This document shows positions 1 through 64,000 of a stretch of 64,000 nt of DNA, one piece after another. Origin of the DNA: Pseudomonas fluorescens (GTDB lineage: Bacteria; Pseudomonadota; Gammaproteobacteria; Pseudomonadales; Pseudomonadaceae). The DNA lies in the NCBI RefSeq assembly GCF_000730425.1, contig NZ_CP008896.1, positions 2,480,001 to 2,544,000 of the forward strand, in the 5' to 3' direction. Each line of letters starts with the position of its first letter. The stretch's first letter is position 1. The position numbers and the translations under genes are program-made. The notes under the pieces are model-generated. The model did not search any database. It worked only from the letters and a program-made list of their open reading frames with translations, and had not been told where the DNA came from.

Positions 1-309
1 TTCCATTCCACCCGCTGGCTGAAACGCCAGTTCGTGGTACGCATGAACCACCCGCTCAGCGAGCGCGCATTGGCGCATATACAGACGGCATTCGCCGATC
101 TGCGGCTGAGTGATGACTTCCAGCAATCGGCCTATGGGGGCGAAGAACACGATGAAGCGCGCTTCAGCCATTTGACGCGGCTGGTGTTCAACTTCACCGG
201 CCGGAATCAGGGGCGGCTGCGGGAACTGGTGGATTACATCAACTTGCCGGAGAACTGGGCCCAAGCCCAAGGCAAAGCACAGCAACGGGTGACACCGGAA
301 CCGGCGTAA
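1..309 (+). CDS. C-terminal part of an unidentified protein
   Basis: The frame is open from the first base of the window and ends with TAA at 307-309, so only about 102 C-terminal residues are visible and the start lies outside. The fragment is soluble-looking and charged (for example ..SERALAHIQTAF.. and ..GRLRELVDYINL..) with no membrane segment. I do not recognise the family. It is followed at once by a strong hairpin terminator and faces recX tail to tail, so it is not part of the recA operon. Confidence 0.7.
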   Translation, partial: FHSTRWLKRQFVVRMNHPLSERALAHIQTAFADLRLSDDFQQSAYGGEEHDEARFSHLTRLVFNFTGRNQGRLRELVDYINLPENWAQAQGKAQQRVTPEPA

Positions 310-321
310 TGCCGTAAACGC

Positions 322-357
322 AAAAAAGGCCCGTTATTTTCATAGCGGGCCTTTTTT
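322..357. terminator. Rho-independent terminator, bidirectional
   Basis: An A-run, the stem AAGGCCCG/CGGGCCTT and a T-run make a symmetric hairpin immediately after the stop codon at 309. It can end transcripts from both sides (the left-hand gene and recX). Confidence 0.85.
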
Positions 358-373
358 ATAAACGCAAAATCCA

Positions 374-462
374 TGTAGGCGCTGGCTTGCCAGCGATAGC
401 GGTCTAACTATCACTGTATGGATACCTGACACACCGCCATCGCCGGCAAGCCGGCTCCTACA
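374..462. repeat. REPIN (two inverted REP sequences)
   Basis: TGTAGGCGCTGGCTTGCCAG.. at 374 and its diverged inverse ..GCCGGCAAGCCGGCTCCTAC at 440-460 flank a spacer of about 40 bp. This is the usual paired REP layout of fluorescent pseudomonads, lying in a tail-to-tail intergenic gap. Confidence 0.85.
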
Positions 463-478
463 ACGGCACGATCAGGTT

Positions 479-946
479 TCAGTCGTCCAGATCCCGGCCG
501 CTCAACAAACGGCTGATCATCTCCATCGAAAATCCGCGATAGCTCAAAAAACGCCCTTGCTTGGCACGCTCACGGGCATCAATCGGCAGATGGCCGGCAA
601 ATTTTCGGCGCCAGGTGTCTTCCAATTGCGTCTGCCAACTGATGCCACACTCACGCAGTGCCAGATCGATATCGGCGCGTTGCAAGCCACGCTGGCTCAG
701 CTCTTCACGAATCCGCGCCGGGCCGTAGCCCGAGCGCGCCCGATAGGAAACAAAACTTTCGAGATAACGGGCTTCGGAAAGCAGCCCCTCTTCCGTCAGG
801 CGGTCGAGGGCTGTTTCAACCATTTCGGGAGAAGCGCCACGCTGACGCAATTTGCGCGTCAACTCGACACGACCATGCTCGCGTCGTGCGAGCAGGTCCA
901 TTGCCGTACGCCGTACGGCAACCAACGTATCGAGTACAACTGTCAT
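479..946 (-). CDS. recX: Regulatory protein RecX
   Basis: RecX binds RecA filaments and restrains recombinase activity. The product is 155 residues, the usual length for Pseudomonas RecX, made of charged helical repeats (..[17 protein letters not shown].. near residue 22, ..[16 protein letters not shown].. near residue 72). It starts at ATG 946, 8 bp after the recA stop codon, so it is almost certainly cotranscribed with recA and induced with it. It ends at the REPIN/terminator region. Identification rests on both the sequence pattern and the fixed position after recA. Confidence 0.95.
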
Positions 947-954
947 CGTTGGAC

Positions 955-2013
955 TCAGCTATCAGCGTCAGCTTCTGCCATGTCATCAACAGGTTCGCGG
1001 TTGGCCGCAGCCTTGACGTCTGGCGCTGCGGTCAGCAGTTTGTCGCGAATCTGCTTCTCAAGGGTCGCCGCAATATCAGGATTGTCCTGCAGGAACTTGG
1101 CCGAGTTGGCCTTGCCCTGGCCAATCTTGCTGCCGTTGTAGGCATACCAGGCACCGGACTTCTCGACGAAGCCGTGCAGCACGCCCAGGTCGATCATCTC
1201 GCCGTTCAGGTAGATACCCTTGCCGTAGAGAATCTGGAACTCGGCCTGACGGAATGGTGGAGCCACCTTGTTCTTGACAACCTTGACGCGAGTTTCGCTA
1301 CCGACAACCTCGTCACCTTCCTTCACCGCGCCGGTACGACGGATGTCCAGGCGAACCGAAGCGTAGAACTTCAGCGCGTTACCACCGGTAGTGGTTTCCG
1401 GGCTGCCGAACATCACACCGATCTTCATCCGGATCTGGTTGATGAAGATCACCAGGCAGTTGGCGTTCTTGATGTTACCGGTGATTTTACGCAGGGCCTG
1501 GGACATGAGGCGGGCTTGCAGGCCGACGTGCATGTCGCCCATTTCGCCTTCGATCTCGGCCTTCGGTACCAATGCTGCCACGGAGTCGACCACGATCACG
1601 TCGATGGCGTTGGAGCGCACCAGCATGTCAGTGATTTCCAACGCTTGTTCACCGGTGTCCGGCTGCGAAACCAGCAGGTCGTCGACATTGACGCCCAGCT
1701 TGCCTGCGTATTCAGGATCCAGGGCGTGCTCGGCATCGACGAACGCGCAGGTGGCGCCCATTTTTTGGGCCTGGGCAATCACCGACAGGGTCAGGGTGGT
1801 TTTACCAGAAGATTCTGGACCGTAGATTTCAACGATACGGCCCTTTGGCAGGCCGCCAATGCCGAGCGCGATGTCCAGACCCAGAGAGCCAGTGGAAATA
1901 GCCGGGATCGCCTGACGGTCGTGATCGCCCATACGCATTACGGCACCCTTGCCGAATTGACGTTCGATCTGACCCAGGGCCGCAGCCAAGGCTTTCTTCT
2001 TGTTGTCGTCCAT
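955..2013 (-). CDS. recA: Recombinase RecA
   Basis: RecA is the strand-exchange ATPase and the co-protease that triggers LexA-family self-cleavage. The 352-residue product begins [15 protein letters not shown] and has the Walker A motif GPESSGKTT (near residue 68), the Walker B region [10 protein letters not shown] and loop L2 around ..[14 protein letters not shown]... I chose the start at 2013. An in-frame extension upstream to 2244 runs through the promoter and LexA box and is not coding. RecA activation is also the expected trigger for the LexA-like repressor of the neighbouring tailocin. Confidence 0.98.
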
Positions 2014-2053
2014 TAAAGTCCTCACGTAATCAATAAGGCCTGACGGCCAACAC

Positions 2054-2069
2054 CTGTATAAGTAGACAG
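2054..2069 (-). promoter_or_regulatory. LexA box of recA
   Basis: The 16-mer CTGTATAAGTAGACAG fits the gammaproteobacterial SOS box CTG-N10-CAG and lies 41-56 bp upstream of the recA start, where LexA would cover the promoter. Confidence 0.85.
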
Positions 2070-2096
2070 TATTGTTCCATAAAGATCGGGGATCGC

Positions 2097-2597
2097 CTAC
2101 CCCTGATTTTCTATTTCTGCTGCAGCTCGTCGCAACAGCCCCTCTAATGCGGCCTTTACCGTTTGTCGGCGGACCTCGTCGCGGTTGCCGGGGAAGTGCT
2201 GGCACTCGGCTGTAACCTCTTCGCCTACCCCCCAGGCCAACCATACGGTGCCCACCGGCTTGTCCGCAGAACCGCCATCGGGCCCCGCGACACCGCTGAC
2301 CGCCACGGCAAACCGCGCCAGGCTTTTTTCCTGGGCGCCCCTGGCCATGGCCTCGACCACTTCACGGCTCACCGCGCCGACCTTGGGGAACAACCCTTCT
2401 GGCACATTCAACTGGCGCGTCTTCTGGCGATTGGAATACGTCACGTACCCGGCCTCGAACCAGGCCGAACTCCCGGGAATCCGCGTGATTGCTTCGGCAA
2501 TACCGCCACCGGTACAGGATTCGGCAGTGGTGACGTGGGCATTGAGCACCTGCAAACGCCGGCCAAGTTCAGCGGCGAGTTGGGTAATTTCCTTCAC
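2097..2597 (-). CDS. pncC: Nicotinamide-nucleotide amidase, CinA C-terminal family
   Basis: The enzyme deamidates NMN to nicotinate mononucleotide in pyridine-nucleotide recycling. The 166-residue protein is the stand-alone CinA C-terminal domain. It shows the family motifs TAESCTGGG (near residue 24), ..[15 protein letters not shown].. (near residue 42) and [11 protein letters not shown] (near residue 98). It starts with GTG at 2597, with GGAG 6 bases upstream. It ends before the recA promoter and keeps the usual pncC-recA-recX order. Its other side marks the border of the tailocin cluster. Confidence 0.95.
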
Positions 2598-2678
2598 GGT
2601 CGTCTCCAGGAAAGTGCGGGGGTTTGCCTACCCTACAGGAGACTATCGGCCACGCAAGCTGCAGGCGTCTTCAACAGA

Positions 2679-3185
2679 TTACCGGGTGACGGCCCGAACA
2701 TAAGCCTGGCAGGCCCGCAACGCGATCAATCCATTATCGCCGGCATCGGTGATGCCGATAACTCGTTGAGCATGCGCCGGGTCAAGTCGGCCTCGCGGGG
2801 TTCCATGAACCACGCTGCGGGCGGTGGCGGTGGCTGGCATTGCGGGGCCACTGCCGGGGCCGACGGCGTCGAGAAGGACTGACAAGCGCACATCAGCAGT
2901 GGCCAGCCGGTCGCGCAAAGAAACCTGGTGACGCTGTGCATCGCTTAACTCCCGCGTGTGCTGTTGATCACTGGCGCGCAGCTGCCGCTCCAACGCCTGG
3001 CGCCTGTCTTGTTCGGCCCGGTATTCACCCAACGCCGCCTGGCTTTGCCGGTTGAGCCGTTCTGAAGACCGTGCCGCCTGACGCTCAAGCTCAAGGCCAT
3101 GGCGCCAGGCCTGGATCTGCCAACTGGCCGCCGCCGGGATGACGATCAACAGGGCAACACCCAGCGCCCGCCCGTTCAGCCACAT
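2679..3185 (-). CDS. Tailocin i-spanin (Rz-like)
   Basis: This is a predicted inner-membrane spanin subunit that, with the nested Rz1, joins inner and outer membranes for the last lysis step. The 168-residue product has one N-terminal membrane segment (..GVALLIVIPAAASW.., residues 7-21). A long charged coiled-coil follows (residues 25-105, rich in E, R, Q and A). I chose ATG 3185, which overlaps the endolysin by 10 bp. A start further upstream would put endolysin sequence in the wrong frame. The last lysis gene of the tailocin lies before pncC. Confidence 0.8.
   Translation of the reverse strand: MWLNGRALGVALLIVIPAAASWQIQAWRHGLELERQAARSSERLNRQSQAALGEYRAEQDRRQALERQLRASDQQHTRELSDAQRHQVSLRDRLATADVRLSVLLDAVGPGSGPAMPATATARSVVHGTPRGRLDPAHAQRVIGITDAGDNGLIALRACQAYVRAVTR
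2726..2941 (-). CDS. Tailocin o-spanin (Rz1-like lipoprotein) nested in Rz
   Basis: This 71-residue frame lies entirely inside the Rz gene in another frame. It has a basic N-terminus, a hydrophobic stretch and a lipobox-like LLMCAC near residues 15-20. A short proline-rich mature part follows (PPPPP near residue 38). That is the standard architecture of Rz1 outer-membrane lipoproteins, and embedding within Rz is common in phages. The start is ATG at 2941. Two nearby cysteines (residues 18 and 20) leave the exact lipidation site open. Confidence 0.75.
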   Translation of the reverse strand: MHSVTRFLCATGWPLLMCACQSFSTPSAPAVAPQCQPPPPPAAWFMEPREADLTRRMLNELSASPMPAIMD

Positions 3186-3727
3186 AGCACCGCCCTCGCC
3201 TTCGCCCACAATTGCTGGCGATGCTCCAGCCCATTGAGGCCGCCATTGATCCGGCGAGTGATCGTGGTGAACTGGTCCTGATCCGCCAGTTCGTTCAAAC
3301 CATTGCTTTGCCAGAACCACGCGGCGGATTCGGCCGCCCATTGCGGTTGCTCCAGCAATTCAGGGAAATGCAACAGGCGCTCATCGCCAAACAGCGCCCG
3401 GCTACAGGCCAGGTAGTTGCGCCGCCCGGTAATCTGGATCAACCCACGGCCTCGGTATTTCTGGCCATCACCGTCGGCCTCGGGCGTGTTGCCCAGGCGT
3501 GCAGCCAAGGTGCCAGTGTCGTACTTGCCCAGGTATTGCTCGCCGCCCAGCTCACGCACGTAACGCAGATCGCCGGACTCGTGACCGACCTGAGCGATAA
3601 AGGCCGCCATGCGTTTGGGGGCGGTGATGTTGCGGTGGAGCATGGCGGCGTTCAGCGCCGAAATAAAAACGCCCGCTTGGGCGCGGGCGTTGGGCAGGAT
3701 CTGCTGCAGTTGCGTGAGTGTCATCAT
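3176..3727 (-). CDS. Tailocin endolysin, GH19 chitinase/lysozyme family
   Basis: It is predicted to cleave peptidoglycan so that finished particles are released. The 183-residue product shows GH19-type features: ..FIAQVGHESGDLRYVREL.. (catalytic-helix Glu near residue 51) and ..YRGRGLIQITGRRNY.. (near residue 90), plus a C-terminal ..ITRRINGGLNG... No signal peptide is visible, so export would depend on the holin. The start is ATG 3727 or the next ATG at 3724. It lies between the hub gene D and the spanins, in the same order as in R-pyocin clusters. Confidence 0.9.
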   Translation of the reverse strand: MMTLTQLQQILPNARAQAGVFISALNAAMLHRNITAPKRMAAFIAQVGHESGDLRYVRELGGEQYLGKYDTGTLAARLGNTPEADGDGQKYRGRGLIQITGRRNYLACSRALFGDERLLHFPELLEQPQWAAESAAWFWQSNGLNELADQDQFTTITRRINGGLNGLEHRQQLWAKARAVLCG

Positions 3728-3744
3728 CCTTGATCTCCAATGGC

Positions 3745-4755
3745 CTAAGAGGCCAATCCACGGGCCATGATCGAACTGCGATAGCCCGTTGTCGTGTCGC
3801 CTGTGTGGGTCACCTTGTCAATCGACCAGCGCCCCTGCATATACCCCGGCCAGGTTTCATCCAGCAGCAACAACCCTTCGGCGCACAGCAACGGGTTGCC
3901 CGGGCAATCGATGGCTATGCTCAGACCTTCCCGCCCAACCCGGCGCAACTCGCCCTCGGCCACTGACCGTGCTTCGGTTTCGCTCTGGCAGCGCTGGCGC
4001 AAGGTCTTGAACGGTGCGATTCCCACCTCGACCACACGCTGGCCAGAGGCTGCGCCATCCCACCAACTGACACGGCAACCCTGATATTTGGCCCGCGCGC
4101 TTTCATCGATGCGGGCGCTGATAAATGCCTGCTCACCGGGCCGATTGTCATGGGTTACCGACAACCGCACATCTGGCAGTTGCTGGCCCGACAGCGACTT
4201 GACCTGACCGCTTTGCGCCAGCACATACAGCTCGTTGACCGGCTTGGTCACCGCGTTGTAGCGCCCGGCCAGACGGGTGATAAAGCCCATGTCGGTCTCG
4301 TTGGACTGGTCGATATGATCAATCGCAATCCCATCCAGTGTCGGCGCCACCCTCGGTGAAAACCCGTGCCGCGTGGCCAGTTGGCGAAACAGCGCGCCGA
4401 GGGTCGTGGGGCCATGGCTGGCGGAGCGGCGCTGGCGGTAGCCACTCTGGTCCGCCACGCTGAACGGCGCTGCCGTGGCCACCAACGCCAGGCGCATGGG
4501 AAACAGATAAGGCGTGCGCTGGGTGATCACAAATTCGCCTTTTTCCACCAGCCCCGACTCACGATAACCCATACGCAAACCGATCTTGGCCCCCAGGCTC
4601 GGCAGGCCTTCCAGGCCCTCGATATTGAGGGTCAGTTCCAGGCGGTCGGATTCGATACCCGCCGCGTCGGTGTGTTTCCATTGCATCAGCCGCGGGTTGA
4701 TCAATGCCGCGTTGGCACCATAGATCTCCACGACCGGGGTAAATCCCATTGCCAT
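3745..4755 (-). CDS. Tailocin baseplate hub, P2 gpD-like
   Basis: This is a homolog of phage P2 gpD/gp27-type hub proteins, which form the central baseplate ring under the tube. The 336-residue product begins MAMGFTPVVEIYG and contains the family pattern ..TLGALFRQLATRHGFSPRV.. and ..QSNETDMGFITRLAGRYNAV... It sits 9 bp after gene X and 17 bp before the endolysin, so it is part of the late tail operon. There is no late-transcription control activity to infer, because the P2 helper context is missing. Confidence 0.92.
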   Translation of the reverse strand: MAMGFTPVVEIYGANAALINPRLMQWKHTDAAGIESDRLELTLNIEGLEGLPSLGAKIGLRMGYRESGLVEKGEFVITQRTPYLFPMRLALVATAAPFSVADQSGYRQRRSASHGPTTLGALFRQLATRHGFSPRVAPTLDGIAIDHIDQSNETDMGFITRLAGRYNAVTKPVNELYVLAQSGQVKSLSGQQLPDVRLSVTHDNRPGEQAFISARIDESARAKYQGCRVSWWDGAASGQRVVEVGIAPFKTLRQRCQSETEARSVAEGELRRVGREGLSIAIDCPGNPLLCAEGLLLLDETWPGYMQGRWSIDKVTHTGDTTTGYRSSIMARGLAS

Positions 4756-4764
4756 GCTGCCTCC

Positions 4765-4977
4765 TTAATCCCAGGCCGAAACCGGCCTTGCAATGCCGGT
4801 TTGCGCGTCCATTTCGGGCACGATCACCCAGACGTCCGCCGACAACACCGGGCCGTGCTCGGCAAGCCCGGGGTTCAAGCGCCAGAGGGTTTCTTCGGCC
4901 GCATCATCGCAACGCCCCAGCTCGCGGTAGAGCAGCAGGTTGACCGAATCACCGGCAATACTTCGCACTCTACGCAT
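4765..4977 (-). CDS. Tailocin tail protein X, LysM-like
   Basis: The 70-residue product resembles P2 gpX, a small LysM-like protein needed for tail completion. The motif ..DSVNLLLYRELG.. and ..ETLWRLNPGLAEHGPVL..G/VWVIVPE fits the LysM fold of this family. ATG at 4977 overlaps the end of gene U by 8 bp, indicating translational coupling in the order U-X-D. Confidence 0.9.
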   Translation of the reverse strand: MRRVRSIAGDSVNLLLYRELGRCDDAAEETLWRLNPGLAEHGPVLSADVWVIVPEMDAQTGIARPVSAWD

Positions 4978-5353
4978 TGATAAATTCCTCCAGCACCAGA
5001 GACCACTTGATCACCATGGCGGTGCCGTCATCGATCACATTGGCCTGGCTTTCCGTGAGCGCAGTGATGCGCCACAGCCCCCAGTTGCGACCGATGCCAT
5101 CGACCAGCGGCAGCGGCGCCCGTGCATCCTGCAGGGCACGCAATTGGTCCAGACGCTGCATGCCAACGGCCGCCATGGCTGTGCCGGCGAAGGTCAGTTT
5201 TTCCAGCTTCTGGCCGTTCTGCCGCGACTGGGGCTTGCTGGCAATAATCTCCAGTTCGCCCCAGCCACCATCACTGCTGCGCTGGAGCGTGGAATAGGCG
5301 ATTCCTCGGGACAACCCGAAAATAAAGTCGCCCAGCACCATCTGCTGTCGCAT
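4970..5353 (-). CDS. Tailocin tail protein U
   Basis: This is a P2 gpU-like tail terminator/completion protein. The 127-residue product starts MRQQMVLGDFIFGLSRG, the characteristic gpU opening (..MLGxFxF..), and contains ..GKLEKLTFAGTA-type sequence near residue 50. The start codon overlaps the tape-measure stop (TAATG), so the two are coupled. In phages this protein caps the growing tail. In a tailocin without a head it would close the distal tube. Confidence 0.9.
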   Translation of the reverse strand: MRQQMVLGDFIFGLSRGIAYSTLQRSSDGGWGELEIIASKPQSRQNGQKLEKLTFAGTAMAAVGMQRLDQLRALQDARAPLPLVDGIGRNWGLWRITALTESQANVIDDGTAMVIKWSLVLEEFINA

Positions 5354-6708
5354 TAATCACCTCCATCGGTCAGTGCCGCGTTACGCCGAACCGCCAGTGA
5401 GTCGGTGAGCATCGGCACGCATTGGTTTTGCAGGCTTTGCAGGACCCGGTCGACCACCTGCTGGGCGTCTGCCGGGTTGACGCCGGTGATCTGGATGCTC
5501 GGTGCCAGGGTGACCTGGACGTTATCGGAACGGGCGTTGGTGAGTTCCTTGCTCACCGCATCGGGGGATGGCAGGCGATCACTGGGGCCGAACAGTTTTT
5601 CCCCGAGCCAGCTACCGCCCTCGCCGCCCAACAGGCCGCCGATGACACCGCCCACCGCCGTACCGACGCCAGGGAACACCAGGGTGCCAAGGGCCGCCCC
5701 GGCAGAGGCGCCGGCCCAGGCACCACCGGCGGTACCGAGGCCGCCGCCGACGGCTTGCCTGTCACCCCTGCGCACGCCCTGGACGATGCTGATGGCAGCG
5801 TCGGCGTAGCGTAATGGCGCCAACGTGCGGGCACCGATGGTTCCCAGCCGGGTCAGGGTGGGGCTCAGGCGGGAGGCTGACGCCTTGCGCAGGCCGAGGG
5901 CTGACGCCCCCTTCAATCTCAACGCCTTGCCCGTGCTCAATGCACGGGTGGATAGCCTTCGCAGGCTCGGGCCTACAGAAGGAACCCTTGCCTGTAACCC
6001 CGTTTTCAGGCCGTCAAATGCTTTGCCTGCCCGCTCCCCCAGGCCCCTCATGATTGCCATGGGCCCGTTGGTGCTTCTGCCGGAACCGGCGCTTTTTCTC
6101 GGCACCGGCGGGCTTGACCGGCCAGTGCCCTTTTGCCTCGCGGTTTTTTTCGGCGCGTATCGGGCCCGCCCAGTCAATGGTGCCTTGGCGCCAGGGCAGC
6201 AGCAGTCCTTGCTGTCGTCCCTGAACAATTGCCCCACATAGGGCAACCTGCCCAGCGTCGCATCGACCACCTTGCCTGACACCCGGCTCTTGACCGTATC
6301 GAGCAAGCTCTCCGCCCCCCATTTGGAACTCTTGCTCAACCAGGACTCAGCCGCCGAGACCTTGTCTTCGGGCGCTGCCTTCGGCGCTTCGGCAGTGGCC
6401 TCACCGGCCTTGGCGCCCAGCGGCCCAGCCGCGATAAACAGGGTGCCATTAAGGGTCTCCAGGCTCTCACGCAACCGCACCTGTTCCTCGGTCAAGGCTT
6501 GGATATGCAGGCTGGCGTTGGCCAGTGCCAGGCTCAGCCCAGACGGCGGCTCTGTCGCTACGCCCACACTGGGCGCATCCACCCGATTTTCGTCCTGCGC
6601 TTGCAGCAAGGCCGGCAGTTGCGAGACGCCCGTTTCGGCCAGGCCGGGAAAGGTCATCCAGCGTTTATCTTCATCGGCGAGCTTGAGCGTATATCGAACG
6701 TCTTGCAT
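5353..6708 (-). CDS. Tailocin tape-measure protein
   Basis: This protein sets tail length and probably escorts peptidoglycan contact. The 451-residue product has an N-terminal helical, charged part (residues 1-150), a basic central region and a long Ala/Gly-rich hydrophobic stretch (residues 300-385). It ends in ..IQITGVNPADAQQVVDRVL... The position between the E/E' chaperone pair and gene U is diagnostic. It is short for a contractile tail, and it carries a CCC cluster near residue 170 (..DSKDCCCPGAK..) that I cannot explain. It starts at ATG 6708, 12 bp after the frameshifted upstream frame ends. Confidence 0.88.
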   Translation of the reverse strand: MQDVRYTLKLADEDKRWMTFPGLAETGVSQLPALLQAQDENRVDAPSVGVATEPPSGLSLALANASLHIQALTEEQVRLRESLETLNGTLFIAAGPLGAKAGEATAEAPKAAPEDKVSAAESWLSKSSKWGAESLLDTVKSRVSGKVVDATLGRLPYVGQLFRDDSKDCCCPGAKAPLTGRARYAPKKTARQKGTGRSSPPVPRKSAGSGRSTNGPMAIMRGLGERAGKAFDGLKTGLQARVPSVGPSLRRLSTRALSTGKALRLKGASALGLRKASASRLSPTLTRLGTIGARTLAPLRYADAAISIVQGVRRGDRQAVGGGLGTAGGAWAGASAGAALGTLVFPGVGTAVGGVIGGLLGGEGGSWLGEKLFGPSDRLPSPDAVSKELTNARSDNVQVTLAPSIQITGVNPADAQQVVDRVLQSLQNQCVPMLTDSLAVRRNAALTDGGD

Positions 6709-6720
6709 CTCGCTCTACTC

Positions 6721-6876
6721 CTATTTGACGCCAAGGCGATTGATCGCGATGTCGTAGCGGCGTAATGCTTTGGCGGCATTCCATTCGAGAATTTCCGCTT
6801 CGTTTACCGAGTAAACCAGCGGGACGATGTCGAGGATTACCTCGATGTCGCGCGGCGAAAGAAGTCCGCCGGTTTG
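6721..6876 (-). CDS. E' extension read by -1 frameshifting
   Basis: A 51-codon open frame has no start codon of its own. It is entered by a -1 shift at the slippery site at 6876-6882 and ends with TAG at 6721-6723. It encodes a plausible protein (..LLSPRDIEVILDIVPLVYSV.. then ..AKALRRYDIAINRLGVK). The gap between the E stop codon and the tape measure is otherwise unexplained. The combined E-E' product would be 227 residues. This arrangement matches the conserved E/E' or G/GT chaperone frameshift of tailed phages. Confidence 0.85.
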   Translation of the reverse strand, partial: QTGGLLSPRDIEVILDIVPLVYSVNEAEILEWNAAKALRRYDIAINRLGVK

Positions 6877-7403
6877 TTTAAAAAATCGTCGATGCGCTCC
6901 TGCAGCTCCGTCCAGTCAGGTACGGTCAGGCCGTCCAGGTCGGGGATCATCAGGCCGGTGCAATGGGAGGTGATGAACTCGGCGCGCTCTTTGTTGGTGG
7001 CGAGTTTTTTCATCACTTTGGTGGCGCGCAGGGCAGGCATTTCCAGGGTCAGGCTGGTCAGCACGCGGCCAGCCACTTCCAGCGGCAGCAGCAGTTGCAC
7101 CTCCTCGCCGGGCTCGGTGGAACCTTCCAGGAAGAACGAGGCCGGGCGCGTCGACAGGTCGTGCACGTACTGGACAATGCTCACGTAGTCCGGGCGCTTG
7201 AGTTGGTCGAGCTCTTTTTCCGAAAAGCCGGTGGCCAGCTTGGCCAGCTCGAAGAATTGGTCGTCCTCATCATCGCCCGCGCGGGCCAGGGCCTGCTTTT
7301 GCGGGGCGTAGAACAAAGGTTTGAGTTGGATCTGCTCGATCGCTGCACCGCTGTCGGCGGTGATCGGCGACAGCAGGATATGCAGGGGTGGCTTCCAGGC
7401 CAT
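6837..7403 (-). CDS. Tailocin tail-assembly chaperone E with frameshift site
   Basis: This is the in-frame product of the gene before the tape measure, equivalent in position to P2 gpE. It is 188 residues, starting at ATG 7403 (MAWKPPLHILLSPI) with an AAGGA ribosome site. The codons GAT TTT TTA AAC at 6876-6887 contain two overlapping slippery heptamers, T TTT TTA and T TTA AAC, both in the correct register. A -1 slip there bypasses the stop codon at 6837. The chaperone and its longer form would coat the tape measure during assembly. Confidence 0.85.
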   Translation of the reverse strand: MAWKPPLHILLSPITADSGAAIEQIQLKPLFYAPQKQALARAGDDEDDQFFELAKLATGFSEKELDQLKRPDYVSIVQYVHDLSTRPASFFLEGSTEPGEEVQLLLPLEVAGRVLTSLTLEMPALRATKVMKKLATNKERAEFITSHCTGLMIPDLDGLTVPDWTELQERIDDFLNKPADFFRRATSR

Positions 7404-7453
7404 GGGCTGAATTCCTTGAGTAAAAATATTGAAGGCACTGCGGATCCGCCGTG

Positions 7454-7560
7454 GCACGGTCAATGTGGGAGCTGGCTTGCCTGCGATACAGACAACGCGG
7501 TCTTTCAGTTGAACAGAGGTGATGCAATCGCAGGCAAGCCAGCTCCCACATTGACCGTGC
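7454..7560. repeat. REPIN with 34-bp perfect arms inside the tailocin operon
   Basis: The arms 7454-7487 and 7527-7560 are perfect inverse copies (core TGGGAGCTGGCTTGCCTGCG) with a 39-bp spacer. The element sits between the tube gene and the chaperone gene E, in the direction of transcription, so every downstream message must cross a long hairpin. Confidence 0.95.
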
Positions 7561-7583
7561 CTATTTCAGATCGGTGAAAAGGC

Positions 7584-8090
7584 TTACGGCATCAAGACCG
7601 CGCGCCGGGCATCGCCGAGGATGTCGACGCCGTTGAGCACGAACTTCTGGGTGCGCACATCGATGTCGATCACCGGCACACCGTTATCCAGGCGGTGGTA
7701 GGTACGGCAGGACAGGTCCAGGGTGGTGGTGGCCTTGTCGCCCATCTTCAGCTTGGCTTCCTCCAGGGATTTAAGCTTGCCGCCGACGGTGTGGTAGGTG
7801 AAGTAGGTCTTGCCATCCTGATCCTGGCCCGCCTCGCGCACATTGAGCAGGATGTCTTCGCCCAAGCGCACGCCCAGGGCCAGCATGATTTCGGGACCGG
7901 CGCCTTGCAGCACCAATTTGGCGCTCAGTACCTTGGCGCTCTTGGCCATTTCTTCGGCGATAAAGCGCCCGCCGGCCATGGCTTCCATGTCGAACTCGAT
8001 CTTCGGCGGGGTGAACTCCTCGACGGTCGCCGACAACGGCAGGCCCTGGAGAGTGGCCGCAATGGCCTGTCTGACTCGGTTGGTAAACAT
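7584..8090 (-). CDS. Tailocin tube protein, P2 FII-like
   Basis: This is the inner-tube major subunit. Its 168 residues match the R-pyocin/P2 FII class (..NVREAGQDQDGKTYFTYHTVGGKLK.. around residue 85, ..TYHRLDNGVPVIDIDV.. near residue 135). The start codon overlaps the sheath stop (TAATG at 8088-8092), so sheath and tube are coupled and should be made in equal, high amounts. A REPIN follows 24 bp after its stop. Confidence 0.95.
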   Translation of the reverse strand: MFTNRVRQAIAATLQGLPLSATVEEFTPPKIEFDMEAMAGGRFIAEEMAKSAKVLSAKLVLQGAGPEIMLALGVRLGEDILLNVREAGQDQDGKTYFTYHTVGGKLKSLEEAKLKMGDKATTTLDLSCRTYHRLDNGVPVIDIDVRTQKFVLNGVDILGDARRAVLMP

Positions 8091-9256
8091 TAGAGAACGT
8101 CCTCCAGGAACTGCTCGATGATTTCATCGCGGGCATTGAGTTGATAAACCATGTGTTCATTCGGTGCGTAGCGGCCGTAGTCGATCACGATGAACCAAGT
8201 GCCGTTCTTGTACTTCTCGACACTGTTGAGCTCCGGGTGCAGGTACACACTGCCGCCAGGGATGGTTTCGTCGGCTACCAGGGTTTGCAGCCAGTCGTTG
8301 ATGCGCTTGACCTCCTGGTCCATGAACGACTTGGTCAGGTTATGCGCCATGGCTTTCTGCCCGGCCTTGACCAGCTTGCGGCTGATGGCGTCTTCCAGGC
8401 CGACATAGCTGATGAACTTGCCGGTAATGGAGCGGTTACCCAGCAGCGAGAAGCCGCCGAGGATCGTGCGGGCGTAGTAGCTCACGCCGTAGCGGTTGAG
8501 CAAGTCGCCTTCGGTGGAGGTGTCGAGGATGTTGTACTCGACCACCCGGGACACGTCTTCAGCGAAAGTCACCTGGTTACCCGGGCTTTCCCATTGCTTG
8601 ACCTTGGCCAGGGCGGCGATGGCCAGGGACGACGGCGCGAGGAACACGTTTTTCTTCGCGGCCTTGGAGTACACCGACGGCATGTTGTGCACCAGCAGGC
8701 AGCGGTCCAAACCCAGGTCGGCGCCACCCAGCTCACCGCTGTAGGTCACTTGCTCGGCGACGCTGGCGTCTTTGCCGTCCAGCACCACACGGGCCTTGAT
8801 GCGCTTGCCGAACGCGGCAAATTCACAGGCCACCGCCTTGGTCCCGGTAAAGCCCGGGGCGCCGATGATGGTCAGGTCTTCCGGGACGCTGCCAAGCGCC
8901 GCGAGGCCCAGTTTGCGACCGGTCACCGGCTCATTGCCGCCGATCACGTTGTTGAGGGTATCGGCGGGGGTGCTGCCCTCTTCGACGATCACCACATAGA
9001 CCGGCACCTTGACCACTTTGAGGATCTGGTACACCGCATGAAACAGCGTGCCCGACTCGGCACCCGTCGGGTCCAACAGCGCCTGGGCGGTAAAGCTGTT
9101 GATACGGAACGGGGCGTTTTTCGGGACCGACAGGTGCGCATTGGGCGCAGTGCCGACCAGACCGATCACGTTGTCACCCAGGCCACCCATGGCCTCAGGG
9201 GATTCGCTGGCATTGACGGTGATGCCGTTATGCTCGAAGTTCAAAACCTCAGCCAT
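8090..9256 (-). CDS. Tailocin contractile sheath protein, P2 FI-like
   Basis: The 388-residue sheath protein contracts to drive the tube through the target envelope. It begins MAEVLNFEHNGITVNASESP and contains the family block ..SRYGVSYYARTILGGF..-like (here RYGVSYYARTILGGFSLLGN) and a C-terminal ..YGRYAPNEHMVYQLNARD... Length and order (sheath then tube) match the R-pyocins. It starts 2 bp after the small upstream gene, indicating one transcription unit. Confidence 0.95.
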   Translation of the reverse strand: MAEVLNFEHNGITVNASESPEAMGGLGDNVIGLVGTAPNAHLSVPKNAPFRINSFTAQALLDPTGAESGTLFHAVYQILKVVKVPVYVVIVEEGSTPADTLNNVIGGNEPVTGRKLGLAALGSVPEDLTIIGAPGFTGTKAVACEFAAFGKRIKARVVLDGKDASVAEQVTYSGELGGADLGLDRCLLVHNMPSVYSKAAKKNVFLAPSSLAIAALAKVKQWESPGNQVTFAEDVSRVVEYNILDTSTEGDLLNRYGVSYYARTILGGFSLLGNRSITGKFISYVGLEDAISRKLVKAGQKAMAHNLTKSFMDQEVKRINDWLQTLVADETIPGGSVYLHPELNSVEKYKNGTWFIVIDYGRYAPNEHMVYQLNARDEIIEQFLEDVL

Positions 9257-9258
9257 GA

Positions 9259-9462
9259 TTATTCAGCCTTCTGGGTAGCGGCCTGCTTGGCCGGTGGGGT
9301 GTCTTGGGCGGCAGCCAGCACGCTGGTCAGTTCCAGGCGGCCGGCGGTACGCAGGGCGGTTGCTTCGACGTCCAACAGATCCAGCTCCTGGCCGACGGTG
9401 GACCAGTGGCCACCTTCGGTGGGGAATGGGATGAGGACGGTGTAGGTTTGGCGGTTGACCAT
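9259..9462 (-). CDS. Small conserved tailocin protein upstream of the sheath
   Basis: The 67-residue product (MVNRQTYTVLIPFPTEGGHW..) starts at ATG 9462 with TGGAG seven bases upstream and stops 2 bp before the sheath. It has no membrane segment. Mu-like tails have a small protein at this position (gp38 class). I see only a positional resemblance and do not assign a function. It is the first gene after the mid-operon terminator. Confidence 0.75.
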   Translation of the reverse strand: MVNRQTYTVLIPFPTEGGHWSTVGQELDLLDVEATALRTAGRLELTSVLAAAQDTPPAKQAATQKAE

Positions 9463-9514
9463 GGGGGTACTCCAGAAACGCGAAAGCCCCAGATATAGGG
9501 CTTTTTTAGAGGCG

Positions 9515-9534
9515 AAAAAAAACCGCTTTCGCGG
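9515..9534 (-). terminator. Strong minus-strand terminator after the fibre module
   Basis: On the minus strand the stem-loop CCGC-GAAA-GCGG is followed by eight T residues, 21 bp beyond the fibre-chaperone stop codon. A second hairpin (AAAGCCC..GGGCTTT, 9483-9506) follows. Together they separate the fibre/baseplate half of the operon from the sheath/tube half. Confidence 0.85.
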
Positions 9535-9554
9535 CGTTCGTGATTGCTACCGCG

Positions 9555-9827
9555 TTACTCGCCCGGTAGCGGGTAACGAGCCTTGATTTCGGCGACCTTT
9601 GCTCGCCACGCTTTCTCGTTGGCCTCGGTTTGATCGTATTGCCACTCCATATAGAGCGGGTCCGAATCTATTCGGTAAGCCAGACGACGATTGAAAGCCA
9701 CATCAGCGGCCTGCTCGATCTGCAAAGCGGTGTCGACTTCGGTTTTGGAAAAACCCATGTCAAGCAACTGATCTACCGTCACGTTATAAAAAGTCCGATC
9801 TTTATCTCTGAATTCTTTGATCATCAT
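9555..9827 (-). CDS. Putative tail-fibre assembly chaperone
   Basis: The 90-residue charged protein (MMIKEFRDKDRTFYNVTVDQ..) is read immediately after the fibre gene, its ATG overlapping the fibre stop codon (TGATG). Its C-terminal ..EKAWRAKVAEIKARYPLPGE resembles the W-R-x-x-V-x-x-I endings of small phage tail-assembly chaperones. Position after the fibre is where R-tailocins encode the dedicated fibre chaperone. Function is inferred from position and this weak motif. An alternative ATG lies at 9824. Confidence 0.65.
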   Translation of the reverse strand: MMIKEFRDKDRTFYNVTVDQLLDMGFSKTEVDTALQIEQAADVAFNRRLAYRIDSDPLYMEWQYDQTEANEKAWRAKVAEIKARYPLPGE

Positions 9828-10672
9828 CAAACTCCAGCAGCCACGACATTGCCGACATTACTAAGTAAGTTAGACAAACTCCCTCCGGAGTCCTTGATTA
9901 AACCAGTCACAAGGTGCGCCCAAGTCTTGTTTTGGGTAATCGACGACGCAAACACCGACAACACCATCGTCGCACCACCCAACTCAGCAAATTTTGTTGA
10001 AAACTCAGCGTCTACAACAGAGTAAGTAAATTCCACTCTATAGTTAGCAGAGTACCCCGAATGAAAAACATTGACCGCCCCCAACGTCAACTTATTCCCG
10101 GAAAAGGTGACTGAGCCCTGTACTGAAGCAGCGGATCCATGTGCGCGATGAAACAGGGACGAACCGAAGGAATACCAACCCGACGTGCCTGCCTTCAACA
10201 CAGTCGGCATAACAATATCAACAACTCGAAAGTAAACACTGCCCCCCTCAAGCGACAAGAAATGAATGTTTGAACTACCGGCCATATATTCGCCAACCTT
10301 GGGCGAGAAGACCGGATTGCTCCCCGTACCATATTTCATGAAAACCAGCTTGTTCGCGACGGACCAATAAGGCGTTTGATCAGTAGGCGCCGCATACTCA
10401 TGTGTCTGCGCAGCCTTCAGGTAGATCGTTACATAAGGGGTAGTATTCGATCGCCCCATCGCCTCTTTGATGGATTTAAGAGGTGCCTCCATCGAGCCCA
10501 ACGCCAGGTCACTACCGGCGGCCGCATCAATATAAAACGACCTCGACATTTCTGGAATGGCACGTACCGCAGCTAAAACAGAAGCATCTATTTCAGCGAC
10601 CTTGCCATTCACCGCACTGGTTAACTTATTTGCAGCCGCGACCAAATTAGTGATCGTAGTTTCCATACTCAT
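9827..10672 (-). CDS. Tailocin receptor-binding tail fibre
   Basis: The 281-residue protein begins MSMETTITNLVAAANKLTS, then a Ser/Thr/Gly-rich beta-type body (..FYIDAAAGSDLALGSMEAPLKSI.. near residue 45, resembling the start of a parallel beta-helix), and ends in small residues. ATG 10672 has GGGAG six bases upstream. The gene is visibly richer in A/T than its neighbours, as expected for host-range modules exchanged between strains. It should decide which bacteria the particle kills. It is much shorter than the single-piece fibres of P. aeruginosa R-pyocins. Confidence 0.8.
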   Translation of the reverse strand: MSMETTITNLVAAANKLTSAVNGKVAEIDASVLAAVRAIPEMSRSFYIDAAAGSDLALGSMEAPLKSIKEAMGRSNTTPYVTIYLKAAQTHEYAAPTDQTPYWSVANKLVFMKYGTGSNPVFSPKVGEYMAGSSNIHFLSLEGGSVYFRVVDIVMPTVLKAGTSGWYSFGSSLFHRAHGSAASVQGSVTFSGNKLTLGAVNVFHSGYSANYRVEFTYSVVDAEFSTKFAELGGATMVLSVFASSITQNKTWAHLVTGLIKDSGGSLSNLLSNVGNVVAAGV

Positions 10673-10711
10673 ATTCAACTCCCTATATTGCCTATCTTTT
10701 AAGTCAGCTCG

Positions 10712-11242
10712 TCACTTGGCTTCCAGTGCCACGACTCGAAATAGAACGCCGACATGCCGAGCCATATTGTCAACACTGGCGGTGGCAAGTTCTGCGATTT
10801 CCTCGGTCAACAATACATTCAAATTTTCACTCCCCACCACAATCGTCACGCTATCCGCCGGCAACGGCGAGATATCCAACGTAAACTTCTGCAACACCCG
10901 CGCTGCCGCCGCCTTATACGTCAGCAACTGCCCCGCCACCGAATACACGGCCAACAACGTTCCACTGGCGAGGTAAAATCCGAACTCGCCAATCTCATAC
11001 TCGCCATCGCCATCAAACAGTGCAGCCATGCGCAGTTGGCGGTCGCCCAGGTCTTCGTAATCCACAATCGCCACACGCTGGCGCTCATCGCGCAGGGCGG
11101 TTTCGTTGCCGGTGGGGGTGTAGCGGCCGGTGCCAGCGGCGATGTGGGTGATTTGGCCTTTCAAGCCTTGGTTCTTTGCCTGCAGCACTTCATCCAAACC
11201 CTTGGAGGTGAAGCGCACCAGGCGCGTAATGTCATCGGTCAT
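10712..11242 (-). CDS. Tail-fibre attachment (collar) protein, P2 gpH N-terminal-like
   Basis: The 176-residue protein matches the conserved N-terminal domain of P2-type tail fibres: MTDDITRLVRFTSKGLDEVL.., ..ITHIAAGTGRYTPTGNETAL.., ..GEFGFYLASGTLLAVYS... In R-pyocins this domain continues into the fibre. Here the reading frame ends and a separate fibre gene follows 40 bp later. It overlaps gene I by 4 bp (ATGA). It probably plugs into the baseplate and carries the second protein. Confidence 0.85.
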   Translation of the reverse strand: MTDDITRLVRFTSKGLDEVLQAKNQGLKGQITHIAAGTGRYTPTGNETALRDERQRVAIVDYEDLGDRQLRMAALFDGDGEYEIGEFGFYLASGTLLAVYSVAGQLLTYKAAAARVLQKFTLDISPLPADSVTIVVGSENLNVLLTEEIAELATASVDNMARHVGVLFRVVALEAK

Positions 11243-11874
11243 GGCTGCGCCCTGAGGTCGTAGTCGTTAATGGTGTAGTGCTGGGCGACGCCCGCACTGT
11301 TAAGCCTTGAACTGAGCTTGAGTTCCGGCAAGGCACCCCACAGCGACAGTTCGCCGTCGTTCAGCGCCCGGTGGGCGACGCCGGTAATCGGCAGCCCCCC
11401 CAGCACCTCATGCACCAGGGTGATGGTGGCCAGGTCGCGCTCGCTCTTGGCCGCGTTGATGCGGCGGATCAGGCGGTTGTGATCGCCACTGGACCAGCTG
11501 CGGCCAATGATCGCCTGCACGTCGAAGGTGTAGGGCTGGGCCTGCGGGTGCTGTTGGTACCAGGCCAGGATATTGGGGGTGAACCCAAGGGATTCGACCG
11601 CGTGACTCAAGGCCCGGGGCGTACCGGCCTGGCGCTGGATCTGCCAGGACAGGGCCACGGTGAGGCGTTTTTCGGTTTCGTCGCCAGAGGCATTCCATTC
11701 GCTGACGCCACGGTCGGCGGCCAGGTAAGGCAAGAATGGCGCTGGCGTTTGCAGCGGGTTCATCAGCGCCGGGAATGGCGGCACGACCCGTTCGAGCAGT
11801 CGGCCAAAACCCAGGTCCAGCGCCTTCTCCAGCGGTGAGCTGTTGGCGGGCAACAGGCTGGATGCTTCACTCAT
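11239..11874 (-). CDS. Tailocin baseplate protein I
   Basis: The product is a P2 gpI-like wedge protein of 211 residues (MSEASSLLPANSSPLEKALD..). Family features include ..PFLPYLAADRGVSEWNASGDETEKR.. near residue 48 and ..RQAGTPRALSHAVESLGF... I chose ATG 11874 because it overlaps the gpJ stop (ATGA) and matches the family N-terminus. A longer frame upstream lies inside gene J and is not used. It lies directly before the collar gene, as in P2. Confidence 0.93.
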   Translation of the reverse strand: MSEASSLLPANSSPLEKALDLGFGRLLERVVPPFPALMNPLQTPAPFLPYLAADRGVSEWNASGDETEKRLTVALSWQIQRQAGTPRALSHAVESLGFTPNILAWYQQHPQAQPYTFDVQAIIGRSWSSGDHNRLIRRINAAKSERDLATITLVHEVLGGLPITGVAHRALNDGELSLWGALPELKLSSRLNSAGVAQHYTINDYDLRAQP

Positions 11875-12866
11875 AAGCTGCGCACCTCCACCTCGACACC
11901 TGTGCAATACGGAGCCTGGAACGCCGTGGTGATAATTGGCGCCAGCGGTTCGAGGATCTCCAGTTGCACCGCCCCGGCGGTGTGGATGGTGTAGTCGATC
12001 CAACTCGGATCCACACGCCCTTCCAGGCGATGACAGGACTCGGCATAGGTCTGCAGCAACTGCTGGGCCGCCACTTGCGTCAACCCCGAGTCCGGACCGG
12101 CGTTGATCCTGGCCACCACACGAATCTTGTACGGCACGATCTGCGCGCCCTGCACCGTCACCCAATCGGTTTCCGGGCGTACATCGGGCCGGGCGAAATG
12201 ACGTCGCACCCCGTCAAGCAAATCCGTTGAAGGCGTGCCATTGCCGGCGCGGGACAGCACGGTGACCATCACTTCCCCAGGTGCCGTGCGCCGGGCGTTG
12301 CCGTCCTTGACCTGGGCGGCATAGCCATCCGGGTCGAAGGTATAGCTGACCGTGACCACACCGGCGGCAGTACCCTGGACTTTCACCGCCGGCCGCTCGC
12401 CAAGGGTGAATACCTCGCGCCGATACTGCATACGCGAACCGGCTGCCGGCGCATGAGGTGCCAGGTAGTAACGCAGCCGGGCATCGTCATCGCTTTCCAA
12501 GGTGGGCGGCACGGGAGGGAATGCCGCCGGGTCGCCAGGGTCAAGCACCTGGCGTTCCAGGCCCATATCGGCCAGGCGCGCATCCAGGTTGCTGCCGGTG
12601 GCCCACCACGCCAGCATCTGCTGGATACGGGCGTTGTACTTGCGCTCATGGGTTTGCAGGCGCACGCAAAAGGCTTCCAGGGCCAGGGTCAACAGCTCGC
12701 TTTCGTTGTCCAGGCTGACCTTGAGCCTGGCCGCGCTTTGCGGGGCCCGGGCGGCGACATAGTCGACGACAAATGCCTTGAACTGTGCGAGCAGCGGCTC
12801 GAATTCGTCGACGGCGATCAGGTCGGGCGGCGCCAATTGGTTCTGCCCAGGGATCAACATGCTCAT
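11871..12866 (-). CDS. Tailocin baseplate wedge protein J
   Basis: The product is a P2 gpJ-like wedge component of 331 residues. Features include ..LADMGLERQVLDPGDP.. near residue 97, ..DARLRYYLAPHAPAAGS.. near residue 128 and ..GDGNARRTAPGEVMVTVLS-type sequence in the middle, as in baseplate J family proteins. It overlaps gene W by 4 bp (ATGA) and gene I by 4 bp. A second ATG six bases downstream is an equally possible start. Confidence 0.93.
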   Translation of the reverse strand: MSMLIPGQNQLAPPDLIAVDEFEPLLAQFKAFVVDYVAARAPQSAARLKVSLDNESELLTLALEAFCVRLQTHERKYNARIQQMLAWWATGSNLDARLADMGLERQVLDPGDPAAFPPVPPTLESDDDARLRYYLAPHAPAAGSRMQYRREVFTLGERPAVKVQGTAAGVVTVSYTFDPDGYAAQVKDGNARRTAPGEVMVTVLSRAGNGTPSTDLLDGVRRHFARPDVRPETDWVTVQGAQIVPYKIRVVARINAGPDSGLTQVAAQQLLQTYAESCHRLEGRVDPSWIDYTIHTAGAVQLEILEPLAPIITTAFQAPYCTGVEVEVRSL

Positions 12867-13195
12867 GTCACCACCTCGAAGGATTGCTTGCGGTTTTTCC
12901 AGGTACCGGCAAACCGCAGCAACAGGCCAGCGCCCTGGCGATTGGCGACGATGACTTGCGGAACAAAATCGGCGATGCCGTTCTGGGGGTTGTAAAAGGC
13001 CTGGGCGGCGTGGCTTTGGGCAAGGATCAACAGATCGTCGCCCAGGTTCTGCCCCAACAGTTGCGGGATCAGCGATCCGTAGAGCGGGCGTTTCTGCCGC
13101 GTGCCCAAAGGCGTAGTCAGGGCTCGGGTGGCGCGCTGGACGAATTGCGGCCAGTCGTCCACCACAGCCCCGGTGTTTCTCTCAATTCCGATCAT
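12863..13195 (-). CDS. Tailocin baseplate protein W, gp25-like
   Basis: The 110-residue protein belongs to the gpW/gp25 lysozyme-like baseplate family, the sheath-initiating piece of the wedge. The family signature ..RALTTPLGTRQKRPLYGS.. lies at residues 24-41. The order V-W-J-I is fully conserved with P2 and R-pyocins. The gap after gene V is only 9 bp. Confidence 0.94.
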   Translation of the reverse strand: MIGIERNTGAVVDDWPQFVQRATRALTTPLGTRQKRPLYGSLIPQLLGQNLGDDLLILAQSHAAQAFYNPQNGIADFVPQVIVANRQGAGLLLRFAGTWKNRKQSFEVVT

Positions 13196-13204
13196 GGCAA
13201 ATCC

Positions 13205-13816
13205 TTATGCCGTGCTGATAACTCGACCCTGGTGGTCCACCACCGGGCCACTCAAGTGAACGCCGGACGCATCCAGCAACATGCCGACGGCACCGACGTG
13301 CACACTGACGGTGGTGGCGGTCATGACCAAACGGGCGGTGCCCAGGCTAATCTGCACCTGCTCGCGAGAGCCGTTGAATGCCGTAGGCCCGTTGCTCCAA
13401 TCCAGTACGTGACTGGCGGCGTCGTAGGTGCTTTGCGTGCCATCCGGGTAACGCCGGCTCGTCAGGCTGGCCACATTGGACAGTGGCGGGAAGCGCTCAC
13501 TGTTCAGGCCAAACAACGCCACCGACTGCCCCCCGCCCTCGCCGCCGCCGTAGTTGAGCAACAGGCATTGCTCGCCCACCGTGGGGATGCGCGTTTCCGT
13601 CTGCGCTCCGGCGCTGGGGTTGAAAAAGCGAATCGCCGGGGTCAGCAACTCGCCGTGGCTGACCTTGCAGGTGTTGCTGGCCGCATCCACCTCCTGGCAC
13701 ACGCCGATCCGGCAAAAACTCTCGGCCCGCCGGTAGAGGTCTTCCAGCTGGGTTTCCATCTGCGCCAGGCGCTCGACAATGGGCGCCAATTGCAGGCGTA
13801 ACAGGGCATCGAACAT
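13205..13816 (-). CDS. Tailocin baseplate spike protein V
   Basis: This is a P2 gpV-like spike of 203 residues, the tip that punctures the outer membrane. It has an N-terminal helix, an OB-like domain (..DAASNTCKVSHGELLTPAIRFF.. near residue 45, ..PTVGEQCLLLNYGGGEGGG.. near residue 78) and a C-terminal beta-rich part ending ..LSGPVVDHQGRVIS. It lies 3 bp after the preceding small gene. Confidence 0.94.
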   Translation of the reverse strand: MFDALLRLQLAPIVERLAQMETQLEDLYRRAESFCRIGVCQEVDAASNTCKVSHGELLTPAIRFFNPSAGAQTETRIPTVGEQCLLLNYGGGEGGGQSVALFGLNSERFPPLSNVASLTSRRYPDGTQSTYDAASHVLDWSNGPTAFNGSREQVQISLGTARLVMTATTVSVHVGAVGMLLDASGVHLSGPVVDHQGRVISTA

Positions 13817-13819
13817 GGG

Positions 13820-14332
13820 CTACTCCTGCAATGGCCGGTATTGATCGGGGTCATCGATATTTGACACTTCCCAGGTACGAGCAAACAGCGGCTTGCCGGT
13901 GGGGTCGTCGAGCAGCGGCGGGCCGAGGTAGAGGGTCTGGTTGAAGGACACGGTCCAACTGTCGTAATTGGTTTCGGCCCCAGCCAGGGTCGACGGCAGC
14001 GCGACGATATTCACCGGCACATCGCACTGGGCCGCCGGCAACTGCCAACGGTTATCCAGCACCAGGTCCATCAGCCGGCTCGCCAGGTCACAGGCATCAA
14101 AGGGCTGCGCGCCCTGGAAGGCCATGATCTTGAGCGAAATCGACAACACATGGGCCTTGCGCCCTTCAAGGGAACGTACGCCCGGGCCATTGCGTTCGAC
14201 CGTGATCGCCACGCCGGTTTCATCCGCCGCCAGAATGCCCGGCGGGCTGCCCACCCGTAGTTCGGGAAACGCTGTACGCAGTGCCTGGCCGACGGCAATC
14301 GGTAGTTGTGAAGGTTTTTCAATGAGGGTCAT
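13820..14332 (-). CDS. Conserved tailocin protein between holin and spike
   Basis: The 170-residue protein (MTLIEKPSQLPIAVGQALRT..) occupies the slot of an uncharacterised conserved gene in R-pyocin clusters, between holin and gpV. It is soluble with a mixed alpha/beta pattern (..FDACDLASRLMDLVLDNRW.. near residue 80, ..YDSWTVSFNQTLYLG.. near residue 135) that resembles head-tail joining or tail-terminator folds. That is only a guess. I chose ATG 14332, with AAGGAAG upstream, over an earlier in-frame ATG at 14350. Confidence 0.75.
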   Translation of the reverse strand: MTLIEKPSQLPIAVGQALRTAFPELRVGSPPGILAADETGVAITVERNGPGVRSLEGRKAHVLSISLKIMAFQGAQPFDACDLASRLMDLVLDNRWQLPAAQCDVPVNIVALPSTLAGAETNYDSWTVSFNQTLYLGPPLLDDPTGKPLFARTWEVSNIDDPDQYRPLQE

Positions 14333-14353
14333 GGTGGGGCTTCCTTGCAACGA

Positions 14354-14686
14354 TCACTTTGAATCCGGGGGCTGGTTGACCCCGATGCGCTTGGCGGCCC
14401 AGCGCTCGTAAAGGCCGATGGCGACGTCGGCACCAGCCATGGCGGTCAAACACCCGAGGGCGCCCGCCGTCCAGATCGACATGCCGGCGGCGTACAGCAA
14501 CATCAACGCAGAAACCCCGCACACCATGCACGCCCCGGAACGCAGGGCCAGGCGGCGAACCAGCGACCAACCGCGGGCGCCCTCCTTGTCGGCGCGCCAC
14601 ATTTCCCCGGATACCCCGCCGATCAGGGCCAGAATAATCACCAGCCAGATAGGCATTTCTGCCAACGCTTGCTGCTCGTTTGTCAT
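14354..14686 (-). CDS. Tailocin holin
   Basis: The 110-residue protein starts MTNEQQALAEMPIWLVIILA with a perfect AGGAGG six bases upstream of ATG 14686. It has one clear membrane segment at residues 12-24 and two further hydrophobic stretches (about 50-66 and 69-85), then a short charged tail, fitting a small class of phage holins seen first in R-pyocin operons. It would release the endolysin. It is the first structural/lysis gene after the long leader. A longer open frame extending to 15157 is not supported. Confidence 0.85.
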   Translation of the reverse strand: MTNEQQALAEMPIWLVIILALIGGVSGEMWRADKEGARGWSLVRRLALRSGACMVCGVSALMLLYAAGMSIWTAGALGCLTAMAGADVAIGLYERWAAKRIGVNQPPDSK

Positions 14687-15122
14687 GTCACGCCTCCTGG
14701 AATGCGGAAAACCGGCAGGTGGCCGGTGCTTTGATAAAAAGATGGATTGGCTTGTCGGTAAGCATTCCAAAAAGCCCGGTAGCCCGGGCTTTTCAGTAAT
14801 ACGGTCCTTGCGATCTTTCGGCGCTACTGGCGCGGTACGGATCTTTCCTCGATGTTTTTCCGACCACGATCCCTGTCTGCCGGATAACTGCTTCTGGTGC
14901 TTTACGCTGCACACCCGGGTCAGTTGCCAACCCTCTGGACCGTCAAGGCCGGTCCATCGCTGCCTGTGGTGAAACCGTGAAACTAAAGAGCGTCGGCATC
15001 CTTGCCGGTATTGCCTGGCGTCCTTGCCACCACTCAGTGGCGTCCATGCCAGTGTTGCGTGCTTTCCCTGTCTTCCCTGGCAGCATCCTTGCCGCCTCCA
15101 CCAGGCCTTGTTGGCTGGCTTG
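14687..15122 (-). other. Untranslated leader of the tailocin operon
   Basis: About 435 bases separate the predicted transcription start (near 15122) from the holin ATG. I find no convincing gene on either strand: open frames here have no ribosome site or family resemblance. The only structured element is the hairpin at 14769-14792. The stretch may act as a regulatory leader. Confidence 0.6.
14769..14792. terminator. Hairpin terminator inside the tailocin leader
   Basis: AAAAGCCCGG and its inverse CCCGGGCTTTT (4-base loop region) form a stem with T-runs on both strands. It lies 83 bp upstream of the holin and downstream of the predicted promoter, so it could attenuate the whole operon. Confidence 0.7.
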
Positions 15123-15128
15123 AGATGA

Positions 15129-15157
15129 AGAATATGCATGCATGCATATACAGTCAA
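15129..15157 (-). promoter_or_regulatory. Predicted sigma-70 promoter of the tailocin operon
   Basis: On the minus strand TTGACT (15152-15157) and TATTCT (15129-15134) are separated by exactly 17 bp. The spacer is the alternating ATGCATGCATGCAT dyad, so a repressor bound there would block RNA polymerase directly. Confidence 0.7.
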
Positions 15158-15170
15158 TGCATAAATGCAT
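15134..15170. promoter_or_regulatory. Two repressor operators O1 and O2
   Basis: Two copies of ATGC-N6-GCAT lie 9 bp apart: 15134-15147 (ATGC-ATGCAT-GCAT) and 15157-15170 (ATGC-ATAAAT-GCAT). The second is part of a longer perfect dyad, AATGCAT-AA-ATGCATT at 15156-15171. O1 fills the promoter spacer and O2 touches the -35 box. The same dyad class occurs once more at 16052-16065, upstream of the repressor gene. Confidence 0.7.
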
Positions 15171-15243
15171 TTAATTTTGCAAATTCAATGCGACAGCGCA
15201 TAAATCCTGGAATGTCGGGCACTTGGCGATTTTCCACAGGCGA

Positions 15244-15268
15244 AAAAAAGCCCGCTCTTGGGCGGGCT
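15244..15268 (-). terminator. Terminator of the repressor gene
   Basis: On the minus strand the stem AGCCCGCC/GGGCGGGCT-type hairpin (AGCCCGC..GCGGGCT) is followed by seven T residues, about 20 bp after the repressor stop codon. It insulates the tailocin promoter from repressor transcription. Confidence 0.85.
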
Positions 15269-15286
15269 GTTTCTTACAGAGAAGGG

Positions 15287-16015
15287 TTAGCGAGCGTACA
15301 TGCCCCACCAGAAAACATGACCGAGGATGCTGATCTGCTCCTCTTGAATATCCTGAAAGCTGTAGTCCTCATCCGGATGCTCATCACGATTGAAGCTGCG
15401 CAGGCGGATCCCCGACGGCAGGCGATAGAGCTGTTTGACCCGCAACTGGCCGTTGTGGTTGATGGCATACAGATCACCATCCACGATATCGCCGATCCCG
15501 CTCTTGCCCGCATTCACCCCCACCGTCGCCCCGTCGCGCAACACCGGCAGCATGCTGTTGCCGCGTACCGTCACACACTTGGCCTGGTCGAACTGCACAC
15601 CGTTATGCCGCAGGCTGCGCTTGCCGAACCGCAGGCTGGCCTTCTCGCTTTCCTCGATGACGAATCTTCCTGATCCAGCAGCCAATTCAACCTCGCGCAA
15701 AAAGGGGATCGACACCTCGTCATCATTAACGGGCGTGTCGTCATCCCACAGGCTTATATCCTTGAGCTCCGAATGCATCGGGTCGCGCGCTCCCTGCCAC
15801 GCCGCCGCCGCGCGACCGCGCAGCTGGTCGGTGCTCACACGAAAGTAATCAGCGATACGCGAGATGTGCTTGTCCGACGGATCAACGATCTTGCCGCTGA
15901 GAATCCGGGACAGGGTGGATTGAGGCACGCCGGTACGCCGGTGAAGCTCCGTGGGGGAGATCCCGTCGCGATCGAGCAGCTCTCTTAAGACAATTGAAAC
16001 GTTGCGTTTTTGCAT
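15287..16015 (-). CDS. LexA-like tailocin repressor (HTH + S24 peptidase)
   Basis: The 242-residue protein has an N-terminal helix-turn-helix (..TELHRRTGVPQSTLSRILSG.., residues 22-41). Its C-terminal S24 protease domain has predicted nucleophile Ser154 (RGNSM) and Lys194 (LRVKQL). Ala113-Gly114 in ELAAGSG is the likely self-cleavage bond. It therefore looks like PrtR of P. aeruginosa and lambda CI: RecA-stimulated cleavage would derepress the tailocin. I chose ATG 16015. A TTG at 16051 is in frame, but it overlaps the operator region. No PrtN-like activator gene is present in the window. Confidence 0.9.
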   Translation of the reverse strand: MQKRNVSIVLRELLDRDGISPTELHRRTGVPQSTLSRILSGKIVDPSDKHISRIADYFRVSTDQLRGRAAAAWQGARDPMHSELKDISLWDDDTPVNDDEVSIPFLREVELAAGSGRFVIEESEKASLRFGKRSLRHNGVQFDQAKCVTVRGNSMLPVLRDGATVGVNAGKSGIGDIVDGDLYAINHNGQLRVKQLYRLPSGIRLRSFNRDEHPDEDYSFQDIQEEQISILGHVFWWGMYAR

Positions 16016-16051
16016 AACGGGGATAGTGACGGGAGTTTTTGGGGATGGCAA

Positions 16052-16065
16052 ATGCTAATTTGCAT
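16052..16065. promoter_or_regulatory. Repressor operator O3 (autoregulation)
   Basis: ATGC-TAATTT-GCAT is the third member of the ATGC-N6-GCAT dyad class. It lies 36-50 bp upstream of the repressor ATG in the divergent repressor/mutS gap, which fits negative autoregulation. Confidence 0.6.
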
Positions 16066-16213
16066 ATCTTGTGCATGGGGTGTGCCGTTGTACCGGGCTG
16101 TTTGTGAACTGCGAAGCACTGACCTTGCATGTTAACCTTGCCGCCATCGCAAAAAATGCTGGGCCAAGCGCCCCCTTTGCCCCATCACTTTCAACGAATC
16201 TGCCTACTATCCA

Positions 16214-18805
16214 ATGAGTAAAAACACTTCCGATCTGTCCTCCCACACCCCCATGATGCAGCAGTACTGGCGCCTGAAAAACCAGCACCCTGATCAGTTG
16301 ATGTTCTATCGCATGGGCGACTTCTACGAGATCTTCTACGAAGATGCGAAGAAGGCCGCCAAGCTGTTGGACATCACCCTGACCGCGCGCGGGCAGTCGG
16401 CTGGGCAGGCGATTCCGATGTGTGGGATTCCTTATCATTCGCTGGAAGGTTACCTGGCCAAGTTGGTCAAGCTGGGGGAGTCGGTGGTGATCTGCGAGCA
16501 GATCGGCGACCCGGCGACCAGCAAGGGGCCGGTGGAACGCCAGGTGGTGCGGATCATTACCCCTGGAACGGTGAGTGATGAAGCGCTGCTGGATGAGCGC
16601 CGCGACAACCTGATCGCGGCGGTGCTGGGGGATGAGCGGCTGTTTGGCCTGGCGGTGCTGGATATCACCAGTGGCAATTTCACGGTCCTGGAAATCAAGG
16701 GCTGGGAAAACCTGCTGGCGGAACTGGAGCGGATCAACCCGGTGGAGCTGATGATTCCGGATGACTGGCCCAAGGATTTGCCGGCGGAAAAACGCCGTGG
16801 GACCAAACGCCGTGCGCCGTGGGATTTTGAGCGCGATTCGGCGCTGAAAAGTCTGTGCCAGCAATTCTCCGTGCAAGACCTGAAGGGTTTTGGTTGCGAG
16901 ACCCTAACCCTGGCCATTGGCGCCGCTGGCTGCCTGCTCAATTACGCCAAGGAAACCCAACGCACCGCCCTGCCGCATTTGCGCAGCCTGCGCCATGAAC
17001 GCCTGGACGATACGGTGGTGCTCGATGGTGCCAGCCGACGCAACCTGGAACTGGATACCAACCTGGCCGGTGGGCGCGACAATACTCTGCAGTCGGTAGT
17101 CGACCGGTGCCAGACCGCCATGGGCAGCCGCCTGCTGACCCGCTGGCTGAATCGCCCGCTGCGCGACCTGATCGTGCTACAGGCACGCCAGTCGTCCATT
17201 ACCTGCCTGCTGGACGGCTACCGTTTTGAAAAGCTGCAACCGCAGCTCAAGGAAATCGGCGATATCGAGCGGATTCTCGCGCGCATCGGCCTGCGCAATG
17301 CCCGCCCGCGCGACCTGGCGCGCCTGCGTGACGCGCTGGGCGTACTGCCTGAGCTGCAACAGGCGATGACCGAGCTGGAAGCGCCGCACCTGCAGCAACT
17401 TGCCGTCACGGCCAGCACCTACCCCGAACTGGCTGCGCTGCTGGAAAAAGCCATTATCGACAACCCGCCCGCTATCATCCGCGACGGTGGCGTGCTCAAG
17501 ACCGGTTACGACAGTGAGCTGGACGAGCTGCAAGCCTTGAGCGAGAACGCCGGGCAGTTCTTGATTGACCTGGAAGCCCGCGAAAAAGCCCGCACCGGCC
17601 TGGCCAACCTGAAAGTCGGCTACAACCGCGTGCACGGCTACTTTATTGAGTTGCCGAGCAAGCAGGCCGAACAGGCGCCTATCGATTACCAGCGCCGCCA
17701 GACACTCAAGGGCGCCGAACGCTTCATCACACCCGAGCTGAAGGAATTCGAAGACAAGGCGCTGTCGGCCAAGAGCCGCGCCCTGGCCCGGGAAAAGATG
17801 CTCTATGAGGCCTTGCTCGAAGACCTGATCGGCAAGCTGGCACCGCTGCAGGACACGGCCGCGGCCCTGGCCGAGCTGGATGTATTGAGCAACCTGGGGG
17901 AACGCGCCCTCAACCTTGACCTGAACTGTCCACGCTTTGTCAGCGAACCGTGCATGCGCATCGTGCAGGGTCGCCATCCGGTGGTGGAGCAAGTGCTGAC
18001 CACGCCATTCGTGGCCAACGACCTGTCGCTGGATGACGATAAGCGGATGCTGGTGATCACCGGTCCGAACATGGGCGGTAAATCCACCTACATGCGCCAG
18101 ACTGCATTGATCGTGTTGCTGGCGCATATCGGCAGCTTCGTGCCGGCGGCCAGTTGCGAGTTGTCCCTGGTAGACCGCATCTTTACCCGTATCGGCTCCA
18201 GCGACGACCTGGCCGGTGGCCGTTCGACCTTTATGGTGGAAATGAGCGAAACCGCCAACATCCTGCACAACGCCACCGACCGCAGCCTGGTGCTGATGGA
18301 TGAAGTGGGGCGCGGCACCAGTACATTCGACGGTTTGTCCCTGGCCTGGGCCGCCGCCGAGCGCTTGGCGCACTTGCGAGCCTATACGCTGTTCGCCACC
18401 CACTACTTTGAACTGACCGTACTGCCGGAAAGCGAGCCACTGGTGGCCAACGTGCATCTCAATGCCACCGAGCACAATGAACGCATCGTATTCCTGCACC
18501 ATGTGCTGCCAGGCCCGGCCAGCCAGAGTTACGGCCTGGCCGTGGCGCAACTGGCCGGTGTGCCGAACGACGTGATCCTGCGTGCCCGCGAGCATCTCAG
18601 CCGCCTGGAAACCACGGCCCTTCCCCATGAAACCGTAGTTGCCAGCCCAGCCAAGGCCGCCAGCAAACCTGCGGCACCACACCAGAGCGATCTGTTCGCC
18701 AGCCTGCCCCATCCCGTGCTGGATGAGTTGGCAAAGCTTGACCTGGATGACTTGACACCGCGCAAAGCGCTCGAAATGTTATATGCACTGAAGACTCGGA
18801 TATAA
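16214..18805 (+). CDS. mutS: DNA mismatch repair protein MutS
   Basis: MutS recognises mispairs and small loops and recruits MutL. The 863-residue protein has the mismatch-reading motif ..[17 protein letters not shown].. (Phe-x-Glu near residue 40), core and clamp domains, and the ATPase with [13 protein letters not shown] (near residue 618) and ..[18 protein letters not shown]... It is full length. It starts at ATG 16214 and is read away from the tailocin repressor. It marks the right border of the tailocin, the known mutS/cinA hot spot for R-tailocins in this group. Confidence 0.98.
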
Positions 18806-18947
18806 CGCAGACGCTTGCAAGCTGGTAGACTCTCGCGCGGTTTGGGATGCTGCGGGCTTTTAGCCTGGCCTGCAGACTATCGCTCCCGAACCTCGCGAAC
18901 CCTGCCACAAGGGGTTTCGCTGCCGCCGCCTGAGGAGAGAATTAGAA

Positions 18948-19271
18948 ATGACCTTCGTCGTCACCGACAACTGCATCAAGTGCAAGTACACCGACTGCGT
19001 AGAAGTGTGTCCGGTGGACTGCTTTTACGAAGGGCCGAACTTCCTGGTAATCCACCCGGATGAGTGCATTGACTGCGCCCTGTGTGAGCCGGAATGCCCG
19101 GCCGTTGCGATTTTCTCCGAGGATGAAGTCCCGGATGAGATGCAGGAATTTATTCAGTTGAACGTCGAGCTGGCGGAAATCTGGCCAAACATCACTGAGA
19201 AGAAAGACTCGCTGCCAGACGCAGCCGAGTGGGATGGCGTAAAAGGCAAGATCAAAGACCTCGAACGCTGA
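18948..19271 (+). CDS. fdxA: Seven-iron ferredoxin FdxA
   Basis: A 107-residue soluble electron carrier with one [3Fe-4S] and one [4Fe-4S] cluster. The N-terminal half holds the cysteine patterns [17 protein letters not shown] and [12 protein letters not shown]. The acidic C-terminal half is typical of Azotobacter-type ferredoxin I. GAGGAGAG precedes ATG 18948. It sits 142 bp after mutS, in the order mutS-fdxA-rsmZ as in P. aeruginosa. The 142-bp gap holds nothing I can name. Confidence 0.97.
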
Positions 19272-19288
19272 TCGCCTCGCGCCTCTCC

Positions 19289-19313
19289 AAAAGGCCCCTT
19301 GCGGGCCTTTTTG
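19289..19313 (+). terminator. Terminator of fdxA
   Basis: AAAAGGCCC-CTTGC-GGGCCTTTTT hairpin 18 bp after the fdxA stop codon. Confidence 0.85.
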
Positions 19314-19349
19314 CGTTTCTGGAGGCTGGTGGTTCACTTTTCTACAGGC

Positions 19350-19482
19350 AAAAAAAAGGGGCGGTTTGACCCGCCCACATTTTTTCCCTAGTCCCTGTGT
19401 TCCTTTTCATCATCCTGATGAATCGCATCCTGCGAGGTTCCCTGAGTCATCGTTCCTTGATGACTGTGTCAGTCCGTGGACA
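19350..19482 (-). ncRNA. rsmZ: Regulatory small RNA RsmZ
   Basis: RsmZ sequesters the translational repressors RsmA/RsmE in the Gac/Rsm cascade. Read on the minus strand, the roughly 133-nt RNA starts UGUCCACGGACUGACACAG and contains eight GGA motifs. Most are in or next to hairpin loops (for example AUCAAGGAACGAU, GCAGGAUGC, AUCAGGAUGAU). It ends in the GGGCGGGUCAAACCGCCC terminator with eight U residues. Sequence and placement next to fdxA match RsmZ of P. protegens and P. aeruginosa as I remember them. A TAATAT -10 box lies just upstream of the proposed 5' end, and the GacA site is at 19655-19672. Confidence 0.93.
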
Positions 19483-19654
19483 CAGGGCTGATATTAGAGA
19501 CTTCCCGAACAAGTTCAACGGGATCCATTCTCAAGCACAACCCGCTACGGCGTTCGCCAATCAAAAAATAAATGTTATTTTTCAATAATATAGAAATATA
19601 TCCGAGTGATTCGAGGCATCCCGGCGCGGTTAAAAAACCAAACACTTACGAAAA

Positions 19655-19672
19655 AGTAAGCGAATGCTTACA
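19655..19672 (-). promoter_or_regulatory. GacA upstream activating sequence of rsmZ
   Basis: On the minus strand TGTAAG-CATTCG-CTTACT matches the GacA box TGTAAG-N6-CTTACA at 11 of 12 fixed positions. It lies about 173 bp upstream of the rsmZ start, the long spacing known for GacA-driven rsm genes. Confidence 0.88.
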
Positions 19673-19726
19673 CCGCCCATTAGGGAAATGCGCACTCCGC
19701 CTCCCAAAAGGTTTACGCCAGACATT

Positions 19727-19752
19727 AAAAAGCCCCGACAGGGTCGAGGCTT
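19727..19752 (-). terminator. Terminator of apbC
   Basis: On the minus strand AAGCCTCGAC-CCT-GTCGGGGCTTTTT forms a hairpin with T-run, starting 17 bp beyond the apbC stop codon. It protects the rsmZ promoter region from read-through. Confidence 0.8.
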
Positions 19753-19769
19753 CTATACCTTCAGGCCGA

Positions 19770-20864
19770 TCAGTCGTCGCTGACAGTGATGGTCGGCATT
19801 GCCTGGGAACCGGCTTCCTGCAAGACAATCCGCGCACCCACGTGGCGGGCCAGTTCCTGGTAAACCATGGCGATCTGCCCATCGGGCTCGGCGATCACCG
19901 TCGGCCTGCCGCCATCGGCTTGCTCACGAATGCCCATCGACAGCGGCAACGACGCCAGGAGCTCAACGCCATATTGGGTCGCAAGCTTCTCGCCGCCGCC
20001 TTCACCAAACAAATGCTCGGCATGGCCGCAGTTGGAACAGATGTGCACCGCCATGTTTTCCACCACACCCAGCACCGGGATGTTGACCTTGCGGAACATC
20101 TCCACGCCCTTGCGTGCGTCGAGCAGCGCCAGGTCCTGGGGCGTGGTGACAATCACCGAGCCAGCCACCGGTACTTTTTGCGCCAGGGTCAGCTGGATAT
20201 CGCCGGTGCCCGGCGGCATATCGATCACCAGGTAGTCCAGGTTGCCCCAGTCTGTCTGCATCACCAACTGCATCAAGGCCCCGGACACCATCGGCCCACG
20301 CCAGACCATCGGCGTGTTGTCATCCGTCAGGAACGCCATCGACATGACTTCCACACCATGGGCCTGGATCGGCACGAACCACTTCTGGTCCTTGATCTTC
20401 GGTCGCGAACCTTCGGCAATGCCGAACATCACGCCTTGGCTGGGGCCATAGATATCGGCGTCGAGAATCCCCACCCGTGCCCCTTCACGGGCCAGGGCCA
20501 GGGCCAGGTTGGCCGCGGTGGTCGACTTGCCCACCCCCCCCTTGCCGGACGCCACGGCCACCACGTTCTTGACGTTGGCCAGGCCTGGGATCTGCGCCTG
20601 GGCCTTGTGTGCAGCAATCACGCACTGGATATCGACATTGGCCGAGCGCACACCGTCCAGGCCTTCGATGGCCATTTGCAGCATCTGCGCCCAGCCACTC
20701 TTGAACAGGCCTGCGGCGTAGCCCAGTTCAAGCTGGACCGTGACCCGGTCGCCCTGTACATCAATGGCCCGGACACAGCCGGCGCTGACCGGGTCCTGGT
20801 TCAGGTAAGGGTCGGTGTACTGGCGAAGAACGGCTTCCACCGCTGCGCGATTGACGGCGCTCAT
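19770..20864 (-). CDS. apbC: Iron-sulfur cluster carrier protein ApbC (Mrp)
   Basis: This is a P-loop ATPase that carries Fe-S clusters to apoproteins. The 364-residue protein has an N-terminal MIP18-like domain (residues 1-80), the deviant Walker A motif GKGGVGKST near residue 107 and the cluster-binding pair in ..HICSNCGHAEHLFG.. near residue 284. It is divergent from metG, a gene pair conserved in pseudomonads (PA3481-PA3482 in PAO1). Its downstream neighbour here is rsmZ. Confidence 0.96.
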   Translation of the reverse strand: MSAVNRAAVEAVLRQYTDPYLNQDPVSAGCVRAIDVQGDRVTVQLELGYAAGLFKSGWAQMLQMAIEGLDGVRSANVDIQCVIAAHKAQAQIPGLANVKNVVAVASGKGGVGKSTTAANLALALAREGARVGILDADIYGPSQGVMFGIAEGSRPKIKDQKWFVPIQAHGVEVMSMAFLTDDNTPMVWRGPMVSGALMQLVMQTDWGNLDYLVIDMPPGTGDIQLTLAQKVPVAGSVIVTTPQDLALLDARKGVEMFRKVNIPVLGVVENMAVHICSNCGHAEHLFGEGGGEKLATQYGVELLASLPLSMGIREQADGGRPTVIAEPDGQIAMVYQELARHVGARIVLQEAGSQAMPTITVSDD

Positions 20865-21035
20865 GGGCTACTCCCGGAAAAGACAGACTAAAACAGGCGG
20901 CTATCCTAACCGTTCCGAGGCGCGAGGGGCATGCTTTCGCGACATTGGAAAACGCTGAAACAGCCTCACGGGGTGAAATAAATTTCCCGGCGCTTTATAG
21001 TGGCCGACCTCCGTTTCATCAAGTAGCCGAGCCCC

Positions 21036-23087
21036 ATGTCCGAGCCACGCAAGATCCTCGTCACCAGCGCCCTGCCCTATGCCAATGGTTCCATCCATCT
21101 TGGCCATATGCTTGAGTACATCCAGACCGATATGTGGGTGCGCTTCCAGAAGCATCGCGGCAATCAATGCATTTATGTCTGCGCGGACGACGCCCACGGT
21201 TCGGCCATCATGTTGCGCGCCGAAAAGGAAGGCATCACCCCGGAACAACTGATCGCCAACGTCCAGGCTGAACATAGCGCCGACTTTGCCGAGTTCCTGG
21301 TGGACTTCGACAACTTCCACTCGACCCACGCCGAAGAAAACCGCGAGCTGTCGAGCCAGATCTACCTGAAACTGCGTGACGCTGGGCACATCGCCACTCG
21401 CTCGATCACCCAGTATTTCGACCCGGAAAAGAAAATGTTCCTGGCCGACCGCTTCATCAAGGGCACCTGCCCCAAGTGCGGAACCGAAGACCAGTACGGC
21501 GACAACTGCGAAAAATGCGGCGCTACCTATGCGCCGACCGACCTGAAGGATCCGAAGTCAGCGATCTCGGGCGCCACCCCGGTACTCAAGGATTCCCAGC
21601 ACTTCTTCTTCAAACTCCCGGATTTCCAGGAGATGCTGCAAACCTGGACCCGCAGTGGCACCCTGCAGGACGCCGTGGCAAACAAGATCGCCGAATGGCT
21701 GGATGCCGGCCTGCAACAGTGGGACATCTCCCGCGATGCGCCGTACTTCGGCTTCGAGATCCCCGACGAGCCGGGCAAGTACTTCTATGTATGGCTGGAC
21801 GCGCCGATCGGCTACATGGCCAGCTTCAAGAACCTCTGCGACCGTACGCCTGCGCTTGATTTCGATGCGTTCTGGGGCAAGGACTCCACTGCCGAGCTGT
21901 ACCACTTCATCGGCAAGGACATCGTCAACTTCCACGCCCTGTTCTGGCCGGCCATGCTCGAAGGCTCGGGCTACCGCAAGCCGACCGGCATCGCCGTACA
22001 CGGCTACCTCACAGTCAATGGCCAGAAGATGTCCAAGTCCCGTGGCACCTTTATCAAGGCGCGCACCTACCTGGACCACCTGTCGCCGGAATACCTGCGC
22101 TACTACTACGCGTCCAAGCTGGGCCGTGGCGTCGACGACCTGGACCTGAACCTGGAAGACTTCGTACAGAAGGTCAACTCGGACCTGGTGGGTAAGGTGG
22201 TCAACATCGCCAGCCGTTGCGCCGGATTCATCCACAAGGGCAACGCCGGCATGATGGTGCCGGTCAACGCCGCGCCGGAGCTGACCGACGCCTTCCTGGC
22301 CGCTGCGCCAAGCATTGCCGACGCCTATGAAGCCCGCGACTTTGCCCGCGCCATGCGCGAGATCATGGGCCTGGCCGATCGCGCCAACGCCTGGATCGCC
22401 GACAAGGCACCGTGGTCGCTGAACAAGCAGGAAGGCAAGCAGGATGAAGTCCAGGCCATCTGCGCCACCGGCATCAACCTGTTCCGCCAGTTGGTGATCT
22501 TCCTCAAGCCGGTGCTGCCGTTGCTGGCCGCTGACGCCGAGGCGTTCCTCAACGTCGCTCCGTTGACCTGGAATGACCACGCCAGCCTGCTCAACAACCA
22601 TCAACTCAACGAGTTCAAGCCGCTAATGACCCGTATCGACCCGGTCAAGGTACAGGCCATGACGGACGCCTCCAAGGAAGACCTGACCGCCAGCCAGACC
22701 GACACCGGCGAAGCTGCCCCAGCGGGCAATGGCGAATTGGCCAAGGATCCGCTGTCGCCGGAAATCGATTTCGATGCGTTCGCTGCGGTGGATCTGCGGG
22801 TCGCGCTGATCATCAAGGCCGAAGCCGTGGAAGGCGCCGACAAGCTGTTGCGCCTGACCCTGGATATCGGTGACGAGCAACGCAACGTGTTCTCCGGGAT
22901 CAAGAGTGCCTACCCGGACCCGTCCAAACTCGACGGTCGCCTGACCATGATGATCGCCAACCTCAAGCCACGGAAAATGAAGTTCGGCATCTCGGAGGGC
23001 ATGGTGATGGCGGCAGGTCCCGGCGGTGAAGAAATCTACCTGCTCAGCCCCGACAGCGGCGCCAAGCCTGGCCAACGCATCAAGTGA
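21036..23087 (+). CDS. metG: Methionyl-tRNA synthetase
   Basis: It charges tRNA-Met with methionine in the cytoplasm. The 683-residue enzyme shows the class I HIGH-type sequence ..[16 protein letters not shown].., a zinc knuckle (..[18 protein letters not shown].., residues 146-163), the KMSKS loop ..[11 protein letters not shown].. near residue 330 and a C-terminal tRNA-binding domain (from about residue 580, ..[20 protein letters not shown]..). It is full length and starts at ATG 21036. Confidence 0.98.
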
Positions 23088-23195
23088 CCTCACACCTGCC
23101 CTGTTGCGGTGATTGGCCGCGACAGGGCGGTTTGCGCTAGTACCCTCTCCCTGCTTGCCGGATAATCAGGCTCTGTTTGCTTAACCGGCCCGACC

Positions 23196-23747
23196 ATGAC
23201 CGAAATGCTTGTCGCCCTTCTCAGCGCCGCCCTGATCAGCCAGTACGTGCTGCGTCTGTCGCTGCCTGTTGATCCCCGGCTGGAGCGACGGCGGGTGCAT
23301 GCCCTCGGGTTGGCGACCACGCTGTTGGTCGTCTTCAGCGGCATCTGCGGCTATCTGCTTGATCACTTTGTATTGCAACCTTTGGCGTTGGACGCGTTAT
23401 GGCTGTTTGCCCATGTGCCCGTGGTGGTCCTGTTGAGCCAGCCGTTGCTGAATGGGCTTTCCCGCTGCGTGCCCGCACTGCCCTTCGATGGATTATGGGT
23501 ACCGATGCTGGCTAGCACCGGCGTACTCAGCGTGGCACTCCTTAGCCCGGGCACTGCCAGCAAGCTGATCTATAGCCTGGGCATCGGCCCGGCGTTCTGG
23601 CTGACCCTCAGTCTGTTCAACGACCTGCGCCAGCGAATAGACGAAAACGATATCCCCCGGCCCTTCAAAGGCCTGCCCGTGGACCTGCTGAGTGCCGGGC
23701 TACTGGCCGTGGCGTTCCTGGGCTTAAACGCAATGATCAAACCATGA
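23196..23747 (+). CDS. rnfA: RnfA-like membrane subunit, degenerate
   Basis: The 183-residue six-segment membrane protein is clearly related to RnfA/RsxA in its C-terminal half (..[33 protein letters not shown]). It lacks the family cysteines: where RnfA has GLCPF near residue 25 this protein has SLPVDPR, and TNCAVLG is replaced by ASTGVLS. Those cysteines are thought to hold an intramembrane [2Fe-2S] cluster. It overlaps rnfB by 4 bp (ATGA). Either it works without that cluster, or the complex is decaying. Confidence 0.85.
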
Positions 23748-24949
23748 GCCTGATTCAACGTATCGACGCCCTGCTGCCCCAGACCCAATGCGGCAAATGC
23801 GGGCACCCAGGTTGCCGCCCCTACGCCGAGGGTATCGCCCAGGGCGAGGCCATCAACAAGTGCCCGCCGGGCGGCACGCAAACCATTGCCGAGCTGGCGC
23901 AGCTGTTGGACCTGCTGCCCCTGAAGCTGGACAGCACCCGTGGCGAGGCCCCCGCGCAGATTGCGTTTATCCGCGAGGCCGAGTGCATCGGCTGCACCAA
24001 GTGCATCCAGGCCTGCCCGGTGGATGCGATTGTCGGCGCGGCCAAGCTGATGCACACCGTGATCGTTGATGAATGCACCGGCTGCGACTTGTGTGTCGCG
24101 CCTTGCCCGGTGGATTGCATCGACATGCTGCCACTGCCCCACACAGTGCTGCCGATTGTCGCGGGCTACGCCAGCACCGCCGAAGAGCATCAGGCGCGTG
24201 CGACCAAGCGTGATCGCGCCAGGCGCCGCTTCGAACAGCGCAATGCGCGACTCCAACGCGAAGAAGAGCACAAGCTGGCGGAACGCCTGGCCCGCAGCAA
24301 ACGCCCGGTCCCCAGCGCAGAGTTCAACAGCGATCCCCTACAGGCCGCCGTCGAACGCGTGCGCGCGCAAAAAGCCGCAGATACCGACGCTGCGTTAAAA
24401 AAGGCCAAGGTCAACCTGGCGATGAGCCGGGCACAATTGCACAAGTCACTGAAAGCGTTTGGTCATCCGCCGACCTTTGATCAGCAGTCGCAGTTGATCA
24501 CCCTGCAGCAGCAATTTGAATCCGCCGAACAGGCCCTGGCCGCACTCGAAATCAACGTCCCTCCCGCAGCGATCCCGCAGGCCAGTAAAGATCCCGAGCT
24601 CAAGCGGGCAAAAATCCAGCTGGCCATGCGTCGCGCCGAGCTGAAAAAAGCCCAGGACACCCTCGCCGGTGCCGAACAACTGGCCACACTGGGCGCAGCC
24701 CTGGCCGCCGCTGAACAGGCCTTGCACGCGGCCGAAGAAAGGTCCGACCAGCCCCGGCCTGACCTGCAACGTATCGAGAAGCGGCCCATCGACAGCCAGC
24801 TTCGCCACTTGAAGACGGCGCTGGCCTATGCTCGCGCCGACCTGAGCAGACTCGAGCGCCAGCCCGACAGCAGTACAACCGAGCTGATGAGCGCCAGGCA
24901 ACGACTGGCCGATGCCCAACGGTTGGTGGATAAACATGTCGGTGCCTGA
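23744..24949 (+). CDS. rnfB: RnfB-like ferredoxin subunit with long C-terminal extension
   Basis: The 401-residue protein carries an Fes-type cluster motif (..[24 protein letters not shown], residues 15-44) and two [4Fe-4S] motifs (..[15 protein letters not shown].. and ..[15 protein letters not shown].., residues 83-125). It differs from ordinary RnfB in two ways. The N-terminal membrane anchor is missing, since the protein begins directly at [11 protein letters not shown]. Residues 150-401 are an Ala/Glu/Lys/Arg-rich coiled-coil resembling the repeat tail of gammaproteobacterial RnfC. No rnfC gene lies between it and rnfD. Confidence 0.88.
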
Positions 24950-25901
24950 AGTTGTCCAGCGCCAGCAACAGGCCATGCAGCGCCTGTTAATGGCCGCAAT
25001 ACCCGGCTTGCTCGTGCTGTTCTGGCTGTATGGCTGGGGCGTGTTGATCAATCTGTTGCTGGCGGGCACCTGTGCCTGGGCAGTGGAGGCAGGGATACGC
25101 CGGTTGCACGAGCAAGGCTCGCGCGACCTGAGCGGTCTGGTCAGTGCGGTGTTGCTGGCCCTGGCGCTACCACCTTATTGCCCATGGTGGATATGCCTGG
25201 GCGCCGTCAGCAGTGCATTGCTATTGGGTAAACACCTGTATGGCGGCAAGCAGAACCCCTTCAACCCGGCCATGGTCGGTTATGCGCTGATGCTGCTGGC
25301 CTTCCCCCAGCCAATGACCCACTGGCCAGCATCCCACGATTTTGACCTGCTGGCAGGCCTGCAACAAGTGCTCGGCCTGCACGGCGAGACCGCTGATGCA
25401 TGGGCCCGGGCCACGGCGCTGGATGCCTTGCGCATCAATAACAGCCTGACCGTCGATGAGCTGTTTGCCCGCAACCCGGCTTTCGGCCAGGTCGCCGGTA
25501 AAGGCAGCGAGTGGGTGAACCTGGCATTTCTCGCCGGCGGCCTCTTTTTACTGCAACAACGGGTCTTCAGCTGGCACGCTCCGGTGGGCATGCTCGCCAG
25601 CTTGTTTGTCATCAGTCTGTTGTGCTGGAACGGCTCGGGTTCGGACTCCCACGGTTCGCCGTTGTTTCATCTATTGACCGGAGCCACCATGCTCGGGGCG
25701 TTCTTTATCGTCACCGAGCCAGTGTCGGGCGCGAAAAGTGCGCGGGCACGCTTGCTGTTTGGTGTGGGCGTGGGATTGCTGACCTACCTGATCCGCACCT
25801 GGGGCAGCTACCCGGATGGCGTGGCGTTCGCAGTGCTAATGATGAACCTGGCCGTACCGGCATTGGAGCGCTGGACGCGGTCACAGGCGGTGGATACATG
25901 A
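24936..25901 (+). CDS. rnfD: RnfD-like membrane flavoprotein subunit
   Basis: The 321-residue protein has about eight to ten membrane segments and the RnfD/NqrB motifs ..[18 protein letters not shown].. near residue 103 and ..[20 protein letters not shown]... The sequence ..[10 protein letters not shown].. near residue 160 keeps a threonine at the place where FMN is covalently attached in this family. ATG 24936 overlaps rnfB by 14 bp, and the stop codon overlaps rnfG (ATGA). Confidence 0.88.
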
Positions 25902-26503
25902 AGCACGCCTCTCAAGCCGTGATCGTGCTGCTGATCGCCGTCGGCGCAGTGGGCCTGACGGTTGGCCTACAGCAGATGACCGCCAAGCCGATTGCCGCGC
26001 AACAGCGTGAGATGCAAAGTCAGGCGCTGCTGGATGTGCTGCCCGTTGGCAGCTATGACAATCAACCACTGGAGCGCCCTCTAGGTATCACGCCAAGCGT
26101 GCTGGACAACAGTCAACTGCTGGGTGGCTACCTCGCGAGCTTGGCCGGCAAACCCAATGTTGTTGTGCTGCGCTCACAGGTCAATGGCTATGGTGGGCGC
26201 ATCGAATTGCTGATTGCCATCGACCGCAACGCCAAGTTACTCGGCGTAAAGACCCTGGCGCACGCGGAAACGCCGAGCCTGGGCGGGCACATCGGTGAAC
26301 CCGGCAACGCGTGGCTGGCCTCGTTCAAGGGCCTGTCGCGGGAGAATCCACCGGCTTGGGCGCTGAAGAAAGACCGCGGCCAGTTCGATCAGATGGCCGG
26401 TGCGACCATCACGTCCCGTGCGGTGATCAATGCGCTCCATGATGCCTTGCGTTACTTTGACGAGCATCGCCAGACGCTGCTGGAGACCACCAGCCATGAC
26501 TAG
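25898..26503 (+). CDS. rnfG: RnfG-like flavoprotein subunit
   Basis: The 201-residue protein has one N-terminal membrane helix (residues 7-24) and a periplasmic FMN-binding domain. The motif ..QMAGATITSRAVINAL.. near residue 166 keeps the threonine (SGAT-T type) used for covalent FMN. ..HAETPSLGGHIGEP.. near residue 125 is also family-typical. It overlaps rnfD by 4 bp and rnfE by 8 bp. Confidence 0.9.
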   Translation: MKHASQAVIVLLIAVGAVGLTVGLQQMTAKPIAAQQREMQSQALLDVLPVGSYDNQPLERPLGITPSVLDNSQLLGGYLASLAGKPNVVVLRSQVNGYGGRIELLIAIDRNAKLLGVKTLAHAETPSLGGHIGEPGNAWLASFKGLSRENPPAWALKKDRGQFDQMAGATITSRAVINALHDALRYFDEHRQTLLETTSHD

Positions 26504-26999
26504 GCCGTTCGCCCTCGCCAGCCTGTTGCTGCTGCCTGCCCTGCTGGGTCTCAGTGCCACGCTGGCGAGCGCCGCAGCCTTCTGGGCCCTGTGGGCGCTG
26601 ACCTTGACCGTGCATGGCTGGAGCTGCGGCTGGGTGCGCAATCGCCTCAATGGCTACTGGCGGATGACTGCTAATGTGTTGCTGGCCACCACCTGGGGCA
26701 GTTGCGCACACTTGGGGGCGCAGGCCCTGGCCTTTGGCCCTTCTACAGACCTGGGGGCCTACCTGGCGCTGATCGGTATGCAATGCGTACTGCTTGAGCA
26801 TGAGGGCCTGTTCGCCACCAACCAGCGCAGGGCGCGGCTTGAGCTGTTCGCCTTATCCGCCGGATTGCTGGTTGCAATTACCCTACTGCGCCTGCTACTG
26901 GGCAGTAACATCGCCATCCTCGCCCCCACAGGGTTTATCCTGCTCGGGTTGCTGCTTGCCGGGTGGCAAGCCAGGACTCAACGCCGCAAACCACACTGA
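26496..26999 (+). CDS. rnfE: RnfE-like membrane subunit, degenerate
   Basis: The 167-residue membrane protein is shorter than usual RnfE (about 210-230). The middle and end can be aligned to RnfE by pattern (..LAFGPSTDLGAYLALIGMQCVLLEHEGLF.., ..LAPTGFILLGLLLAGW). The cysteine in GMQC corresponds to TNC of RnfE, but the first conserved cysteine (GLCP) is missing. It is the last gene of the rnf-like group, 16 bp before nth. Confidence 0.8.
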   Translation: MTRPFALASLLLLPALLGLSATLASAAAFWALWALTLTVHGWSCGWVRNRLNGYWRMTANVLLATTWGSCAHLGAQALAFGPSTDLGAYLALIGMQCVLLEHEGLFATNQRRARLELFALSAGLLVAITLLRLLLGSNIAILAPTGFILLGLLLAGWQARTQRRKPH

Positions 27000-27015
27000 A
27001 GGAACCGCTCGCCCA

Positions 27016-27654
27016 ATGAATGCCGCAAAACGCCTGGAGATCTTTCGCCGGTTTCACGAGGACAACCCGGAACCCAAGACCGAGCTGGCCTATTCATCGC
27101 CGTTCGAGCTGCTGATTGCCGTGATCCTGTCTGCGCAGTCGACAGATGTGGGCGTCAACAAGGCCACGGCCAAGCTGTTTCCCGTGGCCAATACCCCGGC
27201 CGCGATCCATGCCTTGGGGGTTGAGGGGTTGTCGCAGTACATCAAAACCATTGGCCTGTACAACAGCAAGGCGAAAAACGTCATCGAAACCTGCCGATTA
27301 CTGGTCGAGTTGCATGCCGGCGAGGTGCCAGAAACCCGGGAAGCGCTCGAGGCACTGCCCGGTGTAGGACGCAAGACCGCGAATGTGGTGCTCAATACGG
27401 CGTTTCGGCAATTGACCATGGCGGTGGACACCCACATTTTCAGGGTCAGTAACCGCACTGGGATTGCTCCGGGCAAAAATGTGGTGGAGGTGGAGAAGCA
27501 ACTGATGAAGTTTGTACCCAAGCCTTACCTCCTCGACTCCCACCACTGGTTGATCCTGCACGGTCGTTATGTGTGCCAGGCGCGCAAGCCACGCTGTGGC
27601 AGCTGTCGCATCGAAGATTTGTGTGAATACAAGGAAAAGACGTCGGACGATTGA
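27016..27654 (+). CDS. nth: Endonuclease III
   Basis: This is a bifunctional DNA glycosylase/AP lyase for oxidised pyrimidines. The 212-residue protein has the helix-hairpin-helix ..LPGVGRKTANVVL.. with the catalytic Lys near residue 120. The catalytic Asp is in ..VDTHIFRVSNR.., and the C-terminal [4Fe-4S] motif is C-x6-C-x2-C-x5-C (..CQARKPRCGSCRIEDLC..). nth closing the rnf operon is conserved in gammaproteobacteria. It starts at ATG 27016. Confidence 0.97.
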   Translation: MNAAKRLEIFRRFHEDNPEPKTELAYSSPFELLIAVILSAQSTDVGVNKATAKLFPVANTPAAIHALGVEGLSQYIKTIGLYNSKAKNVIETCRLLVELHAGEVPETREALEALPGVGRKTANVVLNTAFRQLTMAVDTHIFRVSNRTGIAPGKNVVEVEKQLMKFVPKPYLLDSHHWLILHGRYVCQARKPRCGSCRIEDLCEYKEKTSDD

Positions 27655-27761
27655 GCAATCATTGGTTTTATTGATCAGTCGATTGAAAAAATCTTTTTTA
27701 CCCGCTGCACGATTATCGATATAAGGAGCGCCAACGGCAGTCTTAGCCTGGAGTTAACCTT

Positions 27762-27944
27762 ATGAGCACTGGCAAAGAACAACTGGATGTAGAAGAAGAC
27801 TTTGTGGCCACGGACACTGACGAAGCAGCCGATGCACCGGTAGAAGTGGCCAAGACCAATTTGAGCAAACGCCGCACCATCGACAACCTTCTGGAAGAGC
27901 GACGCTTGCAAAAACAGTTGGCCGATTACGATTTCGATCTCTAG
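27762..27944 (+). CDS. Small acidic protein of the PA3496 family
   Basis: The 60-residue protein has an acidic N-terminal half (..DVEEDFVATDTDEAAD..) and a basic helical C-terminal half (..NLSKRRTIDNLLEERRLQKQ..) and ends DYDFDL. It follows nth exactly as PA3496 follows nth in PAO1. GGAG lies 7 bases before ATG 27762. The family is annotated as a putative envelope-integrity protein. I see nothing in the sequence that proves a role. Confidence 0.85.
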   Translation: MSTGKEQLDVEEDFVATDTDEAADAPVEVAKTNLSKRRTIDNLLEERRLQKQLADYDFDL

Positions 27945-27963
27945 CCAAGCTGGCCGCAACCAG

Positions 27964-27987
27964 AAGCCTCCGCCATGGAGGCTTTTC
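27964..27987. terminator. Bidirectional terminator
   Basis: AAGCCTCCGCCATGGAGGCTTTT is a short palindromic stem between two convergent genes, the small PA3496-like gene and the response regulator. Confidence 0.75.
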
Positions 27988-28027
27988 CTGGCAGTGTTCC
28001 TCAGCGAGCCCGTGTAACGCCTACCTC

Positions 28028-28660
28028 TTACACCAAGCCGTTACGCTGGGCGAGTTCAATCAGGTCCACCAGGGATCGGGCATTGAGCTTGAGCAGCAAA
28101 CGCGTCTTGTAGGTACTCACGGTCTTGTTGCTGAGGAACATGCCATCCGCGATCTCCTTGTTGGTTTTTCCCTGCGCCAGTTGCTGCAACACCATCATCT
28201 CCCGGCCTGAGAGCCGCTCGACCATATCTGCTTCGCTGGCGTTGCCCTGGGTGGAGCGCACCGAGTTGAGTGCCTGGTTAGGGAAGTAGCTGTAGCCAGA
28301 GAGCACCGCCTTGATTGCGCTCAGCAGCTCGGTGAGATCCTGCTGCTTGCACACGTAGCCCGCGGCACCTGCCTGCATGCAGCGCATGGAAAAATGGCCT
28401 GGCGCCTGTGACGTCAGCACCAGAACCTTGAAAGGTTGCGCCTGTTTTGTAGAAGACAGGCGGCAAATAACTTCCAAACCATCAAGTTTGGGAATTCCAA
28501 TATCCAGGATGACAATATCCGGCATATGCTCCCGCGCTAGTTGCAACGCATCGACTCCGTTATCGGTCTCTGCAACGACCTCATAACCATGACGTTCCAT
28601 TAGCATGCGTACAGCAAGACGAATGACGGGATGATCATCCACGATCAGCACTTTATTCAT
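28028..28660 (-). CDS. NarL/FixJ-family response regulator
   Basis: The 210-residue regulator has an N-terminal receiver domain (acidic pocket DD at 8-9, phospho-acceptor Asp in ..DIVILDIGIPKLDG.., Lys in ..GYVCKQQDL..). Its C-terminal LuxR-type HTH is ..LSGREMMVLQQLAQGKTNKEIADGMFLSNKTVSTYK... It resembles the RocA1/BvgA-type regulators of pseudomonads. No kinase gene is adjacent, so the partner must be elsewhere. It starts at ATG 28660 and is preceded by a long A/T-rich region. Confidence 0.9.
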   Translation of the reverse strand: MNKVLIVDDHPVIRLAVRMLMERHGYEVVAETDNGVDALQLAREHMPDIVILDIGIPKLDGLEVICRLSSTKQAQPFKVLVLTSQAPGHFSMRCMQAGAAGYVCKQQDLTELLSAIKAVLSGYSYFPNQALNSVRSTQGNASEADMVERLSGREMMVLQQLAQGKTNKEIADGMFLSNKTVSTYKTRLLLKLNARSLVDLIELAQRNGLV

Positions 28661-29230
28661 GGGCTAGTCCAATTTCGCTGTTCGAATTATTCAGAACCAG
28701 CACAATAGCCTAGTCGTTTCCTCCTTGGCATAGCACTCCCCCCCAAGTAACGACAAGCAGAGACCCAACTCACAAAGTTATGAGAATAGGCCTACAAAAA
28801 AACGCCTATATGGATGTATCGGTTTCTATTCAGCCTTTCAGAACTTTCCGTGGGCAAACATATCTTGAGCAAAAAAAAAGCCACCACAGCCCAGAAAAGT
28901 AAACAGGGCGCACGCCACTTTCAGGAAAAACCCCTTGCACGGATTGCATCTTCGGCTGTCGGAACCACAAAACACCGCTTCGAAAAAGTTCCCCCGTGCA
29001 ACAGCTGCTAACAACACCTGGAATTATCTGACAGACATTTCAACAAACTAAATATAACACCACCTTCTTCCTACTAAATAACCGAATGAATTTAAAAAAA
29101 AATAAGGTTAAGCGCCCGAGACACCAACTTCCAGATACAAAACCCAAAAACCCAGAAAAGCATTAAACACCAACAATCTCGACCTTTAGAAAAACATTAA
29201 ACATTAATAAACACCCACTGAATGGCAGGC
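28661..29230. other. A/T-rich gene-free region with dyad
   Basis: This 570-bp gap separates the regulator from argG. I see no credible gene: a 65-codon plus-strand frame at 28814-29011 has no ribosome site and low-complexity Lys/Ser content. ATAGGC-N12-GCCTAT at 28786-28809 is a possible operator or small hairpin about 130 bp before the regulator. From about 29030 to 29225 the plus strand is strikingly rich in A and C and poor in G. Confidence 0.6.
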
Positions 29231-29260
29231 AAAAAAAATGGCCCCCCTTTCGAGGAACCA
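29231..29260 (-). terminator. Terminator of argG
   Basis: On the minus strand GGTTCCTC-GAAA-GGGGGGCC can pair fully (with G-U pairs) and is followed by ATTTTTTTT, starting 24 bp after the argG stop codon. Confidence 0.7.
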
Positions 29261-29284
29261 TTCTTTATAACGCTTCAGCGTATG

Positions 29285-30502
29285 TCAGAACAACTTGCGC
29301 CCCTTGTTGGCCGCAATGCGCATGCGCAGTGCGTTGAGCTTGATGAAACCAGCCGCGTCGGCCTGATTGTAGGCGCCGCCATCCTCTTCAAAGGTAGCGA
29401 TATTGGCATCGAACAGCGACTCATCGGATTTGCGACCGGTCACGATCACGTTGCCCTTGTACAGCTTCAGGCGCACAACACCGTTCACGTGGGCCTGGGA
29501 AGCATCGATCATCTGTTGCAGCATCAGGCGCTCAGGGCTCCACCAGTAGCCGGTGTAGATCAGGCTGGCGTACTTGGGCATCAGCTCATCCTTGAGGTGA
29601 GCCACTTCGCGGTCCAGGGTGATGGACTCGATGGCGCGGTGAGCACGCAGCATGATGGTGCCACCCGGGGTTTCGTAGCAGCCACGGGACTTCATGCCCA
29701 CGTAGCGGTTCTCTACGATATCCAGACGGCCAATACCGTGCTCGCCACCGATACGGTTCAGGGTCGCCAGTACAGTGGCCGGGGTCATTTCGACGCCGTC
29801 CAGCGCGACGATGTCGCCGTGGCGGTAGGTCAATTCCAGGTACTGCGGCTTGTCGGGAGCGTTCTCCGGGGAGACGGTCCACTTCCACATGTCTTCTTCG
29901 TGCTCGGTCCAGGTGTCTTCCAGCACGCCACCTTCATAGGAGATGTGCAGGAGGTTGGCGTCCATCGAGTACGGGGACTTTTTCTTGCCGTGACGTTCGA
30001 TCGGGATTGCGTGCTTTTCAGCGTAATCCATCAGCTTTTCGCGGGACAGCAGGTCCCACTCACGCCATGGTGCAATCACTTTTACGCCTGGTTTCAAGGC
30101 ATAGGCGCCCAGTTCGAAACGTACCTGGTCGTTACCCTTGCCGGTGGCACCATGGGAAATGGCGTCAGCACCGGTTTCGTTGGCAATTTCGATCAGGCGC
30201 TTGGCGATCAGAGGGCGGGCGATGGAAGTACCCAGCAGGTACTCGCCTTCGTAGACGGTGTTGGCGCGAAACATCGGGAAAACGAAATCGCGGACGAATT
30301 CTTCGCGCAGGTCGTCAATGTAGATTTCTTTGACGCCCATGGCTTGCGCCTTGGCTCGTGCAGGTTCGACCTCTTCGCCCTGACCCAGGTCAGCGGTAAA
30401 GGTCACCACTTCACAGTTATAAGTATCCTGCAGCCACTTGAGGATCACCGAAGTGTCCAGGCCGCCGGAATACGCGAGAACGACCTTGTTTACGTCGGCC
30501 AT
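29285..30502 (-). CDS. argG: Argininosuccinate synthase
   Basis: It joins citrulline and aspartate with ATP in arginine biosynthesis. The 405-residue protein has the N-type ATP pyrophosphatase P-loop ..[16 protein letters not shown].. at residues 9-24 and family blocks ..[14 protein letters not shown].. near residue 118 and ..[15 protein letters not shown].. near residue 268. It is monocistronic, with its own promoter side facing a REPIN and motY. The order argG-motY-pyrC-rnt matches PAO1. Confidence 0.98.
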
Positions 30503-30634
30503 GCCATCACTCCACGGGGTTTTACGGAAAGGCGTCGATTCTACCGATCAAAACCGTGAAATTACAGAGGCGCGACAGCAAATGAAGATAAAGCGACAGA
30601 TTATGTCGGGCGAGCGACGAATCGCCGCACCTAT

Positions 30635-30736
30635 GCAGGAGCCGACTTGCCGACGATGGCGGCCGGCAAATCGCCGCGGGGTGTCAGACACTCAGCGTTA
30701 TCGTTAACGATTTTCGCCGGCAAGACGGCTCCTACG
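30635..30736. repeat. REPIN overlapping the end of motY
   Basis: REP copies at 30635-30657 (GCAGGAGCCGACTTGCCGAC..) and 30713-30736 (..TCGCCGGCAAGACGGCTCCT..) are inverted to each other, with a partial third copy near 30660. The right copy includes the motY stop codon. Confidence 0.85.
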
Positions 30737-31640
30737 AGGTCGCCGCCGCATTCGCCGGGGCCGTGGCCTGGGGCGCCGGTTTTTCAGGAGCCGGCACGCG
30801 GTCGAGGTGGATATTTACCCGCCGGTTCTTCGCTCGGTTGGCCGGATTGGTGTTGGGCACCAGCGGGTAGCGCTCGCCATGGAAGCGCAGGACAATCTGC
30901 GATTCGGGGATACCGTTGGCCTTGAGAAAGTCCATCACCGCCAGGCCGCGACGCCTGGACAGGTCGCGATTGGTCAGGCGGTTGCCGCTGTTGTCCGAAT
31001 GGCCGTCCAACTCGATATGGTTGACCGTAGGGTCAGCCTTGATGAATTCGAGTATCACCATCAATTTGGCCTTGGCTGCCGGGTCGAGGTCGATGCCCCC
31101 CCCCGGAAAGCCGACTTCAGCCTGCTTGACCTGCTCGAAGTTCATCGGTAGCAACTTCGCGGTACACAACTGGTAGTCACTGTAGGCCTTGTTGAAGCGC
31201 ACCGGCAGCAGGCGGATCTCCGAATAGCCGCCGTCCCGGGAATAGTGGCGCACCGTGGGGCTGCGGCCATCCAGCAGACCATTGAACAGGCGCCCGGCCT
31301 GGGCCTGGGAGCTGTTGAACAGCACATCACCGCTGCCTGCACGCACGGCACCAAGGTTGATATCACCGCGCCCCGGCTGCCACGGTGCCGCCGCCGCCAA
31401 TAGCGTCGCGGAACCAACACCCAGCGCGCCGTTATAGGCTTTCAGACGAAATGTCGCCTGCTCGCCGGCCCGGCGCACGAACTCTCCCGAACCAAAATCG
31501 GCGATAGGCTGGCTCAAGCGGCACTCGAACTTGTCGCCCTCTACCTTCCACTCGATATTCTCCAGGCGCGTCTGGAACGTCAGGGCCATCGCGGGCAGGC
31601 TGGCGAACACGCTGAGCAGGGCTAGATATTGCTGGCGCAC
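30732..31640 (-). CDS. motY: Flagellar T-ring protein MotY
   Basis: MotY is a periplasmic stator-anchoring protein of the flagellar motor. The 302-residue product has a signal peptide (VRQQYLALLSVFASLPAMA), a MotY-specific N-terminal domain and a C-terminal OmpA-like peptidoglycan-binding domain (..VNHIELDGHSDNSGNRLTNRDL.. and ..NPANRAKNRRVNIHLDR..). I chose GTG 31640, with GGAG six bases upstream. A GTG at 31652 is also in frame but without a good ribosome site. The last codons and the stop lie inside a REP, giving a low-complexity Pro/Ala tail. Confidence 0.9.
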   Translation of the reverse strand: MRQQYLALLSVFASLPAMALTFQTRLENIEWKVEGDKFECRLSQPIADFGSGEFVRRAGEQATFRLKAYNGALGVGSATLLAAAAPWQPGRGDINLGAVRAGSGDVLFNSSQAQAGRLFNGLLDGRSPTVRHYSRDGGYSEIRLLPVRFNKAYSDYQLCTAKLLPMNFEQVKQAEVGFPGGGIDLDPAAKAKLMVILEFIKADPTVNHIELDGHSDNSGNRLTNRDLSRRRGLAVMDFLKANGIPESQIVLRFHGERYPLVPNTNPANRAKNRRVNIHLDRVPAPEKPAPQATAPANAAATS

Positions 31641-31796
31641 GGGCGGCTCCACTGGTTTCTACAACACATCAAGGCGTCATACATCGTTAAGGCATACCCA
31701 GGGATATCGGTCGGGTCCTGCAAAACTTGATAGCGAGTGCCTGCAAGAGTCTTTTCCGGTAGCATTCCCACCAGATTGACCCGCCTGGAATCCCCA

Positions 31797-32843
31797 ATGT
31801 CCGACCGCCTGACCCTGCTGCGTCCCGACGACTGGCATATTCATCTTCGCGATGGTGCTGCGTTGCCCCAAACCGTGGCCGATGTTGCGCGCACGTTTGG
31901 CCGCGCCATCATCATGCCTAACCTGGTACCTCCGGTGCGTAACGCTGCAGAAGCCGACGCCTATCGCCAGCGTATCCTCGCTGCACGACCAGCCGGCAGC
32001 CGCTTCGAACCGTTGATGGTGCTCTACCTGACCGACCGCACCCAGCCTGCCGAAATCCGCGAGGCCAAGGCCAGCGGCTTTGTGCACGCCGCCAAGCTGT
32101 ACCCGGCCGGCGCCACGACCAACTCCGACTCCGGCGTGACCAGTATCGACAAGATCCTGCCCGCCATCGAAGCCATGGCCGAAGTGGGCATGCCGCTGCT
32201 GATCCACGGTGAAGTCACCCGTGGCGATGTCGATGTATTCGATCGCGAAAAGATCTTCATCGACGAGCATATGCGTCGTGTGGTCGAGCTGTTCCCGACC
32301 CTCAAGGTCGTGTTCGAGCACATCACCACCGCAGACGCCGTGCAGTTCGTCACCGAGGCTTCGGCCAACGTCGGCGCAACCATCACCGCGCATCATCTGC
32401 TGTATAACCGCAACCATATGCTGGTGGGTGGGATTCGGCCGCACTTCTATTGCCTGCCGATCCTCAAGCGCAATACCCACCAGGTAGCCTTGCTCGATGC
32501 GGCTACCAGTGGCAGCGCGAAGTTTTTCCTCGGCACCGACTCCGCGCCTCACGCCCAGCATGCCAAGGAAGCGGCCTGTGGCTGTGCCGGCTGCTACACC
32601 GCCTATGCGGCGATCGAGCTGTACGCCGAAGCCTTTGAAGCGCGCAATGCCCTGGACAAACTCGAAGCCTTCGCCAGCCTCAATGGCCCTCGCTTCTACG
32701 GCCTGCCGGCGAATACCGACCGCATTACCCTGGTCCGTGAAGACTGGACCGCCCCCACCAGCCTGCCATTTGGCGAGCTGACCGTTATCCCGCTGCGCGC
32801 CGGTGAAACACTGCGCTGGCGCCTGCTGGAGGAACACACGTGA
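31797..32843 (+). CDS. pyrC: Dihydroorotase
   Basis: Third step of pyrimidine synthesis: reversible cyclisation of carbamoyl-aspartate. The 348-residue class II enzyme has the zinc motif ..[14 protein letters not shown].. (residues 11-24), the carboxylated-lysine region ..[17 protein letters not shown].. near residue 100 and ..[24 protein letters not shown]... I chose ATG 31797, since upstream in-frame codons lack similarity. It overlaps rnt by 4 bp. Confidence 0.97.
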
Positions 32844-33511
32844 GTGAAGACCATTACGACGACGAACAGGAACACGGTGGCGGCGGTTCGCGTCACCCGA
32901 TGGCCGAGCGCTTTCGCGGCTATCTGCCTGTCGTTATCGATGTAGAAACCGGCGGCTTCAATTGCGCCACCGATGCGCTGCTGGAAATTGCGGCTACCAC
33001 CATCGGCATGGATGAACAGGGCTTTGTGTATCCAGAGCACACCCACTTCTTCCGCGTCGAGCCGTTTGAAGGCGCCAATATCGAAGCGGCGGCCCTGGAG
33101 TTCACCGGGATCAAGCTCGATCATCCACTGCGCATGGCCGTCAGCGAAGAAGCGGCATTGACCGACATCTTCCGTGGCGTTCGCAAGGCCTTGAAGGCCA
33201 ACGGCTGCAAGCGCGCGATTCTGGTCGGCCACAACAGCAGTTTCGACCTGGGCTTCCTCAACGCTGCCGTTGCGCGCCTGGACATGAAACGCAACCCGTT
33301 TCATCCGTTCTCCAGCTTCGACACCGCGACCCTGGCTGGCCTGGCTTATGGCCAGACCGTACTGGCCAAGGCATGCCAGGCAGCCGGCATCGACTTCGAC
33401 GGCCGTGAAGCCCACTCGGCCCGCTACGATACAGAGAAGACTGCCGATCTGTTCTGCGGCATCGTCAACCGCTGGAAACAGATGGGTGGCTGGGAAGACT
33501 TCAGCGACTGA
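32840..33511 (+). CDS. rnt: Ribonuclease T
   Basis: This is a 3'-5' exonuclease that trims tRNA and 5S RNA ends. The 223-residue DEDD-family protein shows Exo I ..[14 protein letters not shown].., Exo II ..[16 protein letters not shown].. and Exo III ..[15 protein letters not shown]... It starts with GTG 32840, overlapping the pyrC stop codon (GTGA), with GGAGG seven bases upstream. Confidence 0.97.
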
Positions 33512-33533
33512 TTGATTCGCCAAATCCCGTGCA

Positions 33534-33567
33534 TAAAAAAACCGGCCCTCACAGGCCGGTTTTTTTC
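33534..33567. terminator. Bidirectional terminator between rnt and prx
   Basis: AAAAAACCGGCC-CTCACA-GGCCGGTTTTTTT forms a strong symmetric hairpin between two convergent genes. Confidence 0.9.
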
Positions 33568-33581
33568 ACCGCAAATCTGGC

Positions 33582-34184
33582 TTACAGCTTGCCAGCGTTC
33601 TCGGTCAGGTAGGCTGCAACGCCTTCTGGCGAAGCGTTCATGCCTTTGTCGCCCTTTTTCCAGTTGGCCGGGCAGACTTCACCGTGCTCTTCGTGGAATT
33701 GCAGAGCGTCGACCAGGCGGATCAGCTCTTCCATGTTACGGCCCAGCGGCAGGTCGTTGATGATCTGCGAGCGCACAACGCCCTTGTCGTCGATCAGGAA
33801 CGCACCACGGAAAGCCACGCCGCCTTCGGACTCAACGTCGTAGGCCTTGGCAATGTCGTGCTTCATGTCGGCAGCCATGGTGTATTTGACTTTGCCGATG
33901 CCGCCATCATTGATAGCGGTGTTACGCCAGGCGTTGTGGGTGAAATGGGAGTCGATGGAAACGGCAACCACTTCAACATTACGGGCCTTGAAATCGTCCA
34001 TACGGTGGTCCAGGGCGATCAGCTCGGACGGGCAGACGAAGGTGAAGTCCAGCGGGTAGAAGAACACCAGGCCGTATTTGCCTTTGATGGCTTCAGACAG
34101 CTTGAAGCTATCAACGATTTCGCCATTGCCGAGGACGGCCGGGACGTCGAAATCCGGGGCTTGTTTGCCGACGAGTACGCTCAT
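33582..34184 (-). CDS. Two-cysteine peroxiredoxin, AhpC type
   Basis: It reduces hydrogen and organic peroxides. The 200-residue protein has the peroxidatic cysteine in ..LDFTFVCPSEL.. (near residue 51) and the resolving cysteine in ..HGEVCPANWKKGDKGM.. (near residue 171), typical of dimeric 2-Cys enzymes. It is the PA3529 equivalent and lies divergent from bfd. The 235-bp gap between them carries a Fur-like site closer to bfd. Confidence 0.93.
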   Translation of the reverse strand: MSVLVGKQAPDFDVPAVLGNGEIVDSFKLSEAIKGKYGLVFFYPLDFTFVCPSELIALDHRMDDFKARNVEVVAVSIDSHFTHNAWRNTAINDGGIGKVKYTMAADMKHDIAKAYDVESEGGVAFRGAFLIDDKGVVRSQIINDLPLGRNMEELIRLVDALQFHEEHGEVCPANWKKGDKGMNASPEGVAAYLTENAGKL

Positions 34185-34353
34185 TGGTTATCTCCTGATG
34201 GTAATTGAAGTAAATGGACCGCCCGTGAGTCTGCCGTGAATTGACGACAGGCCTGTGACGGGATCACGCTTCGTAAAGACCGACCATCATACCTGAAAAA
34301 AGCCGTTCGTCAGTGGAAGGCCCATAGGGGGCAAGGGTTTGAGAAAGCACTTT

Positions 34354-34372
34354 GACAATCATTCTCGTTAAC
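34354..34372 (+). promoter_or_regulatory. Fur box upstream of bfd
   Basis: GACAATCATTCTCGTTAAC matches 13 of 19 positions of the Fur consensus and lies 48-66 bp before the bfd start, consistent with iron-repressed bfd. Confidence 0.65.
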
Positions 34373-34419
34373 ATTAAGATCCATCGCACTTAAGCCTTAA
34401 GCCGCGATGGTTCTCCCTT

Positions 34420-34638
34420 ATGTATGTCTGCCTCTGCACTGGCGTCACCGACGGACAAATCCGCGAAGCGATCTATGAAGGTTGCTGCAGCTACAAGGAA
34501 GTGCGTGAAACCACCGGCGTTGCCAGCCAATGCGGCAAATGTGCCTGCCTTGCCAAGCAAGTGGTACGGGAAACCCTGACAAAACTGCAGGTAGCCCAGG
34601 CGGCGATCCCCTACTCGGCAGAATTTACACACGCTTAA
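34420..34638 (+). CDS. bfd: Bacterioferritin-associated ferredoxin
   Basis: This [2Fe-2S] protein docks on bacterioferritin and delivers electrons to release stored iron. The 72-residue sequence has the cysteine pattern MYVCLC..QCGKCAC (C4, C6, C38, C41) typical of Bfd. It starts at ATG 34420, though no clear ribosome site is visible. Next to bfr and under a Fur-like site, it fits iron mobilisation in starvation. Confidence 0.95.
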   Translation: MYVCLCTGVTDGQIREAIYEGCCSYKEVRETTGVASQCGKCACLAKQVVRETLTKLQVAQAAIPYSAEFTHA

Positions 34639-34655
34639 AACAGCCTATTTTAAAG

Positions 34656-34681
34656 AACCGGACTTAGTGTCCGGTTTTTTT
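34656..34681 (+). terminator. Terminator of bfd
   Basis: AACCGGAC-TTAGT-GTCCGGTTTTTTT hairpin just after bfd, so bfr needs its own promoter in the A/T-rich gap that follows. Confidence 0.85.
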
Positions 34682-34838
34682 ATGCCTGTAATTCAAATAG
34701 TTAGGGCCAAGACGCGGAACACAAACATTCTTATTCCGATTAATTTTCATTTATTATTCAATAACTTAGGTTTGACACTCGTAATTGCGCAGCTCAAACT
34801 CCGCCCTATATACAACGAACACAGGGCAGGACCCCAAC

Positions 34839-35309
34839 ATGAAAGGCGACATCTCAGTCATCCAGCAACTCAACAAAATCCTTGCCAATGAACTGGTCGC
34901 GATCAATCAGTACTTCCTGCATGCACGCATGTATGACGACTGGGGCCTGGAAAAGCTCGGCAAGCGTGAGTACAAGGAATCGATCAAGGCCATGAAGGAT
35001 GCGGACGCACTGATCAAGCGCATCCTGTTCCTCGAAGGCCTGCCGAACGTACAGGATCTGGGCAAGCTCAATATTGGCGAGCACACCCTGGAAATGCTCA
35101 ACAGTGACCTTGGCTTCGAGCGCAAGAGCCACGCAGACCTCAAGGCTGCCATCGCGCACTGTGAAACCAAGGGCGACTTCGGCAGCCGCGAATTGCTGGA
35201 AGATATCCTGGAAGACCAGGAAGAACATATCGACTGGCTGGAAACCCAGGTCGGCCTGATCGACAAAGTGACCCTGGAGAACTACCTGCAATCGCAGATG
35301 GGTGAATAA
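34839..35309 (+). CDS. bfr: Bacterioferritin
   Basis: This is a heme-containing iron-storage cage subunit of 156 residues. It has ferroxidase ligands (Glu18 in ANELVAIN, and ..[12 protein letters not shown].. near residue 125) and the heme ligand Met52 in [10 protein letters not shown], so it is a heme-binding BfrB-type chain. I chose ATG 34839 (MKGDISVIQ), the standard start. The preceding 150 bp are A/T-rich, with a TTGACA-like element at about 34774. Confidence 0.95.
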
Positions 35310-35328
35310 CCCAAGGTTCGCGCCCACT

Positions 35329-35365
35329 AAAAAGCCCCGCTCTCTTCGAGATGCGGGGCTTTTTA
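35329..35365. terminator. Bidirectional terminator after bfr
   Basis: AAAAAGCCCCGC..GCGGGGCTTTTT hairpin between convergent bfr and grxD. Confidence 0.85.
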
Positions 35366-35366
35366 A

Positions 35367-35393
35367 TGTGGGAGCCGGCAAGCCGGCTCCTAC
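35367..35393. repeat. Compact REP hairpin
   Basis: GTGGGAGCCGGC-AA-GCCGGCTCCTAC is a single near-perfect dyad with only a 2-base loop, directly beside the terminator. It looks like two half REP copies joined head to head, or a REPIN that lost its spacer. Confidence 0.8.
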
Positions 35394-35399
35394 GGGAGG

Positions 35400-35738
35400 T
35401 CAGGCTTCGGTCTTGGCGGCCGCTTTTTCAGCAGCCTCCTTGATCAGCGCCTGCAACGAGCCGTCAGCCGCCATTTCGGTGATGATATCGCTACCACCGA
35501 CCAGCTCACCGGCCACCCACAGTTGTGGGAAAGTAGGCCAGTTGGCGTACTTCGGCAGGTTGGCGCGGATTTCCGGATTTTGCAGGATATCCACGTAAGC
35601 GAACTTTTCGCCACACTGCATGACAGCCTGGGAAGCCTTGGCAGAGAAGCCACACTGCGGGGCATTCGGGGCGCCCTTCATGTAAAGCAGAATCGTGTTG
35701 TTAGCAATCTGCTCTTTGATCGTTTCGATGATATCCAT
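35400..35738 (-). CDS. grxD: Monothiol glutaredoxin Grx4 family
   Basis: A carrier of [2Fe-2S] clusters rather than a disulfide reductase. The 112-residue protein has the CGFS active site in ..NAPQCGFSAKASQ.. (near residue 29) and the glutathione-binding ..NWPTFPQLWVAGELVGGSDI... It has a Lys/Ala-rich C-terminal tail. Its place next to bfr/bfd agrees with an iron-handling neighbourhood and with PA3533. Confidence 0.95.
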   Translation of the reverse strand: MDIIETIKEQIANNTILLYMKGAPNAPQCGFSAKASQAVMQCGEKFAYVDILQNPEIRANLPKYANWPTFPQLWVAGELVGGSDIITEMAADGSLQALIKEAAEKAAAKTEA

Positions 35739-35841
35739 GGAACACCTCGGCTGGAACTTTGCGACTCACAGGTCGGCACGGTGGCGCATTGTAACGCAAA
35801 ATCCCAGCGTGGTGCTCAGGCTCCCCGACAGACTCGCTGCA

Positions 35842-37950
35842 TCACGCCGCCGCGACCTGCACCGGCACACCGTTCAACGCCGCGTTGCCCGACAACTCAT
35901 CCAACTGCCGCTCATCCGTCAGGTCGTTGGCACTCGCCCCTGGCTGGGCACTGGCAATGTTCATATGGACACCTGGCCGGTCATGACCCCAACCGTGGGG
36001 CAGGCTGACTACGCCAGGCATCATCTCCAGGCTGGCCAGCACTTGCACTTCGATCATGCCGATCCGAGAGCTGACCCGCACCCGCTGCCCGTCACTCAAC
36101 TGGCGACTGGCAAGGTCATCCGGGTGCATCAGCAATTGATGCCGTGGCTTACCCTTCACCAGCCGGTGATAGTTATGCATCCACGAATTATTGCTGCGTA
36201 CATGCCGGCGACCGATCAGCAGCAACTCATCGACCTTGGGCAGCGGCATTGCGGCAAAGCGCACCAGGTCCGCCAGAATCACTGCTGGCGCCGCCTGTAC
36301 CCGACCATTGGCGGTTTTCAAGCGCGCCGCCAGGTTCGCCTTCAGCGGCCCCAAATCCAGGCCATGGGGGTGGTCGGCCAGCATTGCCACCGACAGTTTG
36401 TGCGTGGAGGCATCCCCATAGGCGCCAGCCCGCAGCCCGAGGTCAATCATCTGCGCCGGCGCCAGGGTCGGTTTGAGTGGGTTGCCGGTCCGGGCCGCAA
36501 ATGCCTGGGCCAGGCCGACAAAGATTTCCCAGTCGTGCAACGCGCCCTCGGGCTTGGGCAGAATCGCCCGGTTGAAGCGTGTGACGTTACGCACCGCAAA
36601 CATATTGAAGGTGGTGTCGTAGTGATCGTTTTCCAGGGCCGAGGTCGATGGCAGGATCAGGTCGGCATAGCGTGTGGTCTCGTTGATATACAGGTCCACG
36701 CTGACCATGAACTCCAGGCCGTCCAGCGCCTGTTCCAGTTGCCGACCGTTGGGTGTGGACAGCACCGGATTGCCAGCCACCGTCACCAACGCGCGGATTT
36801 GTCCTTCACCCTCGGTAAGCATTTCCTCGGCCAGGGCCGATACCGGCAACTCGCCGCTGTATTCAGGGCGCCCGGAAACCCGGCTCTGCCAACGATTGAA
36901 GTGCCCGCCGGACGTAGCCGCCACCAGATCCACCGCAGGCTCGGTGCACAACGCGCCACCGACCCGGTCCAGATTGCCCGTGACCAGGTTGATCAACTGC
37001 ACCAGCCAGTGGCACAAGGTACCGAATGCCTGGGTCGACACCCCCATCCGCCCATAGCAGACCGCCTTGTCCGCCGCCGCAAAATCCCGCGCCAACTGGC
37101 GAATCTGCTCGGCCGGCACTGCGCATTGGGCGCTCATGGCCTCGGCAGTAAACCCCTCGACCGCGCGGCGCACCTCATCCAGGCCGTCTACCGGCAAGTG
37201 GCTGTCACGGGTCAGGTGCTCGGTGAACAGTGTGTTGAGCAGCCCGAACAGCAACGCCACATCTGCGCCAGGGCGCACAAACAGATGCTGGTCGGCCATG
37301 GCCGCCGTCTCACTGCGCCGGGGGTCGACCACAACCACTTTGCCGCCTCGTGCCTGAATCGCCTTCAGGCGCTTTTCCACGTCCGGCACGGTCATGATGC
37401 TGCCATTGGAGGCCAGTGGGTTGCCGCCCAGGATCAGCATGAAGTCGGTCTGGTCGATGTCCGGGATGGGCAACAACAGACCATGCCCATACATCAGGTG
37501 ACTGGTAAGGTGATGAGGCAATTGGTCCACCGATGTTGCGGAGAAGCGATTGCGCGTCTTCAGTTGCCCTAGGAAGTAGTTACTGTGGGTCATCAAGCCA
37601 TAGTTATGCACGCTGGGATTGCCCTGGTACACCGCCACCGCATTGTGCCCATGCCGCGCCTGGATCCCCGCCAAGCGTTCTGCCACCAGGGCGAAGGCCT
37701 CATCCCAGGGGATCGGCTGCCACTCGCTGCCCACCCGTAGCATCGGCTGGTGCAGGCGGTCAGGGTCGTTCTGGATATCCTGCAGGGCTACGGCCTTGGG
37801 GCAGATATGGCCCCGGCTGAAAGTGTCCTGGGCGTCCCCCTTGATTGAGGTAATGGCAATGCCGCCTGCGTCCGAGGTGGTGGTTTCCAGGGTCAGGCCG
37901 CAGATGGCTTCGCACAGGTGGCAGGCACGGTGATGGAGAGTCTTGGTCAT
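35842..37950 (-). CDS. Molybdopterin-dependent oxidoreductase
   Basis: The 702-residue protein belongs to the bis-MGD (DMSO reductase/formate dehydrogenase-like) family. It has an N-terminal [4Fe-4S] motif (..CHLCEAICGL..ICPKAVAL), molybdopterin blocks ..LILGGNPLASNGSIMTVPD.. and ..VVVVDPRRSETA.., and a C-terminal dinucleotide-binding domain (..LLIGRRHVRSNNSWMHN..). No Tat signal is visible after the chosen ATG 37950, so it is probably cytoplasmic. It lies alone, without partner subunits. Substrate is unknown. An orthologous oxidoreductase lies near argF in PAO1. Confidence 0.85.
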   Translation of the reverse strand: MTKTLHHRACHLCEAICGLTLETTTSDAGGIAITSIKGDAQDTFSRGHICPKAVALQDIQNDPDRLHQPMLRVGSEWQPIPWDEAFALVAERLAGIQARHGHNAVAVYQGNPSVHNYGLMTHSNYFLGQLKTRNRFSATSVDQLPHHLTSHLMYGHGLLLPIPDIDQTDFMLILGGNPLASNGSIMTVPDVEKRLKAIQARGGKVVVVDPRRSETAAMADQHLFVRPGADVALLFGLLNTLFTEHLTRDSHLPVDGLDEVRRAVEGFTAEAMSAQCAVPAEQIRQLARDFAAADKAVCYGRMGVSTQAFGTLCHWLVQLINLVTGNLDRVGGALCTEPAVDLVAATSGGHFNRWQSRVSGRPEYSGELPVSALAEEMLTEGEGQIRALVTVAGNPVLSTPNGRQLEQALDGLEFMVSVDLYINETTRYADLILPSTSALENDHYDTTFNMFAVRNVTRFNRAILPKPEGALHDWEIFVGLAQAFAARTGNPLKPTLAPAQMIDLGLRAGAYGDASTHKLSVAMLADHPHGLDLGPLKANLAARLKTANGRVQAAPAVILADLVRFAAMPLPKVDELLLIGRRHVRSNNSWMHNYHRLVKGKPRHQLLMHPDDLASRQLSDGQRVRVSSRIGMIEVQVLASLEMMPGVVSLPHGWGHDRPGVHMNIASAQPGASANDLTDERQLDELSGNAALNGVPVQVAAA

Positions 37951-38242
37951 GGCCAGTCTCTTTATTGGGGCTTTGGCCCGACTATGGGCCGCAGGCATCA
38001 GTGGCGCCAGCAACGTTCGCCCCGTGAATCAACGACCATCAGGCGAGGCCATGGGTAAGATAAGCAAATGTTTCAGAAACCGCCCACACCGCCCCGGAAA
38101 CCGACGCAACCTGGCCCGAGGCCGCCATCACACATTGCAAAAGGTCGCGACGCCAGTGTACAAATGACCCGCTGCTGTCCGTAAACAGGCCTCAAAAGTG
38201 CAATTCCCGCCCCTTTGAACCCCTCTAAAAAACCGTAGCCTA

Positions 38243-38258
38243 TTGGTAAGACGCGACA
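38243..38258 (-). promoter_or_regulatory. Possible ArgR site upstream of argF
   Basis: On the minus strand TGTCGC-N8-AA matches the Pseudomonas ArgR half-site, 127 bp before the argF start. A related TGTCAA element lies just downstream on the plus strand. The rest of the 434-bp gap between the oxidoreductase and argF holds no gene that I can support. Confidence 0.45.
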
Positions 38259-38384
38259 TTTAGTGTCAATATCGCGCCTTCCCCTATTTCGTCGCCCCGT
38301 GCGGCTTTCGCCGCAGGTCTCGCCCGTTGTCACAATAAACAAGGCTTTGAGTATCTGCGGTCTGTTGCAAAAAGGTAGTTAATG

Positions 38385-39305
38385 ATGAGCGCAAGGCACT
38401 TTCTCTCCCTGATGGATTGCACGCCCGAAGAGCTGGTCAGCGTGATCCGTCGAGGCATTGAGCTTAAAGACCTGCGTAATCGCGGCGTACTGTTCGAGCC
38501 TTTGAAAAACCGCGTACTCGGGATGATTTTCGAGAAGTCGTCCACCCGTACCCGCCTGTCCTTCGAAGCCGGCATGATCCAGCTTGGCGGCCAGGCCATC
38601 TTTCTGTCGCCCCGTGACACCCAACTGGGCCGTGGCGAACCGATCAGCGATTGCGCCATCGTCATGTCGCGCATGCTTGATGCGGTGATGATCCGTACCT
38701 TTGCCCACAGCACCCTCACCGAATTCGCCGCCAACTCGCGGGTGCCGGTGATCAATGGGTTGTCCGATGATCTGCATCCGTGCCAGTTACTGGCCGATAT
38801 GCAAACCTTTCTTGAGCACCGCGGCGCGATCCAGGGCAAGACCGTGGCCTGGATCGGCGATGGCAACAATATGTGCAACAGCTATATAGAAGCTGCGATC
38901 CAGTTTGACTTCCATCTGCGCATTGCCTGCCCTGCGGGCTACGAGCCGAGCGCCGAGTTCCTGGCCAAGGCCGACGCCCGCGTACAAATCGTGCGCGACC
39001 CCAAGGACGCCGTGATCGGCGCGCATCTGGTGAGCACCGACGTCTGGACCTCCATGGGCCAGGAAGACGAATCCGCCAAGCGCATGGCCCTGTTCGCGCC
39101 CTATCAAGTCACCCGAGAATTGCTCGACCTCGCCGCGCCGGACGTGCTGTTCATGCATTGCCTGCCGGCCCATCGCGGCGAAGAAATCAGCCTCGACCTA
39201 TTGGACGACCCGCGCTCCGTGGCCTGGGACCAGGCAGAAAACCGCCTGCACGCCCAGAAGGCTTTGCTGGAGTTCCTGGTCCCACCGGCGTACCACCACG
39301 CATGA
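38385..39305 (+). CDS. argF: Anabolic ornithine carbamoyltransferase
   Basis: It makes citrulline from ornithine and carbamoyl phosphate in arginine synthesis. The 306-residue enzyme shows the carbamoyl-phosphate motif ..[12 protein letters not shown].. (near residue 52), ..HPCQ-type ..[12 protein letters not shown].. and the ornithine-binding ..[11 protein letters not shown]... The start is one of two adjacent ATGs (38382 or 38385). Its stop codon overlaps the following ABC gene by 4 bp. Confidence 0.96.
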
Positions 39306-40411
39306 GCCAGCCACTTCTGCTGAACCTACGCAATCTGGCATGCGGCTATCAGGACCAACGGGTGGTGCAGAACCTCAACCTGCACCTTAATGCCGGCGAC
39401 ATCGGTTGCCTGCTGGGCTCTTCGGGCTGTGGCAAGACCACCACCCTGCGCGCGATTGCCGGGTTTGAGCCAGTGCACGAAGGTGAGATCAACCTGGCAG
39501 GCGAAGTGATCTCCAGCGCCGGCTTTACCCTGGCACCGGAGAAACGTCGCATTGGCATGGTGTTCCAGGACTACGCACTGTTTCCCCATCTCAGCGTGGC
39601 CGACAACATTGGCTTTGGCATTCGCAAGCACCCGCACAAAGAGCGTGTGGTCGCCGAGTTGCTGGAGTTGGTCAACCTGAAGAACCTGGGCAAGCGCTTC
39701 CCCCACGAACTGTCCGGCGGCCAGCAACAGCGTGTGGCCCTGGCCCGAGCACTGGCACCCGAACCGCAGTTGCTGTTGCTGGACGAACCCTTCTCCAACC
39801 TCGATGGCGAACTGCGCCGCAAGCTCAGCCATGAAGTGCGAGATATCCTCAAGGCCCGCGGCACCAGTGCGATATTGGTCACCCATGACCAGGAAGAAGC
39901 CTTTGCCGTGAGCGATCACGTTGGCGTGTTCAAGGAAGGCCGGCTGGAACAGTGGGATACGCCCTACAACCTCTATCACGAACCGCTGACACCCTACGTC
40001 GCGAGCTTTATTGGCCAGGGTTACTTCATCCGTGGCCAGTTGAGCACGCCGGAATCGGTCAGCACCGAACTGGGCGAACTGCGCGGCAATCGTGCCTATA
40101 CCTGGCCGACTGGCTCTGCGGTAGACGTGCTGCTGCGCCCGGATGACATTGTTTATGCACCGGACAGCGCCTTGAAAGCACAGATTGTCGGCAAGACCTT
40201 CCTGGGGGCCTCGACCTTGTACCGCTTGCAGTTGCCGACCGGCGCCCAGCTGGAATCGATTTTCCCCAGCCATGCCGATCATCAGATTGGCGCACAGGTG
40301 GGGATTCGCGTGGCAGCCGAACACCTGGTGTTGTTCCAGGCCTCGGGGAGTACGGCGGCGCAGATTCCACAGGTCGAATCAGGCGTACGACGCTACAGCA
40401 CTGCCAACTGA
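39302..40411 (+). CDS. ABC transporter ATP-binding protein, Fe3+/polyamine type
   Basis: The 369-residue protein has Walker [10 protein letters not shown] (near residue 39), signature [15 protein letters not shown], Walker [13 protein letters not shown] and a C-terminal TOBE-like domain (..[15 protein letters not shown]..), placing it with FbpC/PotA-like importers. ATG 39302 overlaps the argF stop codon. No permease or binding-protein gene is adjacent, so it is an orphan ATPase here. Substrate cannot be read from the sequence. The same argF-ATPase pairing exists in PAO1. Confidence 0.88.
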
Positions 40412-40424
40412 AAAACCCGATCAA

Positions 40425-40515
40425 CCTGTAGGCGCTGGCTTGCCTGCGATGCAGACGCCTCGGTGTATCAGTGACATTAAGGTGACGCTATCGCAGGCAA
40501 GCCAGCGCCTACAGG
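40425..40515. repeat. REPIN between convergent genes
   Basis: The arms 40425-40450 and 40490-40515 (core CTGTAGGCGCTGGCTTGCCT) are perfect inverse copies, 26 bp each, around a 39-bp spacer. Confidence 0.92.
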
Positions 40516-40536
40516 CTGATCCCGCTATGTTTGAGA

Positions 40537-41007
40537 TCAGGCCCGGCCAATCGGCGCAAATTTACCCAGGGTATGCTCGGCCAACACCGCCGCCGCCAAC
40601 TCCACCTCCAACCCTCTCCTGCCTGCGCTGACAAAAATTGTCGCAAAAGGCTGTGCGCTTACATCGATGAAAGTGCGCAAGCGCTTCTTCTGCCCCAACG
40701 GGCTAATCCCCCCCAGCAAATAACCGGTCGAGCGCTGCGCCGCCGCCGGGTCGGCCATCTCGACTTTTTTCACCCCCGCCGCGTGTGCCAGGGCCTTCAA
40801 ATCCAGACTTCCGACGACCGGCACCACCGCCACCAACAACTCACCTTTTTCACTGCAAGCCAGCAGGGTCTTGAACACCTGTGCAGGGTCGAGGCTCAAC
40901 TTTTCCGCGGCCTCCAGGCCATAGGAGGCGGCCTTGGGGTCGTGTTCGTAACTGTGGACACGATGTTCGGCGCGAACTTTTTTCAGTAAGTCCAATGCGG
41001 GTGTCAT
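40537..41007 (-). CDS. ybaK: Cys-tRNA(Pro)/Cys-tRNA(Cys) deacylase YbaK
   Basis: A trans-editing factor that hydrolyses mischarged Cys-tRNA(Pro). The 156-residue single-domain protein has the conserved catalytic Lys region ..[24 protein letters not shown].. (near residue 46), ..[27 protein letters not shown].. in the middle, and a small C-terminal strand region. It stands alone, ending near a REPIN. Confidence 0.93.
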
Positions 41008-41208
41008 GGGGGCTCCAGGCTTGGGGGAAACGTGGAAAAGCAGGTCGCCGATTCTAGGGTAAACCCAGGCAAAACGCTCTAGTGCAGGCCACGGTGCGAC
41101 GAATCCGCGCGGATCCTGGCCAGGCGTGTTGCGCGCTGCATTGCCGTGCCGACACGATCATTCACCGTGTTAATAGTTAGAAAATGACCAATCGTTCACT
41201 TTCGACCT

Positions 41209-41249
41209 TTGACAGCGGTGTTTCTTGTCTATATTTTTTCGTTTCCGAA
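41209..41249 (+). promoter_or_regulatory. glpF promoter with GlpR-like operator
   Basis: TTGACA at 41209-41214 and TATATT at 41230-41235 form a -35/-10 pair (15-bp spacer, or 17 to TATTTT). TTCG-TTTC-CGAA at 41238-41249 is an inverted repeat of the GlpR half-site, just downstream of the -10. The same TTCG-N4 pattern occurs upstream of glpD. The rest of the 370-bp gap before glpF carries no gene. Confidence 0.6.
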
Positions 41250-41378
41250 TACTGTACGAATCTTCCCACAGTGCTCGAGCAGTAAGCCGCGAACAGGATG
41301 GGGATCCTGTTCGCGGTGAAAATCGCGCCTTGTCCGTTGTGACAACGCGCCAGACAAGAAAAAAAATCGAGGTTTTCC

Positions 41379-43815
<2,437 letters not shown>

Positions 43816-43912
43816 GCCAAGCGCCGGACCCACTTAGGGTTGTAACTGGCAGGGAGCAGATTCCCGCGTCATCATGGGCCACTTTTTTGTACGGCAGCCC
43901 AAAGGACGCCCC

Positions 43913-44668
43913 ATGAATCTGCCTCCCCGTCAGCAGCAAATCCTCGAACTGGTCCGCGAACGCGGTTATGTCAGTATCGAGGAAATGGCGCAGCTGTTCG
44001 TTGTGACCCCGCAAACCATCCGCCGCGATATCAATCAACTGGCCGAAGCCAACCTGCTGCGCCGCTACCACGGCGGCGCCGCCTATGACTCCAGCGTCGA
44101 AAACACCGAATACGCCATGCGTGCCGACCAGATGCGCGATGAAAAACAGCGCATCGGCGAAGCCATTGCCGCACAGATCCCCGATCACGCCTCGCTGTTC
44201 ATCAATATCGGCACCACCACCGAGTCCATCGCCCGGGCGCTGCTCAACCACAGCCACCTGAAGATCATCACCAACAACCTCAACGTTGCCATGATGCTCA
44301 GCGCCAAGGACGACTTCGACGTGCTGCTGACCGGCGGCAATGTGCGCCGTGACGGCGGCGTAGTGGGCCAGGCCAGCGTGGACTTTATCAATCAGTTCAA
44401 GGTCGACTTCGCCCTGGTGGGTATCAGCGGTATCGACGAGGACGGCAGCCTGCTGGACTTCGATTACCAGGAAGTGCGGGTTTCCCAGGCCATCATTGCC
44501 AATGCGCGCAAGGTGATCCTGGCGGCGGACTCCAGCAAATTCGGGCGCAATGCCATGATTCGCCTGGGACCGATCAGTTTGATCGATTGCCTGGTCACCG
44601 ATCAGCAACCAGTGCCGGCGCTGGTGCAGTTGTTGAGCCAGAACAAGATTCGCCTGGAAGTCGTCTGA
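43913..44668 (+). CDS. glpR: Glycerol-3-phosphate regulon repressor
   Basis: A DeoR-family repressor whose inducer is glycerol 3-phosphate. The 251-residue protein has an N-terminal HTH (..[25 protein letters not shown].., residues 17-41) and a C-terminal sugar-phosphate-binding domain (..[14 protein letters not shown].., ..[10 protein letters not shown]..). It starts at ATG 43913. The TTCG-N4 repeats before glpF and glpD are its probable targets. Confidence 0.95.
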
Positions 44669-44686
44669 TCTCTCCCTGAGATCTCG

Positions 44687-44814
44687 TCATCGCCAGCAAG
44701 CCCGCTCCTACAGTTGGAATGCAATCAACCTGTAGGAGCTGGCTTGCCGGTGATGAGGCCCTTGAGCCCTGCGGCGACGTAAAAGCCGCCATCGCCGGCA
44801 AGTCAGCGCCTACC
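44687..44814. repeat. Cluster of three REP sequences
   Basis: REP copies at 44687-44713, 44730-44756 and 44788-44814 alternate in orientation and differ in sequence (CCCGCTCC, GGAGCTGG and CAGCGCC variants), showing accumulation of non-identical REPs between glpR and glpD. Confidence 0.88.
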
Positions 44815-44905
44815 GCCGATGTTCACAAATTTTCCTTTTTCCGCCCTTCGATCAGTATTTTCAATCGAAGCCAGCTGGCTGTGCCCGCGTTTATGAGCTA
44901 CCATT

Positions 44906-44937
44906 TTCGCAAATGAACATTAATGTTCGAATTCAAA
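44906..44937 (+). promoter_or_regulatory. Tandem GlpR-like operators of glpD
   Basis: TTCG-CAAA-TGAA (44906-44917) and TTCG-AATT-CAAA (44926-44937) flank the perfect palindrome GAACATTAATGTTC (44915-44928), 30-60 bp before glpD. The half-sites match the GlpR pattern TTCG-N4-CGAA with single changes. Confidence 0.6.
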
Positions 44938-44964
44938 TATAAATAAAGATCGCGAGGCCAGCCG

Positions 44965-46503
44965 ATGACCCCTTCTACCTTGCCTGCTCCACCCCTTGCC
45001 GAAGTCTATGATGTTGCCGTTATCGGCGGCGGGATCAATGGCGTGGGCATCGCGGCAGATGCAGCCGGTCGCGGCCTGTCGGTATTCCTTTGCGAAAAGG
45101 ACGACCTGGCCAGCCACACTTCGTCCGCCAGCAGCAAGCTGATCCACGGCGGCCTGCGCTATCTCGAACATTACGAATTCCGCCTGGTGCGCGAAGCCCT
45201 GGCCGAACGCGAAGTGCTGCTGGCCAAGGCCCCGCACATCGTCAAGCAAATGCGCTTTGTGCTGCCCCACCGCCCGCACCTGCGCCCAGCCTGGATGATC
45301 CGGGCCGGCCTGTTCTTGTATGACCACCTCGGCAAACGCGAAAAACTCGCTGGCTCCAAAAGCCTGAAGTTCGGCGCCGACAGCCCGCTGAAAAGTGAAA
45401 TCACCAAAGGGTTTGAATACTCCGACTGCTGGGTCGATGACGCGCGTCTGGTCGTGCTCAACGCCATGGCCGCCCGGGAAAAAGGTGCACATATCCACAC
45501 CCAGACCCGCTGCGTCAGCGCCCGCCGCAGCAAGGGCCTGTGGCACCTGCACCTGGAACGTGCCGATGGCAGCCTGTTCTCGATCCGCGCCAAGGCCCTG
45601 GTGAATGCGGCCGGCCCGTGGGTCGCGAAATTCATCAAGGATGACCTGAAGCTGGATTCGCCCTACGGCATCCGCCTGATCCAGGGCAGCCACCTGATCG
45701 TGCCGAAACTGTACGAAGGCGCCCATGCGCACATTCTGCAAAACGAGGACGGGCGTATCGTCTTCACCATTCCGTACCTCAACCACCTGACCATCATCGG
45801 CACCACCGACCGTGAGTACACCGGCGACCCGGCGAAAGTGGCGATTACCGAGGGTGAAACGGACTACATGCTCAAGGTGGTCAATGCCCACTTCAAGCAG
45901 CAGTTGAGCCGCGACGATATCGTCCATACCTACTCCGGCGTACGCCCGCTGTGCAACGATGAGTCCGACAACCCATCGGCCATTACCCGTGACTACACCC
46001 TGGCACTCTCCGGCACCGGTGAAGAAGCGCCGATCCTCTCGGTGTTTGGTGGCAAGCTGACCACCTACCGCAAATTGGCCGAATCGGCACTGGCGCAACT
46101 GGCCCCGTACTTCCCCCATATCAAGCCAAGCTGGACCGCCAAGGCCAGCCTGCCCGGCGGTGAAGACATGACCACGCCAGAAGCCCTGGCCACGGACATT
46201 CGCGGTAAATTCGAGTGGATCCCCGGCGAAATCGCCCGTCGTTGGTCGACGACCTATGGCAGCCGCACCTGGCGCCTGCTCGAAGGCGTGCAATCGCTGG
46301 CCGACCTGGGCGAGCACCTGGGTGGCGGCCTGTACACCCGGGAAGTCGACTACCTGTGCGCCGAGGAGTGGGCGACCCAGGCCTACGACATCCTGTGGCG
46401 GCGGACCAAGCTCGGCCTGTTCACCACCCCCGAGGAACAGGAGAGCCTGCAGCGTTACCTGATCAAGGTGGAGCACAATCGCAGCAAAATCGAGGCGGCC
46501 TGA
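44965..46503 (+). CDS. glpD: Aerobic glycerol-3-phosphate dehydrogenase
   Basis: A membrane-associated FAD enzyme oxidising glycerol 3-phosphate to DHAP and feeding the quinone pool. The 512-residue protein has the FAD-binding ..DVAVIGGGINGVGIAADAAGRG.. split motif at residues 16-37, the family block ..SSASSKLIHGGLRYLEHYEF.. and ..VFGGKLTTYRKLAE.. near residue 350. It is followed by a terminator and REPIN. Confidence 0.97.
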   Translation: MTPSTLPAPPLAEVYDVAVIGGGINGVGIAADAAGRGLSVFLCEKDDLASHTSSASSKLIHGGLRYLEHYEFRLVREALAEREVLLAKAPHIVKQMRFVLPHRPHLRPAWMIRAGLFLYDHLGKREKLAGSKSLKFGADSPLKSEITKGFEYSDCWVDDARLVVLNAMAAREKGAHIHTQTRCVSARRSKGLWHLHLERADGSLFSIRAKALVNAAGPWVAKFIKDDLKLDSPYGIRLIQGSHLIVPKLYEGAHAHILQNEDGRIVFTIPYLNHLTIIGTTDREYTGDPAKVAITEGETDYMLKVVNAHFKQQLSRDDIVHTYSGVRPLCNDESDNPSAITRDYTLALSGTGEEAPILSVFGGKLTTYRKLAESALAQLAPYFPHIKPSWTAKASLPGGEDMTTPEALATDIRGKFEWIPGEIARRWSTTYGSRTWRLLEGVQSLADLGEHLGGGLYTREVDYLCAEEWATQAYDILWRRTKLGLFTTPEEQESLQRYLIKVEHNRSKIEAA

Positions 46504-46510
46504 TTGATCA

Positions 46511-46544
46511 AGCCCCTGCACCGAAAGGTCCAGGGGCTTTTTTT
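46511..46544 (+). terminator. Terminator of glpD
   Basis: AGCCCCTG-CACCGAAAGGTC-CAGGGGCTTTTTTT hairpin directly after the glpD stop codon. Confidence 0.88.
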
Positions 46545-46557
46545 GACCCGCGCCTCA

Positions 46558-46646
46558 AGTAGGAGCCGGCTTGCCGGCGATCGCGGTTCAACGATGTTTA
46601 CAGCGCAAACTGATATATCGCTATCGCCAGCAAGCCGGCTCCTACA
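46558..46646. repeat. REPIN between glpD and the amino-acid transporter
   Basis: GTAGGAGCCGGCTTGCCGGC (46559-46578) and its diverged inverse ..GCCAGCAAGCCGGCTCCTAC (46626-46645) flank a spacer of about 45 bp. Confidence 0.88.
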
Positions 46647-46648
46647 GA

Positions 46649-46693
46649 TTCGGTTTTCCGAACGCGTTACTTCCCTCGATTCGGTTTGCCGGA
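46649..46693. promoter_or_regulatory. Two AauR-type binding boxes
   Basis: TTCGG-TTTT-CCGAA at 46649-46662 is a perfect copy and TTCGG-TTTG-CCGGA at 46680-46693 a near copy of the AauR box TTCGG-N4-CCGAA. They lie 77-137 bp upstream of the sigma-54 promoter, the right distance for an enhancer. Confidence 0.8.
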
Positions 46694-46769
46694 CTTAAAC
46701 ACCGGATAAACATCGTCATATAAAGTTAATCACTATATAAATCATATAGTTATGCCTTTATTAACAGCC

Positions 46770-46785
46770 TGGCACGACTCATGCT
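46770..46785 (+). promoter_or_regulatory. Sigma-54 promoter of the acidic amino-acid transporter
   Basis: TGGCACGACTCATGCT fits TGGCACG-N4-TTGCT with invariant GG and GC spaced correctly. Transcription should start near 46797, about 100 bp before the binding-protein ATG. Confidence 0.85.
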
Positions 46786-46896
46786 CTACACTTGATACGT
46801 GTTTGCCTGAGATGCTTCAGGAGCCGTCATAGGCATTCGCTGTATCGAAAGAGCCGTCCAGGCTTCATAAAAAAAACAAATGTCGAGGAAGTATTG

Positions 46897-47823
46897 ATGC
46901 GTATTGTTCCCCAAATTCTGGGCGCAGCTATCGCTGCCGCTCTGATCAGCACTCCAGTTTTCGCCGCCGAACTGACCGGCACACTGAAGAAAATCAACGA
47001 CTCCGGCACCATCACCCTCGCACACCGCGACAGCTCCATTCCGTTTTCCTACATCGCGGATGGATCGGGCAAACCCGTGGGCTACTCCCACGACATTCAG
47101 CTGGCTATCGTTGAAGCCCTGAAAAAAGACCTGAACAAACCCGAGCTGAAGGCCAAGTACAACCTGGTCACTTCGCAAACCCGTATTCCGCTGATCCAGA
47201 ACGGCACCGCGGACCTCGAGTGCGGCTCCACCACCAACAACGCCGAACGCGCCCAGCAAGTTGATTTCACCGTCAACATCTTCGAGATCGGCACCCGTCT
47301 GCTGGTCAAGAAAGACAAGGATGGCAAGCCGAGCTACGCCGACTTCGCCGACCTCAAAGGCAAGAACGTCGTGACCACCGCAGGTACCACGTCCGAGCGC
47401 ATCATCAAGGCCATGAACGCCGACAAGCAGATGGGCATGAACGTCATCTCCGCCAAAGACCATGGCGAATCCTTCCAGATGCTGGAAAGCGGCCGCGCCG
47501 TTGCCTTCATGATGGACGACGCCCTGCTGGCCGGTGAAGAAGCCAAGGCCAAGAAGCCCGATGACTGGGTTATCACCGGCACGCCACAGTCCTTTGAAGC
47601 CTATGCCTGCATGGTTCGCAAAGACGATCCGGCGTTCAAGAAAGCCGTGGATGACGCCATTGTCGGCCTCTACAAATCCGGTGAGATCAACAAGATCTAC
47701 TCCAAATGGTTCGAAAGCCCGATCCCACCAAAAGGCCTGAACCTCAACTTCCCGATGAGCGACAAGGTCAAGGAGCTGATCGCTAATCCAAGCGACAAGC
47801 CAGCACCTGACGTAAAAATCTGA
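46897..47823 (+). CDS. aatJ: Glutamate/aspartate ABC transporter, periplasmic binding protein
   Basis: It binds acidic amino acids in the periplasm. The 308-residue protein has a signal peptide (MRIVPQILGAAIAAALISTP..FA-A) and the solute-binding family 3 pattern (..SGTITLAHRDSSIPFSYIAD.., ..IQNGTADLECGSTTNNAERA..) of the GltI/AatJ class. ATG 46897 follows an A-rich tract and CGAGGAAG. A REP-free hairpin follows it, and the permease genes come next. Confidence 0.94.
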   Translation: MRIVPQILGAAIAAALISTPVFAAELTGTLKKINDSGTITLAHRDSSIPFSYIADGSGKPVGYSHDIQLAIVEALKKDLNKPELKAKYNLVTSQTRIPLIQNGTADLECGSTTNNAERAQQVDFTVNIFEIGTRLLVKKDKDGKPSYADFADLKGKNVVTTAGTTSERIIKAMNADKQMGMNVISAKDHGESFQMLESGRAVAFMMDDALLAGEEAKAKKPDDWVITGTPQSFEAYACMVRKDDPAFKKAVDDAIVGLYKSGEINKIYSKWFESPIPPKGLNLNFPMSDKVKELIANPSDKPAPDVKI

Positions 47824-47841
47824 TACCTGACTAAGCTTATC

Positions 47842-47868
47842 GCCTGAGGGAGCCAACCTCCCTCAGGC
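47842..47868 (+). terminator. Intercistronic hairpin after the binding protein
   Basis: GCCTGAGGGAG-CCAAC-CTCCCTCAGGC is a perfect stem without a T-run. Such hairpins usually stabilise the binding-protein message or cause partial termination, giving more binding protein than permease. Confidence 0.65.
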
Positions 47869-48015
47869 GTCTGTTACTACCTGCTGGCTTTAATGTGGAA
47901 CACTCGACCTGGCGGTTTTCGAGCCGATCGCGTGTGCCTGGCGTTCACCGTCAGGCGGGAATGGATTTTCCCCAAGCGGGTGCTTGTACATCGATCGATT
48001 TCGGGGGAGACCCTA

Positions 48016-48762
48016 ATGAATTACAACTGGGACTGGGGCGTATTCTTCAAGTCCACCGGCGTGGGCAGCGAGACCTATCTCGACTGGTTCATCTCCGGTT
48101 TGGGCTGGACCATCGCCATCGCCATCGTGGCGTGGATCGTTGCCTTGCTGCTGGGCTCGATACTGGGCGTGATGCGCACGATGCCCAATCGGCTCGTGGC
48201 CGGCATCGCCACTTGCTATGTGGAACTGTTTCGTAACGTGCCGCTGCTGGTTCAGCTGTTCATCTGGTACTTCCTGATACCCGACCTGCTGCCGCAGAAC
48301 CTGCAGGACTGGTACAAACAAGACTTGAACCCGACCACCTCGGCCTACCTGAGCGTTGTCGTGTGCCTGGGCCTGTTCACCGCCGCCCGCGTATGTGAAC
48401 AGGTGCGTACCGGTATCCAGGCGCTGCCCCGGGGCCAGGAGGCCGCCGCGCGCGCCATGGGCTTCAGCCTGTCGCAGATCTACTGGAACGTGCTGCTGCC
48501 CCAGGCCTACCGGATCATCATTCCGCCGCTTACCTCGGAATTCCTCAACGTCTTCAAGAACTCCTCCGTGGCGTCCTTGATCGGCCTAATGGAATTGCTC
48601 GCGCAAACCAAGCAGACCGCCGAGTTCTCGGCCAACCTGTTTGAAGCCTTCACCCTGGCCACGCTGATCTACTTCACCCTGAACATGAGCCTGATGTTGC
48701 TGATGCGCGTGGTCGAGAAGAAAGTCGCAGTGCCCGGCCTGATTTCCGTGGGGGGTAAATAA
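48016..48762 (+). CDS. aatQ: Glutamate/aspartate ABC transporter permease (GltJ type)
   Basis: A 248-residue inner-membrane permease with about five membrane segments. It has the EAA loop ..ALPRGQEAAARAMGFSLSQIYWNVLLPQA.. near residue 138, and ..VELFRNVPLLVQLFIWYF.. is typical of polar amino-acid permeases. It starts at ATG 48016 after GGGGGAGA. The stop codon overlaps the next start (TAATG). Confidence 0.94.
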   Translation: MNYNWDWGVFFKSTGVGSETYLDWFISGLGWTIAIAIVAWIVALLLGSILGVMRTMPNRLVAGIATCYVELFRNVPLLVQLFIWYFLIPDLLPQNLQDWYKQDLNPTTSAYLSVVVCLGLFTAARVCEQVRTGIQALPRGQEAAARAMGFSLSQIYWNVLLPQAYRIIIPPLTSEFLNVFKNSSVASLIGLMELLAQTKQTAEFSANLFEAFTLATLIYFTLNMSLMLLMRVVEKKVAVPGLISVGGK

Positions 48763-49433
48763 TGGAATTCGATTTCAGCGGCATCATCCCGGCCATCCCC
48801 GGCCTGTGGAACGGCATGGTCATGACCTTGAAGCTGATGGTCATGGGCGTGATCGGCGGCATCATCATCGGCACCATCCTCGCGCTGATGCGCCTGTCCT
48901 CCAGCAAGCTGCTGTCCCGCGTGGCCGGCGCCTACGTGAACTACTTCCGCTCGATCCCGCTGCTGCTGGTGATCACCTGGTTCTACCTGGCGGTGCCGTT
49001 CGTGTTGCGCTGGATCACCGGCGAAGACACGCCCATTGGCGCGTTCACCTCCTGCGTCGTGGCATTCATGATGTTCGAGGCCGCGTACTTCTGCGAAATC
49101 GTGCGGGCCGGCGTGCAGTCGATCCCCAAGGGCCAGATGGCGGCGGCGCAAGCGATGGGCATGACCTACGGCCAGACCATGCGCCTGATCATCCTGCCCC
49201 AGGCGTTCCGCAAGATGACCCCGCTGCTGTTGCAGCAGAGCATCATCTTGTTCCAGGACACCTCGCTGGTCTACACCGTGGGCCTGGTGGACTTCCTCAA
49301 CTCCGCCCGTTCCAATGGCGACATTATCGGCCGCTCCAATGAGTTCCTGATCTTTGCCGGTGTCGTCTACTTCATCATCAGCTTTGCCGCCTCGCTGCTG
49401 GTCAAGCGTCTGCAAAAAAGGTTTGCCGTATGA
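48762..49433 (+). CDS. aatM: Glutamate/aspartate ABC transporter permease (GltK type)
   Basis: The second permease of the heterodimer, 223 residues, with five predicted helices and its own EAA loop (..[29 protein letters not shown]..). It begins [18 protein letters not shown], like GltK. It is translationally coupled on both sides (TAATG before, ATGA after). Confidence 0.94.
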
Positions 49434-50164
49434 TCTCTATCAAGAACATCAACAAGTGGTATGGCGACTTCCAGGTGCTGACCGATTGCAGCACCGAGGT
49501 CAAGAAAGGCGAAGTGATCGTGGTGTGCGGGCCGTCCGGCTCGGGCAAATCCACCCTGATCAAATGCGTCAACGCCCTGGAACCGTTCCAGAAAGGTGAC
49601 GTGGTGGTCGACGGCACTTCGATTGCCGACCCGAAGACCAACCTGCCGAAACTGCGCTCGCGCGTTGGCATGGTGTTCCAGCACTTCGAGCTGTTCCCGC
49701 ACATGACCATCACCGAAAACCTGACCGTCGCGCAGATCAAGGTGCTGGGGCGCAGCAAGGAAGAAGCCACCAAGAAAGGCCTGCAACTGCTGGAGCGCGT
49801 TGGCCTCTCGGCGCATGCCCACAAGCACCCGGGCCAGCTTTCCGGTGGCCAGCAGCAGCGCGTGGCGATTGCCCGCGCCCTGGCCATGGACCCGATCGTC
49901 ATGCTGTTCGACGAACCGACTTCGGCCCTGGACCCGGAGATGGTCAACGAAGTACTGGACGTGATGGTGCAACTGGCCCACGAAGGCATGACCATGATGT
50001 GCGTGACCCACGAGATGGGCTTCGCCCGCAAAGTGGCCGACCGCGTGATCTTCATGGATGCCGGCAAGATCATCGAAGACTGCCCCAAAGAAGAGTTCTT
50101 CGGTGATATCAGCGCCCGCTCCGAACGTGCGCAGCACTTCCTCGAGAAAATCCTGCAGCACTAA
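49430..50164 (+). CDS. aatP: Glutamate/aspartate ABC transporter ATPase (GltL type)
   Basis: The ATP-hydrolysing subunit of 244 residues: Walker [10 protein letters not shown] (near residue 36), signature [15 protein letters not shown], Walker [15 protein letters not shown] and the switch His in [13 protein letters not shown]. It matches the polar amino-acid ATPase subfamily. It ends the operon and is followed by a REPIN. Confidence 0.95.
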
Positions 50165-50177
50165 AACACGACCGGCA

Positions 50178-50262
50178 CAGTAGGAGCCGGCTGGCCGGCG
50201 ATGGGGCCCTTGAAATCCCTGGTGATCTCTAGGCCCTCATCGCTGGCAAGCCAGCGCCTACA
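50178..50262. repeat. REPIN between transporter and aauS
   Basis: AGTAGGAGCCGGCTGGCCGG (from 50179) and the inverse ..CGCTGGCAAGCCAGCGCCTA (to 50260) flank about 35 bp. The two copies differ in the arm sequence. Confidence 0.85.
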
Positions 50263-50314
50263 TTAATCCGCGCCCTTAGTGGGTAAGTGCAGTGGTTGAC
50301 CCAAGGCATCTGTG

Positions 50315-52216
50315 ATGAAATGCGACCCCACCCTCTATCGCGCCGCGCCGCCATCCCTTGCCGTGAAGCCTCGTCTGATTCGCCAATTGTTCCTGCCCCC
50401 CCTGATCATCCTGTTGATGATCGGCCTGGGCTTTATCGGCTTCTGGACCAGCGAGCACTACGGCATCCGCACCCTGGGCGAGAACGGCGAGCGCCAGCTG
50501 GAATTGCATGCGCGCACGGTCGAGAGTGAGATCAGCAAGTACACCTACCTGCCCAGCCTGCTGGAGCTGGAATCCAGCGTCTCCAAGCTGCTGGCCGAAC
50601 CGAACCCGGAACACCGGCAAGCAGTCAACGAATACCTCGAAGGCCTGAACCGGCGTAGCCGCAGTCGGGCGATTTATGTGATGGACACCACCGGCCGTGT
50701 GATGGCTACCAGTAACTGGCGCGATGCCGACAGTTACCTGGGCGAAGACCTGTCGTTTCGCGCCTATTTCCAGAATGCCGTGCGTGGCCAGCCGGGCCGT
50801 TTCTATGGCATCGGCAGTACCAACGGCGAACCCGGCTACTACCTGGCCCATGGCCTGGAGGAACGCGGCAAGATCATTGGCGTCGCGGTGGTCAAGGTAC
50901 GCCTGGAGGCGTTGGAAGAGCGCTGGCAGCGTGCGCGCCTGGAAGCCTTTGTCAGCGACGAGAACGGCATCATCATCCTCTCCAGTGACCCGGCACGCAG
51001 ACTCAAGGCGGTGCGCCCACTGAGCGATGACACCAAGGAACGCCTGGCCCGCAGCCTGCAGTATTACTGGGCGACCCTCAATGAACTGCAACCCCTGGCC
51101 CGCGAACAGCTCGACGCCGGCACCGAGAAACTGACGTTCCCCGCCAACAGTGAAGTGGTGACCGACGACCAGGAAGTCACCTACCTGGCCCAGACCCGGC
51201 CCCTGAACGATACGCCGTGGAATTTCACCCTGCTCACCCCGCTCAACGACCTGCGCCAGGCGGCGATCAATCAGGGCATCCTCGTTGCGGTAGCCTTTGC
51301 CCTGGTGGCATTCCTGCTGATTGCCTGGAACGAGCGACGCAAGGTCATTGCCACGCGCCTGGCCGCCCGGGAGGCCCTGCAGGAAGCCAACAACCAGTTG
51401 GAACGGCGGATTGCCGAGCGCACCAGCGACCTGCGGGCCAGCAACGAGCGACTCAAGGCGCAGATCCGCGAACGACGGCAGGCCGAAGAGACCCTGCGTC
51501 GGGCCCAGGACGAATTGGTCCAGGCCGGCAAGTTGGCCGCCATCGGCCAGATGTCCACCAGCATCGCCCATGAACTGAACCAGCCCCTGGCCGCCCTGCG
51601 CACCTTGTCCGGCAATACCGTACGCTTCCTGGAGCGCGGTGCACTGGAAACCGCCAGCACCAACCTCAAGACCATCAACGAATTGATCGACCGTATGGGC
51701 CGCATCACCGCCAGCCTGCGCTCGTTTGCCCGGCGTGGCGACGACCAGGGCGAAGCCAGCCTGGGCAAGGCCGTGGAGGCAGCATTCCAGGTCCTGGGCA
51801 GTCGCCTCGACAGCCTGCCACTGACCGTACACCGTGGCTTCAGCCAGGCCATGTTGCAGATCGACCAGACGCGCCTGGAACAGATCCTGGTCAACCTGAT
51901 CGGCAACGCCCTGGATGCGATGCACGCCCAGCCCGCCCCCGAGCTGTGGCTGGAAAGTGACCTCCACGACGGCAAGTACCGCCTGTGGGTGCGGGACAAC
52001 GGGCATGGCATCGACCCGCAGATCCGCAAGCATCTGTTCGAACCTTTTTTCACCACCAAACCCGGCGAGCAAGGGTTGGGCCTGGGCCTGACCCTGTCGG
52101 CCAGCCTCGCGGCGGCCACCGGCGGCAACCTCGCCGTCGAGCACCCGGCCGATGGTGGTACGGCCTTTGTCCTGAGCCTGCCCCTGGCAGGCCATCAACC
52201 CGGCGAATCGATATGA
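50315..52216 (+). CDS. aauS: Sensor histidine kinase AauS
   Basis: DctB-like kinase for acidic amino acids. The 633-residue protein has a membrane helix at about 24-45, a periplasmic double-PDC sensor (about 50-320), a second helix (about 325-343), a coiled-coil and the kinase core. The phospho-acceptor His is in ..STSIAHELNQPLAALRT.., and N/G boxes are ..NLIGNALDAM.., ..DNGHGID.. and ..GLGLGLTLS... I chose ATG 50315. The GTG three bases earlier is also possible. It overlaps aauR by 4 bp. Confidence 0.93.
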   Translation: MKCDPTLYRAAPPSLAVKPRLIRQLFLPPLIILLMIGLGFIGFWTSEHYGIRTLGENGERQLELHARTVESEISKYTYLPSLLELESSVSKLLAEPNPEHRQAVNEYLEGLNRRSRSRAIYVMDTTGRVMATSNWRDADSYLGEDLSFRAYFQNAVRGQPGRFYGIGSTNGEPGYYLAHGLEERGKIIGVAVVKVRLEALEERWQRARLEAFVSDENGIIILSSDPARRLKAVRPLSDDTKERLARSLQYYWATLNELQPLAREQLDAGTEKLTFPANSEVVTDDQEVTYLAQTRPLNDTPWNFTLLTPLNDLRQAAINQGILVAVAFALVAFLLIAWNERRKVIATRLAAREALQEANNQLERRIAERTSDLRASNERLKAQIRERRQAEETLRRAQDELVQAGKLAAIGQMSTSIAHELNQPLAALRTLSGNTVRFLERGALETASTNLKTINELIDRMGRITASLRSFARRGDDQGEASLGKAVEAAFQVLGSRLDSLPLTVHRGFSQAMLQIDQTRLEQILVNLIGNALDAMHAQPAPELWLESDLHDGKYRLWVRDNGHGIDPQIRKHLFEPFFTTKPGEQGLGLGLTLSASLAAATGGNLAVEHPADGGTAFVLSLPLAGHQPGESI

Positions 52217-53553
52217 ACAGCCAACCCAATACCGAACTGACTGTGCTGATCGTCGAAGACGATCCCCACGTGTTGCTCGGCTGCCAGCAAGCCCTGGCCC
52301 TGGAAGATATTCCCAGTGTCGGCGTGGCCAGTGCCGAAGAAGCGCTCAAGCGCGTCGGCGAGAACTTTGCCGGCATTGTGATCAGTGATATCCGCCTGCC
52401 TGGCATCGACGGCCTGGAGCTGTTGACCCGCCTCAAGGCCCTGGATAAAAGCCTGCCGGTGGTGCTGATCACCGGCCACGGCGACATTTCCATGGCCGTT
52501 GGTGCGATGCGCAATGGCGCCTATGACTTCATGGAAAAACCTTTCTCCCCGGAGCGCCTGGTGGACGTGGTCCGCCGCGCCCTCGAACAGCGTGGCCTGG
52601 CCCGGGAAGTCTGGGCGCTGCGCCGGCAACTGGCCGAGCGCGATTCCCTGGAAGGCCGGATCATCGGGCGCTCGCCAGCGATGCAGAACCTGCGCGAATT
52701 GATCGCCAACGTCGCCGACACCTCGGCCAATGTGCTGATCGAAGGTGAAACCGGCACCGGTAAGGAGCTGGTCGCCCGCTGTCTGCACGACTTCAGTCGC
52801 CGCCACGCCCACCAGTTCGTCGCCCTGAACTGCGGGGGCCTGCCGGAAAACCTGTTTGAAAGCGAGATTTTCGGTCACGAAGCCAACGCCTTTACCGGTG
52901 CAGGCAAACGGCGTATCGGCAAGATCGAACATGCCCATGAAGGCACGCTGTTCCTCGATGAAGTGGAAAGCATGCCAATGAACCTGCAGATCAAACTGCT
53001 GCGGGTCCTGCAAGAGCGCACCCTGGAACGCCTGGGCTCGAACCAGAGCGTGGCCGTGGATTGCCGGGTCATCGCGGCCACCAAATCCGACCTCGACGAG
53101 CTGAGCCGCGCCAGCCAGTTCCGCAGCGACTTGTACTACCGCCTGAACGTAGTGACCCTGGAACTGCCGCCGCTGCGTGAGCGCCGCGAAGACATCCTGC
53201 AACTGTTTGAACACTTCCTGCAGCAGTCATCCCTGCGCTTCGACCGCATCGCCCCGGAGCTGGACAACCAGACCCTGTCCAGCCTGATGAGCCATGACTG
53301 GCCCGGCAACGTGCGTGAACTGCGCAACGTCGCCGAGCGTTTTGCCCTGGGCCTGCCGGCCTTCAAGAAAAGCGGCGCCAGCACCGACAACCATGGCCTG
53401 GCCTTTACCGAAGCGGTGGAAGCCTTTGAGCGCAACCTGCTCAGCGACGCCCTGCAACGCAGTGGCGGCAACCTGACCCAGGCCAGCCTGGAACTGGGAA
53501 TGGCCAAGACCACCCTGTTCGACAAGGTCAAGAAATACGGCCTGAGCCATTAA
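52213..53553 (+). CDS. aauR: Sigma-54-dependent response regulator AauR
   Basis: DctD-like activator of the acidic amino-acid regulon. The 446-residue protein has a receiver domain (Asp in ..GIVISDIRLPGIDG..), an AAA+ domain (Walker A GETGTGKE, ..GTLFLDEVESMP..) and a Fis-type HTH at the end (..GNLTQASLELGMAKTTLFDKVK..). The sigma-54 contact loop reads NAFTGA instead of GAFTGA. Two boxes fitting its target and a sigma-54 promoter lie upstream of the transporter genes. Confidence 0.93.
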   Translation: MNSQPNTELTVLIVEDDPHVLLGCQQALALEDIPSVGVASAEEALKRVGENFAGIVISDIRLPGIDGLELLTRLKALDKSLPVVLITGHGDISMAVGAMRNGAYDFMEKPFSPERLVDVVRRALEQRGLAREVWALRRQLAERDSLEGRIIGRSPAMQNLRELIANVADTSANVLIEGETGTGKELVARCLHDFSRRHAHQFVALNCGGLPENLFESEIFGHEANAFTGAGKRRIGKIEHAHEGTLFLDEVESMPMNLQIKLLRVLQERTLERLGSNQSVAVDCRVIAATKSDLDELSRASQFRSDLYYRLNVVTLELPPLRERREDILQLFEHFLQQSSLRFDRIAPELDNQTLSSLMSHDWPGNVRELRNVAERFALGLPAFKKSGASTDNHGLAFTEAVEAFERNLLSDALQRSGGNLTQASLELGMAKTTLFDKVKKYGLSH

Positions 53554-53563
53554 GGAGTAAGGC

Positions 53564-53902
53564 GTGGATTTAGTTTTCAAGGCCGCCCTCGGTGCGGCGG
53601 TGGTGTTGATCCTGGCGATGCTGGCCAAGACCAAGAACTACTACATCGCCGGGCTGGTGCCGCTGTTTCCGACCTTTGCCCTGATCGCCCACTACATCGT
53701 CGGCAAGGGCCGTTCGGTGGACGATTTGAAGACCACGATTGTGTTCGGCATGTGGTCGATCATTCCGTACTTTGTCTACCTGGCGACCTTGTATGTAATG
53801 GTCGACCGCCTACGGCTGGAGGCCTCCCTGGCGGTGGCCGCAGTGGCGTGGCTGATGGCGGCGACGGTGCTGGTCAGCGTGTGGGTACGCATCCACGCCT
53901 GA
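53564..53902 (+). CDS. glpM: GlpM family membrane protein
   Basis: A 112-residue protein with four predicted membrane segments, starting with GTG 53564 after AAGGAGTAAG. It resembles GlpM of P. aeruginosa (..AKTKNYYIAGLVPLFPTFALIAHYIVG..), whose exact function is unknown though it was linked to alginate production. In PAO1 glpM follows glpD. Here it follows aauR, 10 bp after its stop codon, and is probably cotranscribed with it. Confidence 0.88.
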   Translation: MDLVFKAALGAAVVLILAMLAKTKNYYIAGLVPLFPTFALIAHYIVGKGRSVDDLKTTIVFGMWSIIPYFVYLATLYVMVDRLRLEASLAVAAVAWLMAATVLVSVWVRIHA

Positions 53903-53917
53903 CCCACCTCAATCACA

Positions 53918-54007
53918 TGTGGGAGCGGGCTTGCTCGCGAAAGCGGTGGATCAGTCGACCTCTAAATTGACTGATCCACCGCTTTCGCGAGCAAGCCCGC
54001 TCCCACA
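53918..54007. repeat. REPIN with 39-bp perfect arms
   Basis: The arms 53918-53956 and 53969-54007 are perfect inverse copies of the GGAGCGGGCTTGCTCGCGA type with a 12-bp loop. It lies between convergent glpM and the minus-strand regulator. Perfect arms suggest recent insertion. Confidence 0.95.
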
Positions 54008-54021
54008 TTTTGATCAGTGTT

Positions 54022-55419
54022 TCAGCGCACGATCTTGTCGATCTGGATGCCGAGCTTTTTCAAGCGGTACCAGAAGCTGCGCTCGGAGATGCCGATCCTC
54101 GACGCCGCAGCGGCCTGTACCCCATTGCTCTCCTGCAACGCCGCCAGGATGTAGGCCTTCTCCACTTCCGCCAGCGCCGCATCCAGGTCCTGGGGTACGC
54201 CCGGGCCTTCGCTGAGGATCGTCGTCACGCCCCGCTCCGTGGGTTGGGACGCGAACAGATAGGCTGGCAGGTCAATGTCCTCGATCACCGGGCTGGCAGC
54301 CACGATGGTCGCGCGCTCCACGCAGTTTTGCAGCTCGCGGATATTGCCCGGCCAGCTGTAGGCGGCCATGGCCTGCAAGGCATCTGCGCTGAAGCCGGTG
54401 ATGCGTTTTCCGGCATTGGCACTCAGGCTGTGGGCAAAGTGCCGGGCCAGCGGGGCGATGTCTTCGACGCGCTCGCGCAGGGCGGGCAGTGGGATCGGGA
54501 ACACGTTGAGACGGTAGTAGAGGTCCTCGCGAAATTCCTTGTTCGCCACTGCATCCAGCAGGTTCTTGTTGGTGGCGGCGATCACTCGCACGTCCACCTT
54601 GCGTTCGCGCGGATCGCCCACCGGCTCGATCACCCGCTCCTGCAAGGCGCGCAGGATCTTGGCCTGCAACGCCAGGGGCATGTCACCCACTTCATCAAGA
54701 AACAGCGTGCCCTTGTCGGCCTGCATAAAACGCCCTACCCGGTCGGCCACGGCGCCGGTAAATGCGCCTTTGCGATGGCCGAACATCTCGCTTTCCAGCA
54801 AACCTTCGGGGATCGCGGCGCAGTTGACCGCCACAAAGGGTTTGTCTGCGCGGTTGCCATGCTTGTGGATGGCGCGGGCGACCATTTCCTTGCCGGTGCC
54901 GCTTTCGCCGGTCAACAGGATGGTCGCGTTGCTCTCGCGTACCGAGTCCACCGCGTGCAGCACCCGCCGAAACGCCGGGCTATCGCCCACCAGGCTATCG
55001 AACTGCGCGTGCTCATCGAGCTCGGCACGCAGCCGTGCGTTGTCGCGCATGATGTCGCGAAACTGCAAGGCCTTGGCCACGGTGATATCCAGCTCGTCGA
55101 TATCGAAGGGCTTGGCAATGTAGTCGTAGGCGCCGTTGCGCATCGACTGCACGGCATTCTTCACGGTGCTGTAGGCCGTCATCACAATCACTGGCAACTG
55201 CGGGTAGCGCACCTTGATCTCGGCCAGCAACTGCGGGCCATCCATGCCGGGCATGCGCCAGTCGCTGATCACCAGGTCGATGTCTTCCTGCTCCAGCACC
55301 TTGAGGGCATGCAGGCCATTGCCGGCGATAAACACCTGGATGTCGTTCTGGCTCAGGGCCGACGACAGCAAATCGCAGAGCTTGGGCTCGTCGTCGACCA
55401 CCAATATGTTATGCGTCAT
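54022..55419 (-). CDS. Sigma-54-dependent response regulator (NtrC type)
   Basis: The 465-residue activator has a receiver domain (Asp in ..DLVISDWRMPGMDG..), an AAA+ domain with Walker A GESGTGKE and an intact GAFTGA loop (..GHRKGAFTGAVADRVG..), and a Fis-type HTH (..GVQAAAASRIGISERSFWYRLKKLG..). It overlaps the kinase gene by 11 bp and is the last gene of the minus-strand operon. It most likely activates that same operon through the sigma-54 promoter at 61374-61389. ATG 55419 was chosen because the protein then begins directly with the receiver (MTHNILVVDDEP). Confidence 0.9.
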   Translation of the reverse strand: MTHNILVVDDEPKLCDLLSSALSQNDIQVFIAGNGLHALKVLEQEDIDLVISDWRMPGMDGPQLLAEIKVRYPQLPVIVMTAYSTVKNAVQSMRNGAYDYIAKPFDIDELDITVAKALQFRDIMRDNARLRAELDEHAQFDSLVGDSPAFRRVLHAVDSVRESNATILLTGESGTGKEMVARAIHKHGNRADKPFVAVNCAAIPEGLLESEMFGHRKGAFTGAVADRVGRFMQADKGTLFLDEVGDMPLALQAKILRALQERVIEPVGDPRERKVDVRVIAATNKNLLDAVANKEFREDLYYRLNVFPIPLPALRERVEDIAPLARHFAHSLSANAGKRITGFSADALQAMAAYSWPGNIRELQNCVERATIVAASPVIEDIDLPAYLFASQPTERGVTTILSEGPGVPQDLDAALAEVEKAYILAALQESNGVQAAAASRIGISERSFWYRLKKLGIQIDKIVR

Positions 55420-57187
55420 GACTCTCCTCGTCGTCGCCGTCATCTTCGCCGTTGGCCGGAATGTACAGGCTGAAGGTGGCGCCAGCATCTTTCTCGCTAG
55501 TGCATTCGATGCGGCCCTCGTGGCTTTCCATGATGGAATAGACTTTCGCCAGGCCAAGGCCCGTGCCCGACGCCTTGGTGGTGACGAAGGGGGTAAAGAT
55601 CCGCTCGATCATTGCAGGCTCGATGCCCTGGCCACTGTCGCTGATGCTGATCACCGTGCAGCCATCGACCCGACTGATGCTCAAGGTCAGGCGCCCGTCC
55701 TGGGGCATGGCGTCGACGGCGTTGAGGATCAGGTTCAGGCACGCCTGCTTGATTTGCTTGGCGTCGGCATAGAGGGTGGCGCCGGGCGCCTGGTCGTCAA
55801 GGCGTGCGTCGATGGCATGGCTGGCCAACTCCGGCGCGCAGAAGCCAAGGATTTCCTCCACCAATGGCCGCGCCAGTTGCCGGGTGCGCAGTGGTTCGCT
55901 GGGCTTGGCGAAGTCGAGGAAGTCGGTAATCAGGTCATTGATCCGGCTGACTTCGCTGACCACGTATTCCAGGTGGCGCTTGTCGGTCTGGGGCAGGTCC
56001 GTGCGGCGGTGCAGCAGTTGGGTCGCGGTCTTGATGATACCCAGCGGATTGCGGATTTCATGGGCCAGGCCCATCGCCACTTCGCCCAGGGCATGCAGGC
56101 GGTCTCGGCGGCGCAGTTGGGCTTCGAGGTGATGCAGCTCGCCCAGGCGCTCGGTCATATGGTTGAAGGTGCTGCTCAGTTGCGCCAACTCGTCACCGCC
56201 GGTGACGGCCACCCGGTGCTGGTAGTTGCCACTGATCACCGCACTCACGCCCTGGGACAATTCGCGCAGCGGCCGGGTCAGGTGCCTTGAGACCAGCACC
56301 CCGGCACCCAGGGACAGCGCCGAACTGAGCAGGAAAATCAGCACGAACAGATTGCTCTGGTTCACCAGCCCCACCAGGCTGGTGTGGCGCAACAGGCCAC
56401 TGAAGATCACACCCTGCAACTCGCCAGTGTCATTGAAGATCGGCCAGTACAGGCCGCTGTAGTTACTGGTGAACTGTTCACTGGGCTGCTTGGTGCTGCG
56501 CAGCAGGGTTTCCACGGATTTCGGCACGCGGGTGGGATGGTCTTCAAAACGCTGGGTAGAGAAAATCTCCGAGAAGCCATCGGTATTGGCCAGGTACAGG
56601 CGCAAGTCCAGGGAGTGTACCTCGGCGACACTGGTCAGGAAGCTACTGTCCAGGTAGGTGCCTACCAACAGTTCGTAATCGACGCCATCCTGACTGGTCT
56701 CGAACGAGGAAATCACTGCCCCGGTGGCCACGCCACCGACCTGCACGGTTTGCAATACGGCATTGGGGGCAAGGCTGATCTGTTTCACCACATCATCACC
56801 CACCGTGCTGAACATCACTTTGCCGTCACTGGTGCGAATCAGGGTTACCACGTCAATATCAGTAGCCCTGGCAATGTCCGCGATCAAACGGTCATGACGC
56901 AGCGCTTCGTGGGTGGACAGCGGGCGCACATATCGCAGGAAAATCTGCGCCACACGGGCGTTGTCGTGCAGGATGTCGCTGACTTCATCCTTGACGATGC
57001 GGGTCGATTCCTGCAGCCAGATGCGCACGTTGCTGTCGAAAATCTGCGACAGCGTGGTGGCCGCCAGTTCGGCGGCGATCATCGTCGGGATCACCGTCAC
57101 CAGCCAGAACGCCAACACCAGCTTGCGCTGCAGGCTCCAGCGGGAAATGGCAAATGGGCGGGCTTTCTGGCGGGTCTTGGCAATCAT
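55409..57187 (-). CDS. Membrane sensor histidine kinase
   Basis: The 592-residue kinase has a membrane helix (about 26-46), a large periplasmic sensor region (about 50-275, PDC/Cache-like), a second helix (about 282-304), HAMP, and a kinase core with the phospho-acceptor His in ..GLAHEIRNPLGIIKTA.. and ATP-binding ..LNLILNAVDAM.., ..SDSGQGIE.., ..GTGLGLAKV... The stop codon of the preceding gene overlaps its ATG (ATGA). The ligand is unknown, but the operon suggests it senses a substrate or product of the linked enzymes. Confidence 0.9.
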   Translation of the reverse strand: MIAKTRQKARPFAISRWSLQRKLVLAFWLVTVIPTMIAAELAATTLSQIFDSNVRIWLQESTRIVKDEVSDILHDNARVAQIFLRYVRPLSTHEALRHDRLIADIARATDIDVVTLIRTSDGKVMFSTVGDDVVKQISLAPNAVLQTVQVGGVATGAVISSFETSQDGVDYELLVGTYLDSSFLTSVAEVHSLDLRLYLANTDGFSEIFSTQRFEDHPTRVPKSVETLLRSTKQPSEQFTSNYSGLYWPIFNDTGELQGVIFSGLLRHTSLVGLVNQSNLFVLIFLLSSALSLGAGVLVSRHLTRPLRELSQGVSAVISGNYQHRVAVTGGDELAQLSSTFNHMTERLGELHHLEAQLRRRDRLHALGEVAMGLAHEIRNPLGIIKTATQLLHRRTDLPQTDKRHLEYVVSEVSRINDLITDFLDFAKPSEPLRTRQLARPLVEEILGFCAPELASHAIDARLDDQAPGATLYADAKQIKQACLNLILNAVDAMPQDGRLTLSISRVDGCTVISISDSGQGIEPAMIERIFTPFVTTKASGTGLGLAKVYSIMESHEGRIECTSEKDAGATFSLYIPANGEDDGDDEESHDA

Positions 57188-58311
57188 CGGGTTTCGCTTA
57201 TTGCAGCAGCCATGGCAGGGTCGGATCGGTCCGGGCGAATAAACACTTTTACCACCTTGAGCAGGGTGTCGATCAGGCGGTTGCGGTGCTGGAAGAACAG
57301 CACGTTGCCCGCGAACTCGCAGCCCAGGCGTAGCTTACTGGCATACCCGGCCTGCCCGCACTCATACAACGCAATATTGTGCTCGATGCAATAGTCGACG
57401 TTGGTCAGCCAACTGCGAAAGTACAAGTTGTGTTCGCGGCTGTGGGCCAGGTCGTGGGCAAAGAATTTGTCGATCAGGCGATGCTGGTCCAGCAGCACCA
57501 GGTTGAACGCCACCAATTGCCCATCCACCCAGTAAAGTACACAGCGCGCCCGTTGTTCAAGCCGGGCGAGCACCTGGCTGAAATAACCGGCAGGCAGGCG
57601 TTCAAATTGCAGGTCGGCACGGGCCAGGGTCGCTTCATAGAGGCGCATGAGGTCGGGCAGCACGTCATCGACATTGTCCCGCCACTCTACCTGCGGCCCC
57701 GGCGCGCGCAGCTTGCGCCGCAAATCCTTGCGCGTGGACTTGCCCAGGGAGCCCAGGTAGGCATCCACCGAACCGTAGGGCAGCGGCAGCAGCCCGGTCG
57801 GCAGGCTGGGCATGCTGTGCAGGCCGGCGGCCTTGCAGCTGTCGGCCCAGTCCTGGTCCAGGGTCGGGGCGTCCTTGACCGCCAGCAGGCCGATGCCCAA
57901 GACATCGGCGTCCCGACGTGCCGCGCTCAGCAGTTGCTCCAGCAAGGCGCCACGCCGTGACGCAGGTACACCGCTTGCGACACCGGCATGGCATTGCTCG
58001 GCCACTGGCGAGCCGATGGCGTAAAGGCCCAGGCGCAACACCCCGGGCCACCAGCGCTCCAGACGTTGGGTGAAACGCTTGGCGAAGCCCGACACGGTGG
58101 TGTCGAGGCGGTAATGGGTAATAAACGCCGGGGCGACCGCCAGCAGTTGCCCGTCCTCGTAGAGGGCCAGGTAACGCCATTGGAAGTCGTCGATGCCCGC
58201 ATTTTCCACGGCGACGTAGTAGTCCCAATCTTCCAACGCCTGGGGAAAGCAGTCGTTCCAGGCACTGCGGTCGATGGCGTGGATGGTTGAGTAGGCTTTA
58301 GCGCTGATCAC
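57184..58311 (-). CDS. FemAB/GNAT-like acyl- or aminoacyltransferase
   Basis: The 375-residue soluble protein has an N-terminal domain (..YYVAVENAGIDDFQWRYLALYEDGQLLAVAPAF.. read in pieces) and a C-terminal GNAT-like half (..STRKDLRRKLRAPG.. near residue 195, ..VDGQLVAFNLVLLDQHRLIDKFFAHD.., ..YECGQAGYASKLRLG..) typical of COG3146-class and FemX-related transferases. The reaction is unknown. It starts with GTG 58311, 75 bp after the hydrolase stop codon, the only real gap in the operon. Confidence 0.75.
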   Translation of the reverse strand: MISAKAYSTIHAIDRSAWNDCFPQALEDWDYYVAVENAGIDDFQWRYLALYEDGQLLAVAPAFITHYRLDTTVSGFAKRFTQRLERWWPGVLRLGLYAIGSPVAEQCHAGVASGVPASRRGALLEQLLSAARRDADVLGIGLLAVKDAPTLDQDWADSCKAAGLHSMPSLPTGLLPLPYGSVDAYLGSLGKSTRKDLRRKLRAPGPQVEWRDNVDDVLPDLMRLYEATLARADLQFERLPAGYFSQVLARLEQRARCVLYWVDGQLVAFNLVLLDQHRLIDKFFAHDLAHSREHNLYFRSWLTNVDYCIEHNIALYECGQAGYASKLRLGCEFAGNVLFFQHRNRLIDTLLKVVKVFIRPDRSDPAMAAAISETR

Positions 58312-58386
58312 AGCATTTCCTTAATCTAAAAACACCGCGCAAACCGGGCCACATGCATCATCGTTCACGACCATCGCGGGGCTGCG

Positions 58387-59241
58387 TCAGGCCCGGCGAT
58401 ACTCGTCCACAGGGGTGGTGTGCTGCTCGATAAAGTCGGCACTCAACTCGATCACACGGCGGTATTGCAGGTCGACGGTGATCATGTGGTAGCAGTTGTC
58501 CAGCAGGATCTTGGTCACCGGCCCGCCCAGGTGACGCTCCACATAATCGGCGTTCCAACGGCTGGTGATGTCATCCTCGATGGAGTGCAGCACCAACGCC
58601 GGGGTCTTGATCGAGGGCATGCGTTTTTTCACCACGGCGTTCATCCAGTGCAGCTCGCGTACGGTGACGCCTTCCATGGTCAATAACCCGGCCTCGCTGC
58701 TCTCGCCCTCTTTCATCTGCCGCTCGACAATGGCCCGCAGGCGCTCGTTCTTGATGCCGTAGGGCGGCTTCTCGGTGAAACGGAACAGGCGCACGCCGAA
58801 GGGGATGCGGATCAGCAACGGCGTGATGAACGCCATTTTGTTGATGCTCCAGCCGTCGTACTTGAGGGTCGTGGAGTACATCAGCAGCCCCGCAACCTGG
58901 CCCGCAAACTCCGAAGCCAGGTACATCGACATCACCGCCCCCATGGACAAGCCCCCGACGAACACCTGCCCATGGCGCTGCCGCACCCCGACGAAGGTCT
59001 TGCGCACGCCCTCGTACCAGTCGCGCCAGCCGGTAGCCTGCAGGTCTTCGTTGCCCCCGCAGTGCCCGGCCAGCGTTGGCACGTACACCGTGCAATTGCC
59101 CCCCTTGGCCAGGCCCTGGGCGACCCGCCGCAGCTCGGTCGGGGTGCCGGTCAGGCCGTGGATCAACAAGACCCCGACCGGACCGTTGCCGAGAACGAAG
59201 CCGGCGTTGCCTTCGCCGAGATCGATATCGGCCAGGTTCAC
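58387..59241 (-). CDS. Alpha/beta hydrolase (monoacylglycerol lipase/carboxylesterase type)
   Basis: The 284-residue protein has the oxyanion motif ..LIHGLTGTPTELR.. (near residue 26) and nucleophile elbow GLSMG (Ser near residue 99). An Asp lies in ..HSIEDDITS.. near residue 223 and a His in ..NCYHMITVD.. near residue 252, completing a triad. It lacks a signal peptide. It starts with GTG 59241, overlapping the aminotransferase stop codon (GTGA). Confidence 0.85.
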   Translation of the reverse strand: MNLADIDLGEGNAGFVLGNGPVGVLLIHGLTGTPTELRRVAQGLAKGGNCTVYVPTLAGHCGGNEDLQATGWRDWYEGVRKTFVGVRQRHGQVFVGGLSMGAVMSMYLASEFAGQVAGLLMYSTTLKYDGWSINKMAFITPLLIRIPFGVRLFRFTEKPPYGIKNERLRAIVERQMKEGESSEAGLLTMEGVTVRELHWMNAVVKKRMPSIKTPALVLHSIEDDITSRWNADYVERHLGGPVTKILLDNCYHMITVDLQYRRVIELSADFIEQHTTPVDEYRRA

Positions 59242-60632
59242 CGCTTCATCGCTCGGGTCAGCAGTTGCTCCAGCAGCTTCAAGCCCAGGTCGATTTCCGG
59301 GTAGCTGATTTCCAGGGACGGCGCCAGGGTGATCACGTTCTTGTAGTAACCGCCCACATCGAGGATCAGCCCGAGTTTCTGGCCGTCGACCAGCATGTCA
59401 CCTTTCATGCCCTCCTCAACCATGTAGTCCAGGGTCGCCTTGTCTGGCGTGAAGCCATCGGGGCCGCAGATTTCGCAGCGCAGCGCCAGGCCCAGGCCAT
59501 CGACGTCGCCGATGATCGGAAAGCGCTTTTGCAGGTCCTGCAGGCCTTCAAGGAAGTATTTGCCCTTGGCCATGACCATCGCGCCGTAGTCGACTTCGCT
59601 GGTCATCTTGAACATTTCCAGGCCCACCGCCGTTCCCAGTGGGTTGGAGGCAAACGTGGAGTGGGTGGAACCCGGCGGGAAGAGTTTCGGGTTGATCAGC
59701 TCTTCCTTGGCCCAGATGCCGCCCAGGGGGTTGAGGCCGTTGGTCAGGGCCTTACCGAACACGATCACGTCCGGCTGCACATCGAAGTGCTCGATCGACC
59801 ACAGTTTGCCGGTGCGCCAGAAGCCCATCTGGATTTCGTCGACCACCATCAGGATGCCGTGCTGGTCGAGCACCTGCTTGAGCTCGCTGTAGAAATTCAT
59901 CGGCGGGATCACGTAGCCGCCGGTGCCCTGGATCGGCTCCACATAGAAGGCTGCGTATTCGCTCTGGCCGACTTTCGGGTCCCACACACCGTTGTATTCA
60001 GTCTCGAACAGGCGCGCGAACTGTTGCACGCAATGGCTGCCGTACTCTTCCTTGGTCATGCCCTTGGGGCCGCGGAAGTGGTAGGGGAACGGGATGAAGT
60101 TGGCGCGTTCGCCAAAGTGGCCGTAGCGCCGACGGTAGCGGTAGCTGGAGGTGATGGACGACGCGCCGAGGGTGCGCCCGTGGTAGCCGCCTTCAAAGGC
60201 GAACATCAGGCTCTTGCCGTTGCTGGCGTTACGCACGACCTTGAGCGAGTCCTCGATGGACTGCGAGCCGCCGACATTGAAATGCACACGCCCGTCGAGG
60301 CCGAATTTTTTCTTCGCATCCACCGCGATCATTTCTGACAGCTCGATCTTGCCCTTGTGCAGGTACTGGCTGGCGATTTGCGGCAGGGTGTCGATTTGCT
60401 GTTTCAGCGCATTGTTCAGGCGCGGGTTGGCGTAGCCGAAGTTGACCGCCGAGTACCACATTTGCAGGTCGAGGTAGGCCTGGTCTTCGGTGTCCCACAC
60501 ATAGGAACCTTCGCAACGGCTGAAGATACGCGGCGGGTCGATGTAGTGAACGGTGTCGCCGTAGGAGCAGTATTTGGCCTCTTTATCCAGCAGAACCTGG
60601 TCTTCGGCGGTAGCGATACGGATATCAGACAT
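59238..60632 (-). CDS. Class III PLP-dependent aminotransferase
   Basis: The 464-residue protein has the fold-type I class III features: ..YVWDTEDQAYLDLQMWYSAVNFGYANP.. (read in parts), ..FEGGYHGRTLGASSIT.. near residue 150, ..VVDEIQMGFWRTGK.. near residue 268, and the PLP lysine in ..VIVFGKALTNGLNPLGG... ATG 60632 overlaps the phosphatase gene by 8 bp. An amino-group acceptor or donor such as an omega-amino acid or diamine is likely. The substrate cannot be read from sequence. Confidence 0.88.
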   Translation of the reverse strand: MSDIRIATAEDQVLLDKEAKYCSYGDTVHYIDPPRIFSRCEGSYVWDTEDQAYLDLQMWYSAVNFGYANPRLNNALKQQIDTLPQIASQYLHKGKIELSEMIAVDAKKKFGLDGRVHFNVGGSQSIEDSLKVVRNASNGKSLMFAFEGGYHGRTLGASSITSSYRYRRRYGHFGERANFIPFPYHFRGPKGMTKEEYGSHCVQQFARLFETEYNGVWDPKVGQSEYAAFYVEPIQGTGGYVIPPMNFYSELKQVLDQHGILMVVDEIQMGFWRTGKLWSIEHFDVQPDVIVFGKALTNGLNPLGGIWAKEELINPKLFPPGSTHSTFASNPLGTAVGLEMFKMTSEVDYGAMVMAKGKYFLEGLQDLQKRFPIIGDVDGLGLALRCEICGPDGFTPDKATLDYMVEEGMKGDMLVDGQKLGLILDVGGYYKNVITLAPSLEISYPEIDLGLKLLEQLLTRAMKR

Positions 60633-61323
60633 GATGAAAGAGTTCCTGAGTGTCGGAAGAAAAGTGGGTGGCATTGGCGGCGCTGCCCTGGGGCAGTTTG
60701 GCCAGCAAGGCCGGGAGTTCGGCAAAGGTGTCGAAACACAGATGGGGGATGGCGTGGGCCTGGCAGTACTGCGCCAGGCTGCCCTTGGCAAAGACAAAAT
60801 CGGCAGTGGTGGACACGCACATATCGGACTTGCCGTCGCCAATCACCAGCACCCGTTTGTTACGCGGGGTGGACTTGCATTTGCAGTTGCCCGAGGCCGC
60901 GCGGCAGGCGTCACTGGAATGGGGGAAGTCGATGCGCCAGCTGTTCTGGTCGACCTGGCGCAGGCGGTTGGCGATGATCGGCAGCAGGGTCACGTAGTTG
61001 CGTGACAGGATCCGCGCGATGCCTTGCTCAATGCCGTCGCTGACCACCTCAAGGGAAGCGCCGAGGCCCAGGACGTGGTCGACGAAGTCCGGGAAATCCG
61101 GATCGATCTCGACCGTGTCGAAGTACGCCAGCAGTTCGGCCGGTGTCGCCTTGATCAGCGCCAGTTGGCGGCTCAGGCATTCGCGTGAACCGATATGGCC
61201 GTCCAGCCATTGCTGTTCGATGGTTTCCCACTCGGGGCCGGCGAAACGTTGGAGCACGTTGTCGATGACATCGGTGGGTGTGATGGTCCCATCGAAGTCA
61301 CACACGATATGCCAGTCATTCAT
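60625..61323 (-). CDS. HAD-IB phosphatase, MtnX/SerB-like
   Basis: The 232-residue protein has HAD motif I ..CDFDGTITPTDV.. (residues 8-19), a motif II Ser in ..EVVSDGIE.. and motif IV GDGKSD near residue 168, so it should be an active phosphomonoesterase. A cysteine-rich insert (..CRAASGNCKCKS.., about residue 143) is unusual. It is the first gene of the operon, 40 bases downstream of the predicted transcription start. Linked to an aminotransferase, it could dephosphorylate a phospho-amino-alcohol or phosphoserine-like metabolite, by analogy with SerB. Confidence 0.82.
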   Translation of the reverse strand: MNDWHIVCDFDGTITPTDVIDNVLQRFAGPEWETIEQQWLDGHIGSRECLSRQLALIKATPAELLAYFDTVEIDPDFPDFVDHVLGLGASLEVVSDGIEQGIARILSRNYVTLLPIIANRLRQVDQNSWRIDFPHSSDACRAASGNCKCKSTPRNKRVLVIGDGKSDMCVSTTADFVFAKGSLAQYCQAHAIPHLCFDTFAELPALLAKLPQGSAANATHFSSDTQELFHHV

Positions 61324-61373
61324 CTGCGTTTACCTTGGATGCTAGCGCGCTGATGCGCCGTTGCCAGGGATAG

Positions 61374-61389
61374 AGCAGGGACTGTGCCA
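61374..61389 (-). promoter_or_regulatory. Predicted sigma-54 promoter of the phosphatase-aminotransferase operon
   Basis: On the minus strand TGGCACAGTCCCTGCT has the -24 GG and -12 GC with the required 10-base spacing and strong matches around both. It is 51-66 bp before the first gene of the operon, whose last gene is a sigma-54 activator. Confidence 0.75.
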
Positions 61390-61454
61390 AGTGGGGAAAG
61401 CCCAACGGGGCCGGGGCTCGCGGGCGTGCCGGGGCGATAAACCACGCCCCGGAG

Positions 61455-61480
61455 CTACAATTTTTGTAGGTCTCTACAAA
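61455..61480. promoter_or_regulatory. Palindromic enhancer-like site
   Basis: CTACAA-N3-TTGTAG and TTTGTAG-GTCT-CTACAAA share the central half-site, so three alternating half-sites lie in 26 bp. The site is 66-106 bp upstream of the sigma-54 promoter and midway to mipA, the expected place for the operon's own activator to bind. Confidence 0.65.
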
Positions 61481-61550
61481 CAAGATGAGTGCTTGCGCAG
61501 CCCCCCGCGCCTGGGCGTTCATGCGCGTATGTTTTCGAGAGAGCAATCCC

Positions 61551-62318
61551 ATGAAGTACAGGATGAGTTCGGCGCTGTTCGCCGGTTTGCTTGGCCTCTG
61601 GGCCGGCGCGGCAGTGGCGCAAGGCATCAGCGGTGAGGTCGGCCTGGGCGCCAGCTACCAGCCCCGCGAGCCCACCGGCAGCCGCTATCACACGGTGCCG
61701 GTGCCCTACTTCGACCTCGATTGGGGAAATGTCAGCCTTGATACCGACGACGGCCTGACCTGGAGTGCGCTCAACCACAATGGCTTCAGCGCTGGCCCCT
61801 ACCTCAACTACCTGCCCGGGCGCACGGCCAATGGCCCGCTACAGGGCTTGCGGGATGTGTCGGACATGGCCGAGGTTGGCGGGTTTGTCCAATATGCACC
61901 GGCTGACTTCTGGCGGGTCTACGCGCAGCTGGGGCGCAGTGTGGGCGGCGCTCATGAGCAGAGCGGCGTACTCGGCAGGCTCGGCGGTGAACTGGGTTAC
62001 CCATTGGGCGGCGGGGTCATTGGCAGCACCGGGCTGGTGGCACACTTTGCCGACGACAGCCAGGCCCAGACGTTTTTCGGCGTAGACGAGCATGAGGCGG
62101 CGGCATCGGGGTTTCGCCCGTACAACGCCAGCGGCGGGTTCCAGAACCTGACGTTGACCCAGAGCCTGCAGATCCCGCTGGCGCCCAAGTGGTCGTTGCT
62201 CACCAGTGCCAGTTGGGTGCATCTGGTGGGATCGGCGGCCGACAGCAGCATCGTGCGCCAGGCCGGCGAGGTGAACCAGGGGCAGGTACAGACGGCGATC
62301 AGCTACACCTTCGATTGA
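61551..62318 (+). CDS. MipA/OmpV family outer-membrane protein
   Basis: The 255-residue protein has a signal peptide (MKYRMSSALFAGLLGLWAGA..A-Q) and then a beta-barrel pattern of alternating residues and Gly/Tyr-rich turns, ending ..QVQTAISYTFD with a terminal aromatic-acidic end suited to BAM insertion. MipA/OmpV proteins act in the outer membrane, some as scaffold or porin-like. ATG 61551 follows GAGAG. It is divergent from the HAD operon and shares the gap with the palindromic enhancer-like site. Confidence 0.88.
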   Translation: MKYRMSSALFAGLLGLWAGAAVAQGISGEVGLGASYQPREPTGSRYHTVPVPYFDLDWGNVSLDTDDGLTWSALNHNGFSAGPYLNYLPGRTANGPLQGLRDVSDMAEVGGFVQYAPADFWRVYAQLGRSVGGAHEQSGVLGRLGGELGYPLGGGVIGSTGLVAHFADDSQAQTFFGVDEHEAAASGFRPYNASGGFQNLTLTQSLQIPLAPKWSLLTSASWVHLVGSAADSSIVRQAGEVNQGQVQTAISYTFD

Positions 62319-62375
62319 CTTTCTAAAGCCCCACCCCCACTCGACCGCGTCCATCCTGTAGGAATACGCTCAAAA

Positions 62376-62464
62376 TGTGGGAGCGGGCTTGCTCGCGAAA
62401 GCGGTGTATCAGCCTGGAATTACTTAACTGACCCACCGCCTTCGCGAGCAAGCCCGCGCCCACA
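62376..62464. repeat. REPIN between convergent genes
   Basis: TGTGGGAGCGGGCTTGCTCG (62376-62395) and its inverse (to 62464) of the same REP type as at 53918. The arms have diverged at a few positions. Confidence 0.9.
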
Positions 62465-62488
62465 TTTGTCCGGCATTCCAGTCTGGGG

Positions 62489-62902
62489 TTAGTTTTCTTC
62501 GCCCTCGGCCAGCAGCGCGATCCCGCCAATAATCACCACCACGCCCACCCAGTGCAGGACGCTGATGTGCTCACCCAGGCCCAACCACGAGCCGAGCAAC
62601 ACCACCACAAACACCAGCGAGCTCAGGGGAAAAGCCAGGGACAGGCTGCTGCGCCGCAGGATCAGCATCCACACAAAGAACGCACCGATGTAACAGGCAA
62701 TAGCCGCCAGAATCCCGGGATTGACCGCCACCGCCGCCAGCCATTGCCAGTTGAAATCCATCTGCCCGATTTGATCGCCGGCGATCTTGGTAAACAGCTG
62801 GCCGGCGCTTTCGGTGAGGATCAACAACGCCCATAACACCAGCGTGCCCAGGCGCCCATGCAGCCAGCCTGCCGGGCGGATAGCGATTTCTTGCGAACTC
62901 AT
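62489..62902 (-). CDS. Small DMT/EamA-type membrane transporter subunit (second)
   Basis: The 137-residue protein has four predicted membrane segments (about 20-37, 54-72, 79-98, 111-130) in the small multidrug resistance/ArnF size class (..LSLAFPLSSLVFVVVLLGSWLGLGEHIS.. read in parts). It overlaps the preceding, similar gene by 4 bp. Paired short subunits of this type act as heterodimeric flippases or exporters, as with ArnE/ArnF. It starts at ATG 62902. Confidence 0.85.
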   Translation of the reverse strand: MSSQEIAIRPAGWLHGRLGTLVLWALLILTESAGQLFTKIAGDQIGQMDFNWQWLAAVAVNPGILAAIACYIGAFFVWMLILRRSSLSLAFPLSSLVFVVVLLGSWLGLGEHISVLHWVGVVVIIGGIALLAEGEEN

Positions 62903-63279
62903 GATTGCGCTCCTGCTACCGCCACCAGCATCACGCCGGCGGTAATCACCAGAGTGCCCAGCCAGCGCCGGCGGCTGACGGTCTCCCCCAGCACCACTTT
63001 GCCCGCCAGCACCACCCCGCAATAAGCCAGCGCAGCGGCCGGGAACAGCAGGCTCAACGGCGCACGGGACAAGGCTTCGAGCCAGACAAAAAATTCGATG
63101 ACATAGGCGCCGATTCCCGCCCACAGCAGCGGCGCATTGAACACCTGGCCCCAGAAGGCATTCAGGCGAAACCCGCCGTCCAATTCGGGCAAGCGGTCCA
63201 GGCCCAGTTTGAAACACAGTTGGCCGATCACATCGAGCACGATGGAAAAGGCCACCAACAACACTACGGTCAGGGTCAC
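62899..63279 (-). CDS. Small DMT/EamA-type membrane transporter subunit (first)
   Basis: The 126-residue protein has four predicted membrane segments and the pattern ..FFVWLEALSRAPLSLLFPAAALAY.. shared with its downstream partner (..FFVWMLILRRSSLSLAFPLSS..). GTG 63279 overlaps the preceding gene's stop codon (GTGA). The pair probably forms one exporter or flippase linked to the arginase-like gene. Confidence 0.85.
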   Translation of the reverse strand: MTLTVVLLVAFSIVLDVIGQLCFKLGLDRLPELDGGFRLNAFWGQVFNAPLLWAGIGAYVIEFFVWLEALSRAPLSLLFPAAALAYCGVVLAGKVVLGETVSRRRWLGTLVITAGVMLVAVAGAQS

Positions 63280-64000
63280 GGGAACAGTTCCTCGAACAGG
63301 TTGATCAACGCCTCATTGGTCGCCGCGTTACGCAACAGATCATCCGCGCTCCAGCGTTCGGCCGGCGGCTGGTCGGACTTGGCCTCCCAACGCTTGAAGG
63401 CGTTGCTGAACGCAGGCGTAGCAAACTCGCCACATACATCGATGCCGATGATCCGCTTGCTCGCCGCCAACGCACGCAAGGCCTGCAACAGATGGGTCAG
63501 GCGCATGCCGCCCTGGTCCCAGTTGGTGGCCGCGTCTTCGCTGGCCAGCACGTCCTTGTCGAGGGTGATCCACACCGCCTCGGTGGGCAGGCTGGCGATC
63601 ATCTGCTCAAGGAAGGCGGGCCAGTCGAGCTCAGCCAGGTTGCGCCAGTGCAGGTGGTTTTCCTGTTGTGCGTGGCCGGCACCATCCCCGACGCGGCCCC
63701 AGACTTTCGACGGTGGGTGCTGCCACGGAAACAACTGCAAGTGACCGCGCCTGAGGGCCCCAAGGTTGCCGCCACGCAGTTGCGGGTTATGCAAGTCGTC
63801 GCTGCATGGGCCGAGGGTGACGATACGTTTGATCGCCGGCATCTTCAGCGCCTGGTTGACCCACGAGCCGCAGTGCCGTCGCGGTGCCAGGCGTACCCAG
63901 TCAGGATGGTTGTCAAAGTGGATCAGGCTGATGGGCTCCTGCACCTCGGCGAGAAAGGCCGGGGTCAGGTGGTGATAGTCGCCGGAGCCGACAAAGAAGA
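63276..64000 (-). CDS. Arginase/agmatinase-fold protein, N-terminus outside the window
   Basis: The frame is open to the right edge, and about 240 C-terminal residues are visible. The metal-binding type motif ..HFDNHPDW.. (cf. D-x-H-x-D of ureohydrolases), an upstream ..GSGDYHHLT.. (cf. GGDHS) and ..WITLDKDVLASEDAAT.. (cf. S-x-D-x-D) place it in the ureohydrolase superfamily. The motifs deviate: DNHPD in place of DAHxD, and LDKD in place of the usual SxDxD. So the substrate may not be a guanidino compound. It is translationally coupled to two small membrane proteins. Confidence 0.75.
   Translation of the reverse strand, partial: FFVGSGDYHHLTPAFLAEVQEPISLIHFDNHPDWVRLAPRRHCGSWVNQALKMPAIKRIVTLGPCSDDLHNPQLRGGNLGALRRGHLQLFPWQHPPSKVWGRVGDGAGHAQQENHLHWRNLAELDWPAFLEQMIASLPTEAVWITLDKDVLASEDAATNWDQGGMRLTHLLQALRALAASKRIIGIDVCGEFATPAFSNAFKRWEAKSDQPPAERWSADDLLRNAATNEALINLFEELFP

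Follow-up and report, generated by a model that had tools for sequence, protein, structure and literature searches.

The window, the whole 64-kb stretch of Pseudomonas fluorescens NZ_CP008896.1 analysed here, carries six minus-strand genes (54022..61389) in the order HAD-IB phosphatase, class III aminotransferase, alpha/beta hydrolase, FemAB-like transferase, histidine kinase and sigma-54 activator. Profile searches bore out this order and every family given in the initial annotation, and the checked coordinates agreed with its reading of a single transcription unit whose genes overlap at all junctions but one. The phosphatase gene (60625-61323) and the aminotransferase gene (59238-60632, the start at 60632 being taken from the sequence) overlap by 8 nt, and the aminotransferase and hydrolase (58387-59241) genes by 4 nt. 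The sole non-overlapping junction is the 75 nt gap between the hydrolase and FemAB-like (57184-58311) genes; overlaps of 4 nt and 11 nt follow between the FemAB-like and kinase (55409-57187) genes and between the kinase and activator (54022-55419) genes. The open reading frame ends listed at 55557 and 60842 are extensions upstream of the likely starts, and the operon's upper limit, 61389, coincides with the last position of a mismatch-free TGGCACR-N4-YTGCW element. All six genes of the proposed extent are present, but the cluster proved larger: adjoining genes and part of the control region had been missed.

Three enzymes form the core. The MtnX-like HAD-IB phosphatase scored 85.5 bits against TIGR01489 (cut-off 81.55), and its residues D9, D11 and G162-D163 were conserved in the alignment rows with a full reading frame; such rows, 99 to 105 in number, underlie the residue counts for the core enzymes. 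The aminotransferase (PF00202, 244.5 bits) belongs to a very conserved class III PLP subfamily in which Lys294, by motif presumably the PLP lysine, and Thr435 were each kept in 105/105 aligned rows (numbering counts the initial Met). In class III aminotransferases of the GABA and ornithine types, a C-terminal Arg binds the alpha-carboxylate. Thr435 stands where the solved chains 7vno, 9wqz and 9wrf carry Arg: this Arg of the amino-acid-acting types was absent from all 105 rows of the subfamily, and the class III chain 6io1 also lacks it. The alpha/beta hydrolase (PF12146/PF12697) is monoacylglycerol-lipase-like, with bacterial monoacylglycerol lipases as its best solved relatives. Its Asp224 and His252 were kept in 99/99 aligned rows; the nucleophile Ser99 was replaced by Cys in 3/99, with a gap in one more.

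The phosphatase-aminotransferase-hydrolase order was kept in 80/80 Pseudomonas loci, the best 80 of at least 574 (67 full-length, 13 shorter); counts on these loci are not independent because most are close relatives. Within a Pseudomonas sample, 45/149 genomes were aminotransferase-positive, approximately 30% of the species sampled. A phylum-wide sample yielded the cluster in 25/398 genomes, 5 of them Pseudomonas, and in 12/212 genera; with that many genera carrying it, the confinement to close relatives that had been named in advance as grounds for rejection was not found. The core recurs in other families, the phosphatase in 16/19 and the hydrolase in 17/19 loci of other genera. The constant order in Pseudomonas and this recurrence exceed what a chance arrangement would give. 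These 19 loci were labelled by tblastn and stem from 20 positive genomes (G480 was left out); several stop at contig edges, and absence of a gene refers to the locus, not necessarily to the genome. A hidden further family as a core partner was set aside: in an all-against-all comparison of unlabelled open reading frames of at least 100 aa, no additional family beside the core was shared by more than 3 of 27 loci.

The FemAB/COG3146-like tandem-GNAT transferase (PF04339 and PF13480) was missing or broken in 11/67 full-length Pseudomonas loci and seen in just 10/19 loci of other genera. These absences rule it out as a core member, and the core therefore comprises three genes, not four: of the conserved block phosphatase-aminotransferase-hydrolase-COG3146 proposed initially, the first three held and COG3146 is optional. 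Its predicted structure (pLDDT 91.1) has the tandem-GNAT fold of the FemABX/MprF family, with Sbb17/Sba18, FemX, FemA and MprF as nearest folds, which places the modelled protein closest to aminoacyl-tRNA-dependent transferases.

Further genes adjoin the operon. A divergent mipA/ompV outer-membrane protein gene (61551..62318, plus strand; PF06629), with a start assigned from its signal-peptide-like N-terminus, has the intergenic control region in common with the operon and is a possible member; no sigma-54 promoter of its own was recognised by eye in that region. It adjoins the operon in 66/67 full-length Pseudomonas loci and was found, weakly, in 1/19 loci of other genera (L141, 27% identity). 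Beyond mipA, on the operon's strand from 62489 to past the window end, lie three genes missed earlier. Two encode small EamA-type membrane proteins: the first subunit (62899..63279, minus strand) scored 51.6 bits for ArnF (cut-off 99) and 35.4 for ArnE (cut-off 92), and the second (62489..62902, minus strand), with an EamA match under cut-off, scored best in NCBIfam for the same families (37.3 and 34.7 bits). The third encodes an arginase-family enzyme of the ureohydrolase fold (63276..64000, minus strand, running on to 64196 past the window; PF00491, 39.5 bits, cut-off 22). Its metal-binding motifs DNHPD, DKD and GSGDxHH were kept in 9/9 aligned sequences. It fell in no curated arginase or agmatinase family (NCBIfam best PRK02190 agmatinase, 18.7 of 302 bits) and had no solved relatives by sequence at E 0.001. 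FemAB was present in 45/45 arginase-positive and 11/22 arginase-negative full-length Pseudomonas loci, as well as in three arginase-bearing loci among the 13 shorter ones; L075, a short arginase-bearing locus that stops just past the hydrolase, was left out of this count. A desaturase-like gene was seen in 13/67 full-length Pseudomonas loci. An Aau-like uptake system also adjoins the operon.

The operon carries its own two-component system, as initially read. The minus-strand kinase gene encodes a membrane protein with a periplasmic double-Cache-like sensor and HAMP, HisKA and HATPase domains. Adjoining it, the minus-strand activator gene, with likely start MTHNILVVDD, encodes a receiver, an AAA+ sigma-54 domain and a Fis-type HTH (PF00072, PF00158, PF02954) and is present in 66/67 full-length Pseudomonas loci. 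The sensor model was of moderate confidence (pLDDT 71.8) with Foldseek matches among Cache receptors, which makes sensing of an extracellular ligand by the kinase plausible.

Ahead of the phosphatase gene lies a -24/-12 (sigma-54) promoter element, TGGCACAGTCCCTGCT (61374..61389, minus strand), the single occurrence of TGGCACR-N4-YTGCW without mismatch in the window. With phosphatase starts picked by expected length, the element was found in 79/80 Pseudomonas loci; the exception, L066, is a stray copy of the three core genes without kinase and activator. Outside Pseudomonas, 9 of 23 other-genus loci were scored: L139, L141, L144 and L153 matched at least 10 of 12 positions and both core dinucleotides, and L031, L032, L140, L145 and L154 matched 8 or 9 of 12. 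L139, L141 and L153 have a sigma-54 activator nearby, while L144, of the same genus as L141, stops at a contig edge. Approximately 85 bp upstream of the P. fluorescens element is an enhancer-like palindrome that had been missed earlier, TTTGTAG-N4-CTACAAA followed by TTGTAG (also CTACAA-N3-TTGTAG; 61454..61480, minus strand), a candidate activator site lying in a block conserved among 79 aligned upstream regions. Both a -24/-12 promoter and an upstream activator site are thereby indicated by sequence and conservation, and the palindrome is probably the activator's binding site.

This palindrome has one exact site in the whole 6.06-Mb genome. It occurred in 39/45 aminotransferase-positive and 1/104 negative Pseudomonas genomes (Fisher p 2.6e-28, not corrected for relatedness), 823-910 bp from the aminotransferase in all 39. 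A shorter form recurred in one genus of another class: exact CTACAANNNTTGTAG lay 858 bp upstream in 2/2 positive genomes (G285, already seen before the test, and G576, new) and occurred in 1/39 negative genomes of that genus. The single genomic copy, the presence/absence pattern and the recurrence in another class make it very probable that the two-component system serves just one target of its own, and we hold dedicated regulation of one operon to be highly likely.

The neighbours in other genera bear on function. Among the 19 loci, ketosynthase (KAS) genes were seen in 6, ACP in 5, a HlyD/DevC-like exporter in 5, a DegT enzyme in 7 and EamA in 10 (two copies in 8). One Rhizobium plasmid carries a desaturase and a cyclopropane synthase with the cluster, one Bartonella plasmid an MBOAT, and Agrobacterium and Xanthomonas plasmids HlyD, ABC and TolC genes. 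In Bartonella the aminotransferase gene has cycA, for an amino-acid transporter, as its neighbour; cycA occurred in 1/80 Pseudomonas loci (L053) and 0/19 loci of other genera. The partner genes in other genera suggest acyl chemistry and membrane and export functions more strongly than the making of a free small metabolite. Desaturase and MBOAT genes were found in 0/19 sampled other-genus loci, and we therefore slightly lowered our trust in an envelope or lipid product, which had already stood a little below even.

The cluster appears to be a hitherto undescribed pathway to an envelope compound that carries an amine and is probably lipid-like. An amine-related biosynthetic theme, already suggested initially, gained support, and so did the earlier failure to match a described pathway, within the open-licence PMC full-text library, where no published description was found by title or abstract start. 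In our tentative reading, to which we give somewhat less than an even chance, the locus encodes a dedicated inducible pathway to an amine-headed, acylated envelope compound (an aminolipid or lipid-like conjugate), possibly further aminoacylated; any single substrate assignment is much less likely. A periplasmic signal received by the Cache-type kinase would lead to phosphorylation of the activator, which would bind the single TTTGTAG-N4-CTACAAA/TTGTAG site and drive the sigma-54 promoter of its own operon. The aminotransferase and phosphatase may then form an amino-alcohol-type head group, to which the monoacylglycerol-lipase-like enzyme, with its Ser or Cys nucleophile, would transfer an acyl chain. 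For the majority of Pseudomonas loci seen, attachment of an aminoacyl (or acyl) group by the FemAB-like protein could follow, then trimming of the modified compound by the arginase-fold enzyme and its transport across the inner membrane by the ArnE/ArnF-like pair. A far more specific version is a long shot: an undescribed class of envelope lipid in which the lipase-like-acylated amino-alcohol receives a tRNA-derived amino-acid cap, perhaps arginine, from the FemAB-like protein, the arginase-fold enzyme trims arginyl to ornithyl, and the ArnEF-like pair flips the product, under self-targeted two-component control through a DNA site kept across two proteobacterial classes.

The product could instead be an exported small molecule (a signal, antibiotic or polyamine conjugate) whose envelope genes serve export, with two-component control acting as autoinduction. 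The HlyD and DevC-like permease genes in 5/19 other-genus loci and the plasmid-borne HlyD, ABC and TolC genes favour this; nonetheless we consider it rather unlikely, as inspection by eye of the 18 kb past the Pseudomonas operon revealed no exporter, the core hydrolase resembles monoacylglycerol lipases, and desaturase, MBOAT or cyclopropane synthase genes occur in single relatives. A special case of the envelope reading is defence against cationic peptides, in which membrane damage would trigger synthesis of a positively charged lipid, MipA would act as a co-sensor and the system would run alongside Arn and MprF. The constancy of mipA beside the Pseudomonas operon, the ArnE/F-like pair and the closeness of the FemAB fold to MprF agree with it, and MipA of P. 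aeruginosa is described as binding polymyxins and aiding ParR/ParS signalling (PMC10936184). However, MipA-type proteins may have other roles and mipA is nearly absent from the other-genus loci, the genome also has arnB with no replacement pattern (see below), and the Cache-type kinase is not a known peptide sensor, so we judge this case unlikely. Similarly improbable is a catabolic operon, in which the kinase senses an external amine or phosphorylated amine that the three core enzymes degrade for carbon, nitrogen or phosphorus: the double-Cache-like sensor resembles amino-acid and dicarboxylate receptors, such sensing with sigma-54 control is typical of nutrient systems, and the Aau-like system and occasional cycA would fit, but cycA is missing from the other-genus loci, the transporters recurring in those loci belong to the ArnE/F-like and HlyD/DevC-like exporter types, and FemAB, ACP and ketosynthase are biosynthetic.

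If the envelope-compound reading is correct, the operon-positive share of the sampled Pseudomonas species (45/149) and scattered other proteobacteria possess an inducible pathway to an undescribed amine envelope compound. One promoter, one activator site and one sensor would offer a ready handle on it, and functions would follow for COG3146-type transferases and for two orphan subfamilies, one of aminotransferases and one of arginase-fold enzymes.

Among known systems, the locus is reminiscent of several. The Arn pathway, which adds L-Ara4N to lipid A, is two-component-inducible and uses a PLP aminotransferase and a pair of small EamA subunits by which a lipid-linked amine crosses the inner membrane. 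All three features have counterparts here; however, no glycosyltransferase, ArnA or ArnT was recognised at this locus, the aminotransferase is class III (PF00202) and not of the DegT/ArnB type, and both EamA proteins fall under the ArnE and ArnF cut-offs. A genuine arnB lies elsewhere in the same genome (G000:C1:2141282). Because arnB occurs in 18/45 operon-positive and 24/104 negative Pseudomonas genomes, there is no replacement pattern, and the operon as an Arn replacement was set aside. The FemAB-like protein shares its tandem-GNAT fold with MprF and FemABX, but its identity to the family members compared is 9 to 19%, it lacks a membrane domain and its gene is optional. The ornithine lipid route (OlsBA) is a bacterial N-acyl aminolipid pathway, and an amine head group, acyl transfer and a proteobacterial distribution would be common ground; no OlsA/OlsB-type protein was present among those scanned, and the head group here is seemingly made by the cluster. 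The phosphatase belongs to the same HAD-IB subfamily as MtnX (TIGR01489), but scores far under the MtnX cut-off (92.8 of 303.2 bits), on which ground methionine salvage was set aside, and no other salvage gene was seen beside it. No link could be made between the aminotransferase subfamily and the serinol route by an RtxA-like enzyme, as far as the part of that source available goes (PMC3222319). Finally, kinase and activator have the architecture of DctB/DctD and AtoSC-type pairs but score under the curated cut-off of every family listed (25 of the 85 matched for the kinase and 25 of the 118 matched for the activator), and the only exact target site of the system described here is the one at the operon itself.

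The six genes were arranged as the initial annotation described: HAD-IB phosphatase, class III aminotransferase, alpha/beta hydrolase, FemAB-like transferase, histidine kinase and sigma-54 activator lie on the minus strand (54022-61323); four of the five junctions overlap, by 8, 4, 4 and 11 nt, and the remaining one is a gap of 75 nt. Over 463 residues, the aminotransferase showed 100% identity to its counterpart in P. gessardii DSM 17152. The control region between the phosphatase gene and the divergent mipA (61551..62318) holds a -24/-12 element (61374..61389) and an enhancer-like palindrome (61454..61480). Beyond mipA, on the operon strand, three genes had been missed: an arginase-family gene running from 63276 to 64196, past the window end, and beside it two small EamA genes with 4-nt overlaps, for which ArnF and ArnE were the top NCBIfam matches, both under the cut-off. 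Near the operon, an ABC-transporter ATPase, a kinase and a sigma-54 activator (49430-53553) form a set that we take to resemble the AauS/AauR-Aat acidic amino acid system. It is separated from the operon by glpM (53564-53902), and the two sigma-54 two-component systems stand face to face.

Conservation had been proposed for a block of phosphatase, aminotransferase, hydrolase and FemAB. The order of the first three was kept in all 80 Pseudomonas loci (best 80 of at least 574), but FemAB did not belong to the fixed block: after length filters it was intact in 56 of 67 full-length Pseudomonas loci, and it occurred in 10 of 19 loci from other genera. Kinase, activator and mipA were each found in 66 of the 67; after length filtering, 45 loci retained arginase and 57 the EamA pair. 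A desaturase-like (fatty-acid) gene was seen between the second EamA gene and mipA, next to mipA, in 13 of the 67. In locus L112, a second FemAB-like gene (5379-6677; 37% identical) was located inside the arginase-EamA group.

Loci of other genera (n = 19) carried phosphatase (16), hydrolase (17), EamA (10) and arginase (9), together with ketosynthase (6), ACP (5), HlyD plus a DevC-like permease (5), DegT aminotransferase (7) and cyclopropane synthase (1); neither desaturase nor MBOAT was found in any of the 19. The window operon itself has no ACP, ketosynthase or exporter genes. An Agrobacterium tumefaciens plasmid showed the order phosphatase, aminotransferase, arginase, EamA, hydrolase, GNAT, EamA, then TolC, DevC-like permease, ABC and HlyD. 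Related sets were accompanied by desaturase and cyclopropane synthase on a Rhizobium CIAT894 plasmid, and by ketosynthase, ACP and DegT on a Xanthomonas sacchari plasmid. The Bartonella sp. HY328 plasmid had aminotransferase, GNAT and MBOAT genes and a weak match to arginase, with no phosphatase or hydrolase seen within 21 kb. In the Bartonella plasmid locus L029, where those two genes are missing, cycA (amino-acid transporter; 8177-9601) adjoins the aminotransferase. Locus L157, with a 54% identical aminotransferase, had none of the tallied partners.

The 250-bp region preceding the phosphatase gene was scored in 89 loci: 80 from Pseudomonas (best 80 of at least 574) and 9 of 23 from other genera. 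TGGCAC-N6-TGC occurred about 60-100 bp before the phosphatase start in 79 of these 80 Pseudomonas loci, L066 being the sole exception. L066 (9229-12258) is a second P. libanensis copy that consists of phosphatase, aminotransferase and hydrolase alone; it lacks kinase, activator and sigma-54 promoter and occurs in addition to the regulated copy L067. Four of the nine other loci had the element (L139, L141, L144, L153); a sigma-54 activator was nearby in L139, L141 and L153, and L144 is truncated by a contig end. It was absent from L031, L032 and L145, each with a different regulator type nearby, and from L140 and L154, the last with only a distant activator match. The case for the element rests on fixed position and conservation, not on score, because 39 of 445 shuffled regions (5 per locus, base composition preserved) scored at least 9 of 12, which is where most Pseudomonas elements score.

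Alignment of 79 Pseudomonas upstream regions revealed a conserved block, TTTGTAG-N4-CTACAAA followed by TTGTAG. The exact palindrome and exact CTACAANNNTTGTAG each occur once in the 6.06-Mb genome; allowing 2 mismatches gave 13 further places for the palindrome, the same number as for a reversed control pattern. Among 149 Pseudomonas genomes, 45 had the aminotransferase and 40 the exact palindrome: 39 of 45 aminotransferase-positive genomes compared with 1 of 104 negative ones, a within-group test, because other Pseudomonas loci had supplied the motif. All 39 sites were 823-910 bp from the aminotransferase. One positive genome (G514:C14:68216-68233) had a second exact palindrome away from the operon, a possible further target. 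Adjacent to the palindrome, on its mipA side, a GCAAGCACT block (61488-61497) was also conserved, with nine positions at least 95% in the 79 loci.

The genus that contains loci L141 and L144 belongs to a different class of the same phylum, probably Alphaproteobacteria, since their closest plasmid DNA was mostly from Rhizobium, with at most 29% of the query covered. L141 carries CTACAATTTTTGTAG, from which the L144 site differs at one position. The aminotransferase was present in 2 of 41 genomes of this genus (G285, source of L141, and G576), and in both a perfect CTACAANNNTTGTAG lies 858 bp upstream of the gene; the sequence occurred elsewhere in 1 of 39 aminotransferase-negative genomes. This site was not seen in L139 or L153. 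We conclude that its own operon would be the activator's principal or sole strong target, and that this predicted wiring was either kept between classes or moved along with the genes. The regulatory evidence is strong and comes entirely from sequence.

Every arginase-bearing locus that could be judged also had FemAB: 45/45 full-length and 3/3 shorter Pseudomonas loci, and 12/12 others (L029-L032, L140-L143, L146-L149); L075 and L144 were left out, as their sequence ends before the FemAB place. FemAB was also present in 11 of 22 arginase-negative full-length Pseudomonas loci. Together, these patterns suggest that the arginase-fold enzyme acts after FemAB. On the core-gene tree, 4 of 8 pairs went in the same direction, none in the opposite and 4 showed no difference (p 0.125), a one-directional but not significant result. 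In L041 (12425-12502) and L055 (12379-12495), short pieces of FemAB survive between the hydrolase and kinase genes, which suggests that FemAB was lost there recently from an otherwise retained operon.

Conservation of the aminotransferase was unusually high: among 6572 database matches, the best 120 were all at least 74% identical. Its PLP lysine was invariant. Thr filled one position in 105/105 rows where three solved relatives have Arg, a residue that binds carboxylate, so it is a fair guess, but no more than that, that the substrate lacks an alpha-carboxylate. The arginase-family proteins kept all metal-binding motifs and matched no curated subfamily above cut-off. The FemAB-like model (pLDDT 91.1) best matched aminoacyl-tRNA-dependent enzymes (Sbb17/Sba18, FemX, FemA, MprF/L-PGS domain), with lower Z, about 16-18, to other tandem GNATs and N-myristoyltransferases. 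The periplasmic part of the kinase, modelled with moderate confidence (pLDDT 71.8), resembled Cache-type receptors. In P. aeruginosa, MipA is reported to act as a co-sensor of polymyxins, and the authors of that study remark that mipA often has two-component genes as neighbours (PMC10936184); envelope stress would thus be a reasonable first candidate signal.

The recurring partner genes somewhat favour a lipid-like or envelope-bound amine conjugate over a catabolic route as the reading of the operon. The evidence for lipid is the association in other genera and the hydrolase's relatives; the plainest lipid genes, desaturase and MBOAT, are rare. The closest solved relatives of the hydrolase were monoacylglycerol lipases, and its Ser nucleophile was replaced by Cys in 3 of 99 rows (L031, L032, L154), with Asp and His kept, as in some acyltransferases sharing its fold.
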